A stretch of 64,000 bases of DNA, from IMG/VR virus record IMGVR_UViG_3300010399_000034, positions 1-64,000 of that record; one strand, written 5' to 3'. A program made the translations under genes and the position numbers. The stretch comes from a virus. The notes beneath the pieces were generated by a model. It was not told where the DNA came from, searched no databases, and saw only the letters and a list, made by a program, of their open reading frames with translations. The first letter of the stretch is position 1. Each line of letters opens with the position of its first letter. This document shows positions 1-64,000 of this stretch, in pieces.

Positions 1-246
1 ACGTCGCTCACGACCGCATCGCGCCTCTGCGACCTGATCGATCAAGCGGACACCTCGCAGGGCAGCAACCCGTCGGTCCAGGGCGGTCCGTCGGCGTGGG
101 AGCTCGCGGCGGCGCGCTCCGAGCTCGCGCGACTCTACTCGCAGCAACAACAGCAAGCGCCTGCGGGGATGGACTGGACGAAGATCGCAATCGGCGCAGG
201 CATCCTCGGCGCCGTCGGTCTCGCGGCGTACGTCATCCTGAAGTGA
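1..246 (+). CDS. Membrane-anchored protein, C-terminal part only
   Basis: The reading frame is open from the first base of the window, so the start lies outside it; 81 residues are visible. They contain a Gln-rich stretch (QQQQQ near residue 50) and end in a Gly/Ala-rich hydrophobic helix with the tail YVILK. This single C-terminal membrane segment with a short basic tail is the layout of most genes in the next 18 kb, so I read it as one more membrane protein of the virion block. The following gene may start at GTG 243, overlapping this stop codon. No family recognised. Confidence 0.75.
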   Translation, partial: TSLTTASRLCDLIDQADTSQGSNPSVQGGPSAWELAAARSELARLYSQQQQQAPAGMDWTKIAIGAGILGAVGLAAYVILK

Positions 247-251
247 ACGAA

Positions 252-1799
252 ATGGTCATCCTGAACGGCGGTCTCGGTGATGCTTCCTCGTGCGCAGGTC
301 GTAGCTGGCCTGCGCCGTTCATTCAGAAGCGCGACATCAAGGCCTGTCGTCCGCTGATGACCTACTACAACGTTCCGTGCACTGCGGAGGTGATCGAGTG
401 TCTCCTCTTTCGCAAGGAGAAGTTCCTCGACAAGCAGCGCCAGCTCCGTGCGCTCTCGGGTCAACGGCCGGCGGGCGTCGATGAGCGAATGCGCTGGCTC
501 AAGTCGATGGCGTCGCTCATCGACGGCGCGCTCGATGACACGAACCTCCTGAACGTGTGGATGATCGGCGGGACGCCTCCGACCGACTACAACACGAAGG
601 CAGCGCTCGCGTCGCTCCCCGGCGATCTCTGGGCGAACGGCAATGCGTTCGTCAATACAATGCTGCGCTCGGCGGTCGACCGCGGCTATCCGTGCGTCAT
701 CTTCCCCGCCGGCTTCGGGTTCGTTGGCGACGAGCCTGCGGTAATGGGCGACGGCTCAGTTCGGCCGTTCGCCTACTTCCCGATGTACCACCGCGCGACG
801 GACTTCGTGCAGGACGTGCGCGGTCGTCCGCGTGCGCCGGTTGTCGTCACGCCCGGCACCTCCGGCGTGCGCGGTCTTCGCGGGCTCGGCTTCGGCGATG
901 GTCCTGGCGGCGCAGTCGATCCGCGCTCGTTGTCGCTCACCGCACGTGCTGCGGCGGGGACGGCTGGCGCCCCGGGAACAACGGCCGCGGTTCGTCGTGC
1001 GATGCAGACGAAGGGGTGGTTCCTCAACCCATTCTCGCTCGCACCGGAGATCCTCGCCGAGCATTTGCGACAACATCCTGGCACCGGCCTCGTCGTCGGA
1101 TCGATCCGCGTGCTGACTGACGCCGAGCGAACGTTCTGGACAAACCTCGGCGCGACGCCGCGCACCGACACCCGCGATGGTGTTCGCCAGGATGGCTGGA
1201 TGCAGCTCATGGTCCCCGCTGCGGGCGATATCATGGACTACTACGCGGCCGTCGCGCGCGACATCCAAGAGACCGCCTTCGAGGTCTTCGTGCTCTACGG
1301 CATGGAGAAGTGGGCGCAGAACCTGATGATCTGGGCGCAGAACGGCCGCGTGCAGATGCCCGTTCAGCAGTTCGTCGACACGATTCGCACGATCAACACT
1401 GCGCGTCTTCGCGCGACGTCGGGCGCATTCTTCGGCGTCTCGGCTGGGCTCGCTTCGGCAGTCAATCCGGTCGCAGGCGCCGTGATGCAGATCCTCGGCA
1501 CTGCTGCCGACGCGCTCGTCGCCGCTGTCGGTGCGGGTGTTGGCGGCTGGAACTGTCCGCTTCCGCTCACGCGTCGCAGCGCATCGGGCGACTGCGACTT
1601 CACGCACATCCTCGGGCCCGGCGCGCTTGAGCAGTCAGAGCGCCAGCGCGGCGGCATGGTGGAGTACTTCACGACGCCGCATCCCGCGCCGAGTGCGCCG
1701 TCGACGACGAGCTCGAGCAAGCCGTCGACTACGTTGATCCTCGGAGGCGTCGCGCTCGTCGCTGCCCTCGGCATCGGATACGTTCTACTCTCGGAGTGA
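252..1799 (+). CDS. Large tail-anchored virion membrane protein
   Basis: 515 residues from ATG 252; an in-frame GTG at 243 that overlaps the previous stop (GTGA) would add three residues. Most of the protein is soluble. The last 25 residues form a hydrophobic helix (about 493-513) after a Ser/Thr/Pro-rich linker, so it looks anchored by its C-terminus. It has scattered Cys residues and an L-R-G-L-G motif at residues 209-213, shared with neighbouring membrane proteins. An Ala/Gly-rich segment near 415-445 may be a second membrane-active helix. It is the largest member of the membrane-protein series. Function unknown; structural role inferred from context. Confidence 0.75.
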   Translation: MVILNGGLGDASSCAGRSWPAPFIQKRDIKACRPLMTYYNVPCTAEVIECLLFRKEKFLDKQRQLRALSGQRPAGVDERMRWLKSMASLIDGALDDTNLLNVWMIGGTPPTDYNTKAALASLPGDLWANGNAFVNTMLRSAVDRGYPCVIFPAGFGFVGDEPAVMGDGSVRPFAYFPMYHRATDFVQDVRGRPRAPVVVTPGTSGVRGLRGLGFGDGPGGAVDPRSLSLTARAAAGTAGAPGTTAAVRRAMQTKGWFLNPFSLAPEILAEHLRQHPGTGLVVGSIRVLTDAERTFWTNLGATPRTDTRDGVRQDGWMQLMVPAAGDIMDYYAAVARDIQETAFEVFVLYGMEKWAQNLMIWAQNGRVQMPVQQFVDTIRTINTARLRATSGAFFGVSAGLASAVNPVAGAVMQILGTAADALVAAVGAGVGGWNCPLPLTRRSASGDCDFTHILGPGALEQSERQRGGMVEYFTTPHPAPSAPSTTSSSKPSTTLILGGVALVAALGIGYVLLSE

Positions 1800-1802
1800 A
1801 AC

Positions 1803-2090
1803 ATGGCGATCATCTCGTTCGACGTTCGTGGTCTGGGTGACGTCAATATGACGATGCCAACGGTGCAGCTTACGTCGCAGGCGATGGCGGCACAGGTTGC
1901 AGCCATGCGCCGCGTCTCCGAGCAGAGCGGCCTACATCTCTACGAACGCCTCAACATCATGCCGCAGACGACCACGACGGCGGCAGGCTCGTTCATCGAT
2001 CAGTGGGGCATCCCGATCGCGGCCGGACTCGGCGCGTTCACGGTCGGCCTCGTAATCGCCAAGCTTGCAAGAAAGCGAAAGACGGCATGA
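1803..2090 (+). CDS. Small tail-anchored virion membrane protein
   Basis: 95 residues. The N-terminus contains V-R-G-L-G at residues 8-12, the motif shared with other membrane proteins here. A middle segment rich in Met, Ala and Gln (about 20-60) could form an amphipathic helix, followed by one hydrophobic helix (about 69-89) and the basic tail ARKRKTA. It starts 3 bases after the preceding stop and overlaps the next gene by ATGA at 2087. No homologue recognised; probably a minor protein of a virion membrane. Confidence 0.75.
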   Translation: MAIISFDVRGLGDVNMTMPTVQLTSQAMAAQVAAMRRVSEQSGLHLYERLNIMPQTTTTAAGSFIDQWGIPIAAGLGAFTVGLVIAKLARKRKTA

Positions 2091-2533
2091 CCCTCCCTAC
2101 GACGTACCATCCGGTCTATCAGGCAGCGACGCCCGACGTCGTGCGGCAGGAGATTCGCAATGCGGTGTACGAAGGTCGTGCTCCGCGCACCGCGCCAACG
2201 CGTGCCGAGCAGCAGACGACACAGGCGCAGACGCCGATGATCGCGCCGCTCGCGCAGCCGCGTATTCTCGCGACGGGCGCGGGGCGCGCTTCGCTCTTCG
2301 GGCCGGCTCAGGTTGGGATCATCCCGGGCAGCGGGCTCTCGCCGGCAGATCTTCCCGCAGGCAACACGTACGCGCAGCCGACTCCGGTCACGCCGTCGTC
2401 GCCGCTCAACGTCGTGCCGAACGGCACGCCGCTACAACAGGTCGCCGTTGTCGGTCGCAAGTACGCGCCATGGATTGCGGGCGCGATCGGGCTCGGCGCG
2501 GGGATCCTCGTCGCGCGTTTCATCTGGGGCTGA
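2087..2533 (+). CDS. Pro/Ala-rich tail-anchored membrane protein
   Basis: 148 residues. I take ATG 2087, which overlaps the previous stop codon; longer in-frame starts would run deep into the neighbour. Residues 1-120 are low-complexity, rich in Pro, Thr, Gln and Ala, and the protein ends in one hydrophobic helix (about 126-146) finishing ARFIWG. It lacks the R-G-L-G motif. The extended N-terminal part would face the opposite side of the membrane from the tail. Unknown function, part of the same co-transcribed block. Confidence 0.75.
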   Translation: MTLPTTYHPVYQAATPDVVRQEIRNAVYEGRAPRTAPTRAEQQTTQAQTPMIAPLAQPRILATGAGRASLFGPAQVGIIPGSGLSPADLPAGNTYAQPTPVTPSSPLNVVPNGTPLQQVAVVGRKYAPWIAGAIGLGAGILVARFIWG

Positions 2534-2590
2534 GCTCGAGCTCGCGCTGATCGGCAACCCGCGATCAATGGTTGCCTTCATCCAGAACGT

Positions 2591-2607
2591 GTAGGATAGT
2601 GTAGGTG
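2591..2607 (+). promoter_or_regulatory. GTAG-N6-GTAG box upstream of a membrane-protein gene
   Basis: GTAGGATAGTGTAGGTG lies 10 bases before ATG 2618. Nearly the same 17-mer (GTAGGATGGTGTAGGCG) lies at 16779-16795, just before another small membrane-protein gene. The two GTAG units start 10 bp apart, one helical turn. TTGCCT at 2572-2577 could serve as a -35 element, but spacing to the possible -10 boxes is not ideal. A promoter or activator site is inferred from the repetition and position only. Confidence 0.4.
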
Positions 2608-2617
2608 CAGGTGGTAC

Positions 2618-2878
2618 ATGATCGTTGTGGAACAACGTAGTGCGACGTACGGACTCGGGGCGGCGCGATCGCCGACGATGGGTTGTCCCGGCGCGAAAAC
2701 GATCGTGCTGAACCGTGTTGCAGAGGCGGAGGGCGCTCGGCTCTCGGTCAGCAACGCGGGCACTGGCGCGGTCGGCGACGTCTTCTCGTCGGTTCCGACG
2801 TGGGCGTGGGTGGCGGGCGGTGCGCTCATCGCGGGGCTCGTCGCGGGCGCCGTCTACTTCAAGAAGCGAAAGGGCTGA
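2618..2878 (+). CDS. Small tail-anchored virion membrane protein
   Basis: 86 residues. The N-terminus contains YGLG, a looser form of the R-G-L-G motif, then about 45 mostly polar residues, one hydrophobic helix (about 60-81) and the basic tail KKRKG. The start follows a purine-rich AGGTGG and the GTAG box at 2591. It is followed after 3 bases by the basic-protein cluster, so membrane and core-type proteins are co-transcribed. No homologue recognised. Confidence 0.75.
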   Translation: MIVVEQRSATYGLGAARSPTMGCPGAKTIVLNRVAEAEGARLSVSNAGTGAVGDVFSSVPTWAWVAGGALIAGLVAGAVYFKKRKG

Positions 2879-2881
2879 GCG

Positions 2882-3154
2882 ATGGCTCGCAAGAAGGTTC
2901 GTCGGAAGAAGACTGCGTGCGGCTCGCGCGGCCGCTTCAAGAGCGGCAAGCGCAAGGGACGTTGCCGCCCGAAGAAGGCGCACGCGAAGCGCGCACGTCG
3001 GAGTACGAAGACCAAGCGAGCGCGCCGTTTCTGCGTGCGCATCGCGGGCAAGAGGCGCTCGGTGAAGTGCTTCGCTTCGCAGAAGTCGGCAGCCCGCGCG
3101 ATGGGCAAGCTCTCCGCCGCTGGCGAGAACCCCGTCATGAAGATTCGCAAGTAA
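2882..3154 (+). CDS. Very basic Cys-containing protein, likely DNA-condensing
   Basis: 90 residues, mostly Lys, Arg, Ala, Ser and Gly. Residues 12-27 (CGSRGRFKSGKRKGRC) form a Cys-bracketed basic module found again in the 33-residue protein just downstream. The C-terminal half has a second Cys pair (FCVRIAGKRRSVKC) and a segment resembling the 48-residue protein at 4483. Such composition in a virion block suggests packaging of genome DNA, comparable in character to adenovirus core proteins; homology is not claimed. It could instead be a ribosomal or nucleoid-like protein, but the repeated small basic genes here favour a virion role. Confidence 0.7.
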   Translation: MARKKVRRKKTACGSRGRFKSGKRKGRCRPKKAHAKRARRSTKTKRARRFCVRIAGKRRSVKCFASQKSAARAMGKLSAAGENPVMKIRK

Positions 3155-3166
3155 GGAGCGCAGCAG

Positions 3167-3268
3167 ATGGCTCGTCGTCGCAAGAAGAGCTCGTGCAAGT
3201 ACGGTCGGGTGAAGAGCGGACGTCGCAAGGGGCGTTGCAAGCTCCGCCGAGTCCGTCGTCGGAAGTGA
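3167..3268 (+). CDS. 33-residue basic protein with the Cys-bracketed module
   Basis: ATG 3167 follows a good ribosome binding site (GGAGCG, 7 bases upstream) and encodes 33 residues: an Arg/Lys-rich start, then CKYGRVKSGRRKGRC, a close copy of the module in the previous gene, then a basic tail. Its length, start signal and similarity to its neighbour argue that it is a real gene. Presumably a DNA-binding virion core peptide. Confidence 0.7.
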   Translation: MARRRKKSSCKYGRVKSGRRKGRCKLRRVRRRK

Positions 3269-3322
3269 TCGGTCAGGGTGACCTGGCTCTGTGAGGCGCT
3301 AGGGCGCCGGAGGAAGAAGACA

Positions 3323-3544
3323 ATGGCCAAGCGAAGGAAGCGCCGCGTGAAGCGTGCGAAGCGACGTTCGACCACCAAGCGCAAGTCGACTCGGCTGAAG
3401 GGCCGGCTCGTCTGCCCGAAGCGCTTCAAGGGCAAGAAGGTCCGTCGGCGCTCCGGCCACAAGGGCTGCTGGATCAAGCGCAAGGACGGCACGTTCCGCA
3501 TGATCAAGAAGGTCCGTCGCAAGGTCCGCCGGAAGAGGAAGTGA
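3323..3544 (+). CDS. Very basic Cys-containing core-type protein
   Basis: 73 residues from ATG 3323, preceded by GGAGGAAG; an upstream in-frame start at 3278 has no comparable signal. The first 25 residues are almost all Lys and Arg. The centre has CPKRFKGKKVRRRSGHKGC followed by WIKRKDGTFRMIKK, closely matched by the next gene (CPKRYKGAKV... RCYIVRKSGQWRF). These two genes are a tandem duplication. Probable DNA-condensing protein. Confidence 0.7.
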   Translation: MAKRRKRRVKRAKRRSTTKRKSTRLKGRLVCPKRFKGKKVRRRSGHKGCWIKRKDGTFRMIKKVRRKVRRKRK

Positions 3545-3547
3545 TCC

Positions 3548-3757
3548 ATGGCGAAGCGTCGCAAGCGCGCGAAGAAGCGCAGCTCGAGTCGTGCGGTGTG
3601 CCCCAAGCGCTACAAGGGCGCGAAGGTGCGCAGCAAGAAGATGCGGGGTGGCACGCGCTGCTACATCGTTCGCAAGAGCGGGCAGTGGCGCTTCGTCCCC
3701 AAGAAGGGCGGCAAGTCCAAGAAGCGGGCGAAGTCGCGTCGGCGTAGCAAGCGCTGA
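3548..3757 (+). CDS. Very basic Cys-containing core-type protein, paralogue
   Basis: 69 residues. It shares with the preceding protein a CPKR-[FY]-KG-x-KV motif, a second Cys about 20 residues later, and an aromatic strand-like segment (CYIVRKSGQWRFVPKK), flanked by Lys/Arg-rich ends. The conserved aromatic core suggests a small folded beta unit held by a disulfide or metal, with basic arms for DNA. It starts 3 bases after its paralogue and is followed by GGAGGG before the next gene. Confidence 0.7.
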   Translation: MAKRRKRAKKRSSSRAVCPKRYKGAKVRSKKMRGGTRCYIVRKSGQWRFVPKKGGKSKKRAKSRRRSKR

Positions 3758-3772
3758 TCGTAGGAGGGTCCG

Positions 3773-4486
3773 GTGCCCGATCCGATCACACAGAGCACGG
3801 CGAACGGCGAGTCCGTCACCCGTGCTCTTGCTTTCCTCGCTGCGAGCTACTTCGACCGGCTCGTCGCGGGAGATTGGGCGCGTGCGTCCGTTGTCCTCAA
3901 CGCGTTCTCGCAGGCGTACAACGTCCACCACGAAGCCTTCGTTGCGTACGCCGTGCGTCCAGGCGCAGACGCGTCGTGGCTGCCGGCGCGGATCGACGCG
4001 TTCTATACGCTCTCGACGCGCCGCGCTCTCGCAGCTGCGCTCGTCGTCGGTTTCGGAATCTCGTCGGCGATCGGCGAAGCGATGCCGGTCACTGTCGAGG
4101 TTGGCTCTGTCCGTCCGTGGTTCGAGCGCGTTCGTCCCGCGATCACTACGCCGGCTGATGCGTTCATGGACGCGATCGAACACGACTCGATGGGCACGCT
4201 CGGGACGAATATCATCTCGCGCGTCAACGGCATCCTCATGCGATCGACTGCCGAGGTCATCCGCGACGAACGCACGACGCCGTTCGATACGCCGCCTGCT
4301 GGGCCGGTGACGAACACAGACGCATCGCGAGGGCCGATCGTACAGGGTCCGTCGATCCTCGTGCATCCGACGCGCTTCGTCATGCCGACGTGGGGCTGGT
4401 GGGCGGTCGGGCTCGGCCTCGTCGCCGCTTCCGGTGTCGTGATCTACGGCGTCGTCGAGCGCGGATGGTTCGGGGGCAAGCGATGA
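3773..4486 (+). CDS. Tail-anchored virion membrane protein, 237 aa
   Basis: GTG start at 3773 with GGAGGG eight bases upstream. 237 residues: a helical N-terminal domain, a hydrophobic stretch near 85-105, a Pro-rich region, then a C-terminal membrane helix (about 208-228) and the basic tail WFGGKR. Topology resembles the other tail-anchored proteins, although it lacks R-G-L-G. It overlaps the next gene by ATGA. No known family recognised. Confidence 0.75.
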   Translation: MPDPITQSTANGESVTRALAFLAASYFDRLVAGDWARASVVLNAFSQAYNVHHEAFVAYAVRPGADASWLPARIDAFYTLSTRRALAAALVVGFGISSAIGEAMPVTVEVGSVRPWFERVRPAITTPADAFMDAIEHDSMGTLGTNIISRVNGILMRSTAEVIRDERTTPFDTPPAGPVTNTDASRGPIVQGPSILVHPTRFVMPTWGWWAVGLGLVAASGVVIYGVVERGWFGGKR

Positions 4487-4629
4487 AGCGCCTCGCAAAG
4501 ACCTGTTACTACAAGGTCGCGGGCGTGAAGCGTCGCTTCAAGACGGCGCGTCGTGCAATGAAGGCGGCGCGTAAGCGCGGTCGCGGTGCTCGAGCGGTCA
4601 CTCAGGTGTGCCGTCTCGTTCTTGATTGA
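4483..4629 (+). CDS. 48-residue basic protein
   Basis: ATG 4483 overlaps the upstream stop (ATGA). The 48 residues are Lys/Arg/Ala-rich with two Cys. The segment CYYKVAGVKRRFKTARRAM resembles the C-terminal part of the 90-residue basic protein at 2882 (CVRIAGKRRSVKCF...AARAM), so it is a fifth member of the basic set, as a stand-alone version of that domain. Likely nucleic-acid binding. Confidence 0.65.
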   Translation: MKRLAKTCYYKVAGVKRRFKTARRAMKAARKRGRGARAVTQVCRLVLD

Positions 4630-4646
4630 AAGGCTCGTGGCTCTCA

Positions 4647-5096
4647 ATGCGTGTCGTGACGATCGATGGTGGCTTCCGCGGACTCGGCGATGTTGCGCCG
4701 AGTGTTCGCAATGCTGCCGTCGCCGACTTCACGCGCGCCATCGCGCCGCTCGACGACATGCTCGAGCGCTACATCGCGTTTCGCGCGGCGGGCAACATCA
4801 GCGAGTCCGACGATCTGCGGATCATGGATCGCTATCATGTGCTCTCCGAGCGGATCGCGGCGCGTCTTCGTGACGCCGAAGGTCGGCTGAGCGAGAGCGC
4901 GATCGCGGCGTGGTCGAACGGCAATGCTGTCTACGTCAACGACGTGCGGCTCTGGATCAACGACGTCCGCCGCATCATGGGCGACGAGATCCAGAACCGC
5001 GGGCTTCGCACCTTCCTGATCGCGGCCGCTTCGATCACGGTGCTCGGCGGCGGCATGTACGTGATCTACCAGGCGACGAAGGGGAAGAAGCGATGA
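4647..5096 (+). CDS. Tail-anchored virion membrane protein with RGLG
   Basis: 149 residues from ATG 4647, with AAAGGC upstream; a TTG at 4626 would also be in frame but is less likely. F-R-G-L-G lies at residues 10-14, followed by a long, mainly helical, charged region (20-115) and a membrane helix (about 122-141) ending in QATKGKKR. It overlaps the next gene by ATGA. Same architecture as its neighbours: motif near the N-terminus, helical stalk, C-terminal anchor. Confidence 0.75.
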   Translation: MRVVTIDGGFRGLGDVAPSVRNAAVADFTRAIAPLDDMLERYIAFRAAGNISESDDLRIMDRYHVLSERIAARLRDAEGRLSESAIAAWSNGNAVYVNDVRLWINDVRRIMGDEIQNRGLRTFLIAAASITVLGGGMYVIYQATKGKKR

Positions 5097-5866
5097 CCTA
5101 TCGTCAGCCGCATCCGTACGAGAGCATCGGGGACTTCGTTCCTGGCACCGTTGTTCGCTCCGACACGTATCTGCGCGGGCTCGGCTATCTTCCGGGACGC
5201 ACAGCAAATCGTCCCGTCGCGATCCCGCAGCTTGCAACGGGCCCGCGGCCGAGCGTGTTCTCGCGGCAGCCGTTTGCGCGTCCGGTTGCGATCCCGCAGC
5301 TCGCGCCGCGCGTCAACATCCGCGGCGTTGGCGGCAACGTTGTCGACTGCACATGCAGCCAGAACACGCTCGTGCGCCACGCGGCAGAGCATGCAGCGAT
5401 GCGGCAGGCGGGCGCGATGGGGCTCGGCGTGATCCCTGTCTGGTCGCGCGCCACGGTGATCCCGACGTGGTCGCCGTCATCTGTGATCCCAACGTGGCAG
5501 CCGCGTTCGTCGTACACGCTGCGCGGGCTCGGCGCGTGCGAGCCGGAGCTCGAAGCTGACATGCAGACGAACTGGAACCCAGGCGTTCGGTTCGGCACTG
5601 TTGGGGCGGGTACCGGTACTGGAAGCCCCGACGCTCTCTTTCGAGCCATGTTTTCGCGGCGGCAGTTTCCGACCGGAACGCCGAACCTTCATATGCAGTC
5701 GCCGATGTCTGCGATCGTGATGCGTGGACCGAACGACGATGCGGTTACCAGCTTCTTCATGCAGCCCGACGTGAAGCCGTGGTTGTACGTGGGCGGCACT
5801 GTCGGCGTGCTTGCTATCGTCGGCCTTATTTACTGGGCCGGAACGCGTCGTAAGCGACGCCGCTAG
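5093..5866 (+). CDS. Tail-anchored membrane protein with two RGLG sites and short repeats
   Basis: 257 residues from ATG 5093. L-R-G-L-G occurs twice, at residues 27-31 and 143-147, with Pro-rich repeats between (PVAIPQLA twice; VIP-[VT]-W three times) and a Cys-containing segment (DCTCS). A membrane helix (about 228-249) is followed by the strongly basic tail TRRKRRR. If RGLG is a processing site, this protein would be cut twice, releasing the repeat region. It is the last gene before a hairpin-rich gap. Unknown family. Confidence 0.75.
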   Translation: MTYRQPHPYESIGDFVPGTVVRSDTYLRGLGYLPGRTANRPVAIPQLATGPRPSVFSRQPFARPVAIPQLAPRVNIRGVGGNVVDCTCSQNTLVRHAAEHAAMRQAGAMGLGVIPVWSRATVIPTWSPSSVIPTWQPRSSYTLRGLGACEPELEADMQTNWNPGVRFGTVGAGTGTGSPDALFRAMFSRRQFPTGTPNLHMQSPMSAIVMRGPNDDAVTSFFMQPDVKPWLYVGGTVGVLAIVGLIYWAGTRRKRRR

Positions 5867-5982
5867 ATAAGAGCTTCGCTCTTCAAGAGCGAGAGCGGTT
5901 CTGCTCGTCTTGAAGATGTAGGTAAATGGGGTTGCATCTCGCACCGTGTAGGTGTTAGAACCACACTCAGGAGAAATCGATC
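5867..5982 (+). promoter_or_regulatory. Hairpins and probable promoter between two virion genes
   Basis: The gap begins with a perfect 6-bp hairpin (AAGAGC-TTC-GCTCTT), then a second hairpin with arms CAAGAGCGAG and CTCGTCTTG (one bulge). No T-run follows, so intrinsic termination is uncertain. Further on are TTGCAT (5932-5937) and TTAGAA (5955-5960), spaced 17 bp, and a TGTAGGTG octamer at 5947-5954. I read this as a transcription boundary with a new promoter for the 5983 gene. AGGAGAAA precedes its start. Confidence 0.45.
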
Positions 5983-6522
5983 ATGGCCAAGCGTAGGCGT
6001 CGTCGTCGGATTCGGATGCGCGGACTCGGGGCAATGGGTCCCGCGGCGCGCTCGCTCGTGCCGGTTGCAGCAGGCGGGATTCTTACCGCTGGCGTGACCC
6101 TCGGTCTTCGTGCGTTCCTACGGCCGGATCCGGGAACGTTGAGCGCGACGCTCTACCGCTTCGCTCCGTTGATCGGATCGGTCGCGGGGCTCGTCGGCGC
6201 GGGCGCCATGTACATGGTCGCCGGTCCGTCGGCGGGGCTCGCAGCGGGCCTCACCAGCGTCATCGGCGGCGGTGCGCTCTTCGGCGCGGAAGCGCTGAAT
6301 GCGGCGAAGCCCGGCGGTCTCCTCGCCGTCAGCGGCCCGACCGCGGCGCTTCCCGCGGGCGATGGCACCGCGGGCCTTCGTGCACTGCTCCCGCAGTACG
6401 GCACCGAAGGACTCGGCGCGATCGTCATGAGCCCTGTGGGCGACACCTACGGCGACAGCGTCAACGTCGCCGGGCTCGGCGCCGGCTACCGGCCCAACGC
6501 GTTCGGGAAGAACGCGTTCTGA
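5983..6522 (+). CDS. Multi-spanning Gly/Ala-rich virion membrane protein with RGLG
   Basis: 179 residues. It starts MAKRRRRRRIRMRGLG, so M-R-G-L-G at 12-16 directly follows a nine-residue basic stretch; cleavage there would release a basic peptide. Three or more hydrophobic segments follow (about 24-46, 60-82, 86-108), with many Gly and Ala. A second, weaker motif EGLGAIV occurs near 142. It is preceded by AGGAGAAA and its own probable promoter. Composition resembles the membrane protein at 54595 on the other strand. Probably an abundant integral protein of a virion membrane. Confidence 0.75.
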   Translation: MAKRRRRRRIRMRGLGAMGPAARSLVPVAAGGILTAGVTLGLRAFLRPDPGTLSATLYRFAPLIGSVAGLVGAGAMYMVAGPSAGLAAGLTSVIGGGALFGAEALNAAKPGGLLAVSGPTAALPAGDGTAGLRALLPQYGTEGLGAIVMSPVGDTYGDSVNVAGLGAGYRPNAFGKNAF

Positions 6523-6609
6523 GTCTGGGCAGTCGGGTCGGCCGAGGACACACCACCGTTCAACTCCGACCCGCTGCTCCGGCACCACCAAGGACGACGA
6601 GAAACAACC

Positions 6610-7377
6610 ATGCAGAACGCAGCATGTTTCCCGGTGACGGTCGAGCTCGACGAGGCTGGTAAGCCCGTCCACGCGCTCAACCAGATCACCAAGGTTCGTC
6701 TCGCCGACGGGCGAGAAGTGGCGATCGTCGACTGGACGTGGCGCCCGCTCTACTCGACCATCGACACGTTCTCGGGGTGGACGAACCTCGAGATTCGCGC
6801 CTTCACGTACTCCGCGGGCGATCAGATCTCCTGGTCGAACGGCGGCACGGTGCGCGAGACCGCGACGCTCGTGCACACGAACATCTCCAGCGCCTCCGAG
6901 ATGGACGCGCTCGAAGAGTTCCTCGTGTACGGAATGTGCGTCGAGGTCTATCGCTGTCTCCAGAACACCGGCGCGAGCACGATCGACTTCAACGGCTCGG
7001 GCCTTCCCGGACCGCTGCCGCAGGTCTGGCACGTCGCGATGCTTCAGGCGGCGACGATCCTCGAGCTCGAGGTCTCGCAGAAGGCGTATCAGCAGGCTTC
7101 GACCGGCTGGTTCGCTGCGGGCTTCGGCGCGTACGGAACGGGTGTCGACGACACGAACGAGTTCATGTTCGGCAACAACGGGCATCCGAGCCGCGAAGCC
7201 GTCGACATGTACCCGGTCCCGGTCCACATCGGCGGCACCGAGAAGTACAACGTGATCCTGCACAACCCCCTCGGTCGTGCGATCAACTACGTCTCGGCGA
7301 CGAACGGTGCTCTCTCGAACATCGTCATCCGCCTCCGCATCAACCTGATGGGCCTCCACAAGCGGCCGAGCGCCTGA
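6610..7377 (+). CDS. Capsid-like protein 1 of three tandem paralogues
   Basis: 255 residues, beta-rich by composition, no membrane segment or signal. After about 25 extra N-terminal residues it shares with the next two genes a block of the form [KR]-[VI]-R-[LF]-A-D-G-R-[EV], then DW, PLYST, an aromatic/Gly loop, a T.VDTN-like strand, a hydrophobic LVYGMCVEVYR strand and a C-terminal IRLRINLMGLHKRP. Three adjacent non-membrane paralogues, followed by a strong terminator in the middle of a virion block, are best explained as major capsid proteins. A single jelly-roll fold would fit the size; I cannot verify it. Confidence 0.65.
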   Translation: MQNAACFPVTVELDEAGKPVHALNQITKVRLADGREVAIVDWTWRPLYSTIDTFSGWTNLEIRAFTYSAGDQISWSNGGTVRETATLVHTNISSASEMDALEEFLVYGMCVEVYRCLQNTGASTIDFNGSGLPGPLPQVWHVAMLQAATILELEVSQKAYQQASTGWFAAGFGAYGTGVDDTNEFMFGNNGHPSREAVDMYPVPVHIGGTEKYNVILHNPLGRAINYVSATNGALSNIVIRLRINLMGLHKRPSA

Positions 7378-7398
7378 TCGGGCGGGAGTACACGCATC

Positions 7399-8115
7399 AT
7401 GGCTCAGCTAGACAAGATCAGATTCGCAGACGGCCGCGTGCAACGGCCGGGCGACTGGACGGCCTCGCCGCTCTACTCGACGGTCGAGATCGACGACGCG
7501 GCAGCGCTTCCTCCTCTCGACGGCTTCTCCTACGGCAACGGTGGCGATGTGCCGGGCTCGGTCGGTCCGCGACAGAGCACGATTGTCGACACCAACATGG
7601 AAGGCCAGGGCTCGATCCTCGCCGAGAACGAAGAGCTTCTCCTCTTCGGCCTCTGCATCGAGCTTATCCAGATCACCGCCGCGACCACGACGAACTTCTT
7701 CACGTCGCAGGAAGCGTGGTGTCCGGACCCGCCGCTCGTCAGCGCGACGAACTGTCAGCGCATTCTTCGCGACACCTTGGTGCGGATGAAGATCGCCGCG
7801 ACCAAGGACTACCTCGCGGTCCCGCTCGGGTGGCTGCCAGGTGCGCGTGGTGTCGACCACACGTACGGCTCGGCGCGCTCGGTCGGCTCGACGTGGACCG
7901 AAGGCGTCTTCGTCGGCTACAACGGCGCGAACTACGAGGGGGCGCATCGTCTCTTCGCGACGCCGCACCAGGTCGCACCGGGCGAGCAGTTCATCGTGCG
8001 CCTCGAGTTCCCCTTCGGGACGATCTCGGGCCTCGAGTTCGGCCTCCCGGATACGAGTGCGCGCATCAAGGCGCGTATCTACCAACGCGGTCTTCGCCGC
8101 CGCCCGGTCGCGTGA
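7399..8115 (+). CDS. Capsid-like protein 2 of three tandem paralogues
   Basis: 238 residues. It begins almost directly with the shared block (DKIRFADGRVQ...DW...PLYSTVE), then GNGGDVPG, RQSTIVDTN, a LLLFGLCIELIQ strand and the ending IKARIYQRGLRRRP. It lacks the N-terminal extension of the first paralogue. Two paralogous single-jelly-roll capsid proteins are known in thermophile viruses such as P23-77, so three would be unusual. Capsid assignment is inferred from order, copy number and the terminator downstream of the third gene. Confidence 0.65.
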   Translation: MAQLDKIRFADGRVQRPGDWTASPLYSTVEIDDAAALPPLDGFSYGNGGDVPGSVGPRQSTIVDTNMEGQGSILAENEELLLFGLCIELIQITAATTTNFFTSQEAWCPDPPLVSATNCQRILRDTLVRMKIAATKDYLAVPLGWLPGARGVDHTYGSARSVGSTWTEGVFVGYNGANYEGAHRLFATPHQVAPGEQFIVRLEFPFGTISGLEFGLPDTSARIKARIYQRGLRRRPVA

Positions 8116-8128
8116 AGAGGAAGCAAGC

Positions 8129-8827
8129 ATGTCCAGCCTGAACAAGGTCCGACTCGCAGACGGCAGAGAGATCGCGATCGCCGAGTGGTACCATCAGCCG
8201 CGCTACTCGACGATCGAGTTCGCCGCGACGTCCGCAGTGAACCTGCGGATGTGGAACTACACGGTCGGCAACAACGTCTCCTCGGTCGGTACGGCGGCAC
8301 GGCAATCGACCGAAGCCGACACGAACCAGATCAAGAAGAAGGCGATGAACATGGACGAAGCTCTCATCGTCATGGCCATCACCTACGAGATCTTCGCGCT
8401 CACGAGCGACGTCGACAACAGCGCGCTCGTCGTGGCGCCCGAGCCGATGACGCTCTCCACCGACGTCCGCCGTCTTCAGCACCAAGGCATCTTCGAGCTG
8501 AAGGTCGGCGCCGGCATCAAGAAGCCGCAGTACGAGGTTCCGTTCGCCTGGCTCTGCCAGTCGCCCGGCACCAAGGCCTACGCTTCGCCCGCCGGCACGA
8601 CGACGGTCCGCATCGACTACGGCACCGGCGGCGAGATCAGCGCCGACGATCAAGAGCTGCTCGCGCTTCCGATCTACATCGGCGGCTTCGGGCAGCAGGC
8701 CAAGCCGGGCAACGCAATGTTCTTCGAAGGCCGTTTCTACAACGGCGACGGCGGCGCCTTCACCGGGCTTCGGCAGAACATGCGGATCCGGTTCTACCTC
8801 GACGGCCTCCAGAAGCGGCCGGCCTGA
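8129..8827 (+). CDS. Capsid-like protein 3 of three tandem paralogues
   Basis: 232 residues from ATG 8129, with GAGGAAG upstream; the open frame extends further 5' but only inside the previous gene. It has the cleanest version of the shared block (NKVRLADGREIAI-EW, RYSTIE), then RQSTEADTN, a MAITYEIFAL strand, and the ending IRFYLDGLQKRPA. It is followed within 35 bases by a stable terminator, as expected for a highly expressed gene. Likely a main shell component. Confidence 0.7.
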   Translation: MSSLNKVRLADGREIAIAEWYHQPRYSTIEFAATSAVNLRMWNYTVGNNVSSVGTAARQSTEADTNQIKKKAMNMDEALIVMAITYEIFALTSDVDNSALVVAPEPMTLSTDVRRLQHQGIFELKVGAGIKKPQYEVPFAWLCQSPGTKAYASPAGTTTVRIDYGTGGEISADDQELLALPIYIGGFGQQAKPGNAMFFEGRFYNGDGGAFTGLRQNMRIRFYLDGLQKRPA

Positions 8828-8860
8828 TCTTTTCACGCGCTCCGGCGCGCGATATGGAAG

Positions 8861-8920
8861 CCCCTCGGAAGGCGCTCACCTTCGGCAATCTGAGGGGCGC
8901 ATCTTCCGAGGGGTTTTCTC
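8861..8920 (+). terminator. Intrinsic terminator after the capsid-like genes
   Basis: CCCCTCGGAAG (8861-8871) pairs perfectly with CTTCCGAGGGG (8903-8913) and is followed by TTTTCTCTTC. The loop can form a smaller hairpin (GCGCTCA with TGA..GCGC). Just upstream, 8836-8849 forms a second small hairpin (CGCGC-TCCG-GCGCG). The GAGGGG of the 3' arm is also the only ribosome binding site candidate for ATG 8924, so folding would both stop transcription and hide the start of the next gene. Confidence 0.8.
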
Positions 8921-8923
8921 TTC

Positions 8924-10063
8924 ATGCGCGCTGACGACGACACGCTCCTCCACGAACCTCGGGCCCTTTGGACCGTGCAGGCGTTGCTTGCCGAGGCGCT
9001 CGAGGCGAACGTCGAAGAAGACATCGTCGTCTCGACCGGGCGCGTGCTAGTCCCGAAGGACGACTTCAAGAACACGAGCCGCTATCCGATCACGCTGACA
9101 AAGATGTGCGTCTGCGCGATCGGCTACACGTATCGCGAGTACGAGTTCACGGCGACGCCGGAGGCCGTGCACAACTCGATGATGGCGGCACAGAACCAGG
9201 TGAAGATCTTCCTCTCGTCGCCGTATTCGTTTCATCTCGACCGCAACGACTTCATCGTCAATCAGGCGCCGCCCGATCCGACGGCCGAGCCTGGCATGCG
9301 CTACGACCCAACTATTGGAAGCTACTCTTCGGGCATCTGGGGGCTCAATCGCTGGACGTTCGATCGCTGCCTCTGGCTCCCGCGCAAGGCGACGCTTCAA
9401 CTCGACATCGGCACGTGGATCATTCCGGATCTCGGCTTCGGCGCGCCGCCGGCTATCTACACGTCGGTGCAGTTCGACGAGCCGCAGACTGGAATCCTCG
9501 GCGGTAACAATCGTCTCCGTGCACGCGCGGCGATCCCCGCTGTCTTCGATACGCATGCTGCCGCAGTCGGGATCCCTGCGCCTGACGCGTTCGGTGCTGG
9601 CAATGGCGGCACGAGCTTCGTGACCTACCCAGCCGAAGGGCTCTTCAAGCCGAACGTCTTCAACCGGCAGGAGAGCGATCGTGGCCAGGACATGAACGCC
9701 TTCACCGGCTTCGCCGTCGCGCTTGATCAGATCGACTACGACCTCGCGATTCAGGCACTCGGTGTGGACTTCGCCGCCAAGCCGATCGCGCCGATCGGGA
9801 CGCGCATCGTCACGCGCGCCAAGTGCAGCAACGGCGGTACGAACGAGTGGTGGTGGCGGCCTAACGCGCCGCTCTGTCTGGTCTCGCCGACGATGGGTCC
9901 GGCGACGGTCTACACTCTGCGCAAGCCCATCGTGCTCGGCCCCGGAGAGCAGCTCGAGGTGGAGCTTCAGGCGCCGCCGATCGTGACCATCGACGACACA
10001 CCCTTTCAACCCACCTACCAGATCGGTGTGTCGTTCACCGGCTACGCGACCATCGAAGGTTGA
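8924..10063 (+). CDS. Virion protein with two related domains, paralogue of the next gene
   Basis: 379 residues, no membrane segment. Its C-terminal half contains NGGTNEWWW and, about 30 residues later, a GPGEQLEVEL strand, matched in the next protein by NGTNQWWNW and EGVTVEVES; both end in a short G-Y-x-x-x strand. An N-terminal half beginning DFKNTSRYPITLTKM resembles the start of each half of the next protein (VYRNGEKFPFRVTHL; DFRNDGTEPLEVTHM), so the protein seems built from two similar beta domains. A double-barrel capsid or vertex protein is a possible reading. It starts immediately after the terminator. Confidence 0.6.
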   Translation: MRADDDTLLHEPRALWTVQALLAEALEANVEEDIVVSTGRVLVPKDDFKNTSRYPITLTKMCVCAIGYTYREYEFTATPEAVHNSMMAAQNQVKIFLSSPYSFHLDRNDFIVNQAPPDPTAEPGMRYDPTIGSYSSGIWGLNRWTFDRCLWLPRKATLQLDIGTWIIPDLGFGAPPAIYTSVQFDEPQTGILGGNNRLRARAAIPAVFDTHAAAVGIPAPDAFGAGNGGTSFVTYPAEGLFKPNVFNRQESDRGQDMNAFTGFAVALDQIDYDLAIQALGVDFAAKPIAPIGTRIVTRAKCSNGGTNEWWWRPNAPLCLVSPTMGPATVYTLRKPIVLGPGEQLEVELQAPPIVTIDDTPFQPTYQIGVSFTGYATIEG

Positions 10064-10065
10064 TC

Positions 10066-10998
10066 ATGGACAAAAACGAGTACATGCAGCGCCTCGCCAA
10101 GCGCAACCTCGTCGAGAAGGACGCGAAGCACTTCGAGCCGCGCCTCTTCTTCGATTCGTTCGTGTTCGACGGGCAGACGGCACGCGTCTTCTCGCAGCCC
10201 GACGTCTATCGCAATGGCGAGAAGTTCCCGTTCCGGGTCACGCACCTCAGTGCGTCGATGCTCTTCACGTCGGACGAGCTTCAGAACCCGGTGGGCGGCG
10301 ACGAGCGGATGATTCAACGCTACTCGATGCGCATCAGGGCGCATGGCGTCTACTACCAGAACTCCGACGTCACACCGATCCCGCTTTGGGCGAATAAGCC
10401 GGTGGCTGCCGCAGACGTTACGACACTCTCGCAGTCGTGCTGGCGCTTCGACAAGCCTTTCATCCTCGGCAATCGTGACACCTTTCAAGTCGAGGTCTCG
10501 CTTATCGTTGCGCCCGACACCGATCTGACGGAGCGCGTCGCGGTGACTTTCGCGGGTCTAGGGCTCTACTCGCGGATGCCGAAGATCTTGACGAGCGAGA
10601 TCGATCTCGCGGACACGCTCGTCGCGACGATGGACACCAACGACTTCCGCAACGACGGCACCGAGCCGCTCGAAGTGACGCACATGGTCGTGCATCACAC
10701 GCCGTCGGTCGAAGTGACCAACCCAGTCGGCAACATCCGCAATGTCAAGCTGCGTGTGCGCGCCAATGGCAATGGTACCAATCAATGGTGGAACTGGACC
10801 GCGGTCTCGGCTGCGACGCAGCTCGTTCCAGCGCAGCTCTTCGGGCTCACGACGGGGCGCTCGGTCGTGCACGAGCTCCCCGGTGACGGCTGGCTCTGGT
10901 ATCCGAACGAAGGTGTGACGGTCGAGGTCGAGTCGCAGGACACGTCGCGCCGGGATACGGTGCTCATCGCCATGGCCGGCTACATCATGGTGACGTGA
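10066..10998 (+). CDS. Virion protein with internal duplication
   Basis: 310 residues from ATG 10066, 2 bases after the previous stop. Residues 40-170 and 190-310 look like repeats: each begins with an [FY]RN.......V[TE]H[LM] strand, passes through an arginine-rich strand (YSMRIRAHG; VKLRVRANG), a Trp-containing segment and a V.V..... strand, and ends with a hydrophobic GLGLYS or AGYIMV. Such duplication is what a double-barrel protein would show. Related to the preceding gene. Assigned to the virion by context; family unknown. Confidence 0.6.
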   Translation: MDKNEYMQRLAKRNLVEKDAKHFEPRLFFDSFVFDGQTARVFSQPDVYRNGEKFPFRVTHLSASMLFTSDELQNPVGGDERMIQRYSMRIRAHGVYYQNSDVTPIPLWANKPVAAADVTTLSQSCWRFDKPFILGNRDTFQVEVSLIVAPDTDLTERVAVTFAGLGLYSRMPKILTSEIDLADTLVATMDTNDFRNDGTEPLEVTHMVVHHTPSVEVTNPVGNIRNVKLRVRANGNGTNQWWNWTAVSAATQLVPAQLFGLTTGRSVVHELPGDGWLWYPNEGVTVEVESQDTSRRDTVLIAMAGYIMVT

Positions 10999-11351
10999 TG
11001 CTGCGCAAGAAGACCGAGTGGTATCGGACGACGCTCACGACGCTGCCGAGCATCATCGTGCCGCAGGAAGAAGGCGTGGGAGGGCTGCGTCGTATCACGC
11101 TCCTCGTTCGCGACTCGGCGCAGATTCAGGTCGCGCTCGATAAGGAGGTCGTGCCGTACAAGCCGGTGTCCGACGTCGATCCGACGACGGACGAAGCTGG
11201 CTCGAACGAGATCGACGCGCGCGACGCGTATTGGCCCGAGCCTCCGGTGAATAAGCAGATCATCTTCGAGATCCTCCCAGATCAGTGGGTCGTCGGTCGC
11301 GCTGCGGACGAGCTGCACGAGCTCTCCGTCATCGTCGAGTACCTGGAGTAA
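10998..11351 (+). CDS. Small virion-block protein of unknown function
   Basis: 117 residues from ATG 10998, overlapping the upstream stop (TGATG). It is acidic, without membrane segments, and predicted mixed alpha/beta from its pattern (RITLLVRDSAQIQVAL; KQIIFEILP; LSVIVEYLE). It sits directly behind the two duplicated-domain proteins and may be their partner. No family recognised. Confidence 0.65.
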   Translation: MLRKKTEWYRTTLTTLPSIIVPQEEGVGGLRRITLLVRDSAQIQVALDKEVVPYKPVSDVDPTTDEAGSNEIDARDAYWPEPPVNKQIIFEILPDQWVVGRAADELHELSVIVEYLE

Positions 11352-11354
11352 GCC

Positions 11355-12158
11355 ATGGGCGCCGGACGAAGCGCAGACGTCTTCTCGATGCTGAGCGAGC
11401 TCAATCTGAGCGAGCAGAGCCTCACGCGTGCATGGGTCGCAGCGCAGTTCTTGGCGGCCAACGGCGCGCTCAACGAGCAGACGCGTCGCGCGGTGATGAC
11501 GCAGCGTGATGCCGTCTTCGGCATCCAGCAGACCATCTACAGCGCGATCCAGCGCGTCCTTGGGCCCATCGGGCAGAGCGATGCGATCCCGCAGCCGCGC
11601 CCGCTCCCGGATCTTCCACCTTCCGGCCAGCCCACGCAGCCGAACATGGTCCAAACGGACGGCCTCGGCATCGCGCCTGCGATCGTTTGGGCCGCTGCGG
11701 TCGTCGGCATCTTGATCCATCTCGCCGCGATCTACGCGGTCGTGCGCGTCATCCAGATCGGCGCCGACGCCGTCGTTCGGATGTACGCGATCCGTGAGAA
11801 CACCAAACGCCTCGATCTGCACACGCGCTCGCAGCAAGACCGCTTTCAACAGTGCCTTGCACAGACGCGCGATCCTGTACGCTGCGCCAATCTCTTTCCG
11901 CTCCCCGATCCGCAGCTCGAGGACACCACTGCGCATCTGCCGATGGACCCCGTCCTCCTCGGCGTCGGCATCGTCTCGGCGATCCTCTCGCTCGGTGTTG
12001 TCGGCTACGTCTTCTGGGAGTTCAGCTCTTCGACGCGCGGTGCGAGTGCGCCTTCGCGGATCTCGGGCGTGCGCGGGCATCCGCAGCTTCTCTCCGGGAC
12101 GGACGTGAGCCGCAGCCTTCGCGCCGACTTCGACGACGAAGAGGACGAGGACGACTGA
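11355..12158 (+). CDS. Two-segment membrane protein with acidic tail
   Basis: 267 residues. A helical N-terminal domain (1-70) and a Pro/Gln linker lead to DGLGIAP (a relaxed RGLG-type motif) and a long hydrophobic segment (about 105-130); a soluble loop with two Cys, a second membrane helix (about 203-225) and a tail ending DFDDEEDEDD follow. The acidic end is the opposite of the basic tails of its neighbours and might contact the basic core proteins. ATG overlap (TGATG) with the next gene. Unknown family. Confidence 0.7.
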   Translation: MGAGRSADVFSMLSELNLSEQSLTRAWVAAQFLAANGALNEQTRRAVMTQRDAVFGIQQTIYSAIQRVLGPIGQSDAIPQPRPLPDLPPSGQPTQPNMVQTDGLGIAPAIVWAAAVVGILIHLAAIYAVVRVIQIGADAVVRMYAIRENTKRLDLHTRSQQDRFQQCLAQTRDPVRCANLFPLPDPQLEDTTAHLPMDPVLLGVGIVSAILSLGVVGYVFWEFSSSTRGASAPSRISGVRGHPQLLSGTDVSRSLRADFDDEEDEDD

Positions 12159-12571
12159 TGGCGCGCTTCTACACAGGCCATCCCAAGGTCGATGCGCGCT
12201 TCCCGCACTTCGCGCCGGTCCTCGGCGCGCAGCCGCTCGTGCACGAGCCGGGGCGCGGGCTCGAGAGCGTGCTCGGCGATGCGGAACCCGACGGCGTGCC
12301 GAGCCAGATCGTCGCGCCCGATCCGTGGCCTGAGGTCTCCGTCGGCGTCGCGACCGCGGCGCTCTCGGGCGGCCTCGTCGGCGGGATTGCAGCGGGGCAC
12401 TGGCCCGGCGCGTCGATCGGTGCCGGTCTCAGCACTGCGGCGTGGAGCGTGTTTACGCTCTTCGGGTCGTTCCACGATCTCGGCCCTCGAGCGCGTACCG
12501 TCCTTGGCGGTGCTGCCGTCACGGGCGTATTGATGACGGGTCTCGGATTTTGGCTGCGAGGTCGACGATGA
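12158..12571 (+). CDS. Membrane protein with two hydrophobic segments
   Basis: 137 residues from ATG 12158, overlapping the previous stop. Residues 1-60 are polar; two Gly/Ala-rich hydrophobic stretches follow (about 64-105 and 115-133) and the protein ends WLRGRR. It overlaps the following small gene by ATGA. Probably another integral protein of the virion membrane; no family recognised. Confidence 0.7.
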   Translation: MARFYTGHPKVDARFPHFAPVLGAQPLVHEPGRGLESVLGDAEPDGVPSQIVAPDPWPEVSVGVATAALSGGLVGGIAAGHWPGASIGAGLSTAAWSVFTLFGSFHDLGPRARTVLGGAAVTGVLMTGLGFWLRGRR

Positions 12572-12744
12572 GCACCTTCACGAATCTCTTTGCGGCGATC
12601 ACCGGCGCGGTTGCCGCGTCGCAGAAGAAGCCTCGTCGGCGCAACGGCGGCGTAGGAGGCGGTCGGCGTGGCAAACCCGAATGTACGCCCTGTGCGGCGA
12701 ACGCGTACGTCGAATCTCTTCGTCCAAAGACTCCTAAGCGCTGA
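12568..12744 (+). CDS. 58-residue basic, Gly-rich protein
   Basis: ATG 12568 overlaps the preceding stop (ATGA). 58 residues: a mildly hydrophobic start (FTNLFAAITGAVAAS), then a basic Gly-rich stretch and a CTPC pair, ending PKTPKR. The last 77 bases are also read in another frame by the next gene. Coupled start and composition support it, but it is short and unfamiliar. Confidence 0.5.
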   Translation: MSTFTNLFAAITGAVAASQKKPRRRNGGVGGGRRGKPECTPCAANAYVESLRPKTPKR

Positions 12745-12928
12745 GCCACGATGCGTCATCTGCGGCACTACGAAAGGTCTGCGGCCCGTCCAAGCGGCTG
12801 GGGATCTCTCCGTCTTGAGCTGCGAGATGCACGAGGGCCTCGCGCGCGTCGGAGTTCGCGGCGTGAAAGAAGCGCTGGCGTTCCTCAAGCCGAAGCTCGC
12901 TTCGTGGTTCGAACGCTTTCGCCGATGA
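12668..12928 (+). CDS. Small zinc-finger-like protein, overlapping gene
   Basis: GTG 12668 has a strong binding site (GGAGGCGG, spacing 5) inside the previous gene. 86 residues: basic N-terminus, then CVICG and, about 18 residues later, CEMH, a C-x2-C...C-x2-H set like the metal site of small HNH or zinc-finger proteins; no complete HNH catalytic signature is visible. A helical C-terminus follows. The 77-base overlap of two reading frames is unusual even here. Confidence 0.55.
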   Translation: MANPNVRPVRRTRTSNLFVQRLLSAEPRCVICGTTKGLRPVQAAGDLSVLSCEMHEGLARVGVRGVKEALAFLKPKLASWFERFRR

Positions 12929-12937
12929 GGGGGCACC

Positions 12938-13486
12938 GTGGCTGAAACCGACGCGCAAAAGAGCCGACGCCGAAATCGGATGGATGCTCGCAACGAGCAG
13001 GGCGATCTCGTCGCCTACGAAGACGAAGGTGGGCAGCGTCTCATCTGGACCGGCGACGAAGAAGCGCCGTACGTCAAGGTCGTCAACAGCATCGACGATC
13101 CTGTCGTCATCTCCCCCGTCGAAGGCGGGACAGCGGTCATCTTCTACCGCGGCACGGCGACGCAGCAGGTCGCGATCGCAACGGGCGCAGTCAAGGTCCG
13201 GCAGGTCCGTGCGATCCTCGAAGCGAGCGTTGTCACAGATCGCTTCTTCATGATCTTCGACGCGGCCGCGCCCGTGGCGAACGGGGCCACGCCTGTGTGG
13301 CAGGCGCTCGTTCCAGGCGGGCTTACAACGGTCACCACGCATGCAGAGGCGGGCGACGACTTCGAACCGATCGGTGGTCTTGCGCTCACGGACGGTTTCG
13401 TGCTTGCGATTTCTACGACGCCTGGAACGTTGACGTTGCCGGGTGTCGCCGATACGTACTTCGAGGCCACCTACACGACGAGTTGA
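12938..13486 (+). CDS. Beta-rich virion surface-type protein
   Basis: 182 residues, GTG start with GAGGGGG upstream. A charged N-terminus (1-40) is followed by strands typical of small beta-sandwich structural proteins, rich in Val, Ala, Thr and Gly, ending LPGVADTYFEATYTTS. It stands directly before the beta-helix protein, so a base or adaptor for that spike is a reasonable guess. No firm family. Confidence 0.6.
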   Translation: MAETDAQKSRRRNRMDARNEQGDLVAYEDEGGQRLIWTGDEEAPYVKVVNSIDDPVVISPVEGGTAVIFYRGTATQQVAIATGAVKVRQVRAILEASVVTDRFFMIFDAAAPVANGATPVWQALVPGGLTTVTTHAEAGDDFEPIGGLALTDGFVLAISTTPGTLTLPGVADTYFEATYTTS

Positions 13487-13491
13487 GCAGT

Positions 13492-15426
13492 ATGGGCTAC
13501 TTTGCAATCCCCTCCGCAGGTATCGGCCTCCCGAGTTCCGGCGTCGGCATCGACCTCTACGTTCGCACGACCGGCGACGACAACAACCCAGGCACCGCAG
13601 CGTTGCCGCTATTGACGGTGACCGAAGCCGTTCGGCGGCTCGACTCGCTCGCCAAGATCACCGGCGTCAACGGCGTCGGCGCCACGGTGCACGTGGGCGC
13701 GGGCACCTTTCAATGGACCATGGGCCTTGGTCCGTTCTTCCTGAGCGAAGCGCTCTTCTTCATCGGGGATGGTGGCGGGCTCGTCGGCGATGACGGCTTC
13801 ACGGTACTTCTCGCGTCGACCGCGGCTCTTGCTGGCTCGGGTCTCGCAGTCGTCAAGTCGAGCGGGCTCACCGTTAATCAGTATCGCGGGAAGACGATCC
13901 AGATCCTCTCTGGCGCTGCCGCAGGCGATCGTCGAACGATTCGAAACAACACGGCGACGGACATCATCCCGTCCGGCAACTTCTCCGCCGCGATCGCGAC
14001 AAACGATACGTATCGGATCCTCGAACCGAACTGCTTCCTAGAGTTCGAGAGCTCCGCGACAGCCACGCCGCTGACGACCGACTTCCCACCAATCGCGAAG
14101 TCGTGTGGCGGCACAGTCGCGCAGGTCGACACGAACGGGACCGGCACTGCGACCGTCGCTCCGTCGATCTACTTCATCAACTTCCGTTTCCAGAACCGCA
14201 CCGGCGATGCGGATCCGACGGCTCGAATCTGCATCATCGATTCGGCGGTGACGTTCTTCGGCGTCGAGCTTAATGCTGTCACGTCGAAGACGATGATCCC
14301 CGTCGTCGACAAGACGTCCATCCTGCAAGCCGGGATGGACTTCCTCGCGAGCACGCTCTGTCTCGCTGTTCGTCCCTTCGAGGCAGGGCTCGCGACGAGC
14401 CGTACGTCGTGGTCGGGTTGGGGCGTCTCGGGCCAGGGCGCGGGCTCCATTCTCTGGAACGCGACCGCGCGCTTCATGGGCTACATCGTCGAGACGCACT
14501 CGCTCTCGATCGAGGACTGCGAGTGGCGAGCATGCGGTGGCTCGGTCCTCGCCGACGCCGCGATGATCATCGCGCGGTGGGGCCACTTCACGTGCCTCAC
14601 GTCGGGCGCTCCGACGTTCCTCATTCGCTCGGAAGCAACGGCGGCGAGCACGGCGGCGCTCCTCGTGCGCGGCAACGGTCAAGCGCAGCTCCTCAACTGC
14701 ACCATCGAGAAACAGAACCAAGGCTTCGCCATCCTTGTGCGCGGTGACGGCGGCGTCGTCAACGCGATTCCGGGGCAGGTGGGGCTCGGAACCGGCGTCA
14801 CGCTGACTGGAGAGACGAGCGGCACCGCGCCGACGAACGCGATCTGCGTGACGTACGGCGGCCAGCTCAGCTACATCGCGACGCCGACGATCTCTGGCTT
14901 CACGACGGGGACGCAGCTCTGTGTTCGGCAGAACGGCCCTGCGGGCACTGTCGTTCAGCAGTGCGACTTCACCGACCTTGCAACGAACGGTGACTGCCTC
15001 CCTGCACAGCCGATCAAGCAGACGTGGAACGCGCTCGGTGCGCTCTCCGGCTTCGCTGACGGCGTTGCCGGCACGTTCACCGTCGCAGGCAGCTTCGACG
15101 GTATGCGCGAGATCACGCGTACGGGGCTCTGGGATACGTTCCGACTTCGGCAACTGGTCGACGGCACCGCGGGCACAACGAGCGTCGAACTGTTCCGTCG
15201 CCGTGGCGGCGTTCTGACCTCGCTCGGGATCGTGTCGCGACTCTTCGGCGGTGGCGCTTTCGCGGAGGCGTCGTTGACGCCGGCTTCTGCTGCGCTTCGC
15301 GCGCTCTCCATCGGCGATGTGCTCGTCGTGCAGTTCACGGCGCGGCAGACGAACGGCGAGACGGTCACGGTCGAGCTCCTCGGCGACGTGGATGGCCGCT
15401 GGGGTCGTATCACGCGCGTCGCCTGA
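13492..15426 (+). CDS. Right-handed beta-helix protein, probable receptor-binding spike
   Basis: 644 residues from ATG 13492; the open frame upstream overlaps the previous gene. Residues 15-45 contain DLYVRTTGDDNNPGT...PLLTVTEAV, the entry signature of right-handed beta-helix (pectate-lyase-like) proteins. The middle is a long series of short strands with Asn/Gly turns, and the last 110 residues look like a separate beta domain. Proteins of this kind serve as receptor-binding or sugar-degrading spikes in phages. No membrane segment. Enzyme activity cannot be judged from sequence alone. Confidence 0.7.
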   Translation: MGYFAIPSAGIGLPSSGVGIDLYVRTTGDDNNPGTAALPLLTVTEAVRRLDSLAKITGVNGVGATVHVGAGTFQWTMGLGPFFLSEALFFIGDGGGLVGDDGFTVLLASTAALAGSGLAVVKSSGLTVNQYRGKTIQILSGAAAGDRRTIRNNTATDIIPSGNFSAAIATNDTYRILEPNCFLEFESSATATPLTTDFPPIAKSCGGTVAQVDTNGTGTATVAPSIYFINFRFQNRTGDADPTARICIIDSAVTFFGVELNAVTSKTMIPVVDKTSILQAGMDFLASTLCLAVRPFEAGLATSRTSWSGWGVSGQGAGSILWNATARFMGYIVETHSLSIEDCEWRACGGSVLADAAMIIARWGHFTCLTSGAPTFLIRSEATAASTAALLVRGNGQAQLLNCTIEKQNQGFAILVRGDGGVVNAIPGQVGLGTGVTLTGETSGTAPTNAICVTYGGQLSYIATPTISGFTTGTQLCVRQNGPAGTVVQQCDFTDLATNGDCLPAQPIKQTWNALGALSGFADGVAGTFTVAGSFDGMREITRTGLWDTFRLRQLVDGTAGTTSVELFRRRGGVLTSLGIVSRLFGGGAFAEASLTPASAALRALSIGDVLVVQFTARQTNGETVTVELLGDVDGRWGRITRVA

Positions 15427-15430
15427 GTCC

Positions 15431-15459
15431 TCGACATTTCAATGTTCGCAGGCTAGGGT
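15431..15459 (+). promoter_or_regulatory. Sigma-70-type promoter for the regulator-like gene
   Basis: TCGACA (15431-15436) and TAGGGT (15454-15459) are separated by 17 bp in the only sizeable gap of this region, upstream of the gene at 15505. Spacing is ideal and the boxes match the usual consensus at 5 of 6 and 3 of 6 positions. It would give that gene expression independent of the structural operon. Confidence 0.5.
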
Positions 15460-15504
15460 TGTTTCTCTCCAGCAAGGGTGCTCGGAGCTAGAAGGGTGGT
15501 TTCA

Positions 15505-16419
15505 ATGCAGCAGAATGGTGGTCAACCTATGGTTGCCCCGCCGCACGGCGTTCGTACGCCGATCGACGGAGCACAGACGCAGCCGCTTGCCGTCGGAGGC
15601 TTCGCGCCGGTCAAGCCGGTGATGCCTTCGCCGGTGCAGTGGCCGCAGCCGCAGCAACAAGGCGGCTGGGCGCCGCCGCAAGCCGCTCCTGTTGTTCCCG
15701 CAGTGCCTCCGCTCGAGGCGCGTCTTCATCCGAACGATCGCGCGAACGTCGTCGAAGGCATCCGCGCAGGCGCTTCGGTCGCGGAGATCCTTCCGTACTT
15801 CGCCGCCGCGCAGCTCACGGTCGACGACCTCCGTGTGATCGCGAAGACCGCAGGGCTCGTGCTGAATGAGGGACAAGGTTCCGTGCAGGTGCCTGCCTCG
15901 CAACAGCCGTTGCCTCCGCCCGCAGCCGCACAACAGCCGGTGCAGCCCACGCAGGCAGGTGGACCCGTCGTCGAGAAGGTCGTGCAGCGGATCACGAAGA
16001 AGCACTGGCCTGCGATCGAAGCGCTCGTGACGCAAGGCGCGTCGGCAGCTCAGATCGCGCAGCAGCTCGGACTCCCCGAGTCCGGTGTCGAGCGTGCATG
16101 CAAGGAGCTCGCGAAGGCTCGGGGTCAGCAGCAGCCTGTGCAGCAGGCCATGGGCCCGACACCGGCTCCCGTCGCGGAGACGGGCGCGATGGTCGGCCAT
16201 CCGCCGCCGATCGAAGAGCCAGCAGCCGCGCGCGATACGTCTGTGGCGCAGAGTTTTGCCGCAAGTTACGGCGCGGCCGACGACGTGACCAACTACGATC
16301 AGCGGCTCTTGCGGTCGTTGGAGATGCTCGAGGCGGTTCGCGCACTCGGGCGTGAGCGCGGCTACTCCTATCAGGAGATCGAAGCTGCGGCCGGGCTGCT
16401 CCACGTCACGCGAAGCTGA
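15505..16419 (+). CDS. Pro/Gln-rich protein with helix-turn-helix-like region
   Basis: 304 residues from ATG 15505 with AGAAGGGTGG-TTTCA-ATG, the same start signal used by the early operons at 31-44 kb. It has Pro/Gln-rich linkers (1-75, 130-155) and two short helical modules. Residues about 175-205 (IEALVTQGASAAQIAQQLGLPESGVERACKEL in outline) look like a helix-turn-helix, and 80-125 has a similar rhythm. The C-terminus has another helix-rich unit. A DNA-binding regulator or scaffold linking DNA and capsid are both possible. Confidence 0.55.
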   Translation: MQQNGGQPMVAPPHGVRTPIDGAQTQPLAVGGFAPVKPVMPSPVQWPQPQQQGGWAPPQAAPVVPAVPPLEARLHPNDRANVVEGIRAGASVAEILPYFAAAQLTVDDLRVIAKTAGLVLNEGQGSVQVPASQQPLPPPAAAQQPVQPTQAGGPVVEKVVQRITKKHWPAIEALVTQGASAAQIAQQLGLPESGVERACKELAKARGQQQPVQQAMGPTPAPVAETGAMVGHPPPIEEPAAARDTSVAQSFAASYGAADDVTNYDQRLLRSLEMLEAVRALGRERGYSYQEIEAAAGLLHVTRS

Positions 16420-16754
16420 TGGTCGCGGTGGTCGCGCTCAGGGGTTCGCGCAATACACAGATCGCCTACCTCTACGAATGGATCCGCGGTCTCGATGGTG
16501 CGCGCCTGCGCATCCGCGAGCTCGAGCCGAACCCGCGGATCCATCGTGAGGAGGACGAGCGCATCGCGGTTTACACGGGCGAGGCGTTCGTCCGACGAGG
16601 CGTCCTTGGTGAGCCCGAATACGACTTTCCGGACGGGCGGCTCTTGATCATCCTCTGCTTCACCGGGCCCGAGGTCAGCGTCGAGTGGGTGTGCCCGACG
16701 CATGCAGGGCTCGCGCAGACGGCAATCGCCCGACTTCGCGAACGATTCGGCTGA
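16419..16754 (+). CDS. Small soluble protein of unknown function
   Basis: 111 residues; ATG 16419 overlaps the previous stop (TGATG). Mixed alpha/beta, with a basic N-terminal half and a C-terminal helix (GLAQTAIARLRERFG). No Cys pairs except one (ILCF; EWVC), no membrane segment. No family recognised; coupled to the regulator-like gene, so the two may act together. Confidence 0.6.
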   Translation: MVAVVALRGSRNTQIAYLYEWIRGLDGARLRIRELEPNPRIHREEDERIAVYTGEAFVRRGVLGEPEYDFPDGRLLIILCFTGPEVSVEWVCPTHAGLAQTAIARLRERFG

Positions 16755-16778
16755 GCTAGCCCAGCGCCGCCGGGCGGG

Positions 16779-16795
16779 GTAGGATGGTGTAGGCG
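16779..16795 (+). promoter_or_regulatory. Second GTAG-N6-GTAG box
   Basis: GTAGGATGGTGTAGGCG differs at two positions from the box at 2591-2607 and lies 1 base before ATG 16797. Such closeness would mean a leaderless transcript if it is a promoter, or translation from the in-frame ATG at 16860. The identical 10-bp spacing of the two GTAG units in both copies argues for protein binding. Confidence 0.4.
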
Positions 16796-16796
16796 T

Positions 16797-17048
16797 ATGT
16801 ACTACATTGCCCCCGTCCGGCGGCTTGCTCTTGCGGGCCCAGCGCCGAAACGCGTCCCGATGGATTCGTTCGTCCGGATCGCGGCGCCGCTCGTGACGGG
16901 GCTTCTGAGCGTCGTGGGGATCGTCTACGCGGCTCGCGGCAACAGCAAGGCCGCGATGATCTTCGCGCTCTCGGGGCTCACGCTCAGCGCCGTCGTCGCG
17001 TCTGGGCAAGCGCTCGTGCTCGAAGAGGAGCGGGGGAGGATCGGATGA
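16797..17048 (+). CDS. Small protein with two membrane helices
   Basis: 83 residues from ATG 16797 (62 if ATG 16860 is used; neither has a clear binding site). Two hydrophobic helices (about 28-46 and 52-72) joined by a short basic turn (AARGNSK) form a hairpin, and the C-terminus is charged. The layout would suit a holin-like or virion membrane protein; its place in the virion block favours the latter. ATGA overlap with the next gene. Confidence 0.6.
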   Translation: MYYIAPVRRLALAGPAPKRVPMDSFVRIAAPLVTGLLSVVGIVYAARGNSKAAMIFALSGLTLSAVVASGQALVLEEERGRIG

Positions 17049-17581
17049 TCGTCACGATTGCAGTGCGCACGGTGCAGCGCGGGCTCTACACGCAGAACCG
17101 CGCGAACCCGCGCGTCCTCTCGCCGGGCACCGTCGATGGACGCTGGGGGCCGCGTACACAGGCGTCGCTCGACAGCTTCGTGCGGCTCTACGGCGATCCG
17201 GCGCACGTCGGATTGATCCGCAGCGGCTACATCAACTACCCGGTGGGTGCGGGCGCGATCACGCTCGATGGGATCGTCGCCTCGCAGCTCACTGAAGCGG
17301 CGCGCGAGTTCAACGGCCCTGAGGTGCAGGACATCGCCACCGCCGACGAGATCGTGGCGACGCGCGAGAATCAGTCGGCGCAGGTCGTCGGCAGTCCGTT
17401 CGGCCCGGCGACGGTGATCGCTCGCAGCGATCCGATGCGCACCTCGTCGTTTCTGCCGATCATGATGGGCCTCGGTGCAGCGGGGCTCCTCTTCGGTCTC
17501 GGATACCTCTTCTGGAAGGGCTCCAAGGGCGGTCGTCGCGGGCGAACTCCGCGTAGCCGCGCAACCGTCGTTCACTGGTAG
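17045..17581 (+). CDS. Peptidoglycan-binding-domain protein with C-terminal anchor
   Basis: 178 residues. Residues 8-50 resemble a PG_binding_1 domain (VQRGLY... T-V-D-G-R-W-G-P-R-T-Q-A-S-L-D-S-F), the fold that attaches phage and bacterial enzymes to peptidoglycan. A membrane helix (about 145-167) and a basic tail follow. So the wall-binding domain would be displayed from a membrane, as expected for a virion protein used during entry. No catalytic motif seen. Overlaps the upstream gene by ATGA. Confidence 0.65.
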   Translation: MIVTIAVRTVQRGLYTQNRANPRVLSPGTVDGRWGPRTQASLDSFVRLYGDPAHVGLIRSGYINYPVGAGAITLDGIVASQLTEAAREFNGPEVQDIATADEIVATRENQSAQVVGSPFGPATVIARSDPMRTSSFLPIMMGLGAAGLLFGLGYLFWKGSKGGRRGRTPRSRATVVHW

Positions 17582-17590
17582 GAGAGACGC

Positions 17591-17971
17591 ATGATCAAGT
17601 ACGCACTCTTTTTCGGCGTGGGCGCAGCGGGCGGAGCGATCGCGACGGTCACCGCGTGGCTCATCGTCTCGAAGGCGCTCGATCGGCAGTTCGACAGCGC
17701 GGCGGGTGAGTTCGTCACGCGTGGCTCGGCCGAGCTTCGTCGGACGCTCGATACCGAGATTCCGGCCCGCGTCGGCGCGGCGATCGATCAGAAGTTCGCC
17801 GAGGCAGGCATCACGCGGCAGACGGGGCAGCAGCTCACGACGCTGCTCGACGCCGCCGATCGCATCGGGCTTATCGGGCTGAGCGGTCGTCCGAACGCGC
17901 CGCGCACCGTGCGTTGGGGTCGGCCGAACACGCCGAACGCGGCACGTCCGTGGTTCATGGGCCGGGCATGA
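17591..17971 (+). CDS. N-terminally anchored helical protein
   Basis: 126 residues with a Gly/Ala-rich membrane helix at 4-26, then a charged helical region (27-85) and a Pro/Arg-rich C-terminus (RTVRWGRPNTPNAARPW). GGAGAGA precedes the start. Overlaps the next gene by ATGA. Unlike most neighbours its anchor is at the N-terminus. Unknown family. Confidence 0.65.
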   Translation: MIKYALFFGVGAAGGAIATVTAWLIVSKALDRQFDSAAGEFVTRGSAELRRTLDTEIPARVGAAIDQKFAEAGITRQTGQQLTTLLDAADRIGLIGLSGRPNAPRTVRWGRPNTPNAARPWFMGRA

Positions 17972-18279
17972 CTGAGCTCAAGCCGTGGTTCTGGGTGTTC
18001 GGGGGCAGTCTCGCGGCGAGTGGGATCCTGCTCACGTTCCTCATCCTCGAGAAGAAGAAAGCGCTCGAACAGCGCGCGAACGAGCTGCGCATGCAACTCA
18101 CCGCGCAGAGTGGTACGAGCGTCTACGCGCAGCAGATGACGCAGATGCGGCACGATCTCGAGACGTACACGGACACGCTCGCGCATCGCGCTGCCGACGA
18201 TCACATTGGCCGTTACTACGGGCTCACGCCCGAGCGGATGACGAACATTCAGCGGCTTGCAAGGCAGCTCGGCCTCTGA
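17968..18279 (+). CDS. N-terminally anchored coiled-coil protein
   Basis: 103 residues from ATG 17968. A membrane helix (8-27) is followed by a charged, probably coiled-coil stretch (28-75) and a C-terminal segment RYYGLTPERMTNIQRLARQ. It resembles the previous gene in layout and the two overlap by four bases, so they may form a complex. TGATG overlap with the next gene. Unknown family. Confidence 0.65.
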   Translation: MTELKPWFWVFGGSLAASGILLTFLILEKKKALEQRANELRMQLTAQSGTSVYAQQMTQMRHDLETYTDTLAHRAADDHIGRYYGLTPERMTNIQRLARQLGL

Positions 18280-18668
18280 TGCGTTGTCCGATCCAGCGCG
18301 AGTTTCTGCGGCTGATCAACATGTCGCCCGCCGAGATGCGCCGTTGGACCAAGGACACCAAGTCGCGCTGCTACAACTACACCGAGGACGCGCCGCGTAC
18401 GCGCAAGATCGCCGATCTGAAAGCGAAGAACAGAAAGCGCTGGACCTCTGAAGACTGCGCGCTCGCCTCGGCTGCGGTCGCGTACGTGAAGCGCATGAAG
18501 AGCGCGGCTTCGGGTAAGCAGCTCTGTCACCCGCAGATCACCGGGTCCTTGCGGAGCTGGGGCCATCGATCGCGCTGTGCGCCTCGTAAGTGCGAGCAGC
18601 TGAGCGAGACGAAGCTCGCCGGTACGCCTCGTGTTGCATGGCGGAAGATTCCAATCAAGAAGCCTTGA
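18279..18668 (+). CDS. Basic Cys-containing protein of unknown function
   Basis: 129 residues from ATG 18279. It is basic and helical, with seven or so Cys (MRC at the start, RCYN, DCA, LCH, RCAP, KCEQ), a composition that suggests metal or disulfide stabilisation. Contains RRWTKDTKSRCYNYTED near 20-37 and a basic end (KIPIKKP). Last gene of the virion block before the gap at 18669. It could be a further nucleic-acid-binding virion protein. Confidence 0.6.
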   Translation: MRCPIQREFLRLINMSPAEMRRWTKDTKSRCYNYTEDAPRTRKIADLKAKNRKRWTSEDCALASAAVAYVKRMKSAASGKQLCHPQITGSLRSWGHRSRCAPRKCEQLSETKLAGTPRVAWRKIPIKKP

Positions 18669-18701
18669 CGGGCATTCAGTGTTCGGGCAGGTTCGGTCAA
18701 G

Positions 18702-18914
18702 ATGTCGACGAAAGTGAACGGTCGTCCGCACAGTCTCAAGGATGCGCCTGTCGTGGTCTGCGCGATATGCGAGTGGCCGTTTGACAAGAGCCTCGTCGGG
18801 CTGAGCTGTGTCGGGCATATCGGCGTTCACGCGAAGGCGATCCGCTCCCGCGAGCTTCTTCGTTCGGTCGTACAAGACAATGCCTCCGAACATCTGCGGC
18901 TCTACGGACGATGA
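18702..18914 (+). CDS. Small zinc-finger protein
   Basis: 70 residues. CAICEWPF and CVGHIGVHAKAI give a C-x2-C...C-x2-H-x3-H set, a classic layout for one zinc. The rest is polar and basic. It lies three bases upstream of the large glycosyltransferase gene. Role unknown; DNA, RNA or protein binding are all possible. Confidence 0.6.
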   Translation: MSTKVNGRPHSLKDAPVVVCAICEWPFDKSLVGLSCVGHIGVHAKAIRSRELLRSVVQDNASEHLRLYGR

Positions 18915-18917
18915 GCG

Positions 18918-21461
18918 GTGAGAGTCGCCGGCTTCGTCAAGGTCCGTAACGAGATCATCCGGGAGGGGAACCTCTACCGCTTGCTCGCGCAGCTCGAGCA
19001 GCTCTGCGACTGCGGCGTGATCTGCGACGACGCGTCGACCGACGGCACCAAGGAAGCGATCGACCGCTGGATCGATGCACAGAGCGACCACGCCGCGTCG
19101 GAGCTCAAAGACAACCTTCCGTGGATCCCGCTCCACGTCGAGCCCAAGGAGCAGAACTTCGCGAACGAGATGACCGTCAAGCAGGAGATGCTAGACGTCC
19201 TTCATCACTTCTCGTCCGACCTTGGCTGGCGGCCAGACTGGATCCTCTGGATGGACGGCGACGAGCTCTTCGAGCAACGCGCCTTCGATGACGGCGGCGG
19301 TGCGTGGACTGCTGGCGTTATTCGCTTTCGCGCGTGGTTGGATGCCATGGAGCGGGAGACGTCGGTCGACGTCTGGGCCTTTCACTACACGCAGCTCTGG
19401 CGCGGGCTCGAGTGGGCGCGGGTCGATGATGGCTTCGACGACGGGTGGTTCTGGAAGCTCTGGCGCTACAGCCCCGAGCTCTCGTTCACGACGGCCGACG
19501 GCGCGCTTCATCGAGCACAGTTCCCGCAGAACTTCATGGACCCGATCATGCGCGCTGTGAATCGACACGGCGGCAGTCACGGCAAGGCGCAGCGCGCTCC
19601 GTGGGAAGTGCTGCACCTCGGCAACGTAGGCAAGAATCTGATCTGGAAGGCGATCCAATACAGGAACTCCGGGCTGCTCGAGCCGCTCTCGCTCAAGCGG
19701 CACCTCTATTTCGGTTCGCGGGCTCAGTACCGAAGGGTGCCGGAAGAGATCCTTCCGGGTTCGGTCGAGCTCCTCGCGATGGCATCTATGGCTGAAGACA
19801 CGGTGGGAAGAAGCATGGTCTTTACATCTGACGAGCGTGCACTGATCGAGCGCATGGGTGACATGAAGAAGCGGGAGGGGCTCTTCGTCGTGATCGTGCC
19901 GACGTACAACCGCGGCATGCTTCTCGATCGCACGCTTCAATCCGTGCTCGATCAGAGCATCAACGATTGGGTCTGTGTCGTGCTCGACGACGGATCGACC
20001 GACGAGACGCCAGCCGTGATGAAGCGCTGGACCAACAAGGATCCGCGCTTCTTCTACTGTCGCTACGAAGAGAACCGTGGCGGCGTCGCGATGAACGAGA
20101 TCGGGATGCGCATGAGTGTCGAGTTCGGCGAGTTCTGGGTTCGCCTCGGCTCGGACGACTATTTCAAGTCGCACAAGCTCGAGCTCGACAGGCTCGCTTT
20201 CAACTTCGGTGCAGCGGCGTGCTACGGCCCGTACCGCGATCTGCACGGCACGGATTCCGAGCGCGAGCTGCGCGGTCTGCCGACGGATGCTCGTGGCGCG
20301 CTCCTCTCGGACGGCTTCGCGGCAGGTTGGGCGAACGTCGCAGTCCGAACGAGCGTGCTCGAGAAGGTGCTCGAGGTCTTCGGCTCTTTCTGCGATCCAG
20401 CCATTCGCAACATGGAGGACTGGCCAGTCAATGCGCGGATCGCGCGCATCGTCGAGTTCGCGTGGCGCGGCTTCGTTCCGCGCGAACGCGGTGCGGATAC
20501 GGGCGAGTTCCTCTTCGGTCTCGGGCAGGCGCTCGAGTCGCGTAATCTGCTCGGCGAGCATGACGTCGATCTTCTCCTCCATGACGCCGTCTGGCACATC
20601 GGCGCCGACGGCGCATCGCAGAAGGGCGATCAGTGCGCGAAGGATACGGCTGTCGTCGTGAAGCAGCTCGTCGCAGATAACGATCGCCTTCGCCCCGCGC
20701 CACGTGCGGAGAAGAAGATCGTTCGTGCGCGCTACACGCTTCAGAATAAACCGGTCTTCACACCAGCCGTGGGTCCTGCCGACGCCGATCCAGAAGAGCT
20801 GCCGAAGCCGGCAGCATACAGTGAGCCCCGAACGCTCACGTACAAGCAGGACGACATGCTCAGCGCGCAGCGTGCGTTGATCGCGCAGCTCATCCCGCAC
20901 TTGAAGTGGCGTCATCACGGCATCGGCGCACTTCAGGCGTACGTGCTCGAGAAGGGCGAGCCGGAGATGCGCATTCACATCTGGCATCCGCGTCTCGTGA
21001 TGCCCGGCAAGCTCTCGATGCACGATCACCGCTTCGACATGACGAGCGACGTGCTCCTCGGCGAGATCGATCACGTCGAGATGATCCTCACGCCGGACGA
21101 GAGCGGCACCTATCAGAAGTGGGCGATCATGAACGCGCGTCGTGCCGAAGAAGGCAAACAGATCAACGAAGCGCTCACGCTTCAGCCGGGCCGCTTCAAC
21201 TCGCGTGACGTGGCGTACACGATCAAGGCCGGCGAGAGCTATCACTTCCCGCGTCGCTGCTTTCATCGATCCGCGATTCGTGGGCTCGCGGTGACGCTCG
21301 TGACCAAGTGGCGGCAAGAAGATCGGTACGCCTACGTGCTCTCGCCGTTCGGCGTCGACCCGGTCTACGGCTTCGACTTCGACAAGACGCGCGTGGATAC
21401 AGGCTCGGTGCTCGAGGAAGCGCGTACTGCGCTTCTCGCTGCGGTGCTTCAAAGCAGGTGA
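18918..21461 (+). CDS. Three-domain glycosyltransferase-glycosyltransferase-cupin fusion
   Basis: 847 residues, GTG start with GAGCG upstream. Residues 1-290 are a family-2-like glycosyltransferase (ICDDASTDGT near 36-45; WILWMDGDE near 112). Residues about 318-570 are a second, more typical GT2 domain (VIVPTYNRG, then VLDDGSTDET near 357 and LGSDDYF). Residues about 640-840 look like a cupin, with HDHRF near 700 and PRRCFHRS near 777 offering His ligands. It should transfer two sugars, or sugars of two kinds, to a glycan on a virion or host surface; the cupin may modify or bind a small molecule. This domain order is unfamiliar to me. Confidence 0.75.
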   Translation: MRVAGFVKVRNEIIREGNLYRLLAQLEQLCDCGVICDDASTDGTKEAIDRWIDAQSDHAASELKDNLPWIPLHVEPKEQNFANEMTVKQEMLDVLHHFSSDLGWRPDWILWMDGDELFEQRAFDDGGGAWTAGVIRFRAWLDAMERETSVDVWAFHYTQLWRGLEWARVDDGFDDGWFWKLWRYSPELSFTTADGALHRAQFPQNFMDPIMRAVNRHGGSHGKAQRAPWEVLHLGNVGKNLIWKAIQYRNSGLLEPLSLKRHLYFGSRAQYRRVPEEILPGSVELLAMASMAEDTVGRSMVFTSDERALIERMGDMKKREGLFVVIVPTYNRGMLLDRTLQSVLDQSINDWVCVVLDDGSTDETPAVMKRWTNKDPRFFYCRYEENRGGVAMNEIGMRMSVEFGEFWVRLGSDDYFKSHKLELDRLAFNFGAAACYGPYRDLHGTDSERELRGLPTDARGALLSDGFAAGWANVAVRTSVLEKVLEVFGSFCDPAIRNMEDWPVNARIARIVEFAWRGFVPRERGADTGEFLFGLGQALESRNLLGEHDVDLLLHDAVWHIGADGASQKGDQCAKDTAVVVKQLVADNDRLRPAPRAEKKIVRARYTLQNKPVFTPAVGPADADPEELPKPAAYSEPRTLTYKQDDMLSAQRALIAQLIPHLKWRHHGIGALQAYVLEKGEPEMRIHIWHPRLVMPGKLSMHDHRFDMTSDVLLGEIDHVEMILTPDESGTYQKWAIMNARRAEEGKQINEALTLQPGRFNSRDVAYTIKAGESYHFPRRCFHRSAIRGLAVTLVTKWRQEDRYAYVLSPFGVDPVYGFDFDKTRVDTGSVLEEARTALLAAVLQSR

Positions 21462-21464
21462 TTT

Positions 21465-22808
21465 ATGGAGAAGAAGATTGCGATCCACGGTCTCGGCTAC
21501 GTCGGTCTGACGGCCGCAGTGCACTGGGCTCGAGCCGGGTGGACGGTCTTCGCCTTCGATCTCGACACGCGCGTCATCGAGGCCTTGCGCGCTGGTAAGC
21601 CCCGTGCAGGCGAGTTCCTTGGCTACCTCGACGAAGACGTAGGGCGACTTGTGGACGCAGGTCTGCTTCTTCCAACGCACCTCTTCGCCGATACGCTCGA
21701 GTGCCTCGTTCATTCGATCGCGGTGCCGACGGAGAAGGAGGGCTTCCCGCACGACGGGATCGTACTGAAGCTCCTCGATCGGCTGCTTCGCAAGACGCAG
21801 CCCGGGACGACGATCCTCGTCGAGTCCACGCTCACGCCTGGCACGATCGATCGGCTCTTCACGACCGAGCTCGAAGATCCGCTCGAGCCAAGTGGCAAGT
21901 GCTTGCGTGTCGATTTTATGCCGCTTGGCGTTGACAGCAGCGGGCAGGATATTCCAGGGCTGCCGCGACGTTACCTCGCGGTCTGTCCGCGACGCGATTG
22001 GTTCGCGAGCGAAGAGCACAGCCTTTCAACGCTGCGACGCAACGTCGGCGGCGTCACACCGGCATGTACATCGCGCGCCGTCGAGCTCCTGCTCCACGTC
22101 TCTCCGAACATCGACACGGCTGACCATCGCACGATCGAGATCACTAAGGCGCTCGAGAACGCGTGGCTGCACGCGTCGATCGGCATCGCACACGAGCTCG
22201 CGCTCAACCTGAAGAACGGCGCAGACGTCTCCCGCGCTGTCGAGCTCGCATCGACGCACTGGCGACTTCCGGCGCTCTTCTCATCGGCTGGCGCAGGTGG
22301 CCGCTGTGTACCACTCGGGACGCGTTATTTGCTCGATGCGTCGGGACCTGGCGGCATCTTCGAGGCCGTCAATACAGCCGAGCGTCACATCCGCGTCGGC
22401 GTTGCATCGGCGGTCGCGCAGCGTCGTGCGAAGACGGCGCTCGTTCTCGGCGTTGCGTACCGTCCGAACTTTCGCGATGCGGGACTCTCGCCAGGTCTCG
22501 ACGCTGCTCGCTACATGCGACAGGCCTTCGGTGTCGAGGTCACGGTCGCCGATCCAATGTGGTCGCGTGACGAGCTCGCGAACATCGCCGGCTTTCCGGT
22601 GCTCGATGGGCTCGACGTCAGCGCGTTCGACGCAGTCATCCTCGCGACGCCGCACGCGTGCTGGACGACGCCGTACAGCTTCGAGGGCTGGCGCGCCGGG
22701 CAGCTCGTCCTCGACACGCAGCGGACGTGGTTCGCGACGCATCTCGATTGGGCGGCACGCGGCATCGAGTACAGCTACGTCGGCGCGCCTGGATGGTTGA
22801 AGTCGTGA
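21465..22808 (+). CDS. UDP-glucose/UDP-ManNAc-type dehydrogenase
   Basis: 447 residues, the normal length for the family. GLGYVGL at 9-15 is the NAD-binding loop. The central domain contains ENAWLHASIGIAHELA, and GAGGRCVPLG near 277-286 keeps the catalytic Cys, though the usual K-D that follow C-x-P are replaced by L-G. A C-terminal UDP-binding domain is present. The family oxidises the C6 hydroxyl of a UDP-sugar to a carboxylate in two NAD-dependent steps. With the epimerase at 28312 the likely product is UDP-ManNAcA; UDP-GlcA is the alternative. Cytoplasmic. Confidence 0.85.
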   Translation: MEKKIAIHGLGYVGLTAAVHWARAGWTVFAFDLDTRVIEALRAGKPRAGEFLGYLDEDVGRLVDAGLLLPTHLFADTLECLVHSIAVPTEKEGFPHDGIVLKLLDRLLRKTQPGTTILVESTLTPGTIDRLFTTELEDPLEPSGKCLRVDFMPLGVDSSGQDIPGLPRRYLAVCPRRDWFASEEHSLSTLRRNVGGVTPACTSRAVELLLHVSPNIDTADHRTIEITKALENAWLHASIGIAHELALNLKNGADVSRAVELASTHWRLPALFSSAGAGGRCVPLGTRYLLDASGPGGIFEAVNTAERHIRVGVASAVAQRRAKTALVLGVAYRPNFRDAGLSPGLDAARYMRQAFGVEVTVADPMWSRDELANIAGFPVLDGLDVSAFDAVILATPHACWTTPYSFEGWRAGQLVLDTQRTWFATHLDWAARGIEYSYVGAPGWLKS

Positions 22809-23692
22809 CGAAGTACGTCTCGCTCTCCACGGATCAGAAGGTCGCGTATGCGATCTGGGCGCCGCTCGTCGTTCGCTTCTGGCGGCACCTCGGCTATACG
22901 CCGATCGTCTTCGTGCACCATGGCGATTGGAGCGGGCGATTCGAAGACTTCGTTCTGGCAACGCTCGTCAAGACTCCCGGTGTTCGACTCGAGTATGTCC
23001 CGCGCACCGAGCCGCTCTCGGTCGGGAACACGATGCGTGTCGCGCGACTTGCCGCGGGCTCGCTAGCCGGCATTCAGCCCGACGACTTCATTATCACGGC
23101 CGACATCGACATGGCGCCGATCTCGCGCGCGTTCTTCGAACGCGACCCGGCGCAGATCTGGCTCTTGCGTGCGGACATGTACGGCGGGATTCCTGGCGCC
23201 GCAGGCCTCTTACATGACAAGCAGCCGGCGTTGATCTGCGGACAGTTTCGGCTTCCGCTCTGCTACATCGGGATGCCTGCAATCGTCTGGCAGAAGATCA
23301 TGCCGTACGCCGACGGCGATCCGATCCGCTCCATTCGCAACATCAACCACGGGCTCGGCTGGGATGCTCACGATCACGACGAGGCGTGTACGTCGGCGCG
23401 CTTGCTTCTCTCGAGCTGGGGCGCGGGCCCGCTCGTCTGGCAGGAAGATGGGACGTGGAAGCAAGGCGCGCTGAACATCATCCCGAAGACCGACTGGCCC
23501 AAGGGGACGCCGATCGGGATGCTCCTCGGCGGACAAGCTCGCACGTACAAGGAGCTTGACCCTAGCATTGTAGACTGGCATATGAAGGAAGTCGGGCGCT
23601 GGGTTGGAAGCGCCCTCTCTGTCTTCTGGCCGGAAGAGAAGGACTTCATCGACTCGTACTGGCCTGAAGCGTGTCGGCTCGCAGGGGTGTGA
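22793..23692 (+). CDS. Glycosyltransferase-like protein with D-x-D motif
   Basis: 299 residues from ATG 22793; GTG 22805, overlapping the upstream stop, is an equally good start (295 residues). It begins with alternating strands and helices of a nucleotide-sugar fold, and TADIDMAP near residue 105 provides the D-x-D expected to hold a metal and nucleotide sugar. DAHDHDE and other acidic pairs follow. It overlaps the dehydrogenase gene, consistent with use of its product. Specificity unknown. Confidence 0.6.
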   Translation: MVEVVTKYVSLSTDQKVAYAIWAPLVVRFWRHLGYTPIVFVHHGDWSGRFEDFVLATLVKTPGVRLEYVPRTEPLSVGNTMRVARLAAGSLAGIQPDDFIITADIDMAPISRAFFERDPAQIWLLRADMYGGIPGAAGLLHDKQPALICGQFRLPLCYIGMPAIVWQKIMPYADGDPIRSIRNINHGLGWDAHDHDEACTSARLLLSSWGAGPLVWQEDGTWKQGALNIIPKTDWPKGTPIGMLLGGQARTYKELDPSIVDWHMKEVGRWVGSALSVFWPEEKDFIDSYWPEACRLAGV

Positions 23693-23694
23693 TC

Positions 23695-24036
23695 GTGCGT
23701 CTTCTCGGGTGGAGCTCGGTGCTTCTTGGATGCGTCTCGGTGCATCCATCGTTGCGCGTCGTCCCGGCGTTGGAGATCGACGATCCGACGTACGCGCAGG
23801 CGCAGCGCGGGTGTGTCGAAGCTCGTGCGCATGCTGCGGGTGACGAGGACGCGCTCTTCGAGGTTGATCGCATCTGCCAGACGGTGGAGGTCGGCTTCGC
23901 GTTCTTGCGCGAGCACCCAACGATGACGGCCGAGCGCGCGATCGATGAAGGCGTGCACGGTGTCGACGCCGAGGCCCTCAGTGCAGGCCTCGGCGCGTGG
24001 ATGGAGCTCCAAGAGCTCGTGCGAGGCCTCCGATGA
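23695..24036 (+). CDS. Small putative lipoprotein
   Basis: 113 residues from GTG 23695, chosen because it puts a short signal peptide at the start: MRLLGWSSVLLGC, a good lipobox with Cys 13. The rest is an acidic helical domain with two Cys (RGC, RIC). It overlaps the previous stop region and the next gene (ATGA). Probably a periplasmic or outer-membrane lipoprotein; function unknown. Confidence 0.6.
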   Translation: MRLLGWSSVLLGCVSVHPSLRVVPALEIDDPTYAQAQRGCVEARAHAAGDEDALFEVDRICQTVEVGFAFLREHPTMTAERAIDEGVHGVDAEALSAGLGAWMELQELVRGLR

Positions 24037-24692
24037 GAGAAGCAGTCTGGAACGCCTTCCAATGGCTTCAGACGGACGGCGCTTACCCGAACGGGCCGCA
24101 GCCTGCCGCGCTCTGCCACGTCTACCGCGCAGCGAACGAGGGTTGGCTGCCGAAGGACGTCGATGTCACACGCATCCTTGTTGTAGGGCCCGGGTCGCAT
24201 CACGAAGTCGACCTCCTCGTCTCGAAGCTCGGGCAGACGGCGCGTGTGACTGTGCTGACTGCGTACGAGGGCGAAAGCTACGAAGGGTACGGGCACGTCA
24301 GCGACGACGTTCACGACACGGATCTGCCCTCCGCGTATTTTGATCTGATCTTCAGCTCGAACGTCTTCGAGCACGTCTTCGCGCCGTACGTTGCGCTGAT
24401 GGAGTGTCGGCGGCTTCTTCGCAAGGGCGGTTACTTCTACGCGATCGTGCCGACGTTCGACACGGCCGGCGGCGGCGTCACGCCGTGGCACATCTCCTGT
24501 CTCGCAGGAAAGCATTGGTCCGAGCTCCTCAACAAGACCGGCTTCGTCTGTGAGCGCATCGAACACGTCGGCGAAACGCTCGAAGGCGGCGCGCTCGAGA
24601 TGTACTTCCACATCCGTGCTCGTGCTGTCGACCTTCAAGAGCCACACGCCGAAGTCATGCGCCGACTGATCGAAGCGAAGGAATCACGATGA
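24033..24692 (+). CDS. SAM-dependent methyltransferase, class I
   Basis: 219 residues from ATG 24033. ILVVGPGSHHEVDLL (about 47-61) is motif I; DLIFSSNVFEHVFAP (about 104-118) and a following LLRKGGYFYAIVP strand match Methyltransf_11/23 proteins, which act on small molecules or sugars. First of four clustered methyltransferases with little mutual similarity outside the fold. ATGA overlaps on both sides. Substrate is probably a glycan or its precursor, given the neighbours. Confidence 0.7.
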   Translation: MREAVWNAFQWLQTDGAYPNGPQPAALCHVYRAANEGWLPKDVDVTRILVVGPGSHHEVDLLVSKLGQTARVTVLTAYEGESYEGYGHVSDDVHDTDLPSAYFDLIFSSNVFEHVFAPYVALMECRRLLRKGGYFYAIVPTFDTAGGGVTPWHISCLAGKHWSELLNKTGFVCERIEHVGETLEGGALEMYFHIRARAVDLQEPHAEVMRRLIEAKESR

Positions 24693-25396
24693 ACATTGAC
24701 AAGGCTCGTTCGTTCTGGAAGGTCGCGCGCGACTTCCCGCCCGAGAAGGAGACCGTCTATCCCGCACACGCGAAGGCGCACCACTTCGACGAGCAGGCGA
24801 AAGGACGCGTGCTCGAGTACGGCTGCGGCGGTGGGAGCGACACGATCTCGCTGCTTAGGCGTGGTGCCGAAGTCTTCTTCGTCGACATCGTCTCGGAGAA
24901 CGTAGCGACGACGCGCGAGCGCGTGACGCAGTGGTGCCGTGATCAAAAGGGCGTTGCCCCCGAAGGGCGCGCTGTGGCCGCCGGCTGCATCCTCGAGCGC
25001 TCCGAAGACCTTCCGTTCGAAGAGGCGTGCTTCGATTCGGTCAACTGCCACGGCGTGCTGCACCACATTCCAGTCACGACGATGTTCGATGTGATCCAGG
25101 AAATGCTCCGCGTGCTCAAGCCGGGCGGGCATCTCTACGCGATGCTCTATACCGAACATCTCTGGAAGAAGTGCTGGCCGACGATGGAGGGGCTGATCAA
25201 CCAACGCAGGTGGGCCGACGATCGCGCCTTCGGCTACATGACCGACGGCGGCAACGATTCGGACTGGTGCATCGCGCGGTCGTACACTGAAGCGGAAGGC
25301 CGCGAGCTCTTCGAGGAGCTCGGCTTCGAGTTCGTAGAGGCGACCGAGTACAACGACGCCGATTTTCGGACCTTCGTCTTGAGGAAGCCGCTGTGA
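24689..25396 (+). CDS. SAM-dependent methyltransferase, class I
   Basis: 235 residues. VLEYGCGGGSDT (41-52) is the SAM-binding motif, FVDIVSENV the second strand, and HGVLHHIPV with LRVLKPGGHLYAML later is typical of the Methyltransf_11 family. The C-terminal half contains YTEAEGRELFEELGF, as seen in small-molecule methyltransferases. Overlaps neighbours by ATGA and GTGA. Likely modifies a sugar or lipid-linked intermediate. Confidence 0.75.
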   Translation: MNIDKARSFWKVARDFPPEKETVYPAHAKAHHFDEQAKGRVLEYGCGGGSDTISLLRRGAEVFFVDIVSENVATTRERVTQWCRDQKGVAPEGRAVAAGCILERSEDLPFEEACFDSVNCHGVLHHIPVTTMFDVIQEMLRVLKPGGHLYAMLYTEHLWKKCWPTMEGLINQRRWADDRAFGYMTDGGNDSDWCIARSYTEAEGRELFEELGFEFVEATEYNDADFRTFVLRKPL

Positions 25397-26070
25397 CAGA
25401 TGAACGAACGAAGGTCGATCACGACGTTCAGGCCTGGTACGCCGATCCGTCGCGTTGGGCGCCGCAGGGCAAGAGCTACGAATGGCCGGATCGCGTGCTC
25501 CTCGCCGACGGCGAACAACAAGGCGCGTTGGTGCACAACAAGGACGTGCTCAATCTCGGCTGCTTCTATCCCGAGGACGAGCTTTACTTCGGGCATACCG
25601 CTCGGACGTGGACGGCGATCGACTTCGTGCCAGACGTGATCGCGCTCTGTCTCTCACGCTTCGAGTGGACGAAGAATGTCAGCTTTCTCGTCGCCGACAT
25701 GCGGGCGCTTCCGTTCGCCGACGCGTCCTTCGACGTGGTGACCGACTTCTCGTCGGGCGATCATCTTCTTCGCGAGGACTGGCACAAGGTCATCACCGAA
25801 GCGCATCGTGTCCTTCGTCCCGCCGGGCACTTTCTCGTCTGCTACGCCAACCGTGCGGCCTTTGAAGCGCTCGGGCCGTACTGGAAAGAGTGTGGCGACC
25901 GCCCCGGGGACTACGGCTACGTTCGGACGGATACGAAAGAGGCCATGCAGCAGATGCTCGAGGAGCGCGGCTTCATGGTGATCAAGCACTCGCACGACAA
26001 CGTCGGACAGCTCCGTTCGGGGATGTTGGCGGTGAAGCGCTCGCCAGCGCGTACGTCCAGTCGCCCGTAG
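25393..26070 (+). CDS. SAM-dependent methyltransferase, class I
   Basis: 225 residues, GTG start overlapping the upstream stop. Motif I is modified (VLNLGCFYPEDE near 50-61), then VADMRALPFADASFDVVTDFSSGDHL and AHRVLRPAGHFLVCY clearly show the Methyltransf_11 fold. The unusual motif I (YPEDE for the normal glycine-rich loop) means SAM binding should be checked. Ends just before a promoter-like box at 26075. Confidence 0.7.
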   Translation: MTDERTKVDHDVQAWYADPSRWAPQGKSYEWPDRVLLADGEQQGALVHNKDVLNLGCFYPEDELYFGHTARTWTAIDFVPDVIALCLSRFEWTKNVSFLVADMRALPFADASFDVVTDFSSGDHLLREDWHKVITEAHRVLRPAGHFLVCYANRAAFEALGPYWKECGDRPGDYGYVRTDTKEAMQQMLEERGFMVIKHSHDNVGQLRSGMLAVKRSPARTSSRP

Positions 26071-26074
26071 TGCA

Positions 26075-26089
26075 GTGCTAGACTGCAAG
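26075..26089 (+). promoter_or_regulatory. GCTAG-type promoter box
   Basis: GTGCTAGACTGCAAG lies 12 bases before ATG 26102 in a 31-base gap. Three similar boxes occur at 30682, 42492 and (- strand) 53795-53810. TAGACT is a possible -10; no good -35 is visible here. GAGGTGAGC between the box and the start serves as ribosome binding site. Confidence 0.35.
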
Positions 26090-26101
26090 TCGAGGTGAGC
26101 A

Positions 26102-26857
26102 ATGCCGAGTGAAGCGAACGACGAACGGATTTGGTGGGATGCGGCCGCGGTCGACATTCAATCCGCGAAGGGCAAGATCGCAGCGGACGAGTCAGCGTGG
26201 AGCGGCGAGCTCCTCGAGCGTTGCCTCGAGCAGATCATACCGACACTCGATGCTCACTGCGATCGGGCGAAGCCGGCGTGCGTCCTCGATCTCGGCTGCG
26301 GCATAGGGCGGCTCACGATTCCGATCTCGCAACGACGGCTCAACTGGACGCTGCACGGCGTGGACATCTCGTGGAACATGATCGAGCTTGCCTACAAGCT
26401 CGACGCCCACATTCAATGGAGCACGTGCAACGGACGAACGCTGCCGTACGACGAAGCAGCATTCGATGCCGTGTACTCGATGATCACACTTCAGCACCTC
26501 CCGCGCGAAGCGCAGCGTGGCTACATCCATGAAGTCGCGCGTGTGCTTCTTCCAGGAGGCGTCTTTCGCTTCCAGGTGCTTGAAGGAACGGCTGAGTCGT
26601 TCATGTGGAACGAACTAGACGAGGCGTATCTTCATGCGTCGTGTGCGGCGACAGGGTTGAAGATCACTGCGCTCAATCGCGTCGCACCGCTTTCGGGCGG
26701 CGATGCGAAGGTGCTCTGGGTGACCGCGGTGAAGCGTGACGCCACTCCGCCGGCGGCCGAGGAGCTCACGCCTGCCGAGGTGCCTTCGAAGAAGCCGAAG
26801 GCGGCCACCAAGAAGGACGTGAAGAAGACGACAACCAAGCGCGGGAGGAAGTCATGA
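26102..26857 (+). CDS. SAM-dependent methyltransferase with Lys-rich tail
   Basis: 251 residues. VLDLGCGIGRLTIP (61-74 region) is an ideal motif I, and YSMITLQHLP plus ARVLLPGGVFRFQVLE complete the Methyltransf_11 core. From about 220 onwards the chain is a low-complexity Glu/Pro/Lys tail (KKPKAATKKDVKKTTTKRG), unlike the other three methyltransferases; such tails bind acidic polymers or membranes. It has its own promoter-like box. ATGA overlap with the next gene. Confidence 0.75.
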   Translation: MPSEANDERIWWDAAAVDIQSAKGKIAADESAWSGELLERCLEQIIPTLDAHCDRAKPACVLDLGCGIGRLTIPISQRRLNWTLHGVDISWNMIELAYKLDAHIQWSTCNGRTLPYDEAAFDAVYSMITLQHLPREAQRGYIHEVARVLLPGGVFRFQVLEGTAESFMWNELDEAYLHASCAATGLKITALNRVAPLSGGDAKVLWVTAVKRDATPPAAEELTPAEVPSKKPKAATKKDVKKTTTKRGRKS

Positions 26858-26973
26858 ATCTCGACCTGAAACAGCCAGCGAGTTTCCTTCTGTGGAGCGT
26901 TGCGGTGTTGGTGTTCGCTGTGATCGCACGTCTGGGGTGGGAGCTTGGTGGTCGGCTCTGGACGATCTTCTGA
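26854..26973 (+). CDS. 39-residue single-span membrane peptide
   Basis: ATG 26854 overlaps the preceding stop (ATGA), and its own stop overlaps the next start (TGATG), which is strong evidence that it is translated. The 39 residues have a polar start, one hydrophobic helix (about 11-26) and a short end WELGGRLWTIF. Could be a membrane tether for the adjacent enzymes. Unknown family. Confidence 0.55.
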   Translation: MNLDLKQPASFLLWSVAVLVFAVIARLGWELGGRLWTIF

Positions 26974-28037
26974 TGCGCACGCAGATCACACACCTGAAGC
27001 TCGCGCGCTATCCGGAGCTCCTCGCCGGGCCCGTGCGTCCAATACATTGGGACGTCGACCCGAGCTCGGTGTGCGATCATCGCTGCCGCGGATGCCCGTA
27101 CATCTTCGACGGGCCTATCGATCCGATGCTCGGTGTCGTTCGTCCCGAGTCGCACGTTGCGCGTCGTACGCTACTCGAGCTCGCGACCTTCTTGCGCTTC
27201 CTCGACCAGGCGGTCGAGAACGGTTGTAAGGCCATCACGTTCGTCGGCGGAGGCGAGCCGACGATCCATCCTGACTTCACGCGCATGATGCAGGCTGCAA
27301 CGGAACGCGGTGTGAAGTTCGGGGTCATCACGCACCTCGGGCGCAAGTACAGTCCGGACTTCTTCAAAGCACTCGCGCACGCGACGTGGGTGCGCGTCAG
27401 CGTGAACGCGGGGACGCCGGACACGTACCAGCGCCATCAGGGCAAGGACCACTTCACGCAGGCGATCGACAACATGGAGACGGCGGCCGAGCACGGGACG
27501 CGCGTCGGCATGTCGTTCTTGATCACGAACGACAACTACGAAGAGATCGTGCTCGCAGCGGCGCATACCAAGGCCGTCGGCGGCCACTTCATTCAGTACA
27601 AGCCGATCATCGAGCTCGAGCTCGGTAAGGCCTACGAGGGCATCGAAGAGGCGATCGCGAAGCGGCTCGAGGCCGCTCGTGGTCTCGTCGAAGACGGCTT
27701 CCAGGTCATCGATCAGTGGTCCTCGCGCTTCGAGGAGCTCCGTCGCCACGAGCGTGGCGAGTTCAAGGGGCTGTGTCACGTCCCACGTTTCAATCCGAAG
27801 CTCGGCGCCAACGGCATCGTCTACACGTGCTGCGAGCTCGCATACTCCGAAGAGGGCGCGATCGGCTCCATCTACGACGAGCCGCTAGTCGACATCCTCG
27901 AGCGCGCTGGTAAGAAGTGTATGGAGATGAGCAAGTGCCCGCACTGTTGGGACAAGCCTCTCAACACGCTGATCAACGAAGGTCGCCTCGGCGAGGCGCA
28001 GGTCCCGCCCGAGAGCATCGACAAGGAGTTCGTGTGA
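26973..28037 (+). CDS. Radical SAM enzyme with SPASM-like C-terminal Cys cluster
   Basis: 354 residues from ATG 26973. CDHRCRGC at 34-41 is the C-x3-C-x2-C that binds the [4Fe-4S] cluster; FVGGGEPTIHPDF follows as the SAM-contact GGE motif. The C-terminal part has additional Cys (GLCHV, TCCEL, KCMEMSKCPHC), resembling the extra-cluster SPASM/twitch region. These enzymes do radical chemistry on peptides, sugars or cofactors. Embedded in the glycan cassette, so an unusual sugar modification is possible; peptide modification is the alternative. Confidence 0.8.
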   Translation: MRTQITHLKLARYPELLAGPVRPIHWDVDPSSVCDHRCRGCPYIFDGPIDPMLGVVRPESHVARRTLLELATFLRFLDQAVENGCKAITFVGGGEPTIHPDFTRMMQAATERGVKFGVITHLGRKYSPDFFKALAHATWVRVSVNAGTPDTYQRHQGKDHFTQAIDNMETAAEHGTRVGMSFLITNDNYEEIVLAAAHTKAVGGHFIQYKPIIELELGKAYEGIEEAIAKRLEAARGLVEDGFQVIDQWSSRFEELRRHERGEFKGLCHVPRFNPKLGANGIVYTCCELAYSEEGAIGSIYDEPLVDILERAGKKCMEMSKCPHCWDKPLNTLINEGRLGEAQVPPESIDKEFV

Positions 28038-28315
28038 GCCGGCCGACTATCAGTGATTCGGAATACTGGGCGGCTGTAAAGGCCGTTCCGCCACCAATCG
28101 GAACGCAGTGGGAGTCCGATCCTTCTGCGTCGAGCGATCGACTGCGCTTGTTTCGCAACCAAGGCGGTGAGATTTGCGTCGTCTATCCCGACGGTGTGTG
28201 GGCTGTTGACGAACGTGGCGGCTACAACTTCTGTGCGCGTGGCCGAGAGGTCGATCTACACTCTGCGATGCGTCGTGCATTGCGTGTCGCGGAAGCGCTT
28301 GGTTGGTTCGAATGA
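28034..28315 (+). CDS. Small soluble protein of unknown function
   Basis: 93 residues, GTG start overlapping the radical SAM stop (GTGA). It contains a short strand-rich part (LRLFRNQGGEICVVYPDGVWAVDE) and a C-terminal helix. The middle resembles a small recognition or accessory domain, but I recognise no family. It overlaps the epimerase start by four bases. Confidence 0.6.
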   Translation: MSRPTISDSEYWAAVKAVPPPIGTQWESDPSASSDRLRLFRNQGGEICVVYPDGVWAVDERGGYNFCARGREVDLHSAMRRALRVAEALGWFE

Positions 28316-29418
28316 AGCGCGTCCTCGTCATCCTCGGCACGCGTCCCGAAGCGATCAAGCTCTGGCCGGTGATCAATACGCTCCGCTCGCGCGATCTCGA
28401 CGTGCGTGTTGCCTCGACGAATCAGCAGCCGGATCTTCTTCAGCCGATCCTCGACGAGCTCGGCATTGATGAGGAGTACGCGCCATTGCCCGCGTTCGAA
28501 TCGGCGCTCGAAGGAAAGCCACTCGATGCGCGACTCGGTGCGTGGATCACCTGGCTCGGCGAGATCGTGCGCATCGCTCGCCCAGATCTTGTCATCGTCC
28601 AGGGCGACACCACGACCGCGCTCGCAGGTGCGCTCGCTGCCTTCTACAACCAAGTGCCGATCGCGCACGTCGAGGCCGGCCTACGCACGTACGACCTGAC
28701 GAGTCCGTTCCCGGAAGAGGCGAATCGGCAGATGATCGCGCGGCTCGCAACGCTGCACTTCGCTCCGACCAAGGCAGCTCGTGCGGCGCTTCGAATGGAG
28801 CTTCGAGACGGTTGGCGCTCCATGGTCGAAGCGGACGCAGACAAGCCCACACGCGGCATCTTCCTCGTCGGCAACACCTCGGTCGACGCGCTGCACATGG
28901 CAATGAAGCTTCCTGGGTTGTCGCACGAGCTGCCGCCCGCAGACATCCTCGTGACCTTCCATCGACGCGAGTCGTGGCCGGAAGCGAAGCAGGTCGTCCA
29001 CGCGGTAGACGAGCTCGCGAAGAGCGGACGCAAGGTCACTTGGGTGCTTCACAAGAACGTCGTCGGCGACATTGCAATGCAGGAGGCGCGACACATGCGC
29101 CTTGTTCCGGCGCTCCCCTATGGCGCCTTCGTCGATCAGCTCCTCAACGCCAAGCTCGTGATCACCGACTCGGGTGGCGTTGTCGAGGAAGCCGTCACGA
29201 TCGGCGTTCCGACGATCATGCTTCGCAATGCCACGGAGCGTAGCGAAGCGCTCGATGCTGGCGCGGATATCCTAGGTCTCGATGAGCTCCACCTGCTCGA
29301 ACGTGCTGTCGATGCGCAGCTCACGCGCGGCCGCAATCCATCCGACGTCTTCGGCGACGGCAAAACCGCAGAACGCATTGCCGATCGCGTCTGCGACTTC
29401 CTGCGTGCGAAACGCTGA
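28312..29418 (+). CDS. wecB: UDP-N-acetylglucosamine 2-epimerase
   Basis: 368 residues, normal family length. GTRPEAIKLWPV (9-20), VQGDTTTALAGALAAF (about 99-114), IAHVEAGLRT and FPEEANRQ, then TFHRRE and ITDSGGVVEEA are all landmark motifs of non-hydrolysing UDP-GlcNAc 2-epimerases. It converts UDP-GlcNAc to UDP-ManNAc in the cytoplasm. With the dehydrogenase at 21465 this would supply UDP-ManNAcA, a sugar of surface polysaccharides. ATGA overlap with the gene before and TGATG with the one after. Confidence 0.9.
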   Translation: MKRVLVILGTRPEAIKLWPVINTLRSRDLDVRVASTNQQPDLLQPILDELGIDEEYAPLPAFESALEGKPLDARLGAWITWLGEIVRIARPDLVIVQGDTTTALAGALAAFYNQVPIAHVEAGLRTYDLTSPFPEEANRQMIARLATLHFAPTKAARAALRMELRDGWRSMVEADADKPTRGIFLVGNTSVDALHMAMKLPGLSHELPPADILVTFHRRESWPEAKQVVHAVDELAKSGRKVTWVLHKNVVGDIAMQEARHMRLVPALPYGAFVDQLLNAKLVITDSGGVVEEAVTIGVPTIMLRNATERSEALDAGADILGLDELHLLERAVDAQLTRGRNPSDVFGDGKTAERIADRVCDFLRAKR

Positions 29419-29771
29419 TGATCAACACGCTCAAGTTCCCCGACGGAACCGAGGTCGCGCTCTCGGATTGGAAGGAGGCTCCGCCTGTCTGGAGTACGCT
29501 CTACGCGCCGTGGGTCGAGTACGAGGACGGCCGCGTGCTGATCACGCCCGGCGGCTCCACGTCGTACTGCGATGGACAGCAAACCAGCAAGGGTTTCATC
29601 GGCGACTGTTCTCCGGAGGAATACGCTGTGTGGGCGAATCTTTCAGGGCGCGACCTCTGGCGCTTCTCCTGCTTCGTACGCGAATACGCTGGTCGTAGTG
29701 GATGCCGGCGGAGACGAACGCCGCAGTGGGTACGCCTCGTCGCCTTCATCATCGAGCACAACCCACAATGA
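29418..29771 (+). CDS. Small protein with capsid-type N-terminal motif
   Basis: 117 residues. Its start, LKFPDGTEVALSDWKEAP, matches in pattern the opening block of the three capsid-like proteins at 6.6-8.8 kb (L-A-D-G-R-E-V-A-I..DW..P). A similar start occurs in the protein at 29986, and those two also share a Tyr/Gly middle and an [LM].RPLW or LSGRDLW segment. So this motif is a module used outside the capsid too. Function unknown; a virion accessory or assembly protein is possible. Confidence 0.6.
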   Translation: MINTLKFPDGTEVALSDWKEAPPVWSTLYAPWVEYEDGRVLITPGGSTSYCDGQQTSKGFIGDCSPEEYAVWANLSGRDLWRFSCFVREYAGRSGCRRRRTPQWVRLVAFIIEHNPQ

Positions 29772-29992
29772 AGAAGCTGACAGTTGACATGCTCGACGTG
29801 CTTACGAGCATCGTCGCTGCTGAAGCCCACGGCCGCACGGTGTGGATGCATGGCTCTGCGGTTGCAGCATTGCAGAAGCGTGGCTTGATCGAGCTAGCGA
29901 ATCATAACGGCGTGTTGCACTGGGCGATCACGACGGCTGGACGAGAAGCGTTGAAGACGGGCAATGACGGAGCGAGGGGCCGACGATGCTAA
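29768..29992 (+). CDS. Small winged-helix-like protein
   Basis: 74 residues from ATG 29768, overlapping the previous stop (ATGA). The pattern of helices followed by ALQKRGLIELANHNGVLHWAITTAGREAL resembles the recognition helix and wing of small MarR/PadR-like DNA-binding domains. Overlaps the next start by seven bases. Possible regulator; moderate to low certainty. Confidence 0.5.
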   Translation: MKKLTVDMLDVLTSIVAAEAHGRTVWMHGSAVAALQKRGLIELANHNGVLHWAITTAGREALKTGNDGARGRRC

Positions 29993-30312
29993 TCCGCGAC
30001 CAAGGCGGTCGACAGCGTGAACTCGGCGAGAGCGATCCGATTCGCCTTACAGACGGGACGAGCGTTCGGCTCTGCGACTGGGCGCATCTTCCGCTCTTCC
30101 CTGGCGTCTACGAGAACCACGACGAAGGTGGGCTGCTGATCTATCCAGGACCCGGCCACCTCGGCATGTTCACTGAAACGGAGTGGGCTGAGAAGATGAA
30201 CCGTCCGCTCTGGGCGATTCAGCGGATGGTCGACGCGTACCAGTCGCGTCGAGCTCGGGGCTTGCCGGCCCTGACGCAGTGGCGACAGCTCACTCGACGG
30301 AGGCGGCGGTGA
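29986..30312 (+). CDS. Small protein with capsid-type motif, paralogue of the one at 29418
   Basis: 108 residues. IRLTDGTSVRLCDWAHLPL near 19-37 follows the same pattern as the capsid-like proteins and the 29418 protein, with matching Gly/Pro loop (LLIYPGPG) and a W-A-x-x-M-N-R-P-L-W segment. The C-terminus is Arg-rich (TRRRRR). It overlaps the next gene by GTGA. Its paralogue lies two genes upstream, so this is an old local duplication. Confidence 0.6.
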   Translation: MLIRDQGGRQRELGESDPIRLTDGTSVRLCDWAHLPLFPGVYENHDEGGLLIYPGPGHLGMFTETEWAEKMNRPLWAIQRMVDAYQSRRARGLPALTQWRQLTRRRRR

Positions 30313-30707
30313 AAGACTATCAATGCGTCTACGACGTCAGCTTCAAGCTCTGGCACCTCACGCAGCGACAAGCCGATCCGCCGAGTAAGACCGAACCGTG
30401 GTGCTGGACGAGCTGCTACGTTGTGGCGATCCCGAAGCACGGCTACGAGAAGCGCCGGCCGACGTGCGAAGAGTGCCTTGGCCACGTCACGAAGTTCGAA
30501 CGCACCGGCGAAGCGGGCAAGACGCCAGAGCAGATCAATCGAGAGAACGGCCTCGGCTTCCAGGGCGCCAAGCAGTACAAGATGGTGCCACCAGGCGAGC
30601 TCGCGTCAGTTGCTTCGGAGCTATGGCTTGGGGGTGTAGAAGATCAGCTCGACGCGCTCTTCGTTGGCCGCACGAGTCGACGTGCTAGACTTGCAAGACG
30701 GCGATGA
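30309..30707 (+). CDS. Small Cys-containing protein
   Basis: 132 residues from GTG 30309. It has WCWTSC, then CEECLGHV and basic flanks, plausible zinc ligands. The C-terminal third is encoded by DNA that also holds one copy of the GGAGCTATGGC repeat (30617-30634) and a GCTAG box (30682-30697), so its 3' end doubles as regulatory DNA for the next gene. Unknown family. Confidence 0.55.
   Translation: MKDYQCVYDVSFKLWHLTQRQADPPSKTEPWCWTSCYVVAIPKHGYEKRRPTCEECLGHVTKFERTGEAGKTPEQINRENGLGFQGAKQYKMVPPGELASVASELWLGGVEDQLDALFVGRTSRRARLARRR
30617..30634 (+). repeat. Copy 1 of the GGAGCTATGGC repeat
   Basis: GGAGCTATGGCTTGGGGG. Two further copies lie at 33557-33575 (opposite strand) and 53775-53793; those two are identical over 21 bases, and this one lacks a single T. 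It lies in the end of a coding region. A shared regulatory site or a mobile fragment is possible. Confidence 0.55.
30664..30697 (+). promoter_or_regulatory. Promoter with GCTAG box
   Basis: TTGGCC (30664-30669), 16-bp spacer, TAGACT (30686-30691), within the box GTGCTAGACTTGCAAG (30682-30697). It is a reasonable sigma-70 promoter for the gene at 30704, giving a very short leader. The box is nearly identical to the one at 53795-53810 on the other strand, where TTGGCA stands 17 bp upstream. Confidence 0.5.
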
Positions 30708-31114
30708 TTCTGTTCGATCAACGCGACGGTATGTTGACGCTGACCTTCCCGAGCCGGCTTCGGCATGACGAGTTCAAGATCGGTCTTCAGCGGCTCATGG
30801 AGACCTGCAATGACGTCGACCTCCAAGGTGGTAAGCTCGTCATCATCGCCGATGTCCGTGTTGCAGAGGTGCCTAGTGCGACCGAACGTCGGCTCGTTGG
30901 CGAAGCGATCCGTGCAAACGACAACTGCCTGCGGCGGATCCTTTGCGGCTGGGCGGTCGTTACCGACTCGCTCCTGCATCGCGGCGTGATCACGGCCATC
31001 AGCTGGATCTCGCCATCGCCCTGTCCGCTCAGTACGTTCTCATCCGTCTCGCGAGCAGAGGCCTGGGCACAGCGTCAACTCTCCGGCGTCGGCTCCTCGT
31101 CATCGTCGTCCTGA
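30704..31114 (+). CDS. Soluble protein with STAS-like pattern
   Basis: 136 residues. The first 60 residues alternate strand and helix (LTLTFPSRLRHDEF...GKLVIIADVRVAE) in a way reminiscent of STAS or SpoIIAA-like domains, which bind nucleotides or regulate sigma factors. It ends in a Ser run. Last gene of the + strand series: its end overlaps the convergent gene at 31075 by 40 bases. Family assignment tentative. Confidence 0.5.
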   Translation: MILFDQRDGMLTLTFPSRLRHDEFKIGLQRLMETCNDVDLQGGKLVIIADVRVAEVPSATERRLVGEAIRANDNCLRRILCGWAVVTDSLLHRGVITAISWISPSPCPLSTFSSVSRAEAWAQRQLSGVGSSSSSS

Positions 31115-31509
31115 TCCTCGTCGCGGTGGGCCGGCATGTTCGGGATCGTCGTCGTCCAGCCGCGCAGATACTTGTTCTCTGCCTGAAGCCGAGCATTCCG
31201 CCCTGTGAGCTTCACATGCTCACGGTGAAGCGCAGCGAGCTGCATCTCGAGCTCGTTCACCCGATCGAACATCTCTTCGATGATCTTGGGCTGCGCCTCG
31301 GCCTGCACAAGCGCGAAGCGCCCGGAGTCTTCTCGGATCTGCTTGTCACGTTCGGCTTCACGGTCGCGAGCCGCCTTCTGCGCCTCTCTTTCGGCCTTGT
31401 CTTGCGCCATCCGCCGTGCGGCTCGTCCCTTGGCCCAGTGCCCCGCAGCGCCGGCTACGAGGCTCAGCGCGACGATGCCTAGATCCTTGGTGAGCTCGAG
31501 AACGTCCAC
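31075..31509 (-). CDS. Membrane-anchored coiled-coil protein
   Basis: 144 residues, GTG start at 31509. One hydrophobic segment near the N-terminus (8-25), then a long charged coiled coil (about 30-115) and a strongly acidic tail. Spanin subunits and membrane tethers look like this, but no lytic gene is adjacent. The start codon directly follows the inverted repeat at 31510-31530. Last gene of the leftward operon. Confidence 0.6.
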   Translation of the reverse strand: MDVLELTKDLGIVALSLVAGAAGHWAKGRAARRMAQDKAEREAQKAARDREAERDKQIREDSGRFALVQAEAQPKIIEEMFDRVNELEMQLAALHREHVKLTGRNARLQAENKYLRGWTTTIPNMPAHRDEDQDDDDEEPTPES

Positions 31510-31530
31510 GTGTAGGAGTATGTCCTACAC
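31510..31530 (-). promoter_or_regulatory. Inverted repeat built on GTGTAGGA
   Basis: GTGTAGGA and TCCTACAC are perfect 8-bp arms around a 5-base centre, directly before the GTG start of the 31075 gene. It contains the TGTAGG core seen in the GTAG boxes at 2591, 16779, 42387-42461 and 56461. An operator that controls the last gene of the operon is a reasonable reading. Confidence 0.45.
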
Positions 31531-31542
31531 CTGCGGGAAGTT

Positions 31543-31992
31543 CTAGCCGTCGATCGGTCTGCGGATGCGCAGTGGCGGCGCTGACGCTAACAGCGGGCAC
31601 GGTCCGAACATGTGCCGATGCTCTTTGATGAAGATCCGCGCTTCTTCCTCGAAGAACGCATGTAGGAGCTTCGCGATCTCGTCGCAATGCTCTTCGGCGC
31701 ACGTGATGTCGAGCGAGTCGTGAAGCCACGCGAACGTGGCCGTCGGATCGATCTCCGCCGCACGACGGACGAGCACAACGTACCGGTTTAGGGTCGGCTT
31801 GCGTGGAAGGTCGATCGTCTTGAACGTCGGCGTGCCAGCCCATTCGGAGGCTTGCAGGACTGGCGGCAGCGCCGGTTGCAGCTTCGGCTCTTCGAGCCTT
31901 CGTCCGGTGCGCGACATCTTGAATGTGCACTTCTCGCACGCGTACGAGATCAAGAGCTCGACCAGCTTCGATCCACAGTCGGGGCAGTTCAT
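31543..31992 (-). CDS. Zinc-ribbon protein
   Basis: 149 residues from ATG 31992, with GGAGAAG upstream. N-terminal CPDCGSKLVELLISYACEKC is a two-knuckle zinc ribbon. The protein at 37933 opens in the same way (CPTCKEPMVELLLSSVCDRC), so the two are paralogues at least in this domain. A Pro-rich linker and a helical C-terminal domain follow. ATGA overlap with the upstream gene. Nucleic-acid or protein binding is likely. Confidence 0.65.
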   Translation of the reverse strand: MNCPDCGSKLVELLISYACEKCTFKMSRTGRRLEEPKLQPALPPVLQASEWAGTPTFKTIDLPRKPTLNRYVVLVRRAAEIDPTATFAWLHDSLDITCAEEHCDEIAKLLHAFFEEEARIFIKEHRHMFGPCPLLASAPPLRIRRPIDG

Positions 31993-32219
31993 GTCTTCTC
32001 CGGTTCGTCCCAACGAAGCGTGTATCGACGCTTCGGCTTGAGGCCCAAAGCTTCCGCGGCACGAACGACAGCGATGTCTTCACGGATCCACTCGCGTCGC
32101 TCTGTTGTATTGCCGAGCAGCCCGTTGTAAAGATGGCCATTGTGGCGCTCGATGAAACCGTCCGGGATGTCGTTCGCGAGCAGATTTTCAGCCTTGGCGA
32201 GAAGCTTTGCGTGGCGCAT
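31989..32219 (-). CDS. Small soluble protein
   Basis: 76 residues from ATG 32219; the open frame upstream lies within the neighbour. It is basic and helical (KAENLLANDIPDGFIERHNGHLYNGLLGN...), with no Cys pair. Coupled to both neighbours by ATGA overlaps. I do not recognise the family. Confidence 0.6.
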   Translation of the reverse strand: MRHAKLLAKAENLLANDIPDGFIERHNGHLYNGLLGNTTERREWIREDIAVVRAAEALGLKPKRRYTLRWDEPEKT

Positions 32220-32458
32220 CACTCGCGTCTCCGCTCTTGCCGCTCCTGGTAGCGGACCGACGACTTGTAGTCCTCGATGTCCATCACGTTGCCGCTGTAG
32301 CACGCACCGAGCGCCTCTGGATTGAGCTCGTAGCCGGGGCAGCTCGAGAGGAGCTCGCCCTCGGCGGCGCGACAGACCGTGCAGAGCGCGAGCCCTCCGG
32401 CGCAGATGTGGCAGCGCTCGCTGTCGCAGGCGTGGAAGTTGTGCTTGATGCCGCTCAT
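32219..32458 (-). CDS. Cys-rich zinc-ribbon protein of phage type
   Basis: 79 residues from ATG 32458. HACDSERCHICAGGLALCTVC contains five Cys and one His spaced for zinc, followed by a sixth Cys (SSCPGYELN), a Tyr/Asn region and a charged helical end. Small proteins with this CHICGGxLALCTVC-type core occur in many phages, from memory, with no assigned function. ATGA overlaps with both neighbours. Confidence 0.7.
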   Translation of the reverse strand: MSGIKHNFHACDSERCHICAGGLALCTVCRAAEGELLSSCPGYELNPEALGACYSGNVMDIEDYKSSVRYQERQERRRE

Positions 32459-32781
32459 TCGCGGACCTCCCACGTCGAGAGCCCGATCGCATCGCATTCG
32501 GCTTGCGTCAGGTGATGCCACCTGACGAGCGTTTCGATCGACTCTTCGGTTGTCATCTGCGCGTCGTCGGCATGCGCACCAGGCCTTTCGAACTGCCGGC
32601 CGACGTTGACCGCTACTTCGATCTCGTATTCGAGGAGCTGCCTCTCGGCTTCGTCCAAAGCTCGAAAACTCGCGTGTGAAACGATCCAGCGCGTGTGAAG
32701 GCCAATCCACTCGCGTGGCGTCACTCGAAGAACTACGTACTTGTCGCGATCGTCGAACAGGTAGCTGCGTACGAGTTTCAT
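32455..32781 (-). CDS. Small soluble protein
   Basis: 108 residues from ATG 32781; the in-frame extension to 32835 overlaps the upstream gene. It starts with strands (YVVLRVTPREWIGL) and continues as helices with an acidic bias. ATGA overlaps at both ends. Unknown family; position among zinc-ribbon genes suggests an early regulatory role. Confidence 0.6.
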   Translation of the reverse strand: MKLVRSYLFDDRDKYVVLRVTPREWIGLHTRWIVSHASFRALDEAERQLLEYEIEVAVNVGRQFERPGAHADDAQMTTEESIETLVRWHHLTQAECDAIGLSTWEVRE

Positions 32782-33173
32782 TGACACACCGTCGGCAAGC
32801 AGTAGATCGCAGCGTCGTTGTGGAACTCCTCGCACGAGTTGACGTCGAGGCTTGCGAAGCAGCGCTCAAGCTCCTCTTCGTCACACGTGCCGCGCACCCA
32901 TGGGCAGCTCGGCATCGGACAGCCAGGCTCGATCGAGCCGTCGAGCACGCCGACGTTCCACTCGAGCGTGAACTCGTTGCAGGCTTGTGCGGCTGTAGTC
33001 TGCTGCTCGGCCGGCGCGCACGAGCTCGAGAGGATCGCGATCACGATTGCGAGAACTAGGATCCCGAGCGCGTAGAGGCAGCCCGTCGTATTGATCACGA
33101 CATGACGCTTGGCGCCCTCCGCGTTCGTCATTGTGAACGTTACTTCGAACAACGGCTTCTTCTCGTCGCTCAT
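32778..33173 (-). CDS. Membrane protein with Cys-rich C-terminal domain
   Basis: 131 residues. A polar N-terminus (1-32), a hydrophobic helix (about 33-50, LYALGILVLAIVIAIL), then a domain with nine Cys (SSC, AC, GC, SC, TC, RC, SC, YC, VC). Topology with the Cys domain outside the cytoplasm would allow disulfides. Unknown family; overlaps both neighbours by ATGA. Confidence 0.65.
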   Translation of the reverse strand: MSDEKKPLFEVTFTMTNAEGAKRHVVINTTGCLYALGILVLAIVIAILSSSCAPAEQQTTAAQACNEFTLEWNVGVLDGSIEPGCPMPSCPWVRGTCDEEELERCFASLDVNSCEEFHNDAAIYCLPTVCQ

Positions 33174-33535
33174 GGCTTTGAGCCCTCCCCGCGGATCTCT
33201 ACGTACGCTTCGAGCGCAGCGAGGACTTCAGCTTTCGCGGCGCGAAAGATCGTATAGCTTTCTGGGCGGGACCTGTGCGGTCCGACATTGAAGAGTGCCG
33301 CAACAGCGTCCGCGAGCTTGTCGGCCGCTTCGAGTTGCTCCGTCGGCCAGTCGATCGGCTCGTCGTCTTCGATTCGACGCCCGAACGCTGCCTCAGCGAC
33401 CGTTTGTTCGGTCATCTCGGACAGCCACTTGCGGAGCGCAGGGAACGCGTTGAAGAACTCTTCGCGAAGAGCAGCTCGCGTCGCTTCTCGCGAAACTCCG
33501 AACCCACCGAAGGGCTTCTTCTCATCATCGGCCAT
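33170..33535 (-). CDS. Small helical protein, LEAADKLADAV family
   Basis: 121 residues. The segment QLEAADKLADAVAALFN (about 66-82) recurs in the proteins at 47638 (KLEAADKLALRIADYFN) and 52270 (QLEAADALADAVA), and in each case a helix with ...AL.AY or ALENY follows near the C-terminus. So three genes from three operons share one small helical domain. Function unknown. Its leader contains the second copy of the GGAGCTATGGC repeat. Confidence 0.6.
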   Translation of the reverse strand: MADDEKKPFGGFGVSREATRAALREEFFNAFPALRKWLSEMTEQTVAEAAFGRRIEDDEPIDWPTEQLEAADKLADAVAALFNVGPHRSRPESYTIFRAAKAEVLAALEAYVEIRGEGSKP

Positions 33536-33556
33536 TGCTTATGCCTTTCGTTAGTT

Positions 33557-33575
33557 CCCCCAAAGCCATAGCTCC
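33557..33575 (-). repeat. Copy 2 of the GGAGCTATGGC repeat
   Basis: On the - strand this reads GGAGCTATGGCTTTGGGGG, identical to the copy at 53775-53793 (identity extends two bases upstream). It lies in the 51-base gap between two leftward genes, in the direction of transcription, about 20 bases before the start at 33535. Confidence 0.6.
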
Positions 33576-33586
33576 AAACCCGCGCC

Positions 33587-33820
33587 TCATCGTGGCCCCT
33601 CGTCCGTCGGCGGCATCTCGAGCGGGCTCACCGTCACACCCTCGATCCAACCGGCCTCTCGCACGAAGTCCCGTACGATCCTACGCCAAGGATTCGGCTT
33701 GATCTGCCCGCGCATTCGAAAGCAGCTCGCGCAGAGCTTATAGCCTTCGAAGAAGCCCGCCGGTTTGCCGTTCATTTGCCCAAGGCAGCATTGACATTGA
33801 TGCCGCTTCCGCTTCTTCAC
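33587..33820 (-). CDS. Small zinc-ribbon protein
   Basis: 77 residues, GTG start at 33820. CQCC near 9-12 and CASC near 31-34 form a four-Cys ribbon with basic flanks, followed by a helical end. One of about a dozen similar proteins in the window. Probably binds nucleic acid or a host protein. Confidence 0.6.
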   Translation of the reverse strand: MKKRKRHQCQCCLGQMNGKPAGFFEGYKLCASCFRMRGQIKPNPWRRIVRDFVREAGWIEGVTVSPLEMPPTDEGPR

Positions 33821-33829
33821 GTCGGTGGC

Positions 33830-34108
33830 TCAGAAGCGGAGGTCCATCGCCCTGACAGCTCGGATCTTGATCTCGGCATCCGCGACCTCGCCGCCAATGA
33901 AGCCGAACTGTCGGATAGCGCTCTCGAGCGTGTCGGCCGCGTCGATGCCGCAACGTGCGCAGGCGTGCACCAGTGCTTCCATGAGTGGGCGTGTCTCTCG
34001 GTCGTGCTGTGCGAGCAGGTACGCTGTGCCGATGATGCCACAGTAGTAGGCCTGCTGTTCGCGCTTCACATCTTCGTTCGAACCTTCGATCACGTTTAGC
34101 TTGTCCAT
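33830..34108 (-). CDS. Small helical protein
   Basis: 92 residues from ATG 34108, preceded by AGAGAGGG. It is helical and acidic to neutral with three Cys (YYCGI, HACARCG). The longer open frame upstream overlaps a better small gene. No family recognised. Confidence 0.6.
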   Translation of the reverse strand: MDKLNVIEGSNEDVKREQQAYYCGIIGTAYLLAQHDRETRPLMEALVHACARCGIDAADTLESAIRQFGFIGGEVADAEIKIRAVRAMDLRF

Positions 34109-34125
34109 TTCACCCTCTCTTGTTG

Positions 34126-34236
34126 TTAGGACAGGATCTCGATCAGCATGCGGACGATTGCGACCTTGGCGACGTCGAAGTAGCCGCGGGAGGCTGCAAG
34201 CACTGCGATGCTGCGCCAGTATTGCATGTTGTTCAT
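34126..34236 (-). CDS. 36-residue peptide gene
   Basis: ATG 34236 overlaps the stop of the upstream gene (ATGA), and the frame is open for 36 codons up to TAA 34126, right before the binding site of the next gene. The peptide (MNNMQYWRSIAVLAASRGY...) is amphipathic and mildly hydrophobic. Coupled start and filling of an otherwise empty gap support it. Function unknown. Confidence 0.5.
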   Translation of the reverse strand: MNNMQYWRSIAVLAASRGYFDVAKVAIVRMLIEILS

Positions 34237-34637
34237 GTGTCATCGCTGCACGGTGGGAGCCCGAGGACGCTGCGGACTTGTTCACGATCGCGCGGTTGTT
34301 CTTTCCACGAACGGGTTCGACTTGCGCGGTGGTGCTCGATGAACTCCTTGAACGAGCCGAAGACGAGCGCGCGATCGGGCTCGACCTTCGGTGCGTCTTT
34401 GAAGCGTGGAAGCTTCAGGACGTTGCGCGCGAGGATCAGCGAGCCGATGCAGTGCTCGCCGCGCTCGCGGCTCTCCCACTTCGTGAGCCACTCCGGATCT
34501 TCGTAGTCGATCGACTCGTGGCACGGGAGCGCTTCGTCACGTGCGATCGAGAGTGCGAACTCTTCGGGCATGGCTGCGCCGAGCCAGCCTGGCAACGACG
34601 TCCGGCGGAACGGGCAACTCCTGCAAGGCTTCTTCAT
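34233..34637 (-). CDS. DUF6283-like Cys-containing protein
   Basis: 134 residues from ATG 34637. It begins with MKKPCRSCPFRR, and further on has PCHES and HCIGS, the conserved Cys/His set of the small C-R-x-C-P-x-R family (DUF6283) found in actinobacteria and phages, from memory. Probably metal-binding. It overlaps the ParB gene (ATGA at 34634-34637). Confidence 0.6.
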   Translation of the reverse strand: MKKPCRSCPFRRTSLPGWLGAAMPEEFALSIARDEALPCHESIDYEDPEWLTKWESRERGEHCIGSLILARNVLKLPRFKDAPKVEPDRALVFGSFKEFIEHHRASRTRSWKEQPRDREQVRSVLGLPPCSDDT

Positions 34638-35542
34638 GTCTCGAACTTCGAGAGCTTGCGGACGCCGTCCGTGTCGTAGCCGAGCTCGCGCAACGTAGAG
34701 ATGAGGCCGCGGACCTGCTTGGCGCGGCTCTCTTCGCCGAGGACCCAATGAAGGAGCGCCCGCGCGTCGTTCGAGAGTCCACCGAGGAAGTCCTCGTTCT
34801 CGGCGAGCTTGCGCAGGACGGCGGTCCCCGGGCGCGCTGCACGGACCTCGCCCGTGGCGTGTCCATTCCCGTTGCTCTTGCGCATCTTCGTCTGGCGCTT
34901 CGCTTCTTCGACGGTGACGCCGAGCGTGGCGTACTCCTCAGCCTTCTCGCGCTGCTGTTCGCGTGGCAGATCGCGCAGGGTCATGGCGGCGGTCTGCGAG
35001 AGCCGGCGGTCGTGAACGAGGCGCTGTACCTGATCGTCGAGGTCGAGCAGGTTGAGCAGCGTCTTCACGCTCGGAAGCGGCAGACCCATCGTGACCGCTA
35101 CGTCCTCTTCGGACCGCCCGAGATCGAGGTAGCGCTGCGCCTTGCGCGCCCGGATGATCGGCGAGTCGTCGACCCTGTTTTCGTTCTCGGCGAGCGTGAT
35201 CCCGAACGCGTCGCCGTCGCTCGTCCGCTTCACCATGCACGGGACCTTGATCGGCTCGCCGCCGGCTGCGACGAGGCGTTTGTTCGCTTCGCGTGCTCCG
35301 CGGACGCGTTGGCGGCCTGCGATGACCTCGACCTGTTCCCCGTTCTTGCGAACGAGCACCGGCTCGAGCACGCCATAGCACATGATGTTCTTGACCCACT
35401 CTTCGGTGAGTCCGAGATGGATCCGCTCGTCGTAGAGCGGGTGTTCGCGCCCATCTTTCGTGTCGAGCCCAACGATCGTCAGGTCGTCCGGGTCCATGCC
35501 GAACGCATTGAGCCTCGAGCCCTCGAGTGCCTGCTTAGCCAT
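34634..35542 (-). CDS. parB: ParB-like DNA-binding protein
   Basis: 302 residues. An N-terminal ParB/Srx domain (about 20-130) with IAGRQRVRGAREANKR (75-87), the arginine-rich CTP/DNA-clamp motif, is followed by a helix-turn-helix (about 143-170, EDVAVTMGLPLPSVKTLLNLLDL) and a C-terminal helical region. ParB clamps load at parS sites for segregation; phage ParB homologues may also act as nucleases or regulators. No ParA is seen in the window. Leader: AGAAGGGTGGTG before ATG 35542. Confidence 0.8.
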   Translation of the reverse strand: MAKQALEGSRLNAFGMDPDDLTIVGLDTKDGREHPLYDERIHLGLTEEWVKNIMCYGVLEPVLVRKNGEQVEVIAGRQRVRGAREANKRLVAAGGEPIKVPCMVKRTSDGDAFGITLAENENRVDDSPIIRARKAQRYLDLGRSEEDVAVTMGLPLPSVKTLLNLLDLDDQVQRLVHDRRLSQTAAMTLRDLPREQQREKAEEYATLGVTVEEAKRQTKMRKSNGNGHATGEVRAARPGTAVLRKLAENEDFLGGLSNDARALLHWVLGEESRAKQVRGLISTLRELGYDTDGVRKLSKFET

Positions 35543-35733
35543 TGTTCACCACCCTTCTTTCAACGATCCCGCCCGGCCGAGTCGAACGGCCGATCCGCGT
35601 CTCACATGTGCTCTCGCTCTTTCATTACGGGGTGCCTGGCTGGCTGCCCCGTTCGAGGTGCCCGCTAGACGGCGCCGCACAGTCGATGAATGCGAGGGCG
35701 CGCTTATACGCGGCGAACCCACGGCGGGTAGTT
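35543..35733 (-). promoter_or_regulatory. 191-base gap upstream of ParB with hairpins
   Basis: Read on the - strand, the gap ends with a hairpin of arms GGCCG and CGGCC (around 35573-35595) flanked by GATC on both sides, then TTGAAAGAAGGGTGG before ATG 35542. A further inverted set (GGGGCAGCCA... and CACCCC) lies in the middle. I see no open reading frame and no certain promoter, but TATAAG occurs at about 35705. Possible parS-like or autoregulatory sites would be expected here. Confidence 0.35.
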
Positions 35734-36033
35734 CTAACGCTTGTTCAATCGACGCTGCTCGACCCCTTCATAGATGTTCAATCGACGCTGCTCCTCGAGC
35801 ATTGCCCGGCGCTCCGTTTCGATCTTGTTGAGGTCGATCTCGAAGTAGCGCGAAAGGATTGTCTCGACCCCTTCATAGATGCGTTCGTACTCTGCGCGCT
35901 GGTCATTCCAGCGACACAGCCTGATGGCTTCTTCCTGCGCTTCCAACCAATCGAGGAACGCACCGATCTTCTGCGAGTCGTCTTTGATCGCGTGCAAGCG
36001 CGTGTGCTCCGGGTACGGGTCGTTGTCGGGCAT
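35734..36033 (-). CDS. Phage-type helical protein with C-terminal tandem repeat
   Basis: 99 residues from ATG 36033. The stretch FLDWLEAQEEAIRLC...SRYFEIDLNKIETERRAMLE matches a family of unknown function that I know from many phages (FLEWL...LAEYFGIDLNKVE). The end is unusual: EQRRLN-IYEGV-EQRRLN, from direct DNA repeats (a 17-18-base unit and a 16-base unit each twice at 35735-35880), so a recent duplication has lengthened the tail. Upstream overlap region contains GAGGAGGACGAG. Confidence 0.65.
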   Translation of the reverse strand: MPDNDPYPEHTRLHAIKDDSQKIGAFLDWLEAQEEAIRLCRWNDQRAEYERIYEGVETILSRYFEIDLNKIETERRAMLEEQRRLNIYEGVEQRRLNKR

Positions 36034-36035
36034 CG

Positions 36036-36371
36036 CTACTCGTCCTCCTCGTCCATCACGTCCATTGCGTGGTCCGCTGCGAGGCGGCGTGCTGCTTGGA
36101 GATGAATCGACGCCTTCTTGATGATCTCGCGTTGTCCTTCCACCGAGGACCGGCCCGCCTCGCCGGAGTCGACACACGGCGTAAGGAGCGCGATGTCTAC
36201 CATCCAGACGAAACCGTCGCGTGCCTTTACCCAGGCCTTCGGTCCGGTGACGTCTTGGACCAACGCACGCGCCGTGAGCGATCCTCGCGGCGCCCAGACG
36301 TAATCGCCCTTCTGCACGTTCGCCACTTCCGGCGCCCTGAACGGCGGACGCTTCCCACTCGAGTCGATCAC
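36036..36371 (-). CDS. Small soluble protein
   Basis: 111 residues from GTG 36371, chosen because GAAAGGGTGG-TGATC-GTG repeats the spacing seen at other early genes; GTG 36377 or 36380 are also in frame. It has a beta-rich first half (GDYVWAPRG...ALVQDVTGPKAWVKARDGFVWMVD) and a helical second half. Perhaps an SH3-like fold; no family recognised. Confidence 0.55.
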   Translation of the reverse strand: MIDSSGKRPPFRAPEVANVQKGDYVWAPRGSLTARALVQDVTGPKAWVKARDGFVWMVDIALLTPCVDSGEAGRSSVEGQREIIKKASIHLQAARRLAADHAMDVMDEEDE

Positions 36372-36393
36372 GATCACCACCCTTTCAACGCTC

Positions 36394-36573
36394 TCAGCGT
36401 TTGCTCTTCCGAGGACCACCCTTGCTCTTCTTCCGTTCCTTCCGGCGTCGGAGCGTCTTTGGATTGCCGTTCGCCGGCTTGGTCGAGATCTCGACGGGCG
36501 TGCTCTCGAGGAGCGCATCGAGACCGGCGATGCCCGCATTCAACGGGATGCGAATCCGCGGTACGAGCTTCAT
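36394..36573 (-). CDS. 59-residue basic protein
   Basis: ATG 36573 overlaps the recombinase stop (ATGA). 59 residues: a polar N-terminal half and a strongly basic C-terminal half (LRRRKERKKSKGGPRKSKR). Its stop codon lies in the loop of a small hairpin (AACGC-TGAGA-GCGTT) directly before the binding site of the next gene. Likely nucleic-acid binding, possibly a recombination directionality factor given the position beside the recombinase; that is a guess from context. Confidence 0.5.
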   Translation of the reverse strand: MKLVPRIRIPLNAGIAGLDALLESTPVEISTKPANGNPKTLRRRKERKKSKGGPRKSKR

Positions 36574-37448
36574 GCGTCCCTCATCTTCTTCCGGACCTGC
36601 CGGAGTAGCTTTGCCGACTCGAGCGCGGCTGCTTCGTCGAGGTAGCCGTCGGTCGTCTCGGGCGAGTCGTGGTTCAAGATCTTCTGAACAGCGAACCTGT
36701 TACCAGAGATCATGCCTGCTTGCAATGCTACGGTGCGACGAAGCCGATGCAAATAGATTCTGTCCTCGATGCCCGCAGCGGCCGCGAGCTCGTGAAGCTT
36801 GCGCCGACAGGCCTGATACGCTGCGCCGTTCGCGGTCCAGTCGTCCGTCTTGCTGACGGCCGTGGCGACGAGCTGACCTTCGCCGAGGCGATCGCGCAGG
36901 CGCTTCCATTCCCGCTTGGCGCCGAGCACCGAATAGACGATCGGCTTACTCCCCTTCACCACGATCCGTGTGATCCCGTCCTCGCGTGCGAATCCGGCAT
37001 CGATGACCCCAGCGTCGGTCCGCAGCACGTCCGAGACGCGCAGAGCCGAGCTGCACATCACGTCGATCACCCGGCCGGCCGTCGTCTCGTCTGCCTCTAC
37101 GAGTCGAAGGAACGGCCTCCACAGCTCGATCGGGATGGACACGGCCTCCTTGAGCCGCTTGGGCTCCTTGCGCCTCTTCCTCTTGCGGTGCGACGCCGGC
37201 TCGGGCGGGAGCTCGGCGGGCGGTGGAAGCCTGTTCCGGCGCCCCTCAGATTCGCAGAAGTCGGCCCAGAGGGCCCACGCCCAGCGGTAGTCACGCAGGC
37301 GCTTGCGGAGCATTTGCGAGGCCGGCGGGCTCGTCCCGTGGTCGCGCATCGTCCTCACGTCGTTCGCAGCCTTCCGCGCCGAGGTGATCGCCAGCTTCTC
37401 GCGATCGATCATCCACGCACGAAAGCGGTCGAGTGCTTCGGCGTTCAC
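36570..37448 (-). CDS. Tyrosine recombinase (phage integrase family)
   Basis: 292 residues from GTG 37448, which overlaps the previous stop (GTGA). A helical N-terminal core-binding part and a basic linker (RKRKRRKEPKR) lead to the catalytic domain: SSALRVSDVL (first Arg), HRLRRTV (His-x-x-Arg) and LNHDSPETTDGYLDE (His and the nucleophile Tyr). The catalytic set appears complete, so it should be active in site-specific recombination such as integration, dimer resolution or inversion. No att site could be recognised. Confidence 0.85.
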   Translation of the reverse strand: MNAEALDRFRAWMIDREKLAITSARKAANDVRTMRDHGTSPPASQMLRKRLRDYRWAWALWADFCESEGRRNRLPPPAELPPEPASHRKRKRRKEPKRLKEAVSIPIELWRPFLRLVEADETTAGRVIDVMCSSALRVSDVLRTDAGVIDAGFAREDGITRIVVKGSKPIVYSVLGAKREWKRLRDRLGEGQLVATAVSKTDDWTANGAAYQACRRKLHELAAAAGIEDRIYLHRLRRTVALQAGMISGNRFAVQKILNHDSPETTDGYLDEAAALESAKLLRQVRKKMRDA

Positions 37449-37933
37449 TTGGCCCTCGTGTATTCGTGGCCGCTCTCGGTGAGCTGCCAGATGCTTCCAC
37501 CGCGATACGCGCCAACGGAGAATGCGAGATCGCGACGTTTGAGCGCGTACAACGTCGCGTGGTGAAACGACCGCACCGATCCGCCGTGATCGATCGCGCG
37601 AAGGCACGCGAGCTGCACCTTGTTCAGGCGCCACTGGCGCGGGCGTGGACTCCGGATCTCGACGACGCGCTTGGTGATCGAAGGCCCCATGCAGCAAAGC
37701 CGAGCTCGGCCGAAGAACGAATCGTTCAGCGCGCACGTGCGGATCGCCGTCGCCGCGTTCTTCTGTTGCGCCCAAAGCAGCGCGCAGCGGACATGGAACG
37801 TCCAGCACCCGAGCTGCACCGGGTTGAATGCGAGCTTCTTACAGCGATCGCACGGCACCATCTTGCGGACTTCGTGCGATGTCTTCGGGCGATCGCATCG
37901 GCACGGCCCTTCTTTGATTTTGAGCTTGGGCAT
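37445..37933 (-). CDS. Cys-rich protein with winged-helix-like end
   Basis: 162 residues from ATG 37933. The N-terminal half has CRCDRPKTSHEVRKMVPCDRCKKL and three more Cys, a probable zinc site; the C-terminal half (KVQLACLRAIDHGGSVRSFHHATLYALKRRDLAF...IWQLTESG) resembles a winged helix. Such a mix suggests a DNA-binding regulator. It overlaps both neighbours. Confidence 0.55.
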   Translation of the reverse strand: MPKLKIKEGPCRCDRPKTSHEVRKMVPCDRCKKLAFNPVQLGCWTFHVRCALLWAQQKNAATAIRTCALNDSFFGRARLCCMGPSITKRVVEIRSPRPRQWRLNKVQLACLRAIDHGGSVRSFHHATLYALKRRDLAFSVGAYRGGSIWQLTESGHEYTRAK

Positions 37934-38286
37934 CACGCTGGCTCCAAATGCACGCGGTTAGGTCCGGGTGTATGCGTCGCGTCCGGGTAGACTTCGAACA
38001 GGCGATCGGCGAGCTCGATGTCTCGCACGCTGCCAGTGCTCTGCCGCCAATGGAACGGTTCCGGTGAGAGCACAACGCGGATAGGCTTCGCATCGAGGCC
38101 CGCAGCGGCGCGCCACTTCTCGGCGTCACGCACCGTCTTGAAGACGTATTCGCAGCTCCCGTTCGGGCGAGCGCGCCAAACGATGTAGCCGCGGTGCGGC
38201 TCCGGCGCCGACGCGCCTTCGCATCGATCGCAGACCGACGAGAGCAGGAGCTCTACCATCGGCTCTTTGCATGTGGGGCAGATCAC
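37933..38286 (-). CDS. Zinc-ribbon protein, paralogue of the one at 31543
   Basis: 117 residues from GTG 38286 (GTGA overlap). ICPTCKEPMVELLLSSVCDRC is the same ribbon as in the 31543 protein. The remainder has strands and a VRDAEKW helix; it differs from its paralogue. A second member of an in-window family. Confidence 0.6.
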   Translation of the reverse strand: MICPTCKEPMVELLLSSVCDRCEGASAPEPHRGYIVWRARPNGSCEYVFKTVRDAEKWRAAAGLDAKPIRVVLSPEPFHWRQSTGSVRDIELADRLFEVYPDATHTPGPNRVHLEPA

Positions 38287-38510
38287 GGTGCGCCCTTCTT
38301 CGCTTTGCGCTTCGCGCACATCGTTGCCGCATCGAAGCGGAGTTTGCGCGCCATCGTTTCGTGCTTCTCGGCACTCGCAATCTTCACGCAGATGGAGCAC
38401 GACTTTGGGCGGTAGACGCCGTCGGCGTGCATCCACACGCTTCGATGTGCGATGTGTCCGCAGCGCGGACAGGCGTGCTTTACCTTCGCCATTTGCGCGA
38501 CGCCGCTCAC
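38283..38510 (-). CDS. Small zinc-ribbon protein
   Basis: 75 residues from GTG 38510, overlapping the previous stop; ATG 38492 is an alternative. CPRCGHIAH and CSICVKI give a C-x2-C ... C-x2-C ribbon with basic surroundings, ending in the Lys/Arg-rich stretch CAKRKAKKGAP. Unknown role. Confidence 0.55.
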   Translation of the reverse strand: MSGVAQMAKVKHACPRCGHIAHRSVWMHADGVYRPKSCSICVKIASAEKHETMARKLRFDAATMCAKRKAKKGAP

Positions 38511-38734
38511 GCCCCGTCGTCCTCGTTCGTATGCTCGAGGAAGCGCGCTCGATCAGCGCTCTTGCGAATCTGCTCGCGCAGGCTCTTCAGCTCTTCGAGA
38601 TCGAGCGACCACTCGAGCAAGATCGGCGTGAGCAGATTCGTGATCGCCCCGCGGATTGCGGGCGTATGAAAGTCGATTCCGTGCGCCTCGCATTGCCGCT
38701 CCGCTGCGGCGAGCGCCTCATCCCGGCTCATCAT
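38507..38734 (-). CDS. Small acidic helical protein
   Basis: 75 residues from ATG 38734 with GGAGGTGGT six bases upstream. Almost all helical, no Cys pairs, acidic end (EHTNEDDGA). The gap upstream carries a perfect 10-bp hairpin (CGATCCGCGA-ACGC-TCGCGGATCG). Unknown family. Confidence 0.55.
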   Translation of the reverse strand: MMSRDEALAAAERQCEAHGIDFHTPAIRGAITNLLTPILLEWSLDLEELKSLREQIRKSADRARFLEHTNEDDGA

Positions 38735-38788
38735 GATCACCACCTCCATGCGATCCGCGAGCGTTCGCGGATCGGAGCAGGCTGCGAT

Positions 38789-39373
38789 CTACTTCAGAAG
38801 ATGCAGGAGCGCGCCGATCTTCTCGGCACGCTCACGCGCCTGCGCTGCGCGCTTGCTCGCGTTGCCGTTGGCGTATTCGGACAGGTGGCGCAGGATGTGC
38901 CCGACGATCGGGTTGATCTCGTATTCGCTTGCGACTTCCTGGATCGTGAGCTCACGCTCGGACGACTCCCACGCGGAGATCGATCCTTGCCAGCGCGACC
39001 ACGATCCCGTGTATTCGAGCTCTACGAAACTGCCGTCATCGCGAATGAAGAGATCGGTACCCTCGTACGCCCCGCTGTTGGAACGCGGATTGTCCTCGAT
39101 CGCGCCGGGCCATTTGTCCGAGACGCACATGCCACGCCACGCGGCACGCTTGCTGCTCTCGCGTTGCGAGTCCGTCGCTAGGCCCGTGCAGCGATATTCG
39201 ATCTTCGGCCGACTACACAACGCCGGTAGCGCTCCGCCGAGCTTGGCGATGACCGCTTCGAGTAAGAGCGCATCCGCTTTGTTCTCTTCGGCGATCGCGC
39301 TCACGAGCGCGACGTGCTGCGCCTCGACCGTCTTTGCAAGCGTCTCGATCTGATTCAACGTTTCGGTTTCCAT
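38789..39373 (-). CDS. Soluble protein of unknown function
   Basis: 194 residues, ATG 39373 with GAGGAGGA. A coiled-coil-like N-terminus (1-50), a middle part with strands and Trp/Gly loops, and a basic helical end. Its leader contains RNA element D. No family recognised. Confidence 0.6.
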   Translation of the reverse strand: METETLNQIETLAKTVEAQHVALVSAIAEENKADALLLEAVIAKLGGALPALCSRPKIEYRCTGLATDSQRESSKRAAWRGMCVSDKWPGAIEDNPRSNSGAYEGTDLFIRDDGSFVELEYTGSWSRWQGSISAWESSERELTIQEVASEYEINPIVGHILRHLSEYANGNASKRAAQARERAEKIGALLHLLK

Positions 39374-39420
39374 GGTGTCCTCCTCGAACGAATGCCGCGG
39401 CTCCTCACCGTGGCAAGCGC

Positions 39421-39476
39421 TTGATCTGCGCTCGGACAGCGCTCTCGCGTGAGAGCACCTACCGGCCGAAGATCAA
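39421..39476 (-). promoter_or_regulatory. Structured RNA element D
   Basis: Read on the - strand: outer arms TTGATCT (39476-39470) and AGATCAA (39427-39421); conserved CGGCCGGTAGG on the 5' side and GTCCGAGCG on the 3' side; inner hairpin GCTCTC-ACGC-GAGAGC. The upstream stop codon TGA (39475-39473) is inside the 5' outer arm. In this copy the next start is 48 bases further, behind GAGGAGGA. See elements A, B, C and E. Confidence 0.75.
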
Positions 39477-39721
39477 TCCTGTCGAGCGGCCTCCCGCCAC
39501 TGGTAGCGCTGCGTTGCTTCGTTGACCTCGAGTGCCGCATTGATGAGCTCGCTCATCGTATAGGTCCGTTGAAACCGATACGGCAGCGCATCGTCGAGCC
39601 GTCGCTCGGCTTGATCCGTTTCGCCCCAACCACCCTCAGGGCAGCCTACGAAGCTTCCGAGAGCTCGACGGATGTTCGGGTTGTTGAGCGCTTGATTGAG
39701 CGTCTGTTTCTTCTCGGACAT
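39473..39721 (-). CDS. Small helical protein
   Basis: 82 residues from ATG 39721 with GGGGGAG upstream. Helical, polar, one Cys; contains QALNNPNIRRALGSFVG and MSELINAALEVNEATQRYQW. Its stop codon is part of RNA element D. Unknown family. Confidence 0.55.
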   Translation of the reverse strand: MSEKKQTLNQALNNPNIRRALGSFVGCPEGGWGETDQAERRLDDALPYRFQRTYTMSELINAALEVNEATQRYQWREAARQD

Positions 39722-39732
39722 CGCTCCCCCTT

Positions 39733-40116
39733 TCACTCGCACGCTTCGGTGCACTCCGGCGATTCCAAGATCGCGCGGACGTTGACACAGTTGTCGCCCT
39801 GCTCCGCGAGCTCGCGTGCGCAGAACGCCACCGCTTCCGCATTGCAGACTCCGGCGAACGGGCACGCGACATCGCACTCGTTCGCGACCATTTCGCATGC
39901 CTCGGCCGTGTCGATCGTCTCGGGGCCCGCGTCGAGCGCCTGCCCGGCGTCCGCGCCCGAGTCGCAGTCGTGAAGGCACGTGATCGGATGCCCGTCGATC
40001 GGTTCGAGTTGCCCGGCGTCGTTCACGAGCTCGGGGCCCGCATCCGTTTCGGCAGGAACGTGACACACGCCGCATCCGCCGAGCATGAGCACGCACGCAA
40101 TCAAGAGTCGTCGCAT
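39733..40116 (-). CDS. Cys-rich lipoprotein with Asp-Ala-Gly linker
   Basis: 127 residues from ATG 40116, GGGAGG upstream. MRRLLIACVLMLGGC is a lipoprotein signal (Cys 15). The mature part starts with a DAG-rich linker and then has about ten Cys in ACEM, ECD, ACPFAGVC, FCA, NCVN, ECTEAC. Asp-Ala-Gly linkers after a lipobox are common in Myxococcota, from general knowledge. A cell-surface protein with a disulfide-rich domain; function unknown. Confidence 0.65.
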   Translation of the reverse strand: MRRLLIACVLMLGGCGVCHVPAETDAGPELVNDAGQLEPIDGHPITCLHDCDSGADAGQALDAGPETIDTAEACEMVANECDVACPFAGVCNAEAVAFCARELAEQGDNCVNVRAILESPECTEACE

Positions 40117-40140
40117 TTGGAAACCTCCCATGGAGCGCCC

Positions 40141-40160
40141 GGGGGCTCGAACCCCGGACA
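40141..40160 (-). other. T-arm-like hairpin in a leader
   Basis: On the - strand CCGGGG-TTCGAGC-CCCCGG (about 40142-40160) has the stem and seven-base loop of a tRNA T-arm and is followed by GCGCTCC, which could pair with GGGGCGC about 70 bases upstream. No anticodon arm can be drawn and the 3' end lacks CCA, so it is not called as a tRNA. It forms a stable hairpin just before the lipoprotein start. Confidence 0.4.
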
Positions 40161-40222
40161 CAGGACTCAGCATGCGATCTTCGCCGCAGCAGCCTGCATG
40201 CACCAACGTGCGCCCCGAAGAA

Positions 40223-40651
40223 TCAGCCTAGCCATTCATGCTTGAGGCTATACCCTCGCGCGTAGCACTCCGGCGTAGGCTTGTTGGCAGCCTTGAAGCT
40301 CCCGGACGTGGTCCGCTCCTCTCCACCGCCTTTCGATTCCGGATGAAGCGTCAGGCTCAGCTCGTGAACGAGCGCAAAGCCCATATCCATGCCGCACCCA
40401 CTGATGCCCACAGCTTCGCGTCGTTCGTCGAATCGATATCCGAGCGCCTTAGCTACGTTGTAGCTGAGCCACAAATGATCGATGCGGCCCTCATCTCCAC
40501 ACTTGAACACGTAGAGATCGATCGCGCGGTACATGCCCGAGCGAGCGACGTGCCGAAGGACGCACGTCACGACGGATCCGGGCGGAAGAATCTCCCGCAA
40601 GCGCTCGATCGCCTCTTGCCGCTCCGCTTCTTTCTCTTTCTTGCTCGCCAC
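40223..40651 (-). CDS. Conserved phage protein of unknown function
   Basis: 142 residues from GTG 40651, giving AGGGTGG-AAATC-GTG. LPPGSVVTCVLRHVARSGMYRAIDLYV, then VGISGCGMDMGFALVHELS and an H-E-W-type end belong to a family I know from many phages and plasmids (LRHVSRSGMxRxI... GGCGMDMGFxLVY). No function established. Its leader is RNA element A. Confidence 0.7.
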   Translation of the reverse strand: MASKKEKEAERQEAIERLREILPPGSVVTCVLRHVARSGMYRAIDLYVFKCGDEGRIDHLWLSYNVAKALGYRFDERREAVGISGCGMDMGFALVHELSLTLHPESKGGGEERTTSGSFKAANKPTPECYARGYSLKHEWLG

Positions 40652-40667
40652 GATTTCCACCCTTTCA

Positions 40668-40732
40668 GCGTTGAATCCCGCTCGGAGTCCGCGTGTCAGC
40701 TAGACGCGCGGCTACCGGCCGCTATTCAATGC
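40668..40732 (-). promoter_or_regulatory. Structured RNA element A
   Basis: Read on the - strand: outer arms ATTGAAT (40730-40724) and ATTCAAC (40676-40670); conserved GCGGCCGGTAG and CTCCGAGCGG; inner hairpin CCGCGCGTC-TAGCT-GACACGCGG. The upstream stop TAG (40734-40732) lies directly before the 5' outer arm. The ribosome binding site GAAAGGGTGG follows the 3' arm. Confidence 0.75.
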
Positions 40733-41145
40733 TACCCCTGCGCTGCTTCGATTTCTTCCCATGAATCAGGGTCCACGTAGGTGTCCACGAGGTACTCTTC
40801 TGCTTCCGCGTTCGTCTCGAACGGGCCCGCCCATTCGGTGCAGTCCATGTAACCGGAAGCGCTCAGCCGAGCGAAATAGCCGTGGACGTATTCCGCATCG
40901 GCAAGGCCCTCGACCCCGTTCGGATGATCGAGTTCATCCGGCGTCCCTTCGCAGTAGTCTTGCACCGCATCGATCGTCGGATAGCCGTGCTCTTGCGCCT
41001 TTTCGTCACCGATCAGATCGGCGGGGACCGTGTACGTTTCGCCACCATTGCAGCTCACAGCCCATGCGCCCATGAGCTCGATCTCGGGGGACATGAACTG
41101 CGCTTCCAAGTGCGCCATGCCCTTCGCTCGTTCGTTGTTGTCCAT
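40732..41145 (-). CDS. Acidic soluble protein
   Basis: 137 residues, ATG 41145 with GAAGGGAG. Strongly acidic (pI will be low), helical and strand parts mixed, ends in a Tyr/Asp/Glu-rich segment (EEYLVDTYVDPDSWEEIEAAQG in outline). Early phage proteins that mimic DNA or block host enzymes are often like this, but nothing more specific is visible. Leader: RNA element B. Confidence 0.6.
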   Translation of the reverse strand: MDNNERAKGMAHLEAQFMSPEIELMGAWAVSCNGGETYTVPADLIGDEKAQEHGYPTIDAVQDYCEGTPDELDHPNGVEGLADAEYVHGYFARLSASGYMDCTEWAGPFETNAEAEEYLVDTYVDPDSWEEIEAAQG

Positions 41146-41160
41146 CGTGTTCTCCCTTCG

Positions 41161-41217
41161 GTTGAATCCGCTCGGACGAACGCGAGCCGAGCTCGCGTCC
41201 TACCGGCCGGGTTCAAG
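41161..41217 (-). promoter_or_regulatory. Structured RNA element B
   Basis: Read on the - strand: outer arms GCTTGAACC (41217-41209) and GGATTCAAC (41169-41161); conserved CGGCCGGTAGG and GTCCGAGCGG; inner hairpin ACGCGAGC-TCG-GCTCGCGT. The upstream stop TGA (41215-41213) sits in the outer stem; CGAAGGGAG follows. Confidence 0.75.
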
Positions 41218-41986
41218 CTTCGCAAACCTCCCACGCGCGTTTCGCAGGATCGGTCGGAGGCCTGTAGTGTCCCCCAGCGCAAAGCAGCCCGCAGCGCTTA
41301 CAGGTCCGGCGTGGCGACGTCCAGCGGCGCGCTACCGCCCAATAGGGCTCGACCAACGGATCATCGTCGAGCGCGCTCCATCCGTGGTACGACGCGGCCA
41401 GTTCGTACAGATAACAGACATCGCGCGGGAGTCCGCTCAGGGCCGCTTCGAAGATCTCCCACGGATCTTGATCCGTGTAACGCGCGATGCTCTCCCATTC
41501 GCACCAGTCGAGCGCGCTCCGAATGTCCTCGGGAGTTGCGCCTACGGGAACCCTGTAGACTTCGAGCCCCGTCTTTCGATACGCGCGCTGCTCCTCACGC
41601 GTGCCGTATTCGTCGCCGTCCGTTTCGGCGCCTTCGATCCCGGGCGTGTATTCGAGCATGAGCTCGCACCCGTAGCGCGAGCGGACCTTGACCAGCGCTC
41701 CGCCCCCGTGATCCTCGGGCGAGGTATCACCGATCCGCTCGATCACGGTCCGGCGTACACCGCGAGGCTTGCGCTCGTGCATGCCGACGAGGGAGGCGCG
41801 AAGCTCGCGCGCACGTACATCGCCACTCTCCGGGCGCCCTGCGACGTAGTCCGCGGGATCGCCCTTCGGCTCGTATCCGCCCGCTGCGCGCCACGCTGCG
41901 TAATCGCGCAGAGCCGCTCGCGCTTCGCTGTACTCACCACGAACGAACGCGCGTTGCGCGCGTTGTAGACATGCTTCCGGATCCAT
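41213..41986 (-). CDS. Soluble protein with C-terminal zinc site
   Basis: 257 residues from ATG 41986. A helical repeat-like start (QRAQRAFVRGEYSEARAALRDYAAW) suggests a TPR-like unit. The middle is mixed alpha/beta with many acidic and Tyr residues; the C-terminus has CKRCGLLCAGGH and a final Cys as possible zinc ligands. Leader: RNA element C and AGAAGGGAGGGG. Unknown family. Confidence 0.6.
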   Translation of the reverse strand: MDPEACLQRAQRAFVRGEYSEARAALRDYAAWRAAGGYEPKGDPADYVAGRPESGDVRARELRASLVGMHERKPRGVRRTVIERIGDTSPEDHGGGALVKVRSRYGCELMLEYTPGIEGAETDGDEYGTREEQRAYRKTGLEVYRVPVGATPEDIRSALDWCEWESIARYTDQDPWEIFEAALSGLPRDVCYLYELAASYHGWSALDDDPLVEPYWAVARRWTSPRRTCKRCGLLCAGGHYRPPTDPAKRAWEVCEA

Positions 41987-42004
41987 GATCAACCCCTCCC
42001 TTCT

Positions 42005-42060
42005 TTGATCTGCGCTCGCACGGTGCGCTCGGATGGAGCGCACCTAGCGGCCGTAGATCA
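42005..42060 (-). promoter_or_regulatory. Structured RNA element C
   Basis: Read on the - strand: outer arms TGATCT (42060-42055) and AGATCA (42011-42006); conserved CGGCCGCTAGG and GTGCGAGCG; inner hairpin TGCGCTC-CATCC-GAGCGCA. The upstream stop TGA (42060-42058) is the start of the outer stem. Here the central pair is C and G where elements A, B and D have G and C. Confidence 0.75.
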
Positions 42061-42240
42061 CTCAAGATCGAAAGCGATCAACTCAGCCATCATGCCGGGG
42101 CGCTCCGCGTTCAGTACGCGGAATGCGGCCGCTTCGTTGACCGCATACGCGCTGAACGTCTCGCCGTCCGCGCACTTGTAGTAGTAGCGCGATCCGCCAC
42201 CGGCCTGCCGTGCGCGTTCCTCCTGAGTCTGCCGCTCCAT
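42058..42240 (-). CDS. 60-residue protein, first gene of the leftward operon
   Basis: ATG 42240, GAAAGAGGGG upstream. 60 residues, polar N-terminus, then a strand/helix region (YYYKCADGETFSAYAVNEAAAFRVL). As the first leftward gene next to the control region it would be made earliest; a repressor or antirepressor could sit here, but no DNA-binding motif is seen. Confidence 0.55.
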   Translation of the reverse strand: MERQTQEERARQAGGGSRYYYKCADGETFSAYAVNEAAAFRVLNAERPGMMAELIAFDLE

Positions 42241-42513
42241 CCGATCCCCTCTTTCCGGCCGGCTTCCGCCGCGCTCGAATCCTAGTATTGCATGCGGCGG
42301 GCCAAGTCAGCTAGGCACCCTTGCTAGCTGACAAAAGGCCCTGTCGGACTATAGTCCGACAACGCGATCGGCCTCGAGCTCGCACCCACACCTACATGTA
42401 GCCCTGTGAAGAAAAAGGCCCTCAAACCGTGCCGATCCGGCCCAGACTACATGTAGGTGTGAGCCGGCTCGGCGCGATCCAAGCTGGCACGGCGCTAGCA
42501 TTGTAAGGGTTCC
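42241..42513. promoter_or_regulatory. Divergent control region with three inverted repeats
   Basis: This 273-base gap separates the leftward and rightward operons. It holds: an inverted repeat of GTCAGCTAG (42306-42314) and CTAGCTGAC (42324-42332); CTGACA (42328-42333) and TATAGT (42350-42355) spaced 16 bp, a good rightward promoter whose -10 lies inside the perfect 20-bp palindrome TGTCGGACTATAGTCCGACA (42342-42361); 15-bp arms CACACCTACATGTAG (42387-42401) and CTACATGTAGGTGTG (42447-42461), each containing a 10-bp palindrome; and a GCTAG box (42492-42507) before ATG 42514. A leftward promoter is less clear (TTGGCC, 15 bp, TAGGAT near 42281-42303). Confidence 0.7.
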
Positions 42514-42777
42514 ATGGAAGGCGGAACGGCGAGTAGGACGGTGTGGATCGAGCGGAGCAAGGTCTACCCCGCTCCCGGCTCGAACCCGCGCTATCAATGG
42601 CGCTGGATCTACCGCCTCCGTTGCGAGGGTTTCACCGGCCCGACCTGGACTATGCCGGACGGCCGCTCGGGTGCAGTGTCCTTCGAAGGGCAGACCCTCA
42701 GCACCATCCGCCAAACGGCGGCGAAGATCGCTCGCGAGCACGGCGCGGCCGTCCGCGAAGCATGGAAGGAAGGCTGA
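42514..42777 (+). CDS. Small protein, first gene of the rightward operon
   Basis: 87 residues; AAGGG before ATG 42514. Trp/Arg-rich first half (YQWRWIYRLRCEGF), strand-type middle and a helical end (IRQTAAKIAREHGAAVREAW), like small phage proteins that interact with DNA or replication proteins. Unknown family. Followed by ATG 42780 after a TGATC junction. Confidence 0.6.
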   Translation: MEGGTASRTVWIERSKVYPAPGSNPRYQWRWIYRLRCEGFTGPTWTMPDGRSGAVSFEGQTLSTIRQTAAKIAREHGAAVREAWKEG

Positions 42778-42779
42778 TC

Positions 42780-43430
42780 ATGAAGCGCTACAGCGAATGG
42801 TCCCCGAGTCCGCACGACACCAAGGGGCTCAATCTGCCGGACCGGCAGGACTGGATCGTGGTCCCCACGATTCGCGCGCGCGACTCGGGCCCGCTGGACG
42901 AGTCCAACTTCGCTGTGGCTCTCGCGACGCTCGGCGGCGAGAACGCCGGAGAAGACGAGAACGGCGAGAACGGCATGATCGAGACGCACTCGTTCAATCA
43001 CTGGGCGTGCGGATGGTTCGAGATCATCCTGGCTCACCCTTCGCGCGAGCTCGAAGTACAGGCGATCGCCGATCGGCTCGAAAACTATCCGATCTTGGAC
43101 GAGAACGACCTGTCGGAGCGTGAGCTCGAAGCAGAAGGGGAGGGATGGGAGAGCTACGCCCGGCGCGACGTCACGCGCAAGCTAGTCGAGGATTTCGGCC
43201 TCAGCGATGCGGCGGAAGCCTTGCTCGACGAATCGGGCGAGACGATCTACGCGGCGTTGATCTGCGGGCACCACTACTCGGAAGGGATCAAGACTCAGAT
43301 CCAGGTCGAGCACGACGACGAAGGGCCTCGCTTCGATACGGATCAACTCGATCCGATGACGCGCGAGGAAATGGCGTTGCTTCTTCGGCTCTGCCGCAAA
43401 GAGAAGCGCGCCGCGATGGCCAAAGTCTGA
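42780..43430 (+). CDS. Conserved phage/plasmid protein of unknown function
   Basis: 216 residues from ATG 42780. The signature HWACGWFEIILAHPS, followed by ADRLENYPILDENDLSERE, belongs to a widespread phage and plasmid family (HWxxGWxE...L.DYPVLDE) known to me without a function. The last 80 residues are specific to this protein. Followed by a hairpin junction at 43431-43506. Confidence 0.7.
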   Translation: MKRYSEWSPSPHDTKGLNLPDRQDWIVVPTIRARDSGPLDESNFAVALATLGGENAGEDENGENGMIETHSFNHWACGWFEIILAHPSRELEVQAIADRLENYPILDENDLSERELEAEGEGWESYARRDVTRKLVEDFGLSDAAEALLDESGETIYAALICGHHYSEGIKTQIQVEHDDEGPRFDTDQLDPMTREEMALLLRLCRKEKRAAMAKV

Positions 43431-43500
43431 TCTTCGCGTTCGCTCCGGCGCACGAGTCCTACTCGTGCTCCGCGTGAGACTGCGAAGTCTGAAGGGAAGG
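43431..43500 (+). promoter_or_regulatory. Stop-to-start hairpin junction, variant
   Basis: Directly after the stop TGA comes CTTCGC, pairing with GCGAAG near 43484-43489, with an inner hairpin CACGAG-TCCTA-CTCGTG. GAAGGGAAGGG and TTTCA-ATG follow. The placement equals that of elements A-E, but the conserved GGCCGSTAGG and CGAGCG loops are absent, so it is a related design, not another copy. Confidence 0.5.
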
Positions 43501-43506
43501 GTTTCA

Positions 43507-43932
43507 ATGCGTGGGATCAAGGTTCCGAGCGCGGCGCGGCTCTGCACGGCGTTCCCGCAGCTCGAACGTGAGCAAGCTTTGTTGATCCGGAAGCTCGCGC
43601 ACGTGCGCGATGAACCGGAACGGCTCGGCGCATTGCTCGAAAAGGAGTGTCCGGAAACGGACGCGTATCGGCGCCGCTGCTACAACGATCCGCTCGATTC
43701 ACGGATGTGGCGCACTACGCTGGTGCTCCATGCGATCGATCTGATCCTCGGAACGTCCGGCGTAGAAGTCTTGGGCGAGCCCGAAGATTTCAGATCGGCG
43801 CCTCCGTACGAATACTGCAATACCGGCGATTCGTACGGCACGACGTTGGTCTACCACCGCGACGCGGACGCGATCCGGATCGGAAGCTGGGCTGACATCG
43901 CAGAACGGATGCCCGAGAAAGGCGAGGGTTGA
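43507..43932 (+). CDS. Soluble protein of unknown function
   Basis: 141 residues, ATG 43507 behind GAAGGGAAGGGTTTCA. Helical first half, then a strand-rich end with acidic and aromatic residues (APPYEYCNTGDSYGTTLVYH). Unknown family. Confidence 0.6.
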   Translation: MRGIKVPSAARLCTAFPQLEREQALLIRKLAHVRDEPERLGALLEKECPETDAYRRRCYNDPLDSRMWRTTLVLHAIDLILGTSGVEVLGEPEDFRSAPPYEYCNTGDSYGTTLVYHRDADAIRIGSWADIAERMPEKGEG

Positions 43933-43934
43933 TC

Positions 43935-44237
43935 ATGGACTGGAAACAACGACACACCGAAGCTATGCGCGCTCCGCGTGGACGCGAGCTCGCGATCGTC
44001 CGCATGCTGCAAGCGTGGGAGCTGTACCGCGAGCAGCACCGACAAGCCTACGAATCCGGGATCGGAGATGACGGCGTGCTCGGGCCCGAATGGGCGGCAA
44101 TCGGTTTCGCGATCCGCGGACTCCTGAACGGAGATTGCGGACGCTTGGACTGCGGCACGATCGACGGCGGGATCTGCGACGCGCTTACCGCCGAGGGCTT
44201 CGATCCGTACATCGAGGGCGAACGTCTACCGCGTTGA
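43935..44237 (+). CDS. Conserved phage protein of unknown function
   Basis: 100 residues from ATG 43935 (an in-frame TTG at 43929 overlaps the upstream stop). The core YESGIGDDGVLGPEWAAIGFAIRGLLNG and GRLDCGTIDG match a family seen in phages and plasmids (IGDDGVLGxAW..IG.AL..LLNG..GRLDCGTLD). No function known. Its stop codon is part of RNA element E. Confidence 0.7.
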   Translation: MDWKQRHTEAMRAPRGRELAIVRMLQAWELYREQHRQAYESGIGDDGVLGPEWAAIGFAIRGLLNGDCGRLDCGTIDGGICDALTAEGFDPYIEGERLPR

Positions 44238-44289
44238 ATCTGGCCGCTAGGCGCTGAGTCATGCTCGGCGCCGTGCGAGCGGAGTCAAC
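44233..44289 (+). promoter_or_regulatory. Structured RNA element E
   Basis: The only + strand copy. Outer arms GTTGAATC (44233-44240) and GAGTCAAC (44282-44289), one mismatch; conserved TGGCCGCTAGG and GTGCGAGCGG; inner hairpin CGCTGAG-TCATG-CTCGGCG. The upstream stop TGA is 44235-44237 and AGAAGGGAAGGG follows. Since it is inverted together with the genes, the element belongs to the transcript, not to a fixed DNA strand. Confidence 0.75.
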
Positions 44290-44307
44290 AACAGAAGGGA
44301 AGGGTGC

Positions 44308-44745
44308 ATGAACGAGCGAGATCTCCCGCGCACGCCGCGCAAGCGGCCGCGCCGAACGGTCGAGAAGAAGCTGCGCGAGCTTCGCGCGGACGAGGTTACG
44401 TTCACGCTCGAGATCGAGCCGGAATGCGAGCCGTATGTCGGGAACTGCTCGGCGATCGATCCCGAGACGGATCGCGAGCAAGAGGACTGGATCCGGCGCG
44501 AGCTCGACGCCGGCAACGTCGCCGCATGGTGCTCGGTTGTCGTGCGAGCCACATGGGAAACGCCTACCGGCCGCACGATCGTCGGGATCGCTTCCCTTGG
44601 CGCGTGCTCCTACCGCAGCGTCATGGAGATCCGCCGCGAGCTGTATCCAGAGATGTGCGAGAACGCTCTCGACGATCTCAATCGCTCGATCGGAGCAATC
44701 TTCGATTCCGCGGATGCGCTCCGCAACGCGTTGAAAGAGGTCTAG
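44308..44745 (+). CDS. Soluble protein of unknown function
   Basis: 145 residues, AGAAGGGAAGGG before ATG 44308. Basic N-terminus (RTPRKRPRRTVEKK), acidic middle, and a helical C-terminus. Three Cys. No family recognised. Confidence 0.6.
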   Translation: MNERDLPRTPRKRPRRTVEKKLRELRADEVTFTLEIEPECEPYVGNCSAIDPETDREQEDWIRRELDAGNVAAWCSVVVRATWETPTGRTIVGIASLGACSYRSVMEIRRELYPEMCENALDDLNRSIGAIFDSADALRNALKEV

Positions 44746-44747
44746 CC

Positions 44748-45023
44748 GTGCACCTTACAATCTACGCGCGCAAATCCGAGAACGAGCGGCCGAAGGACCG
44801 GCCGATCCACGTCCGGAAGCACGGCGCGTTCGCGACGTCTGCGGGCGGAGGGCCGTCGTACCCGGCGACCGTATCGCTCCGCTTCGAGCTCGAAGAAGAA
44901 GCGAAATGGGGCCATCCCGTCGTCTGGATCAGTAACATGTCCGCGGATGAAGCGGCCGAGCTCGGGAGCATGCTGCTCAACGCAGCCGATCGCGCTCGCG
45001 CGCTCGCACGAGGGGAGAAGTAG
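44748..45023 (+). CDS. Small protein of unknown function
   Basis: 91 residues from GTG 44748, GAAAGAGG upstream; the longer frame overlaps the previous gene. Strand-rich first part (LTIYARKSENER; TVSLRFELEEEAKWGHPVVWIS) and a helical end. Unknown family. Confidence 0.55.
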   Translation: MHLTIYARKSENERPKDRPIHVRKHGAFATSAGGGPSYPATVSLRFELEEEAKWGHPVVWISNMSADEAAELGSMLLNAADRARALARGEK

Positions 45024-45025
45024 CC

Positions 45026-45418
45026 ATGGATCGCAACGCTGCTGATTACGATCGATACCACGGGCCGGACGCGCGGGAGAAGCCCGCTACGATCAAGGTC
45101 GAGATCGAGATCGACGAATCAGAGGTCATGGCGTGCATCGAGTCCGCGCTCGGGAGTCACACCTACGGGATCGGCTACTGGGGCGAAGTGAAGTACGGAG
45201 AACACGCGACGTGCGTCCGCGAGCGCGAAGACGAGGAGGATCCCGAAGTGCCGGGACCCTGGCGCGCACTCGACGATGCTGCGATCAAGCGTGGTCTCGC
45301 CGTGCTCGCGAGGATTCAACCCAAGCTCTTCGGACGATTGCTCGCCGGACAGGGCGATGGACCGCTCGGCGATCTCTTGATCCAGTGCGCGCTATTCGGA
45401 GAGGAGCGTTACGGATGA
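45026..45418 (+). CDS. Conserved phage-type protein of unknown function
   Basis: 130 residues. IKVEIEIDESEVMACIESAL...YGIGYWGEVKYG, then IKRGLAVLARIQPKLFGRLLAGQGDG..GDLLIQCALFGEERYG, matches a small phage family (..Y.....I..GL..M....P..F......D...AD.FLQC..FGE..YG). Function unknown. ATGA overlap with the next gene. Confidence 0.65.
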   Translation: MDRNAADYDRYHGPDAREKPATIKVEIEIDESEVMACIESALGSHTYGIGYWGEVKYGEHATCVREREDEEDPEVPGPWRALDDAAIKRGLAVLARIQPKLFGRLLAGQGDGPLGDLLIQCALFGEERYG

Positions 45419-45645
45419 GCCGGAAGATCGTTCACACGATGAGCGACGGAACGAGGATCGAGCTCGAACGCGAGGCGTACGTCTCCGTCATTGCAACAGA
45501 CGCGCGCAGCGCGCTCGCGTTCTTCGGATTCCGCCCTGGCGAAGCGTGGGCGGTCGACGCCGGCCCGCCGGCCGATCCGCACCGCTGGAAGCCGAACGCG
45601 CGCCGCTGGCACGTGTACCGCAACAAGGGGGACATGCCGTCATGA
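45415..45645 (+). CDS. Small protein of unknown function
   Basis: 76 residues from ATG 45415 (ATGA). Polar, strands followed by a Pro/Trp-rich end (PHRWKPNARRWHVYRN). No Cys. Coupled to both neighbours by overlaps. Unknown family. Confidence 0.5.
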   Translation: MSRKIVHTMSDGTRIELEREAYVSVIATDARSALAFFGFRPGEAWAVDAGPPADPHRWKPNARRWHVYRNKGDMPS

Positions 45646-45851
45646 ACACGCTCCCGCCGCGCCGAGCTACGTTCGGACGCTGCCACGCGTGCAAGGTGAT
45701 CTGGCGCTGGCCGAGTCACAAATACGCCCGTGTGCGCGATGCGCACTGCCCGCGATGCGGCACCAAGCTCGCACGGACTGCCGAAGCGCTCGTGAAGCGC
45801 ATTCCCGTTGTCGATGGAACGCCAACCTTTCGCCGGAGCATGCTCGGATGA
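45642..45851 (+). CDS. Small zinc-ribbon protein
   Basis: 69 residues from ATG 45642. CHACKVIWRW and CPRCGTKL form a C-x2-C ... C-x2-C ribbon, with a basic surface. ATGA overlaps at both ends. Probable nucleic-acid-binding or adaptor protein. Confidence 0.6.
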   Translation: MNTLPPRRATFGRCHACKVIWRWPSHKYARVRDAHCPRCGTKLARTAEALVKRIPVVDGTPTFRRSMLG

Positions 45852-46096
45852 AAGACGAAGATCGCAGACCGCTCGCGCAGATCGCGCGTAGCATCGAGCT
45901 CCGCCGCGCCGAGATCCTCTTTCCCGGAGGTGGAGCCGGGCCCGAAGGCGATGCGTCACGAGACGCATCGGAGTGTCCGCTCGCCGAGCAGCACTATCTG
46001 CTCGCGCTGAGCGCGCTCGAACAAGCCGAACGCCATTTCCTCCTTGCTGCGACGTTCGCCACACGCGCGATCGCGGAGAAGCAGGGCCGTCGATGA
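45848..46096 (+). CDS. Small helical protein
   Basis: 82 residues from ATG 45848. An N-terminal helix, a Gly-rich acidic loop and a long C-terminal helix (AEQHYLLALSALEQAERHFLLAATFATRAIAEK in outline), a typical small helix bundle. Unknown family; similar small proteins occur in phages as accessory factors. Confidence 0.55.
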   Translation: MKDEDRRPLAQIARSIELRRAEILFPGGGAGPEGDASRDASECPLAEQHYLLALSALEQAERHFLLAATFATRAIAEKQGRR

Positions 46097-46302
46097 AGGT
46101 GACTGCTGAAGGCATCGAGCTGACCGGCGATGAAGTCGCTACCGCGATCGACGCCTATCTCGTGGCGCACAACGTTCACGTGAGCGGGCCGCGCACGATC
46201 CGCGTCAATGGCGAGCTGTGCAAGACCGGGCTCGTCTACGTAGACCCATCGGGGTTCGTCAACTACGACGGAGAGATCTTCCGGACCATGAGGCAACGAT
46301 GA
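46093..46302 (+). CDS. Small protein of unknown function
   Basis: 69 residues from ATG 46093. Helix then strands (VHVSGPRTIRVNGELCKTGLVYVDPSGFVNYDG). Coupled by ATGA at both ends. Unknown family. Confidence 0.55.
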   Translation: MKVTAEGIELTGDEVATAIDAYLVAHNVHVSGPRTIRVNGELCKTGLVYVDPSGFVNYDGEIFRTMRQR

Positions 46303-46547
46303 CAATCTGGCTTGCATGGGACCACGAGCACCACGTCGGGCGCGGTGGAGTCCTCGAGATCTTCGCCTCGCGCGAAGCGGCGCTGCGCTTCCTTCAGGAG
46401 CGCGTTGCCGTCCTCGTGGACTCGTGCGGCTTCGAGCTCGAATACGCGCGAAGCGAATGGCGCCTCGCTGAAGCGGAGCTTCAGTCGTCGGGACGATACG
46501 TCTTTCCGAGCGCCGTCATGCCTGGAGCATGGGCCTCGTCCGGTTGA
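46299..46547 (+). CDS. Small protein of unknown function
   Basis: 82 residues from ATG 46299. Strand (TIWLAWDHEHHVG), helix (REAALRFLQERVAVL) and a second short strand-helix unit. Last gene before the M23 peptidase, from which it is separated by about 30 bases. Unknown family. Confidence 0.5.
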   Translation: MTIWLAWDHEHHVGRGGVLEIFASREAALRFLQERVAVLVDSCGFELEYARSEWRLAEAELQSSGRYVFPSAVMPGAWASSG

Positions 46548-46578
46548 GCACCACGCACCCACGTTGTACGCTCGAGGC

Positions 46579-47214
46579 GTGCCCTGCACATACTATCCGC
46601 CCGTTGCGCCCGGACTCGGCCGACTGAGCTCGCGCTACGGCGTGCGGCCTGCGCGCCGGCCTCCACACGCGCCGACGTTCCACGCGGGGATCGACATCTC
46701 GATCCCTGGCCATCGGCCCGGCGAGGTTCCCGTCTACTCGGTCGCGGATGCGCTTGTCGAGCGTCTGCCGCTCCATACGACGCGCAGAGGCCCGTTCGAC
46801 GGCTACGGGAACGCTGTCGTCCTGAAGCACATCGGCTCGGCCGATGCGGGCTTCTGGACGTTCTATTGCCACCTGGACCACCACGCGCCGTACATGCAGC
46901 AGTTTCTCGGAACGCAGCGCGTGCTGCCTGCCGGATCGGTGGTCGGGTTCGTTGGTAACACGACGAACGACAAGTTTCCGGGGATGCACTGGCACCTCCA
47001 TTTCGAGGTGCGTCACGCGACGCGTGCAGGCGCCTCGCCGCTCCCGGGACCGTATCAGGTCTACAACGACGACCCGCAAGCGTGGTTGGCACAGCGCGGG
47101 ATCACGTTCTCCGGCGCGAATATCGTGGTCGACGGGCAACGCGCATGCGTTCCTGTCTACGCGCTCTCGGACGCGTTGGTACGTCAAGCGCTCCTCGTGG
47201 GAGGTAACGCGTGA
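46579..47214 (+). CDS. M23-type (LytM) peptidoglycan endopeptidase
   Basis: 211 residues from GTG 46579; the longer open frame overlaps the previous gene. FHAGIDIS gives H-x3-D and HWHLHFEV gives H-x-H, the complete zinc ligand set of lysostaphin-type peptidases; a central YCHLDHH adds the usual first-shell His. The family cuts peptide cross-links in peptidoglycan. There is no signal peptide, so it acts as an endolysin delivered by a holin or inside the virion. A one-helix membrane protein follows directly, making a small lysis cassette possible. Confidence 0.85.
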   Translation: MPCTYYPPVAPGLGRLSSRYGVRPARRPPHAPTFHAGIDISIPGHRPGEVPVYSVADALVERLPLHTTRRGPFDGYGNAVVLKHIGSADAGFWTFYCHLDHHAPYMQQFLGTQRVLPAGSVVGFVGNTTNDKFPGMHWHLHFEVRHATRAGASPLPGPYQVYNDDPQAWLAQRGITFSGANIVVDGQRACVPVYALSDALVRQALLVGGNA

Positions 47215-47351
47215 ATCCCGAATACGAGCCCGTGATGGACGATCCGGATCTCGCCGTCAGCTTCGACTGGAAGGTGTTCGGTCTCGCGCTCGTTGGGGGC
47301 GTGAGCGTGCTCGGCCTCGGTTACGGATTGTGGCTCGCTTTCCGGAGGTAA
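47211..47351 (+). CDS. 46-residue single-helix membrane protein, possible holin or anchor
   Basis: GTG 47211 overlaps the peptidase stop (GTGA). 46 residues: an acidic N-terminus (YEPVMDDPD), one hydrophobic helix (about 21-42) and the end LWLAFRR. Position behind an endopeptidase suggests a holin-type or pinholin-type partner, but the same shape, with a basic tail after a C-terminal helix, is common for virion membrane proteins here. Confidence 0.5.
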   Translation: MNPEYEPVMDDPDLAVSFDWKVFGLALVGGVSVLGLGYGLWLAFRR

Positions 47352-47354
47352 CCC

Positions 47355-47630
47355 GTGAGCGAACGAGCGAAGGCGATGATCGAGCTCGTAGAGCGCGACT
47401 CGTGGGACGATCTCGATCCGGCAGAGCGCGCCGTGTTCGGCGAATGGCTGCGCGAGATCGTCTACAACCCGACGACAGGCAAGATGGAGCAGCACCTCGC
47501 CGAGGGACACGACCTCTATCTGCTGCTGCGCTCCGCGTGGCGGAAGTGGACGCGCAAGGTACGCACCTCGAGCTCGCAAACGTTCCAGTCGATCAAGGAC
47601 ACGCCGAAGCTGCCTGACGACGAGAAGTGA
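47355..47630 (+). CDS. Small helical protein
   Basis: 91 residues, GTG 47355 with CGGAGG upstream. Helical and charged (DPAERAVFGEWLREIVYN; DLYLLLRSAWRKWTRKV). Unknown family; co-transcribed with the peptidase. Confidence 0.55.
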   Translation: MSERAKAMIELVERDSWDDLDPAERAVFGEWLREIVYNPTTGKMEQHLAEGHDLYLLLRSAWRKWTRKVRTSSSQTFQSIKDTPKLPDDEK

Positions 47631-47637
47631 GCGTTGC

Positions 47638-47862
47638 GTGAAGCCGCGCTTCCTATTTCGCAGCGCACGACGTGCGAAGGACAGCTCGCCAACGGTGCGG
47701 ATCAACCTGACGAATACGAAGCTCGAAGCCGCGGATAAACTGGCGCTTCGGATCGCCGACTACTTCAACGCGCCACCGGATTCGGCTGAACGTGCAATCG
47801 CACGTGACCGCGTGCTTCTCGCACTCGAGAACTATCACGAGCTCCGCCGAACGCCCGGCTAG
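47638..47862 (+). CDS. Small protein of the LEAADKLADAV family
   Basis: 74 residues, GTG 47638. TKLEAADKLALRIADYFNAP and ALENYHEL match the proteins at 33170 and 52270. It is the last rightward gene; its stop overlaps the convergent gene at 47859. The stop region forms a GC-rich hairpin (CGCCCG at 47852-47857 with CGGGCG at 47874-47879) that could slow both transcripts, though no T-run follows. Confidence 0.6.
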   Translation: MKPRFLFRSARRAKDSSPTVRINLTNTKLEAADKLALRIADYFNAPPDSAERAIARDRVLLALENYHELRRTPG

Positions 47863-48695
47863 AGCACGACGAACGGGCGGATCTCGTCGATCACTTCGAG
47901 CGCGTACGCGTGCTTGAAGCGAAAGAAGTGTTTGCCCGCCCAGAAGCGGATGTGGTTACAGCCCACGCCAGTCGCGCTCGCGATCGCCTTCATCATCGCG
48001 TCGTGCGGTGGCAGGTTGGTGAAGCGCTGATGGTAAGCTGCGTGCCCCGAGACGATGCGCTGCTTCGGGAAGCGCTCGCGCGCGAGAAGGATCGATTCAC
48101 GCGGGTAGCGATCGGGGCCGAGCGGCCCGAACGCTGGGACCGCCTGCCCGTCGTGCGATGCGACCGCGTAGTTCTGTGAGACGAGCACATCGGCGAGCTT
48201 CACGAGCTCGGCCGCGCTGGAATAGGCGCTCGGGAAGACGGTGACCTCGGTGCGCACGCCCGGCTTTCGTAGAACGCGCATCGTGTCCGCCGCCGCTTCG
48301 CCGAGCGTCGCGTAGCCGACCAGAAACTTCTTCGCCCATTTGCCGGCGGGTTCCGCATCGGCCTCGATTGCGATCGGCTTGAGCGCGTCGGCAAGCTCCA
48401 TGATCTTCGCCTCGAGCTCGGCGATCGGATGCTTCTGCGCGGGTGTCCACACCGTCATGATCCGATCGTGCGCCGGGAACGCAGCGAAGAACTCTTTCAA
48501 CTGTGCGGCGCTCCAACGCGCGTCCTTGATCCCTGGCTTGGGCCCGTCGACCATGACGGCGAGCTCGCGGAACGGGAGCGCGTGGATCGCGTCGATGTAC
48601 GCCGGCTTGAGGACGTCGTGCGGAGGATCATCGATCCAAACTCCGAGCTTCAACGGACCGCACTGCACGAGCGCCTCTTTCAACACGCCGTCCAT
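47859..48695 (-). CDS. TIM-barrel, glycoside-hydrolase-like protein
   Basis: 278 residues from ATG 48695. Regular strand-helix units (KLGVWIDDPP; RELAVMVDGPKPG; HDRIMTVWTPAQKHP; PIAIEADAEPAGKW; RTEVTVFPSAYSSA; KQRIVSGHAAYHQRF) with acidic residues at strand ends fit a TIM barrel, like GH25 or DUF1906 proteins that act on the cell wall. D-x-D-x-E and the final HIRFW segment would frame the active site. No signal or anchor. A lytic enzyme is likely; family uncertain. Overlaps the upstream gene. Confidence 0.55.
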   Translation of the reverse strand: MDGVLKEALVQCGPLKLGVWIDDPPHDVLKPAYIDAIHALPFRELAVMVDGPKPGIKDARWSAAQLKEFFAAFPAHDRIMTVWTPAQKHPIAELEAKIMELADALKPIAIEADAEPAGKWAKKFLVGYATLGEAAADTMRVLRKPGVRTEVTVFPSAYSSAAELVKLADVLVSQNYAVASHDGQAVPAFGPLGPDRYPRESILLARERFPKQRIVSGHAAYHQRFTNLPPHDAMMKAIASATGVGCNHIRFWAGKHFFRFKHAYALEVIDEIRPFVVL

Positions 48696-48931
48696 GCCCC
48701 GCTCTCGTCTTTCTGGAGGACGACTTCGTAGCGTCCACCTACCGCAGCGTCTTCGACAACGAAAGCCACATGCGCGCAATCGACGTGGCCGTCTGGGCAG
48801 CTCTCCGCGCTGCCGAACTCGTTGCAGTACAAAGTCGCCAGCCGGACCAACGCCTCGTTGAGCGCTTCGTCCGTGTGAAGACTACGAGCTAGGGCCTGCC
48901 GTGGGTACTCTTCAGCAAACCAGATGCGCAT
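48680..48931 (-). CDS. Small protein with Cys
   Basis: 83 residues from ATG 48931 (or GTG 48934). Helical first half and a strand-rich end (HVAFVVEDAAVGGRYEVVLQ), Cys at YC, SC, DC and the last residue. Overlaps the TIM-barrel start by 16 bases and the SGNH stop. Unknown family. Confidence 0.55.
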   Translation of the reverse strand: MRIWFAEEYPRQALARSLHTDEALNEALVRLATLYCNEFGSAESCPDGHVDCAHVAFVVEDAAVGGRYEVVLQKDESGAWTAC

Positions 48932-49548
48932 CACCGCCTCCAGATCATCCAGCCGAGCCAGCCGAGCATGCCCACGATGCCGACCGTGCCGATGATCGCA
49001 GCGACGCGGCTCGGCGGATCGGTTGGAAGAAGGTGAACGCCGAAGATCTGCTGCTCGAGACGACGAGCCCACGTGCGGCTTCCTTCGCGCGTGAAGTGCA
49101 CGCCGTCTTGTGTGTGCGGAAGATCGGCAGTCATCGCACCGCCGTCGATCCAGTCGAAGCCGAGCTGTCCGCTCATCACACGCTGCTGCGCGTCGACTTC
49201 GCGCTTGCGCGTCTGGATCTCTGGCACGCTCGAATGCGCCGGTCCTACCCAGACGATCCGTGGCGTGCCGTACGTACGAAGCTGCGCGACGACGAGCCGG
49301 ATCTTGTCGCGTAGCGCGTCGACCGGCATGTCGTTTCCGCCGAGCACGACGACGACGAAGCTCGGCCGACCTTGCACGACGTCGACCGCGGCACGTGTCG
49401 CAGCGAAGCGCGACGTGCTCCACCCGACGTTGCCGATGTAGCCGTCGAGTGCAAAGCCGTGCGCAGCGAAGAACTCGCGCAGATGCGGCTCGAGCCCCAC
49501 GGCTTGCGAATCGCCGATCAACGCCCAGGTGTGTGCGACGTCGCTCAT
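48931..49548 (-). CDS. SGNH/GDSL hydrolase with C-terminal membrane anchor
   Basis: 205 residues from ATG 49548. IGDSQAVGL (block I, catalytic Ser), GWSTSRF, VLGGNDMP (block III, Asn) and DGVHFTREG (block V, Asp and His) are all present, so the hydrolase should be active. A membrane helix (about 182-202) ends in WMIWRR, the tail-anchor pattern of the virion proteins. Such enzymes remove acetyl groups from polysaccharide or peptidoglycan; as an anchored protein it may deacetylate host surface glycan at entry. Confidence 0.8.
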   Translation of the reverse strand: MSDVAHTWALIGDSQAVGLEPHLREFFAAHGFALDGYIGNVGWSTSRFAATRAAVDVVQGRPSFVVVVLGGNDMPVDALRDKIRLVVAQLRTYGTPRIVWVGPAHSSVPEIQTRKREVDAQQRVMSGQLGFDWIDGGAMTADLPHTQDGVHFTREGSRTWARRLEQQIFGVHLLPTDPPSRVAAIIGTVGIVGMLGWLGWMIWRR

Positions 49549-49760
49549 GTTTCCTCTGGAAGCGGCAACGGAGTGAAGACTTCGTCGGCTTTGCTCAACG
49601 CCTCTCGACGCGTATCCCATAACCCGATCCGAAGAAGCGCGGCTCCGGGCGGACGCGGCTTCGGCCCGTCCACGCCGAGATGGAACGTGTTCCCGTGCTG
49701 ATAAACGAGCACGGTAAAGGGCCCATAGCTCTTTGCCTGGATCGGCTTCGTGAGCGACAT
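49545..49760 (-). CDS. Small protein of unknown function
   Basis: 71 residues from ATG 49760. Strand-rich (FTVLVYQHGNTFHLGVDG), Pro-rich middle and an acidic end (PLPLPEET). Overlaps the SGNH gene by ATGA. Unknown family. Confidence 0.5.
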   Translation of the reverse strand: MSLTKPIQAKSYGPFTVLVYQHGNTFHLGVDGPKPRPPGAALLRIGLWDTRREALSKADEVFTPLPLPEET

Positions 49761-49763
49761 GCT

Positions 49764-50024
49764 TCAGTCCTTCGGAGGCGGCGCGTAGCCGACGAACTTC
49801 ACAGCGCCGCCACAAGCACAACGCGCATCCGTCGCCCGCCTGAAAGTCGTTCCAACGAGGATGTCCGTGACACCACCAAGCCGCGCTCCGCACTTCTCGC
49901 ACTTCCAGAACGAGCCCCACTTCGCCTGGAAGGCGTCACGCTGCCGCTTCAACGCAGCACGTTGCGCAGCACGCATCTGCTCGGACAGCTCCACCACACG
50001 CGCATCGAGCTCGGCTTGATTCAT
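49764..50024 (-). CDS. Zinc-ribbon protein
   Basis: 86 residues from ATG 50024. A helical N-terminus (ELDARVVELSEQMRAAQRAALKRQ) and CEKCGARLG with CACGG as a four-Cys ribbon. ATGA overlap with the upstream gene. Function unknown. Confidence 0.55.
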   Translation of the reverse strand: MNQAELDARVVELSEQMRAAQRAALKRQRDAFQAKWGSFWKCEKCGARLGGVTDILVGTTFRRATDARCACGGAVKFVGYAPPPKD

Positions 50025-50635
50025 CGGTGCCTCCAGATGAACCAAGCTGCCGTACCGAAGACCGCGAGTCCAGCGACGAAGCCGCCAACGACGTACGGCC
50101 AGGTGCTCGGTCCGAGCGCGACGTAGTTGTTCGGCCAGCGCGCCGATTCGGGCGTGATGATGTAGCAGCAGCCAACGAGCTGCGAGCCAGGATGCGCGGC
50201 AACGTATTCCCGCGCACGATCGCCGACGGCGAAGTTGACCACGCGAGGAACAGGATTGGCGAGCGATCCCTTGCTCAGTGCAGCAATCGCCGCCTTCACG
50301 TCGGCGCTGAACGTCGCCGGATCGCGCGAGCTCATCTCTTCGCGTCGATCGAGCAGACGCTCGGCACAGTCCGGAGTGCCGTAGCCGCTTCCACCCGTCG
50401 CGCACTTGTCCCCGCCACGCATCCATCGCGGATTGACCGGCTGGCTGAACGCGCGAACGAAGCTCGTCAGCGTCGGAAATGTGTGCCTGAACGCGGGCAG
50501 CGAGAAGCGCTGAAGCATCGCCCAGATGACGGCTCGCGGGTCGCCCCCTTCGCCCTGCGCCGCACGACCGAGCCAGAGGAGATCTTCCGCTGTGATCTCG
50601 TAGTCCTTCTTCCCGTCGATGTAGAGCGCCGTCAC
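50021..50635 (-). CDS. Cell-wall-hydrolase-like protein with C-terminal membrane anchor
   Basis: 204 residues, GTG 50635. Residues 17-45 (EDLLWLGRAAQGEGGDPRAVIWAMLQRF in outline) resemble the start of SleB/CwlJ-like and phage lysozyme-like domains, with a candidate catalytic Glu. Four Cys could stabilise the fold. A C-terminal helix (about 180-199) ends WFIWRHR, as in the SGNH protein. TGTAGGC, the core of the GTAG boxes, lies directly before the start. A virion peptidoglycan-opening enzyme is the likely role. Confidence 0.6.
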   Translation of the reverse strand: MTALYIDGKKDYEITAEDLLWLGRAAQGEGGDPRAVIWAMLQRFSLPAFRHTFPTLTSFVRAFSQPVNPRWMRGGDKCATGGSGYGTPDCAERLLDRREEMSSRDPATFSADVKAAIAALSKGSLANPVPRVVNFAVGDRAREYVAAHPGSQLVGCCYIITPESARWPNNYVALGPSTWPYVVGGFVAGLAVFGTAAWFIWRHR

Positions 50636-50693
50636 GCCTACAGAGTACGACGAGGCCGGAAAAGAGGCTACCTGACGCTAGCGCGAAGGAACG

Positions 50694-50722
50694 CGGAGCA
50701 GCCGACTTGATCAGTTGCTCCG
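50694..50722 (-). terminator. Hairpin after the cytochrome gene
   Basis: On the - strand CGGAGCA (50722-50716) pairs with TGCTCCG (50700-50694) around a 15-base loop, 10 bases after the stop of the 50732 gene. CGTTCCTTCG follows, not a clean T-run, so termination may be weak or rho-assisted. Confidence 0.45.
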
Positions 50723-50731
50723 CTCGATGGC

Positions 50732-52216
50732 TCAGAGATGCGACTCGAGAATGTACGCAGTGATGTCGTCGACATCGCCAGGAGAGAGGATGAACGCCTC
50801 CCAGTTCGGATCGCCGAAGGCACGCAGTGCGAGCGCGACTTGTTCGCTGCCGACCGCCACCGCGTCGACCTGATCGTGCACGGTCGCTTCCACATTGTCG
50901 TGCAAGAAGCGCTGCCGATGCGAGACGCCGCGCAGGGTCGCGATCATGAACTGTGGAAGCGCAACGCCTGGCGACAAGCCGCACGAGGCGGGGACCTCGC
51001 CACACGGATCCCCGGTGCGCAGCGGACGCCCCGGATCATGCGCGTGGATAACGAACTCACCTGCGGGCGTCGCGAAGCGGTACGTGCGGAAGGGCAGCTC
51101 GGCCGTCGGTTGCAGCCCGCCCATCGCCGACGTGCGGTGAAGGCAGACTAGGCCGACGCCCGGGTAGTCGATAGGACCCTCCATGTCGACGTACGGCGCG
51201 CAGGTCCCGCTCGGACCAGGGGGCTGTCCGTTCGAACACGGGCATCCACCAGACGGGAGCGGCGGATACGGCGGCTGAAGCGGGTTGAACGGTGAAGTAC
51301 GCATCATCATCGGACCGCCGTGGCAGCTCGCGCAGAAGCCACGATGCGCCATGTCCGTGCTCAACATGGGTTGCTCGATCAAGAACTCGCGACCGCGCAG
51401 ACACGCTGCCGTCGCGTGCGGAGGGCACTCCGGCGGACCGGGCTCCGCGCCACCACGCGCCATCTCCGCGAGCTCGGGCGAGCTGAAGAGCGAACGCTGG
51501 AAGTTCGCGATGTCCGTTCGCTGCTGAGCGGTGAACGGGATCGTCGGCTGGAAGTGATCGTTGAGCGCGCTCCCAGCTTGATGCGCAAGCTCGAGCTCCC
51601 GCCCATCCCACATGATCCCGCCTCCGCGGTGATAGCCGAGCGGCGCGGTGCCGGGCTCCTTGAGCGCGACATTCAAGACGTGCGGTGAGGAGCGCCGTAC
51701 GATCACCTGGATACGGCCGTCGGGCAGCATGGTGATGTCGGGGTCGGTCCCGAGCTCGTCCACCGTAACGTTCGGCGGCAGGATGACCGGGATGCGGATG
51801 AGCGCGTGATCACGCAACACCGAGAAGTCGGCGCCCACGCCATCGTTCGAATCGATCGACCTGAAGAGTGGGTCCGTCGGGTCGACTGCAAAGACGGCTT
51901 GCGCAAACTCGTCGCTCAGATCGAACGTCGCGTGCTCCTGGACGAAGTGTGCCCCAGTCAACGCAGCGAGAAGCGGCGGCTGCCCTTCCATGATCCCGGT
52001 TCGATAACCGATGTTGAATGCACGCTCGACGGTCGTATGACACGACGCGCACGCGCGTCCATTCGTCCCGGGAGGCGAGTTATTGAAGAGCGCCCGTCCT
52101 CTCGCGATGCTCGCCAGCATCGACAGGTCGAGATCAGCCTCCGTACGATCGACAGGACCCGGATCCGCACAACCGCAAATCAACGCAGCTACTAGTGTCA
52201 ACAAGACTTGTCGCAT
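50732..52216 (-). CDS. Di-haem cytochrome c peroxidase-like lipoprotein
   Basis: 494 residues, ATG 52216 with AAAGGAGAG. A lipoprotein-like signal (MRQVLLTLVAALICGC) is followed by CASCH at 56-60 and CASCH near 294-298, two c-type haem sites, in a domain like MauG/CcpA di-haem peroxidases. It is longer than usual (about 330-350), with a Pro/Gly/Cys-rich insertion after the second haem site. The family reduces H2O2 or oxidises protein side chains in the periplasm. It needs the host maturation system. Such a gene is not a normal virus gene; it has its own terminator and may be a recent cargo. Confidence 0.8.
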   Translation of the reverse strand: MRQVLLTLVAALICGCADPGPVDRTEADLDLSMLASIARGRALFNNSPPGTNGRACASCHTTVERAFNIGYRTGIMEGQPPLLAALTGAHFVQEHATFDLSDEFAQAVFAVDPTDPLFRSIDSNDGVGADFSVLRDHALIRIPVILPPNVTVDELGTDPDITMLPDGRIQVIVRRSSPHVLNVALKEPGTAPLGYHRGGGIMWDGRELELAHQAGSALNDHFQPTIPFTAQQRTDIANFQRSLFSSPELAEMARGGAEPGPPECPPHATAACLRGREFLIEQPMLSTDMAHRGFCASCHGGPMMMRTSPFNPLQPPYPPLPSGGCPCSNGQPPGPSGTCAPYVDMEGPIDYPGVGLVCLHRTSAMGGLQPTAELPFRTYRFATPAGEFVIHAHDPGRPLRTGDPCGEVPASCGLSPGVALPQFMIATLRGVSHRQRFLHDNVEATVHDQVDAVAVGSEQVALALRAFGDPNWEAFILSPGDVDDITAYILESHL

Positions 52217-52269
52217 GTTCTCTCCTTTGCGCGCCCAGTATGACGCACAGCTCCTATACCGTGGAGTCG

Positions 52270-52545
52270 TTACTTCACACGCACTGCGCGGTAGGCGCGG
52301 AGTGCGCGGTCGACCTCGCCGCCTGATTCGACGTGTGCACCCGGCCGAGTCGCCACCGCATCCGCGAGAGCGTCGGCGGCCTCGAGCTGCGCCAGAAACG
52401 CTGCGATCGCCGCCCGCTGTGTTGAAAGTCCGATGCGCGCATCATGGAGCTTGCGCTCAGCCGCGTTCGCGTCTTCATTCGCCTGCGTCAGCGCGCAGTC
52501 ACGGCAGTGGTTGCGTGCGTCGACTCCGTGCTCGCAGTTGTCCAT
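52270..52545 (-). CDS. Small zinc-binding helical protein, LEAAD family
   Basis: 91 residues, ATG 52545. CEHGVDARNHCRDC near 4-17 is a Cys-His zinc knuckle of a kind seen in phage proteins; a long helix follows, and the end carries QLEAADALADAVA and ALRAYRAV, as in the proteins at 33170 and 47638. TGATG-type overlap with the upstream gene. Confidence 0.55.
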   Translation of the reverse strand: MDNCEHGVDARNHCRDCALTQANEDANAAERKLHDARIGLSTQRAAIAAFLAQLEAADALADAVATRPGAHVESGGEVDRALRAYRAVRVK

Positions 52546-52973
52546 CAGCCCATCTCTCCATTCAGCTTCGCGCGGAGGGCTTCGAGTGCATCGTCAAGCT
52601 CCAGCCTGGCCATCGACGCGTCGCGGCGGCCATCGCGCACCTCCACCGCCGCCCGCACGACGGCGACGATCTCAGCGTGAGCTCTCTCGTAAGCGCCTCG
52701 AGCGATGGCCTGATGAAAAACGTCGGCCATCGTGCCGGTGCTCGACAGTCCGGCGAGCCAACACGCAATCGGATCAGGCATGGGACCAGCGGACTCGACG
52801 TGACTCGCTTTGACGGCAAGGCCCGCAACATCCACGCGCGGTCCGTAGCACACGGCAGCGATTGACTCGGCGCGTACGCAGCGACACGGGTGTGTGGCGC
52901 TGACGTCGGAAACGAAGCCGCGTCCGCAACACCACAAGCACTTGCTATCGACCGTGAGGATGTGGCGTGTCAT
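52545..52973 (-). CDS. Cys-rich N-terminus, helical C-terminus
   Basis: 142 residues, ATG 52973. CLWCCGRGFVSDVSATHPCRC gives five Cys for a zinc site of DnaJ-like CxxCxGxG flavour; the C-terminal half is helical and contains VEVRDGRRDASMARLELDDALEAL. Coupled to the macro-domain gene by ATGA. Unknown function. Confidence 0.55.
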   Translation of the reverse strand: MTRHILTVDSKCLWCCGRGFVSDVSATHPCRCVRAESIAAVCYGPRVDVAGLAVKASHVESAGPMPDPIACWLAGLSSTGTMADVFHQAIARGAYERAHAEIVAVVRAAVEVRDGRRDASMARLELDDALEALRAKLNGEMG

Positions 52974-53458
52974 CCGTACGCCCCGCTGAGCCAGACATCG
53001 AGCTCAGGCTCTACGAGCACGAAGCGATCGTCGAGATGGCGCTCGAGGATTGGAAGCACGTCGGCCTTGCGAAGACGCCCATTGCCGCAGCCAACGAGCG
53101 GCAGAGCGACAGAGGAGCCGTCCAGCGTGAGCGCCGCGAGCTGGCGCGCCGAGCGTTCGATGAGCTCGAGCGAGCTGTCCTGCCGCCACGACAAGAACGG
53201 AAACTGCGTGACGAGTGGCTTAGTCGGGAAGAAGATCATGTCGGATACGCCAATCGTCACAGGCGTCTCTTCGCCGCCACGCATGCACTCGCGCCCCCAC
53301 CACGTCTCGTAATCGTACGAGCCCAAATCGCAGAGCTGCTTCGCGATGCCGCGGCCCATGACGGCCTTGCCGTTGCGGCGCCACCCGATGTTGACCGGGA
53401 TCACGCGGTACTTGCAGCCGTGCTCTTCCGCCCAGAGATCGCTGTAGACGTGCCGCAT
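52970..53458 (-). CDS. Macro-domain protein
   Basis: 162 residues from ATG 53458. VIPVNIGWRRNGKAVMGRGIAKQL is the N-terminal macro signature (N...G.AVMG.GIA), and SSVALPLVGCGNGRLRKADVLPIL is the second (LP.VGCGNGGL). Macro domains bind or hydrolyse ADP-ribose. In phages they may remove ADP-ribose marks placed by host defence or use NAD-derived signals. ATGA overlaps with both neighbours. Confidence 0.8.
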   Translation of the reverse strand: MRHVYSDLWAEEHGCKYRVIPVNIGWRRNGKAVMGRGIAKQLCDLGSYDYETWWGRECMRGGEETPVTIGVSDMIFFPTKPLVTQFPFLSWRQDSSLELIERSARQLAALTLDGSSVALPLVGCGNGRLRKADVLPILERHLDDRFVLVEPELDVWLSGAYG

Positions 53459-53652
53459 CACTTCGGCTCGACGCACGGCTCGAACCGCTTCTCGAACACG
53501 TCTTGTCGAATCTTCGTCTTCCGTTGCGTTCCGACGCGCGCCACAACGACGTAGCGCTGACTCGCACGTTCGTGTCTGAAGCCGACAACCTTGACGATTC
53601 TGTGTTCGCGCTTGTCCTTGTCGCGATACAGCTGTCCAACCTCGATCTTCAT
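53458..53652 (-). CDS. Small KOW/SH3-like protein
   Basis: 64 residues from ATG 53652. Five short strands (EVGQLYRDKDKREHRIVKVVGFRHERASQRYVVVARVG in outline) suggest an SH3-like barrel, followed by a basic end. GGAAGGGCGG lies upstream. First gene after the promoter at 53795 and the leader terminator. Possible nucleic-acid binding. Confidence 0.55.
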   Translation of the reverse strand: MKIEVGQLYRDKDKREHRIVKVVGFRHERASQRYVVVARVGTQRKTKIRQDVFEKRFEPCVEPK

Positions 53653-53689
53653 CGCGGCACCGCCCTTCCAACGCCGCTTACAATACGAG

Positions 53690-53732
53690 AAAGGAAGAGG
53701 CCCGTCCAGCATTGTTTACTGTGCGGGCCTCA
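53690..53732 (-). terminator. Leader terminator or attenuator
   Basis: On the - strand GAGGCCCG (53732-53725) pairs with CGGGCCTC (53705-53698), 8 bp perfect, and is followed by TTCCTTTCTC. It stands between the promoter at 53795 and the gene at 53652, so it may end the upstream transcript or act as an attenuator. Confidence 0.6.
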
Positions 53733-53774
53733 CAGCGGGATCGAGCACGCTCGTCCCGGCCAAGTCAGTGGCTT

Positions 53775-53793
53775 GGAGCTATGGCTTTGGGGG
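53775..53793 (+). repeat. Copy 3 of the GGAGCTATGGC repeat
   Basis: GGAGCTATGGCTTTGGGGG, identical to the copy at 33557-33575 but opposite in orientation relative to transcription. It directly abuts the palindromic part of the promoter box at 53795 (TCTTGCAAGA), within the initial transcribed region of the leftward promoter. Confidence 0.6.
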
Positions 53794-53794
53794 T

Positions 53795-53832
53795 CTTGCA
53801 AGACTAGCGCATCAAGACGGGTCTGCCAACGC
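53795..53832 (-). promoter_or_regulatory. Promoter with GCTAG box
   Basis: On the - strand TTGGCA, 17 bp, TAGTCT, within GCGCTAGTCTTGCAAG (53810-53795). The same box with TTGGCC upstream occurs at 30664-30697. It points toward the genes at 53652 and below (SH3-like, macro domain, Cys proteins) and overlaps the 3' end of the gene at 53812. Confidence 0.55.
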
Positions 53833-54390
53833 GTATCCCGTGTTCAACGTTCCGCGGCAAACGAGCGGCACGAGTCCGTGCGCGAGCGCGTTCGCGTGAT
53901 CCTCCGCCGAGCCCCATGTGAATACTGCGCCGTCACAGGGCTCGAGCCGAAGTCGCCCAGTGACAAGCCGAAGCGAAACAGTACGGATCTGCTGCCAGCG
54001 ACGCGTGAAGCGGCCCCACTCGAGATCTTCAGGCCAGCCTTCCGGCTGTGTGTCGTTGTCCTGCAAGTAGCGACTGTACCTACAGTTGCCTTGTGCTTCT
54101 TGTTCGCTCATCGGCCGATCGGTGAGCACGCACGACGAGTGCGCACGAAGCCACGCGAGTCGACTCTCGTCGGTGCGCGCTCTGTTTCGCGCGGCCTGCC
54201 AGATGAGGGCACAATCCTCTGGAGCTGCCGCAGAGAGGCTCGCCTCGTTCACGCATACGCGGCTCACTGCCAACGCAAGCTCGCGTTGCACTTCGTCTTG
54301 CGCATGCCCGTGCGGCGGTGATACGCAGAGACAGAGCTGCGGGACGATCAATGCAACGAGCAGCCAGAACCCGACTTCGAGCTTTTCCAT
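53812..54390 (-). CDS. Secreted wall-hydrolase-like protein
   Basis: 192 residues from ATG 54390 (GGAGGGTT upstream). A signal peptide or N-terminal anchor (LEVGFWLLVALIVPQLCLCV) is followed by ALAVSRVCVNEASLSAAAPEDCALIWQAARNRAR, similar in pattern to a phage murein-hydrolase-like family (R.AVNEA....D..AIW....RA) with Glu as candidate catalytic residue. RYLQDND and a Trp-rich region follow. Partner of the protein at 50021, which has the same motif pattern. Activity unproven. Confidence 0.55.
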   Translation of the reverse strand: MEKLEVGFWLLVALIVPQLCLCVSPPHGHAQDEVQRELALAVSRVCVNEASLSAAAPEDCALIWQAARNRARTDESRLAWLRAHSSCVLTDRPMSEQEAQGNCRYSRYLQDNDTQPEGWPEDLEWGRFTRRWQQIRTVSLRLVTGRLRLEPCDGAVFTWGSAEDHANALAHGLVPLVCRGTLNTGYALADPS

Positions 54391-54433
54391 ACAACCCTCC
54401 AACCCGCCGTCGTAGGCGAATAGACGAGGGCGG

Positions 54434-54595
54434 TCAAGCTCGGCGACGTCGGGCGCGATCGCGATTCACGGTGGCGGCTGCGATTCGCTTACAGACGATC
54501 GCGGCTTTCTTCGTGCGGCGACGAGCGCGCTTACAAGACACGAGGATGTGCTTGTATTTGCGCTCGTCTTTTGCCGTCCACGAGCCGCGAGGCAT
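54434..54595 (-). CDS. 53-residue basic protein
   Basis: ATG 54595, overlapping the upstream stop. 53 residues: GSWTAKDERKYKHI, then CKRARRRTKKAAIVCKRIAAATVNRDRARRRRA. The pattern KDER.Y.HI......G....A..IAA.TVN..R is known from small proteins of bacteria and phages (DUF7218-like, from memory). Here the usual acidic loop is replaced by Lys/Arg and a Cys pair, matching the basic Cys-containing core proteins at 2.9-3.8 kb. Confidence 0.55.
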   Translation of the reverse strand: MPRGSWTAKDERKYKHILVSCKRARRRTKKAAIVCKRIAAATVNRDRARRRRA

Positions 54596-55041
54596 CAGCG
54601 CCGCCGCATCGCCTTGTAGGCGCGATATCCGCCCCAGCCGAGAAGACCGGCGCCGATCAGCACGTACGCCGTGCCCACGAGCGTCGAGCCGCCGAGGCCG
54701 GCGACCGGCGTTTCCATCGCGGGCGGCGCCGCTTCGGGCGTGCTCGAGAGGAAGAGCGTTCCGAGGCCGGCGCCGAGGCCCGCGAGCCCGCTCGAGAGCA
54801 GCGCTCCGGTTCCTGCCGCCTTCCACGAGCCCGCCGACGCGCCCGCGAGCGCGCCACCGTAGAGGCCCGCGCTCAGCATCACGCCGGCCGGCGCGATCGG
54901 GCCCATGCCCGCGATCATCTCTCCGGCCGCGTTGGCGCCTTGCGCAAGACCGCCTGTGAGCGGCTCCATGACCACTGCACCGAGCCCGCGCATGCCTGCC
55001 ACGTTCATCGGTCCGCAGTTCACACAGTTTCCTAGCATCAT
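54595..55041 (-). CDS. Gly/Ala-rich virion membrane protein with RGLG
   Basis: 148 residues, ATG 55041 (AGGAGAG upstream; ATG 55038 also possible). CVNCG near the start, then M-R-G-L-G at 17-21, Gly/Ala-rich hydrophobic segments (about 45-100) and a final helix (about 120-140) with the tail YKAMRRR. Strong resemblance in style to the protein at 5983, from a different operon on the other strand, so virion membrane proteins are encoded in two places. Confidence 0.7.
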   Translation of the reverse strand: MMLGNCVNCGPMNVAGMRGLGAVVMEPLTGGLAQGANAAGEMIAGMGPIAPAGVMLSAGLYGGALAGASAGSWKAAGTGALLSSGLAGLGAGLGTLFLSSTPEAAPPAMETPVAGLGGSTLVGTAYVLIGAGLLGWGGYRAYKAMRRR

Positions 55042-55409
55042 GATGTTGCTCTCCTGATCCAGTAGTAGCCGACCATGCCGGCCGTGATCGTCGCGGAACC
55101 GGCGAACGAAAGCCCGAGGAGCTCGTAGACGCTCAGATCGATCCGCATGACCTTCGAGGTCACCCAGATCCCCGGGATGATGAAGCAGCCGCGCAGAAGC
55201 GTCAGGCCGACAAGACGAAGCATCGAGCCTGACTCCCCGTCGAGGACCGCGAGGACGGCGTAGCTCGAGGGCGGCGAGCCATGCTCACCTGTCGGAGAGG
55301 CTTGCTGCGCGGGCGTGTCTTGCCCGAGCGGCATCGTGGGCGGGCCGAAGCCCTGCCGCCACATCGGCGCGATGCGCATGAAACCTTGCGTACGGAACGC
55401 GTCTTCCAT
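55038..55409 (-). CDS. Two-helix membrane protein
   Basis: 123 residues from ATG 55409 (GTG 55412 also possible). A soluble Pro/Gln-rich N-terminus (1-50), hydrophobic helices at about 65-80 and 95-115, end GYYWIRRATS. ATGA overlap with the next gene. Probable virion membrane protein. Confidence 0.6.
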   Translation of the reverse strand: MEDAFRTQGFMRIAPMWRQGFGPPTMPLGQDTPAQQASPTGEHGSPPSSYAVLAVLDGESGSMLRLVGLTLLRGCFIIPGIWVTSKVMRIDLSVYELLGLSFAGSATITAGMVGYYWIRRATS

Positions 55410-55627
55410 CACCCCTCGTGTAGCTTCTCGGCGAGCTGCTTACGGAGCTCTGCCTTCTGTCGCGCGTGTTCGACGTCAGCTTTCATCTTCGCCGGAAGAA
55501 CGTCGACCAGATGCCTGGCATTGTCGTCTCCGTTGACGAACGCCGCCACGGCCTTGATCACCCAGCCAGCGATCTCCGCGCCGAGCTCGATCGCCTCTTT
55601 GACTTCACTGACCGTCGGATCCGCCAT
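55409..55627 (-). CDS. Small amphipathic helical protein
   Basis: 72 residues from ATG 55627; the start overlaps the upstream gene by 23 bases. Helical, with a mildly hydrophobic segment (ELGAEIAGWVIKAVAAFVNG) and a charged coiled-coil end. Unknown family; perhaps a peripheral virion membrane protein. Confidence 0.5.
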   Translation of the reverse strand: MADPTVSEVKEAIELGAEIAGWVIKAVAAFVNGDDNARHLVDVLPAKMKADVEHARQKAELRKQLAEKLHEG

Positions 55628-56135
55628 CGTCTTCTCCTGCGTCGTGCGTGCACGACGACTGCGCGAAGCCACCGAGCGCCTGGACGGCGTCCACGAACGT
55701 GTCCGGCAGATCGATCCCGCCAACCTCTTCGATAGTGCTCACGACGTCGCTCAGCGCGGTCAGCGCGCACGCCGCAGCAGAATAGAAGGTGAGCTCGGCG
55801 TCGTTCACGCCTGCCTTCCATTCATCGAGGGCACGCTCGACGGCGAGAAGAAGGCCACGAGCGACCCGCACGACGCGCCGTGCCCGGTTGGTCGGCGTCA
55901 TCAGCTCTTCGAAGCGGGCGAGCCCCTGCTCGATCGTGGTGATCGTGCCGGCGTCGACCTCGCGGATGACCTGCTCGCGCGCCTCGGGCCCGCGCACCTC
56001 TATCTGGTGCGCGATCCCCTCGTCGGCCACGTTGAGGCCTTCGCCGAGCTGTTCGAGGACCGTGCGCGCTCCGGCCGGCGGACCCCCGCAGCTCGCGAGC
56101 AGAAGGAGCACGGCGCTGACATTACTGCTTTTCAT
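55605..56135 (-). CDS. Lipoprotein of unknown function
   Basis: 176 residues. MKSSNVSAVLLLLASC is a lipoprotein signal (Cys 16). The mature protein is helical and acidic, with a C-terminal EDDGGSDGQ tail and only three more Cys. Overlaps the next gene by 23 bases and the holin-like gene by ATGA. An exported lipoprotein near virion and lysis genes might act in lysis or superinfection exclusion; unproven. Confidence 0.6.
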   Translation of the reverse strand: MKSSNVSAVLLLLASCGGPPAGARTVLEQLGEGLNVADEGIAHQIEVRGPEAREQVIREVDAGTITTIEQGLARFEELMTPTNRARRVVRVARGLLLAVERALDEWKAGVNDAELTFYSAAACALTALSDVVSTIEEVGGIDLPDTFVDAVQALGGFAQSSCTHDAGEDDGGSDGQ

Positions 56136-56419
56136 CGGGGGTCCCTCTCCTCTTGCTTCACGACCGGAGCCAACGCGGGCGAGCGCGCGATGCCGTGTGG
56201 CACGAACAGCTTAGCGATCTCGAAGACCGCGACGACGCCGTCCAGAAACCGCACGAGCTTATCGTCGGCCTGGGTCGACGTCTTCTTCGCACGCTCCTTG
56301 ATCGTGGTCTCGTTGAGGCGGTAGACGCCAACGAACGCGGTCAGCGTGCCGAAGATGGCCCAGCCCGTCTCTGCCGGATGCGCGAACACCCAGGCCCATG
56401 CCGTTGCGAGAAAGCCCAT
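56132..56419 (-). CDS. Holin-like small membrane protein
   Basis: 95 residues. An N-terminal hydrophobic region (about 3-35, with Trp and a central Pro/Glu turn), a charged segment (NETTIKERAKKTSTQADD) and a second amphipathic helix (LVRFLDGVVAVFEIAKLF). This resembles some phage holins of the LLH type. Followed by a lipoprotein gene, a layout seen in lysis cassettes. Other membrane roles are possible. Confidence 0.45.
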   Translation of the reverse strand: MGFLATAWAWVFAHPAETGWAIFGTLTAFVGVYRLNETTIKERAKKTSTQADDKLVRFLDGVVAVFEIAKLFVPHGIARSPALAPVVKQEERDPR

Positions 56420-56460
56420 ACGCCCTCAAGCAGAGAATACCGCCGAGGATGTAGGTGCGG

Positions 56461-56477
56461 CAACTACACCGCTCTAC
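56461..56477 (-). promoter_or_regulatory. Third GTAG-N6-GTAG box
   Basis: On the - strand GTAGAGCGGTGTAGTTG: two GTAG units 10 bp apart as at 2591 and 16779. A TGTAGGTG octamer in the opposite direction lies close by (56450-56457). It precedes the holin-like gene at 56419 by 41 bases and overlaps the last codons of the upstream small gene. Confidence 0.4.
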
Positions 56478-56605
56478 ATGGTCCGCCAGCAACAAAGACA
56501 GCGATCTCTACCGCCCTCGGTGACCGCCTGTCTGCCACGGAGATAGCGGTCCGGCACGAAGCAGTAGATGTGCCCGAGGATGAAGCAAGTCGCGCGGACT
56601 GTCAC
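56474..56605 (-). CDS. 43-residue Cys/His zinc-ribbon protein
   Basis: GTG 56605 overlaps the SspB-like stop (GTGA). 43 residues with C-x3-LGH-x2-Y-C and DRCLCCWR, a layout like small LGH...C..C ribbon proteins of phages. Coupled start and motif support a real gene. Its end overlaps the GTAG box at 56461. Confidence 0.5.
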   Translation of the reverse strand: MTVRATCFILGHIYCFVPDRYLRGRQAVTEGGRDRCLCCWRTM

Positions 56606-57015
56606 TCTTCGTCCTTCTTTCCGCCCTCGAGCACCTTGAAGCCGGCGCGTCGTTCTTCCGCTGCAAGAGCAGGCGGCGCCGACTTGGCGAGCTCCGCCTT
56701 CCACGGCCACTGAACGATCATCGTGTCGGTCGCGTGCTGCGACAGCACGTCGATCGTGCTCATCGCGACGACGGCCGACCACGGAACGACGCAATGGAAC
56801 GGCGTGCGGTCGAACGAAAGCGTCCCAGAGAAGCCCTCGCTGTTGAAGATGAGATCTGGGATCGGGATCGCGAGGTGTCGCCCGAGATGAACGAAAAGGA
56901 TCTCGCCTTGCAAGTGTGAAGGAAGACGTACGCCGTGTCCGCGCAGCAAGATCCAGATCTTGAAGACGAGCTCGGTGTCGAGCAGCTCCTCGAAGACTTT
57001 CTTCTTGGCGAGCAT
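56602..57015 (-). CDS. SspB-like ClpXP adaptor
   Basis: 137 residues, ATG 57015 (TGATG overlap). GEILFVHLGRHLAIPIPDLIFNSEGFSGTLSFDRTPFHCVVPWSAVVAM closely follows the SspB fold (IVLN.....I.....D...I.F...F.G....I.VP..AVLAI), and the C-terminus (FKVLEGGKKDEE) looks like the ClpX-binding tail of SspB (VVK-type end). SspB delivers ssrA-tagged substrates to ClpXP. A viral copy could redirect host proteolysis. It is paired with the ribbon-helix-helix gene. Confidence 0.7.
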   Translation of the reverse strand: MLAKKKVFEELLDTELVFKIWILLRGHGVRLPSHLQGEILFVHLGRHLAIPIPDLIFNSEGFSGTLSFDRTPFHCVVPWSAVVAMSTIDVLSQHATDTMIVQWPWKAELAKSAPPALAAEERRAGFKVLEGGKKDEE

Positions 57016-57398
57016 CAGCCCCTCGTTCGCTTTCGGCTGCGGCGCCCCCGGCCGGAGAGCCCTTCGAGGACTTCCCCCTCGACGACGTCTGCGCCTGGTG
57101 CAGGAAGCGCGCGAGTCGGCGGCTCGACAGCGACGCCCGCATCGGAAGAACCACCGAGCAGCTCCTCGACTAGGATCTCACGCACGCGTCGCCTGATGCG
57201 CTGCATCTTCTCTTGAAGCATGGCTTGGAACGCCGCGATCTCTTCTCCGATCGCAGCCTCCAACGCTGGCGTCTCGACGGCACGTTGCAAGATGAAGCGG
57301 ATCGTCTGCGACCGCTGATAGCCACGACTCGCGCCGAGCTGATCGATCTTAGCGATGAGCTCATCCGGAACGCGAATGCTGATTTTGTGGTCCGCCAT
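57015..57398 (-). CDS. Ribbon-helix-helix DNA-binding protein
   Basis: 127 residues. KISIRVPDELIAKIDQLGASRGYQRSQTIRFIL (4-36 in outline) is a CopG/Arc-type ribbon-helix-helix. A coiled-coil-like helix (55-80) and a basic low-complexity tail follow. A transcription regulator of the late-type minus-strand operon is likely; its start lies next to no clear operator. It overlaps the SspB-like gene, so the adaptor might control its degradation. Confidence 0.75.
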   Translation of the reverse strand: MADHKISIRVPDELIAKIDQLGASRGYQRSQTIRFILQRAVETPALEAAIGEEIAAFQAMLQEKMQRIRRRVREILVEELLGGSSDAGVAVEPPTRALPAPGADVVEGEVLEGLSGRGRRSRKRTRG

Positions 57399-57431
57399 GT
57401 CCTACGAGGTTACGTCATGCGAATGCGTCCG

Positions 57432-57680
57432 TCACCACGACTCGACACGCACGAAACGCGGCACCGTGTGTCCGTCGATGTCGCGAACGTTTTCGAAGAA
57501 CTCACCCGCGCTGCGTATTCGCATTCGATCATCGTCTGCGCTTTGGATCGACTCGTACACAATGAACTCGATAGCACCGTCGGCCACGCCGGCAGCACTG
57601 CCATGCACAGCAACGCCGTGAATGAAGTAAACGCCTCCCTTCCAATGCCGATAGAAGCCACGGACCTCGGAGCTCATCAT
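57432..57680 (-). CDS. DUF1653-like protein
   Basis: 82 residues from ATG 57680 (TGATG overlap; ATG 57677 also possible). GFYRHWKGGVYFIHGVAVH, then EFIVYESI, RSAGEFFENV and TVPRFVRV follow the DUF1653 pattern (Y.HYKG..Y.VLG.A.H...LVVY......R....F...V..G...PRF). Function unknown; common in bacteria and phages as a small beta protein. Confidence 0.7.
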   Translation of the reverse strand: MMSSEVRGFYRHWKGGVYFIHGVAVHGSAAGVADGAIEFIVYESIQSADDDRMRIRSAGEFFENVRDIDGHTVPRFVRVESW

Positions 57681-58090
57681 CACTCGTTCTCCGGCTTGCG
57701 GTTCTCGGATCGTTCGACCGTGAAATGACCCTCCGGATATCTGGCTTTCAACTTCGCGACGTTCCGCTCGGCGATCTCGCTGAGCTTGATCCCAAGCCCA
57801 GTCGCGCCTTCAGCGAGGTACCAGAGGAGATCGCCGTACTCCTTGATCAGATACTCGCGGTCGAGGTGCTTGCCGTGAAAGCGGATGTGTTTCACGTGTT
57901 CCATGATCTCGCCCGCCTCCGACGCGATGCCGCAGGCGCTGTGGTCGATGCGAACAAACTCCTCCGTAATGACGGCGTGTGCATCGAGAATCGGATCTAT
58001 AAAAGGCGGATCTACGACCCTCGTGTCAGCAGCCACGTTTCGCACCGACGACGTCGTTGCAGCCCAGGCCTGATATTCGTCGAACGTCAT
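57680..58090 (-). CDS. MazG-like nucleotide pyrophosphohydrolase
   Basis: 136 residues from ATG 58090; the in-frame extension overlaps the upstream gene. ACGIASEAGEIMEHVKHIRFHGKHLDREYLIKEYGDLLWYLA contains the E-x2-E and E-x2-D metal sites of the MazG fold. Such enzymes hydrolyse (d)NTPs or lower (p)ppGpp effects and are frequent in phages. ATGA overlap with the upstream gene. Confidence 0.8.
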   Translation of the reverse strand: MTFDEYQAWAATTSSVRNVAADTRVVDPPFIDPILDAHAVITEEFVRIDHSACGIASEAGEIMEHVKHIRFHGKHLDREYLIKEYGDLLWYLAEGATGLGIKLSEIAERNVAKLKARYPEGHFTVERSENRKPENE

Positions 58091-58389
58091 GCTGCTGACT
58101 CCTTCGCTTTCAACTCGCGTACGGCAGCCTCGATCTTGCCGCACCACATGTTCATCTGCCAGACGAGCCCGCCGATCGAGTCGCTAGTCGTCCCCTCGAA
58201 GCCGAGCTTCAGGAGATGCTTGCACGCGCCCTCGAGCGTGCTGTGATACGGCGCCTTCGCCGGCCGCCACTGCGACAGCTCGTTTCGCTCTTTGATGAAC
58301 GCGCGCATGACGACGGTGAAGTTGTAGCCGTCGCAGTCGACCCCGTAGACCGACCCGCTCGGATGTTGAATCTGGAAGAGCAGGCTCAT
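58087..58389 (-). CDS. Small soluble protein
   Basis: 100 residues, ATG 58389. Strand-helix start (FQIQHPSGSVYGVDCDGYNFTVVMRAFI) and helical end. ATGA overlaps on both sides. Unknown family. Confidence 0.55.
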   Translation of the reverse strand: MSLLFQIQHPSGSVYGVDCDGYNFTVVMRAFIKERNELSQWRPAKAPYHSTLEGACKHLLKLGFEGTTSDSIGGLVWQMNMWCGKIEAAVRELKAKESAA

Positions 58390-58718
58390 GGCGACTGCTT
58401 ATCTTTCGCGTCGAGTACCAACAGCACGCGCTTCTCCGCAGGGATGAGATCCATGATCTCTTCGAAGGTCGGCGCCGGCTGCTCGCCGAGAAGCTCGCGG
58501 CAGAGACCGTCGTAGTTGAGTGCGAACTCGTGCGTGAACACCGGACGTTCGAGCGCCTTTTCCATCGCTTCGTGGAAGACGGCGAACGGCATGCAGAGAC
58601 GATCCTCGAAGAGCTGAAACATCGCGAGCTCACGAGGCGGCTTCCCCTCCCACCACTTCGAGTCGCACAACGCGATAGCCTGTTCTCGGGTCAACTGAGA
58701 TTCTTTGGGACCTGACAT
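58386..58718 (-). CDS. Small acidic helical protein
   Basis: 110 residues, AGGAGG eight bases before ATG 58718. Helical and acidic, resembling small phage proteins of unknown function (REQAIALCDSKWWEG; MFQLFEDRLCMPFAVFHEAMEKAL). TAATG overlap with the upstream gene. Confidence 0.6.
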   Translation of the reverse strand: MSGPKESQLTREQAIALCDSKWWEGKPPRELAMFQLFEDRLCMPFAVFHEAMEKALERPVFTHEFALNYDGLCRELLGEQPAPTFEEIMDLIPAEKRVLLVLDAKDKQSP

Positions 58719-59026
58719 TATGCACCTCCTTGAAAGAGCCCAGCGCCACGCAGCTTGCGTCGGACGTGAGCGGCCGCGTACTCAGAGCAACACCTTGCGC
58801 AGATCGTTTTTCCATCGGCTGCCGGACGACTGCCGCACGCCTGGCACCGGCCCTCGAACTTCATCTTCGCGCGCCAAACGCGCTTCTGTGCAGGCTCGCT
58901 CGGCGAACGCTTACGCTTTGGTTTGTGCGCAAAGTGCCACCAGCAATGGTGGTTTCCGCGCCCGCTGATCTTCGGACTCTTGCAGCCGTCAACGCGGCAC
59001 GGCACCGAGTGCTTTTGACCGCTCAC
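58718..59026 (-). CDS. Zinc-finger protein with two Cys/His clusters
   Basis: 102 residues, GTG 59026. PCRVDGCKSPKISGRGNHHCWWHF and CQACGSRPAADGKTICARCCSEY form two zinc modules, joined by a basic linker. Similar proteins in phages are thought to be DNA-binding or HNH-like. It overlaps a 14-codon frame upstream (GTGA). Confidence 0.65.
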   Translation of the reverse strand: MSGQKHSVPCRVDGCKSPKISGRGNHHCWWHFAHKPKRKRSPSEPAQKRVWRAKMKFEGRCQACGSRPAADGKTICARCCSEYAAAHVRRKLRGAGLFQGGA

Positions 59027-59067
59027 GCGCTCTCGCTTTCTGCGACCTCGGGACGGATCATTGTCAT
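59023..59067 (-). CDS. 14-codon minigene linking two genes
   Basis: ATG 59067 overlaps the stop of the DUF3310 gene (ATGA), and its stop TGA overlaps the start of the zinc-finger gene (GTGA). The peptide is MTMIRPEVAESESA. It may be just a stepping stone for ribosomes: translation coupling without a free gap. Confidence 0.3.
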   Translation of the reverse strand: MTMIRPEVAESESA

Positions 59068-59537
59068 CGCTGCTCCTTCAACTGTTGAATGCGGCGCTCG
59101 AGATACCACGCAGCTTTTCGTAAATCTTCGATCTCCTTCGTTGGATCCTTCTTCCCAGCGCGAGAGATGTACTTCACTGCATTGCCGAGACAGAAGTCGA
59201 GCTTCCACGCCTCGATCACTTTGATCGCTTCGTACGTCGTGTCGCCGCCGTAGTACGAAGGGTGATCTACGTCGGAACACGCGACGAACTTGTTGAGCTT
59301 CACGAGTCTTGCATGCTCGTTGACCCCATCCAAGATGGTGTCGAAGTTCCCAGCCCAGGCGCCGTCTTTGCGTCTGATGAAAAACGACACGCGATCCACA
59401 TGCGAGACCCGGCGGAACTCAAGCTCCGGTTCTCCGCGTACTGCTGCATACTCGAGCCACGGGCAATCACTTGTGTGCGCGCAGCAGCCTTCCACGTAAG
59501 GCGCGCCACAGTCTACACAACGCTTCTTCTCCGACAT
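59064..59537 (-). CDS. DUF3310 (SaV-type) protein with zinc ribbon
   Basis: 157 residues from ATG 59537 with AGGAGACG; an ATG at 59594 is an alternative. N-terminal CVDCGAPYVEGCCAHTSDC is Cys/His-rich, then DHPSYYGGDTTYEAIKVIEAWKLDFCLGNAVKYISRAG matches DUF3310 (H...Y......E.I..I......F..GN..KYI.R.G), a domain found in phage nucleotide kinase-like proteins. It may bind or modify nucleotides for replication, matching the polymerase gene upstream. Confidence 0.8.
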   Translation of the reverse strand: MSEKKRCVDCGAPYVEGCCAHTSDCPWLEYAAVRGEPELEFRRVSHVDRVSFFIRRKDGAWAGNFDTILDGVNEHARLVKLNKFVACSDVDHPSYYGGDTTYEAIKVIEAWKLDFCLGNAVKYISRAGKKDPTKEIEDLRKAAWYLERRIQQLKEQR

Positions 59538-59676
59538 GCGCGTCTCCTGCTGATCCACCAGATCGTCGATCCATTGAATGCGTCGCTGAATCATCGTTGC
59601 GAACCTAACCTTGGATTGGCGTGCAGAGCACCGCAATGCCCCGCCTTACCCCGCAGCGCAAAGCCGCACAAAGTCC

Positions 59677-62526
59677 TCACACCGAATACCAGTCATCGCC
59701 GATCTTGGCGACGGCAGGAAATGGCATCGCATCTGCCCCAGGAACCAATGTTAGCTTCTGCGACATACAACGCTCGAGGAGCGCCGCGACCTTGTCGGCT
59801 TTGTGCTCGTCGCATTCAACGTAGATCGCGTCGTGGACCTGCGCGATGATGATCGCAGTCGGGTCGACGCTCGGAAGTTGATGCGCAAGTTCGAGCATCG
59901 AGAGGTTCATCATCGATGCGACCGTTGAGTTCTTGCTGATGATTCCTGCACTGTCGTAGCGGTGGAGGTCGTGCTGGACAGCAAGCGTGTACAAGTCTGC
60001 GCTTTCCTCGAGCTGACACACTGCCGCAACGGTCCCGGTCGAATAGAGCTCAGCGTCGCGCCAGTCACCAGCAGCCTCCGTCATACGCTGAAGCGTGTGC
60101 GGGTTCGTTGTACCGCCGTGCGCCAACCGAGACCAAAGCACGTACATGCTCCGCTCCGTGGCGTACGAGAACGGGTTTCGTGGGTAGGTTTCAAGAAACC
60201 GATCACGCGCGGCACGACCAAGACGATCATCACGACTGAAACGTTGTCGATCCGTTGGATCGCCGTAAGCGAGCTGGCTCCGCAGCAGGGAGCCAGCGAA
60301 GTTCAGCCGCCACGCCATGTGTCCATCGCGATCGGAGACATACGGTCCGTCGATACGCGAGGTCACGCCGCAACTTCGTGCGAGCAGTTGCAGGTCACGA
60401 AGCAGCTCTAGGTTCGGCGTGTTGGAAGACGGCTGCCCCATAGACAGCGTTCCGTCAGCGTCCATGTAGCCGAGAAGGAACGCTTTTCGCGCCGACAAGC
60501 AAGCACGCCAGATCGAATCTGGTACGCGTTTCGTCTTGGCACGCCAAGTCGGGTCAACCCCCCAGGAGGGGAGAAGCTGTCGAAGGCGACTATCTGCGGC
60601 CACGCTGATTGCCGTCAATGGTCCGTGAACCTGGGCCTTCCAGAGGCCGCCGTATTGTATCGCCCAGCGTGTAAAGGACGCAGCGTACTCGTCATGCGCG
60701 AAGCGTTTTACACGTGTACCGAAGCACCACACAAGTTGGTCTGTGGAGCCGGTTCGTTGCGACCACGACCCGTTTCCGATCCAATACCCGAGCCAGTACG
60801 CGTCGGCGTCATTGAAAGGGGCACCGAACTCCTGCGCTGAGGCAAGCGGCTGCGCAATACGGTCGCCTTCACGTAACTCTCCAACAGCGCGCCATTCGAA
60901 CTCGATTCCGTCGTCACGAAGCACGCGAAGATAGTGTTCTTCGTTCGTCTGAAGTACATGCCCGTTGGTGAGCTTCGTCTCCCATAGTTGCTCAGTCCGC
61001 TTTCCAAGCGTCATCGATGGAGCCCATTGATTTGGCGCGCCGAGCGACGCGGAGCACGTCGCATGTTCCACCGGGAGATAGCCTTCTGTTGTAAGAACGC
61101 GCGTCCCGCCTCGAACGCACTGCATCTTGTAGTTGTATACAACTGTCGCATCGATCAAGAGAAGCGGGAACTCGCGACGACGACCGATGAGCGCGTCGGT
61201 GACACGGCCAGTTCGCTTGGCTTCAGTGAGCTCGCGCTCGCGCCACGGCCGCACCGACGGGAACGCTTTGAAGATCGCGGCGAGGATCGTCTCGACCGTC
61301 GCGATGTCGATCGGCATGCCCTCGTAGCCGCCGTCGTAGATGGAGTTGAGGATCGTCTCCGACCCAGCGCCGTAGAAGCTGCCGTAGATGACGCGCTTCT
61401 CGAGATCGCGCAGCGCTGACCGCGTCTTGTCGTCGGCCTTGAGGTAGCCGTCCTTGAACGCGATCGCGCTCACGTACGCGTGTGGGTCGCAGTCGGGCTC
61501 GTACTTGCGCGCTTCGTCAGCGTTGACGCAGAGCGAGATGAGCTTCTCGTCGCCGCAGAGCGCACCGAGCACGCGAAGCTCAGCCTGTCCGAGGTCGGCG
61601 CCGACGATCTTGCGGCCCGGCGGCGCGACGATGCACTCGCGGATGCCGGGCACCTCGAGCGTGATCTTCCCTGGCTTCGCCTTCGCGAGGAAGATCTCGT
61701 CGCCAGGAAAGAGCGGAAGCTGCCATGGACCGCCGTGCGGTCGGCCCTTGCTGTCGAGTGCCTCGAAGATCGCAAGCATGAGAAGGATGCGCTTCCCCCA
61801 GTTCATTAGGTTCGGCTCGCTGCTCCATCTCCCGGTCCTCGCACCGAGCGGCTTCCAACGCACGCGGATGCGCCAGTCCTGCGAGACCGGCATCCCCTCG
61901 ATGTACGTCGACTTGATCTTCTCCCAGCGACGATAGTCAAGGAGCAGATCGACGAACGGATGACCCTTGTAAGAGAGCAACGACGATTTATCTGTCGATG
62001 GCTGCCCTTGTGGATGCGTCTTGCTCGGGTCGGTGTACTTCATCGGAAGCAGCCGACACGGCCCGTTCTTGTCGTAGAGCGCCCACGCGAGCTGCGGAGG
62101 ACTCGTAGGGCTAAAGTCTGGCCGACCCGTGAATGCACGCAGGAGCTCGACCGAACGCGCCATGTAGAAATCAGAACGCTGCGACCAGCGGATCCACCGT
62201 TCTCGACTCACTGGCAAGCCGGCGCGCTCGACGTCCTTCGCGACGTGGAACATCCCGACGTCGAGGTCATGGACGAAGCGTGCGTTCTCTGCTTCGAGCT
62301 CGGTGAGCTGCGAGAGCATGGAGAGCGTCGTATTGTAAACGTCGCGACCGTTGTAAGCGAAGAGCTGCTCGTTCGACTCCCAGACCTGCTGCCCGCCCTT
62401 CTCCTTCGGCGGCTTCCACGGCGGCGTGTCGGTGTAGCAGCCGGCGATGTGTTGCAAGCGATGAGGCTCGTCGGGATGAACGGCGTTGTGCGCGATCTCG
62501 GTGTCGTAGACGTAGCCGCGAGTCAT
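59677..62526 (-). CDS. polA: Family A DNA polymerase, C-terminal part, with intein
   Basis: 949 residues from ATG 62526 (ATGA overlap with the preceding gene), 552 after removal of the intein. YNGRD near 70 is the Exo III motif of the 3'-5' exonuclease whose first half is in the upstream gene. IVGADLGQAELRVLG is motif A, RDLEKRVIYGSFYG the O-helix with Tyr at the position where E. coli Pol I has Phe, as in T7 polymerase, and QVHDAIYVECD motif C, with Ala replacing the usual Glu after HD. It copies the genome in concert with the UDG-Exo protein. Clearly an SPO1-type replicase. Confidence 0.85.
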   Translation of the reverse strand: MTRGYVYDTEIAHNAVHPDEPHRLQHIAGCYTDTPPWKPPKEKGGQQVWESNEQLFAYNGRDVYNTTLSMLSQLTELEAENARFVHDLDVGMFHVAKDVERAGLPVSRERWIRWSQRSDFYMARSVELLRAFTGRPDFSPTSPPQLAWALYDKNGPCRLLPMKYTDPSKTHPQGQPSTDKSSLLSYKGHPFVDLLLDYRRWEKIKSTYIEGMPVSQDWRIRVRWKPLGARTGRWSSEPNLMNWGKRILLMLAIFEALDSKGRPHGGPWQLPLFPGDEIFLAKAKPGKITLEVPGIRECIVAPPGRKIVGADLGQAELRVLGALCGDEKLISLCVNADEARKYEPDCDPHAYVSAIAFKDGYLKADDKTRSALRDLEKRVIYGSFYGAGSETILNSIYDGGYEGMPIDIATVETILAAIFKAFPSVRPWRERELTEAKRTGRVTDALIGRRREFPLLLIDATVVYNYKMQCVRGGTRVLTTEGYLPVEHATCSASLGAPNQWAPSMTLGKRTEQLWETKLTNGHVLQTNEEHYLRVLRDDGIEFEWRAVGELREGDRIAQPLASAQEFGAPFNDADAYWLGYWIGNGSWSQRTGSTDQLVWCFGTRVKRFAHDEYAASFTRWAIQYGGLWKAQVHGPLTAISVAADSRLRQLLPSWGVDPTWRAKTKRVPDSIWRACLSARKAFLLGYMDADGTLSMGQPSSNTPNLELLRDLQLLARSCGVTSRIDGPYVSDRDGHMAWRLNFAGSLLRSQLAYGDPTDRQRFSRDDRLGRAARDRFLETYPRNPFSYATERSMYVLWSRLAHGGTTNPHTLQRMTEAAGDWRDAELYSTGTVAAVCQLEESADLYTLAVQHDLHRYDSAGIISKNSTVASMMNLSMLELAHQLPSVDPTAIIIAQVHDAIYVECDEHKADKVAALLERCMSQKLTLVPGADAMPFPAVAKIGDDWYSV
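59929..61119 (-). other. Intein with LAGLIDADG homing endonuclease in polA
   Basis: 397 residues from Cys 470 to Asn 866 of the protein. It starts CVRGGTRVLTTEGYLPVEH (splicing block A), and contains LGYWIGNGS and LLGYMDADGTL, the two LAGLIDADG helices. It ends GIISKN followed by Ser, so the penultimate residue is Lys where most inteins have His. The insertion splits YKMQ from STVASMMNLSML, in the helix with the conserved Gln of Pol I, right at the active site, where loss of the intein is costly. Confidence 0.8.
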
Positions 62527-63983
62527 GCGACACCCCACACGCTCTGTATGACCTGCGTGTCGTAAATCCCGTTTTGAAAACACTTCTTGAAGCGCTCGTC
62601 TTGCAACCAGCGAACGACTGTCTCGAGCAGCGGATCACCGCGCTTCATCCCGATCGTGTTGAGAACGACGGCCGCTTCGCGTTGCGTCCAGTCGACTGTC
62701 GGTCGTCCCTTGTGCAGCCCGATGCAACGAATCTCCGTGACGGTCCACGGATCCTTCGAGTCGGTCTCGATGTCGACCGACGTGAAGAGTGGCGGCGTTT
62801 CATCGCCGAAGAGGTAGCGTTCCAGAAACTCGAGTGAAGCCTTGTAAGCTTCGGTCTTGACCAACGGCGCCTGATACTCCTGACCCGTACGAGCGAGCTC
62901 CGCCTCGAGCCCACACTCCATGTGATCGGGAAGAACGATGTACTGGTACTCCCACTTCGCATCTTCGGTCAGGAGCCGTTGCGCCTTGCGCAGATGTGCG
63001 AGCGACGCGTTGATCATGAACTGCCCGGCGGCCGTCTTCTTCTCCTTGCCGTCTGGCTGCCGTAGAAGGAACGCTGGGTGGTACGTCGGGATCACGTACG
63101 CGCACGGGAGATCCACGCGCGCGAACTCGTCCATCTTCGCGTAGTCGGGCGCGTGCCGACCACGATAGAGCGCGCCTGCTGACGCCATCAGCTTGTGCTG
63201 CGTCTTCCAGAGCTGAAGCTCGACCTGCTGTGTCTTGCGCCCAGCACACGTCGGACAGCGCTTCTTGCGCTTCTCGATCGTAACGGTGTCGTATCGGTGA
63301 CTCCATGCCGGAGCCATTGTCCCGCCGCCCTCGATACGGTCTTCATTCAACGCGCGATCGCTCACGAGGCCAGCGCAGACAAAGTCAGACAGGCCAGCCG
63401 CGCGAGCAGAGACCTGCTGTCCGCACCACGCGTCCCAACCCGGCGGAAGAAGCTGTTCGCTCTTACACTGCGCGCACTTCCACCACGCGAGCGTCATCTC
63501 GCCATTGCACTGCGGGCAGTTGAGGGGCTTGCCGGCAGAGTCCTTGAAGAGCGGAACGCGCGCCGTCTTGGCGACGAAGCGTCCGGTAAGCGCGGAGAGC
63601 GCGCCAGCTCCGAGCGCGACGATGACGCGCGGCTGAAGCATCTCGATCTCGGCGAGAAGGCGAGGACGACACTTCGGGATCGCCGCTTCGACTTGGTCGT
63701 CCTTCGTACCATGCTCAGGGAGGCAAAGCTCAGCGTTGGAAACGTAACAATGTCGTCGCTCTATACCAACCATCGAAAGGAGCTTGTCGAGCAGACTGCC
63801 GGAGCGGCCAACGAAGGGCACTTTGAGTTGTGCCTCCTGGAGACCTGGTCCTTCGCCGACGAGCATCAGCCCGTTGAACTCGTCAGGGCGCTGCGAAAGG
63901 CAGATCGTACGATCGCGCCGACCGACGAGCGGACAGCCCGCACAATCAGCGATCCGATGGTCGTACACGTACTGATACGCCAT
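62523..63983 (-). CDS. Family 4 uracil-DNA glycosylase fused to the first half of a 3'-5' exonuclease
   Basis: 486 residues. UDG part: VGEGPGLQEAQLKVPFVGRSGSLLDKLL (42-69) and TYHPAFLLR are the active-site motifs of Fe-S uracil glycosylases; Cys 14, 17, 87 and 105 fit the cluster ligands. Two zinc-ribbon-like insertions follow. From about 402, DIETDSKDP (Exo I) and FQNGIYDTQVI (Exo II) start a Pol I-type proofreading domain, which ends abruptly at residue 486; the third exo motif is in the next gene. UDG fused to Pol is known from phage SPO1. Confidence 0.85.
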   Translation of the reverse strand: MAYQYVYDHRIADCAGCPLVGRRDRTICLSQRPDEFNGLMLVGEGPGLQEAQLKVPFVGRSGSLLDKLLSMVGIERRHCYVSNAELCLPEHGTKDDQVEAAIPKCRPRLLAEIEMLQPRVIVALGAGALSALTGRFVAKTARVPLFKDSAGKPLNCPQCNGEMTLAWWKCAQCKSEQLLPPGWDAWCGQQVSARAAGLSDFVCAGLVSDRALNEDRIEGGGTMAPAWSHRYDTVTIEKRKKRCPTCAGRKTQQVELQLWKTQHKLMASAGALYRGRHAPDYAKMDEFARVDLPCAYVIPTYHPAFLLRQPDGKEKKTAAGQFMINASLAHLRKAQRLLTEDAKWEYQYIVLPDHMECGLEAELARTGQEYQAPLVKTEAYKASLEFLERYLFGDETPPLFTSVDIETDSKDPWTVTEIRCIGLHKGRPTVDWTQREAAVVLNTIGMKRGDPLLETVVRWLQDERFKKCFQNGIYDTQVIQSVWGVA

Positions 63984-64000
63984 CCGCCGCAGCGGAACGA

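Follow-up and report, generated by a model that had tools for sequence, protein, structure and literature searches.

The early mRNAs of phages T7 and SP82 carry RNase III sites between co-transcribed genes, in the form of irregular hairpins that span about two helical turns and contain internal loops; to our knowledge, these sites have not been described as having two symmetric 2x2 loops with invariant bases and a constant 3-bp separation, and RNase III does not usually need strict loop sequences of such a kind. In phage translational operators (e.g., those of the MS2 coat protein, T4 RegA and gp32), a protein reads a few unpaired bases and thereby controls the message; these operators coincide in part with, or border, the ribosome binding sites of a few genes. 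Folded sites in a single orientation between short ORFs are also characteristic of integrons, whose attC sites have a conserved RYYYAAC/GTTRRRY core. A further class of intergenic repeats, ESAS/SAS, is found in cluster K mycobacteriophages and cluster EF Microbacterium phages (PMC3203893, PMC7302621, PMC11373665). The ESAS are imperfect inverted repeats occupying several intergenic gaps of one phage, a short way upstream of an unusually conserved Shine-Dalgarno sequence, and are linked to a 13-bp SAS, GGGATAGGAGCCC, at the ribosome binding site. Their authors found little support for mRNA hairpins and favored a DNA-binding or promoter role (PMC3203893), and a later paper placed putative promoters within ESAS (PMC11373665).

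The elements considered here come from a window comprising positions 1-64000 of the 86,806-base IMG/VR record of a virus (G000), in which a preliminary description had proposed five copies of a new structured RNA element, each between a stop codon and the next ribosome binding site. All five are present at the places claimed, around a divergent pair of operons, and are listed here with the surrounding genes, which were called from codon usage:

38789..39373, minus strand: 194-aa gene, after element D
39422..39476, minus strand: element D, core 39431-39466, TGA stop within the outer stem
39473..39721, minus strand: 82-aa gene, upstream of D
40223..40651, minus strand: 142-aa gene, after A; phrog_12365, unknown function
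40672..40730, minus strand: element A, core GC-CGG-UA ... CU-CCG-AG at 40681-40719, TAG stop 4 nt upstream
40732..41145, minus strand: 137-aa gene, between B and A
41162..41217, minus strand: element B, core 41171-41207, TGA of the upstream gene within the outer stem
41213..41986, minus strand: 257-aa gene, between C and B
42006..42061, minus strand: element C, core 42015-42051, TGA stop within the outer stem
42058..42240, minus strand: 60-aa gene, upstream of C, first in the leftward operon
42241..42513, no strand: divergent intergenic region of 273 bp, origin of both element-bearing operons
42328-42355, plus strand: promoter-like CTGACA-16-TATAGT, the sole promoter-like site in the divergent region
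42342-42361, no strand: 20-nt palindrome in the divergent region
42387-42401/42447-42461, no strand: perfect 15-nt inverted repeat in the divergent region
43935..44237, plus strand: 100-aa gene, upstream of E
44233..44288, plus strand: element E, core 44243-44279, TGA stop within the outer stem, in the rightward operon
44308..44745, plus strand: 145-aa gene, after E

The stop codons are disposed as had been stated: the outer stem contains the TGA in four elements (B-E) and is abutted by the TAG in A. Elements A-D belong to the leftward operon (starting at 42240), and E, correctly described as inverted along with its genes, to the rightward one (starting at 42514). The 60-aa and 257-aa genes have no Pfam or PHROG match, and neither the 257-aa protein nor the AAA protein of a second virus discussed below (G001) has relatives in IMG/VR outside its own source record. 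An intergenic hairpin of comparable size at 43431-43506 lacks the loops described below and is not counted as a member. We rejected a promoter or terminator reading of the elements because no promoter- or terminator-like match overlaps any of them in the window; in particular, ten terminator-like sites (a stem followed by a U run) were found in 36-48 kb, none on an element.

Each of the five elements folds, with z-scores of -3.6 to -6.3 against dinucleotide shuffles. The minimum-energy fold of B-E is a single rod, and A forms a rod with small register differences; both the outer stem and the capping hairpin that had been proposed are recovered. The covarying S of the two strings said to be shared by the copies, GGCCGSTAGG and GTSCGAGCG, proves to be the third of the three base pairs that make up a short helix (P2), CGS/SCG, situated between two 2x2 internal loops: P2 is CGG/CCG in A, B and D, and CGC/GCG in C and E. 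The second loop has UA on its 5' side and GU on its 3' side in B-E, and CU in A. That chance, or ordinary GC-rich intergenic hairpins, might have been over-read as a family is suggested by the near-chance level of the short strings alone, viz., 12 matches to GGCCGSTAGG with at most one mismatch versus 7.1+/-2.8 expected, a weak signal for a lone string, and a frequency of GTSCGAGCG below the chance expectation; strong unrelated hairpins also occupy other gaps of the G000 genome. Against this, a joint descriptor combining both loops, the paired 3-bp stem, the inner hairpin and the outer stem matches A-E and nothing else in the 64-kb window, and has no match in ten 64-kb Markov shuffles.

The preliminary description had suggested a covariance-model search of this genome and of relatives, and such searches, together with pattern searches, yield both covariation and 17 further copies in four other IMG/VR viruses, contrary to the refuting outcome that it had named for the copies and the covariation. 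The count of five thus holds for the window, and the total is 22 copies in five viruses, all of them metagenomic records that are possibly incomplete. Across 2.9 million viral contigs, pattern scans found one contig with two exact copies, L009, the 86,416-bp contig of virus G001, in which a relaxed descriptor finds nine or ten copies with differing P2 sequences; further scans brought in G002 (16 kb), G004 (42 kb) and G005 (109 kb). A loose first pattern scan of viral contigs had returned 120 stretches, nearly all due to chance and with real copies in L009 only. L167, L197 (a Chloroflexaceae MAG), L213, L220 and L227 were set aside as chance matches on account of unpaired P2 or low model scores; L197 was also the single match, by chance, of the G001-type pattern when one genome was scanned for each of ~85,000 species of bacteria and archaea.

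Three covariance models were built, R1 from 15 copies, R2 from 22 and R3 from the 17 outside the window, such that the window copies are included in R1 and R2 but excluded from R3. R1 identifies 11 clear copies in G001, all on one strand within 77.5-86.3 kb, one in G002, two in G004 and three in G005. With R2, run over 35 virus records, true copies score at least 37.9 bits and the background at most 20.5 bits; 31 of these records, searched whole, yielded no copy of the element. The held-out model R3 returns four matches at E<=1 across the full 87-kb record, each of them an element (E, B, C, A), and with filters off in 36-48 kb it ranks elements A-E 1-5, with D at E = 0.0013 and the next match at E = 0.31, these model E-values being rough owing to a short calibration. 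Rfam release 15 has no gathering-threshold match in the window, none at E<=1 in 38.5-45 kb and none at E<=0.5 at the element positions of G001 and G005, and its ribozyme models (self-cleaving classes) do not match the elements, in keeping with the earlier remark that no described RNA with such a pattern was known.

Comparison of the 22 copies reveals a common order of parts: the outer stem P1, a 2x2 loop GC/AG, the 3-bp P2, a second 2x2 loop (UA opposite CU or GU), and P3, the terminal hairpin, which may be as short as 4 bp or long and irregular. The whole rod has about 23-26 stacked positions. The GC, UA and U of the loops occur in 22/22 copies, and AG in 21/22 (CG in one), while the 3' side of the second loop is CU in 18 and GU in 4 copies; hence, the two strings characterize G000 but not the family, whose only invariants are GC..UA in the 5' strand and U..AG in the 3' strand. 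P2 takes eight sequences (CGC, CGG, CCC, CAC, CTC, CCG, GGC and GCC), and the exact complement is always opposite (22/22). Double-sided changes are seen in 16 of the 18 pairs, and the stem variation with compensating changes that had been claimed from five copies becomes strong covariation on 22: the covariation score is 0.658 versus 0.204+/-0.020 in shuffled and at most 0.11 in slid alignments, cells with double-sided changes number 95 versus 29.7 in shuffles, and pairing falls from 87% to 25-40% in the slid controls. This covariation persists without the window copies and in smaller copy sets; moreover, while alignments from model searches are biased towards the model structure, the initial MAFFT alignments give the same covariation. 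Thus, stem sequences are free, whereas the identity of the loops and their 3-bp separation are constant. The 22 copies with their eight compensated P2 sequences, the gap in bit scores and the held-out R3 test contradict an origin by chance, which we regard as extremely improbable. Covariation, occurrence in four other viruses, recovery by the held-out model and the lack of an Rfam match uphold the element as new and structured, and the family is a real, so far unnamed RNA signal.

All 22 copies lie between two ORFs and run in the same direction as both, the upstream gene of one copy at the contig end of G001 being cut off. In the inner paired columns, the sense strand shows 17 G-U wobbles versus 3 A-C mismatches, and as those wobbles would be mismatches on the opposite strand, they point to the mRNA as the folded strand. 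One outer column has the contrary sign, with an A-C mismatch conserved in 16/22 copies that would be a wobble if the other strand folds. Orientation, placement and wobble asymmetry together indicate that the folded strand is most likely the mRNA. The same asymmetry bears on whether the elements could be attC-like single-stranded-DNA recombination sites of a gene-cassette array, as the succession of stop, element and next start in runs of short ORFs does resemble such arrays, and the window virus encodes a tyrosine recombinase at 36570-37808. However, besides favoring the sense RNA strand, the elements lack the conserved GTT/AAC core of attC; the tyrosine recombinase was not found in G001, G002, G004 or G005, PF00589 being present in G000 only; and one gene pair retains the element in two distant viruses. 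We therefore consider recombination sites a very unlikely explanation.

That gene pair comes from G001 and G005, which are distant relatives with best-matching proteins of 38-52% identity. Both viruses have an upstream small gene, the element and an AAA ATPase gene in the same arrangement, with the homologues sharing 38% and 32% identity, and retention of the element by this orthologous pair means that it has been kept across great divergence. The proteins of G000 have no blastp match at E<=1e-4 in the other four viruses. The nearest relatives of the G001 terminase, at about 35-42% identity, are those of an unassigned fecal phage and of actinobacteriophages (Actinomycetota).

Among described elements, the ESAS/SAS repeats of actinobacteriophages come closest to ours, and G001 indeed has a conserved Shine-Dalgarno block, CTGAGAGGAG, before 21 genes, about half of them with an element, which parallels SAS. 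Nevertheless, the present elements differ from ESAS. The arms of ESAS have a consensus sequence and show no compensation, whereas those of our elements vary and compensate around fixed loops. The ESAS-linked SAS is likewise absent, with the window leaders dissimilar to one another and G001 having its own block. Our models have no significant match in the ESAS phages Anaya, Pixie, AnnaSerena and Hyperion (clusters K, EF and EG; best E ~1).

The placement of the elements relative to the flanking genes constrains how they might act. The upstream stop lies at -40 to +3 relative to the element start, being at most 4 nt from it in 13 of the 22 copies and 13-40 nt upstream in 7. Downstream, 16-59 nt separate the element end from the start codon in 21/22 copies; in the remaining copy, the distance is 82 nt. 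The Shine-Dalgarno sequence of the downstream gene has a predicted accessibility of 0.50 with and 0.51 without the element, i.e., unchanged, which, along with the above spacing, makes simple masking of that sequence unlikely and leaves room for processing. The proximity of so many stop codons would accord with translation insulation or reinitiation, whereby ribosomes terminating in the outer stem would melt it and free its 3' strand to pair with a CCYGCU before the Shine-Dalgarno sequence. In G001, this strand is AGYGGG and such pairing is possible in most copies, which is suggestive. However, in most copies taken singly the alternative pairing is no better than in shuffled sequences, and B, C and E of the window lack it. 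These points, the seven distant stop codons and the unaltered accessibility leave reinitiation an unlikely account.

The presence of fixed loops on a rod of free sequence suggests a trans-acting reader, and the elements probably mark sites at which phage messages are cut or controlled. Our preferred explanation, which we put forward tentatively and at somewhat short of an even chance, is that a host endonuclease specific for double strands processes the mRNA between cistrons; its nearest rival is a protein-bound regulatory site. Under the processing model, the element, read in the sense mRNA, would punctuate polycistronic messages of short phage genes; a trans-acting factor would recognize the two loops at their fixed spacing rather than the stem sequence; and the host endonuclease would cut between cistrons, in the manner of RNase III on T7 mRNA, so that every downstream cistron would acquire a 5' end of its own while the cistron before it would keep a protective hairpin. 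In form, as an irregular hairpin roughly two helical turns long between cistrons, the element resembles the RNase III sites of phages. As no RNase III gene was found in any of the five viruses, processing would need a host enzyme, and a conserved host reader would in turn explain the motif in viruses that have no detectable shared proteins. What the data show is an intercistronic RNA with covarying structure and constant placement and orientation, which recurs in several viral lineages and has been kept between orthologous genes; recognition by a protein, and cleavage, are inferred.

The invariant loops would, however, also fit a specific RNA-binding regulator, of phage or host, for which the elements would serve as operators that coordinate the translation or stability of a gene set without cutting. 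Invariant loop bases with free stems have the look of a protein-binding site, and the copies form regulon-like sets, with 11 in 9 kb of G001 and, in the window, five clustered around a single divergent promoter region. On the other side, the distance from the element end to the start codon is 24-59 nt in many copies, further than in classical operators, which overlap the Shine-Dalgarno sequence; unlike the MS2, RegA and gp32 operators, the elements number up to 11 per phage, stand upstream of the ribosome binding site and leave its accessibility unaltered. Blastp found no common phage protein, though the sharing of the motif could reflect a fast-evolving phage regulator missed by it. We view such an operator as a genuine possibility, if on balance an improbable one.

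Beyond the choice between processing and regulation, the elements may constitute a previously undescribed RNA recognition module, in which exactly three base pairs of free sequence separate two invariant 2x2 loops, serving as an intercistronic signal common to several virus lineages without detectable shared proteins and read by a conserved host factor or a phage RNA-binding protein; we rate this synthesis as plausible, if not quite an even prospect. The motif is compact and has a clear code, loops fixed and stems free, that is searchable by covariance models. As such, it is an RNA-level counterpart of the poorly understood start-associated repeats of actinobacteriophages, a direct route to fishing out the reader protein, and a handle on the expression of many small genes in phages of uncultured hosts.

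Besides elements A-E, the five intercistronic RNA hairpins with nearly invariant 2x2 loops, the window and G005, another virus with the element, hold the following features:

Window 18918-29418: virus-borne, host-like genes for glycans and methylation
Window 36570-37808, minus strand: tyrosine recombinase gene (PF00589)
Window 38735-38788, minus strand: hairpin of very high stability between genes (z about -5.5)
Window 40117-40222, minus strand: gap between genes in which a stretch, CCGGGGTTCGAGCCCCCGGGCGCTCCA, resembles a tRNA 3' end
Window 42241-42513: control region between divergent operons; it holds an inverted repeat (15 nt, perfect) and a 20-nt palindrome
Window 43431-43506, plus strand: in the rightward operon, a second hairpin type that lies between a stop codon and a ribosome binding site
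L209 (a stretch of phage G005) 4168-4298: Y-RNA-like/tRNA-like RNA with sub-threshold hits to the YrlA and tRNA models

The minus-strand hairpin contains a Shine-Dalgarno GGAGG and is unlike elements A-E in design, and the plus-strand hairpin lacks their conserved loops. In another element-bearing virus, G001, an extended Shine-Dalgarno, CTGAGAGGAG, is conserved ahead of 21 genes (on L192 and other G001 stretches), about half of which also have the element; this block resembles the SAS, the start-associated sequence at actinobacteriophage ribosome binding sites, here in a new virus. The G005 RNA hits YrlA at E=1e-6 and the tRNA model at E=0.002, each time scoring under the gathering score of the model.

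The inverted repeat of the divergent region has arms CACACCTACATGTAG and CTACATGTAGGTGTG spaced 45 nt apart. The region as a whole resembles an operator region. The virus-borne host-like genes comprise a glycosyltransferase, a UDP-glucose dehydrogenase, a radical SAM protein and methyltransferases.

Despite its tRNA 3'-end-like stretch, the intergenic gap yielded no tRNA call, and its sole Rfam match is a weak one to the tRNA-like mascRNA. Because an integrase gene is 2.3 kb distant, this stretch is possibly an attP core. The tyrosine recombinase gene shares the leftward gene run with elements A-D, and its presence suggests that the window virus may be temperate.

Follow-up and report, generated by a model that had tools for sequence, protein, structure and literature searches.

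The question raised by positions 42241–42513, an intergenic stretch of 273 bp from which two blocks of phage genes diverge, is whether it is a genetic switch of a temperate virus, as had been proposed in the initial annotation, or a divergent control region of a more general type. The window that we analysed comprises 64 kb of an 86,806-bp IMG/VR virus record. The last 100 bases of this record are repeated at 23–122 (0-based offset 23), which indicates a ~122-bp direct terminal repeat and hence a probably complete record. Gene layout was taken from a codon-usage gene model built with a purpose-written script rather than a standard gene caller. According to this model, a rightward block of genes extends up to ~30.7 kb, a leftward block runs from 42.24 to 31.1 kb, and another rightward block occupies 42.51 to 47.86 kb. 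A further block, long and mostly leftward, encodes polymerase, a Sak4-like annealing protein, exonuclease, helicase and a DUF3987 protein and continues up to 84.5 kb. The genes diverge at 42240 (minus strand) and 42514 (plus strand), with no predicted gene in between, in agreement with the earlier assignment of a leftward and a rightward operon to the two sides of the region. The first leftward gene (42058–42240, minus strand) encodes 60 aa without a family match, and the first rightward gene (42514–42777, plus strand) encodes 87 aa without a significant one. The leftward block includes a tyrosine recombinase (36570–37448, minus strand), recognised by family match and with apparent catalytic residues.

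Several other features of the layout were recorded. DNA polymerase is found in two overlapping adjacent frames (59677–62526 and 62523–63983, minus strand), which match different portions of a single polymerase family. A SNF2-type helicase frame (record 73684–76386, minus strand) probably holds an intein, since LAGLIDADG and Hint-type matches fall in its middle. In the other large gap between diverging genes, a perfect 13-bp inverted repeat, GAACGCCGCGTCG, with a 9-nt spacer is followed by a T-rich stretch (record 84709–84743).

Direct inspection of the sequence confirmed the positions and arm lengths of all three inverted repeats (IRs) that had been described in the region. IR1 (42306–42332) consists of 9-bp arms, GTCAGCTAG (42306–42314) and CTAGCTGAC (42324–42332), separated by 9 nt. 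IR2, TGTCGGACTATAGTCCGACA (42342–42361), is a perfect 20-bp palindrome, the longest in the 86.8-kb record. IR3 is formed by a perfect 15-bp arm, CACACCTACATGTAG (42387–42401, plus strand), and the same 15-mer in inverted orientation, CTACATGTAGGTGTG (42447–42461, minus strand), across a 45-nt spacer; no perfect inverted repeat in the record with a spacer of up to 60 is longer. Each IR3 arm holds a 10-bp palindrome of its own, CTACATGTAG, which, allowing at most one mismatch, is absent from the rest of the window.

One explanation of these repeats would be chance palindromes around an ordinary promoter. In 4000 dinucleotide shuffles of the 273-bp region, an inverted repeat with arms of at least 9 bp and a spacer of up to 20 appeared in 79, and a palindrome of at least 20 bp with a spacer of up to 2 in four, while neither arms of at least 15 bp, as in IR3 taken singly, nor all three repeats jointly, as found here within 156 bp, were ever obtained (0/4000 each). 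Record-wide, there are 54 inverted repeats (arms at least 9 bp, spacer up to 60) versus ~43 in shuffled genomes, each of which also has 0–3 palindromes of IR2 length. IR1 or IR2, singly, is therefore unremarkable, and repeats of both kinds are to be expected at such a genome size; the outstanding features are IR3 and the clustering of the repeats, which is non-random. With the repeats placed on promoter boxes and a second composite site elsewhere in the record (both described below), we regard a chance origin as highly improbable.

A rightward sigma70-like promoter, CTGACA (42328–42333), a 16-bp spacer and TATAGT (42350–42355), is the sole sigma70-like match in the 42.0–43.0 kb interval and ranks second among those in noncoding parts of the record, of which the top-ranked one sits at a gene start. 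It was equalled by 3 of 300 shuffles, which upholds the initial reading of a good promoter with its −10 box beneath IR2. The best leftward candidate, CTGACT-15-AATACT (42284–42310, minus strand), is insignificant, being equalled by 140 of 300 shuffles; both were scored as sigma70-like, a consensus that may not be that of the host. On these scores the rightward promoter appears convincing and the leftward one does not. The right arm of IR1 carries the rightward −35 box CTGACA, mirrored on the minus strand by CTGACT in the left arm, the −35 box of the leftward candidate. IR1 thus overlies the rightward −35 box just as IR2 overlies the −10 box. Relative to a putative start at ~42362, IR1 extends from about −56 to −30 and IR2 from about −20 to −1, and the IR3 sites fall at about +25 to +39 and +85 to +99.

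The centre of IR2, ACTATAGT, reads TATAGT on both strands, as in the bidirectional promoters with a symmetric −10 element described by Warman et al. (PMC12825309). In contrast to those promoters, the minus-strand −35 sequence, TCGAGG, is poor here, and the symmetry of IR2 spans 20 bp, far past the −10 box, which makes it operator-like.

IR3, which lies in the predicted rightward leader, could also act as RNA, as a 15-bp leader hairpin with a 45-nt loop through which the rightward operon would be controlled at the level of translation or termination. Consistent with this, the leader folds at −67.8 kcal/mol, with only 4 of 200 shuffles as good, and repeated inter-gene RNA hairpins are present in both operons (see below). 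However, pairing outside the 15-bp arms and within the loop was at chance level (92 and 211 of 1000 shuffles for the flanks of IR3), and a long leader hairpin around IR3 was rejected on these statistics. Furthermore, the self-palindromes of the arms would be superfluous for an RNA stem, the second site at record 82342 has a single fused copy instead of paired arms, and the model of the intercistronic RNA gives no match in the leader. All this makes an RNA role of IR3 unlikely. Because pairing beyond the 15-bp arms does not exceed that of shuffles, IR3 is better read as two discrete opposite-facing putative DNA sites, and the 10-bp palindrome inside each arm would fit the binding of a dimer.

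The best support for the IR motifs as putative protein-binding DNA sites comes from a genome-wide scan, which located the sequence TGTCGGACATGTAGGTGC at record positions 82342–82360 (minus strand), in noncoding DNA. In this sequence, 8 bases of IR2 and 11 bases of IR3 are fused. Among 150 shuffled genomes, none placed an IR2 8-mer and a 10- or 11-mer of IR3 at most 15 bp apart, and with 9-mers this happened once. The fused site is a single case, found post hoc, and shared k-mers show no overall enrichment. It would imply a small regulon together with the divergent promoter. The site precedes a leftward gene by 110 bp and lies at one margin of a noncoding stretch of 928 bp (record 82233–83160; L005:18233–19160), which adjoins the DUF3987 gene and contains AT-rich tracts, CGCTAA/TTAGCG repeats and palindromes. 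These origin-like features make the stretch a candidate replication origin.

Which proteins might bind these sites? Divergent transcription and palindromic operator-like repeats over promoter boxes resemble phage lambda OR and P22 immI (Arc/Mnt), and the tyrosine recombinase and a ParB-family protein are reminiscent of the integrase/maintenance module that accompanies a lambda-like switch. The similarity ends there: in place of repeats of one operator type, the region has three unrelated types, and no repressor gene was recognised beside it. A true lambda-like temperate switch, in which the flanking operons encode repressor and anti-repressor, would account for the divergent layout, the operator-like repeats on the promoter and the presence of a recombinase, but neither of the first genes matches any DNA-binding family, the other scanned genes of the operons mostly lack a useful family match and yielded no repressor, and no cI- or cro-like gene was found among the genes scanned. 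In addition, a single-sequence structural model of the 87-aa protein, itself of low confidence, has a b-b-b-a fold with no clear helix-turn-helix. Such a switch is very unlikely, as the lambda-type arrangement is unsupported when the first genes lack a recognisable DNA-binding domain. Accordingly, of the initial interpretation, the divergent control region with protein-binding sites stands, backed by the second fused site, whereas the label of a temperate genetic switch exceeds the evidence, as no flanking gene is repressor-like. A temperate or plasmid-like life is conceivable, given that the phage encodes a tyrosine recombinase and ParB.

The regulators are most likely phage proteins encoded elsewhere rather than by the flanking genes. 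Two that had been named as candidates, a ribbon-helix-helix protein (57015–57398, minus strand) and the ParB-family protein of the leftward block (34634–35542, minus strand; ParB_N and HTH_ParB domains), are genuine members of DNA-binding families by family match, and a MarR-like protein (record 64305–64592) can be added to them. Another proposed candidate, the 15505 protein of the large rightward block, has a weak helix-turn-helix match. No close copies of the IR sites were found upstream of the candidate regulators' own genes; the hexamer ACATGT occurs upstream of parB, at 35604. It had also been suggested that at least two DNA-binding proteins are implied, which is plausible but not required because IR1, IR2 and the second site (record 82342–82360) share the motif TGTCRG.

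Some comparative data bear on the protein that might recognise IR3. Triple CTACATGTAG palindromes occur in the promoter region of three phage loci that are not related to the present one (L009, L012 and L016, of which L009 and L012 are nearly identical), where they adjoin ribbon-helix-helix-like (Arc-like) genes, identified as such by eye. These loci point weakly to the ribbon-helix-helix family for IR3; the analogy is weak because the palindrome is present in many contexts, and a search for the paired CTACATGTAG pattern returned 15 loci in mostly unrelated ones. A single-sequence model of the ribbon-helix-helix protein of the studied phage shows the two expected helices, with the strand absent.

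The ParB-family protein deserves separate consideration. KorB-like members of the CTP-clamp ParB family repress promoters from palindromic sites, and the presence of a ParB-family protein likens this phage to such systems, unlike which it has no canonical parS. The region might alternatively be a partition or recombination site of a plasmid-like prophage, with IR2 serving as a parS-like site for the phage ParB and IR1 (9-9-9) as the core site of the tyrosine recombinase. The leftward block encodes both the CTP-clamp-family ParB and the recombinase; the size of IR2, a palindrome with zero spacer, is roughly that of parS, to which its TGT...AC/GT...ACA pattern also bears a loose similarity. Nevertheless, the best match to the canonical parS, TGTTNCACGTGAAACA, has 2 mismatches and lies inside a gene, the ParB and recombinase genes are 5–7 kb away, no ParA was noticed beside parB, and IR2 and IR1 are positioned precisely on the −10 and −35 boxes. 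We therefore consider a role of the region in partition or recombination improbable.

The phage has few protein relatives, and no DNA relatives around the control region were found in 50,697 phage records. No relative preserving the region was found, so there is no phylogenetic footprint, and the exact IR2 is absent from viral and genome contigs. Two apparent relatives detected via the 87-aa protein (L003 and L004) were discarded, since they match by chance, in antisense to a long frame. The second rightward gene has one real homologue (L007, 39% identity), which belongs to a unidirectional operon without this control region.

Taken together, these data favour the view that positions 42241–42513 are, with reasonable though far from complete confidence, a protein-regulated divergent promoter region of the phage, a control region of an ordinary, already known kind. 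In the proposed mechanism, RNA polymerase would begin rightward transcription near 42362. IR2 would be bound by a dimeric DNA-binding protein that masks the −10 box, and IR1 by one that masks the rightward −35 box together with any leftward −35 box, so that 60 bp of DNA would suffice to shut or balance both directions. The two IR3 sites, which face each other at about +25 and +85, could be occupied by a protein that recognises CACCTACATGT and acts as a roadblock or forms a loop, and the fused motifs at record 82342–82360 would place the origin-like locus in the same small regulon.

Both operons that start at the control region also contain a family of RNA hairpins located between genes. There are five copies, four in the leftward block (42011–42054, 41167–41210, 40677–40722 and 39427–39469, all on the minus strand) and one in the rightward block (44240–44283, plus strand). 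The element consists of CGGCCGSTAG, a variable hairpin and GTSCGAGCGS, followed directly by a Shine-Dalgarno sequence. The IR1 half-site has a single additional copy, CTAGCTGACA, in the loop region of the 40677–40722 hairpin; a further −35 box at this place (40694) had been considered and was dropped, as the sequence belongs to the hairpin loop. In an alignment of four copies built independently of the structure, 8 of 14 pairs have changes on both sides, and covariation affects 11 of 14 pairs in a 12-copy alignment that had been fitted to the structure; 0 of 500 shuffles did as well in either case. Between the covarying helices lie two conserved 2x2 internal loops, which could accommodate a protein or an RNase III site.

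A covariance model of the hairpin detected 11 copies in another phage of 86.4 kb (L023, positions 5780–14509, all on the minus strand), where most of the copies inspected directly precede start codons. That phage has a terminal repeat and a terminase related to those of actinophages, and it is apparently unrelated to the studied one, three proteins of which gave no match when queried against it. No Rfam family matches the hairpin. Cluster K mycobacteriophages have inverted-repeat elements, SAS/ESAS, upstream of start codons in non-structural operons, and changes in the ESAS arms do not support RNA pairing, so that a DNA-binding role has been proposed (PMC3203893). The hairpins described here resemble ESAS as repeated inverted repeats with a similar position before genes in phage operons, but differ from it in their compensatory changes (in contrast, the arms of ESAS do not covary as RNA and are followed by the 13-bp SAS; PMC3203893).

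Two other structured sequences were seen in these operons. A long hairpin at 43431–43506 (plus strand), CTTCGC...GCACGAGT/ACTCGTGC...GCGAAG, precedes the gene at 43507 and has a layout as in the RNA element, with different internal loops. Upstream of the gene at 40116, positions 40125–40215 (minus strand) form a tRNA-like cloverleaf, GGGGCGC ... CCGGGGTTCGAGCCCCCGG GCGCTCCA; its candidacy as an attP core was rejected, given an extra base pair and no ARAGORN or Rfam support.

A more far-reaching scenario, which we consider doubtful, is that TGTCGGAC plus ACATGTAGGTG form a composite code that a single protein of the phage reads both here and at the origin-like locus 40 kb away, and so would couple both divergent operons to replication, their transcripts being punctuated by a new family of RNA hairpins shared with an apparently unrelated phage. 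As for the region itself, it likely marks the decision point of two gene blocks in a phage that has hardly any annotated relatives, and IR1–IR3 supply concrete putative sites for finding its regulators. The covarying hairpin, present in two phages without detected common proteins and outside Rfam, may be the more general discovery, as it suggests a common RNA-level signal, for processing, stability or translation, in phage operons.
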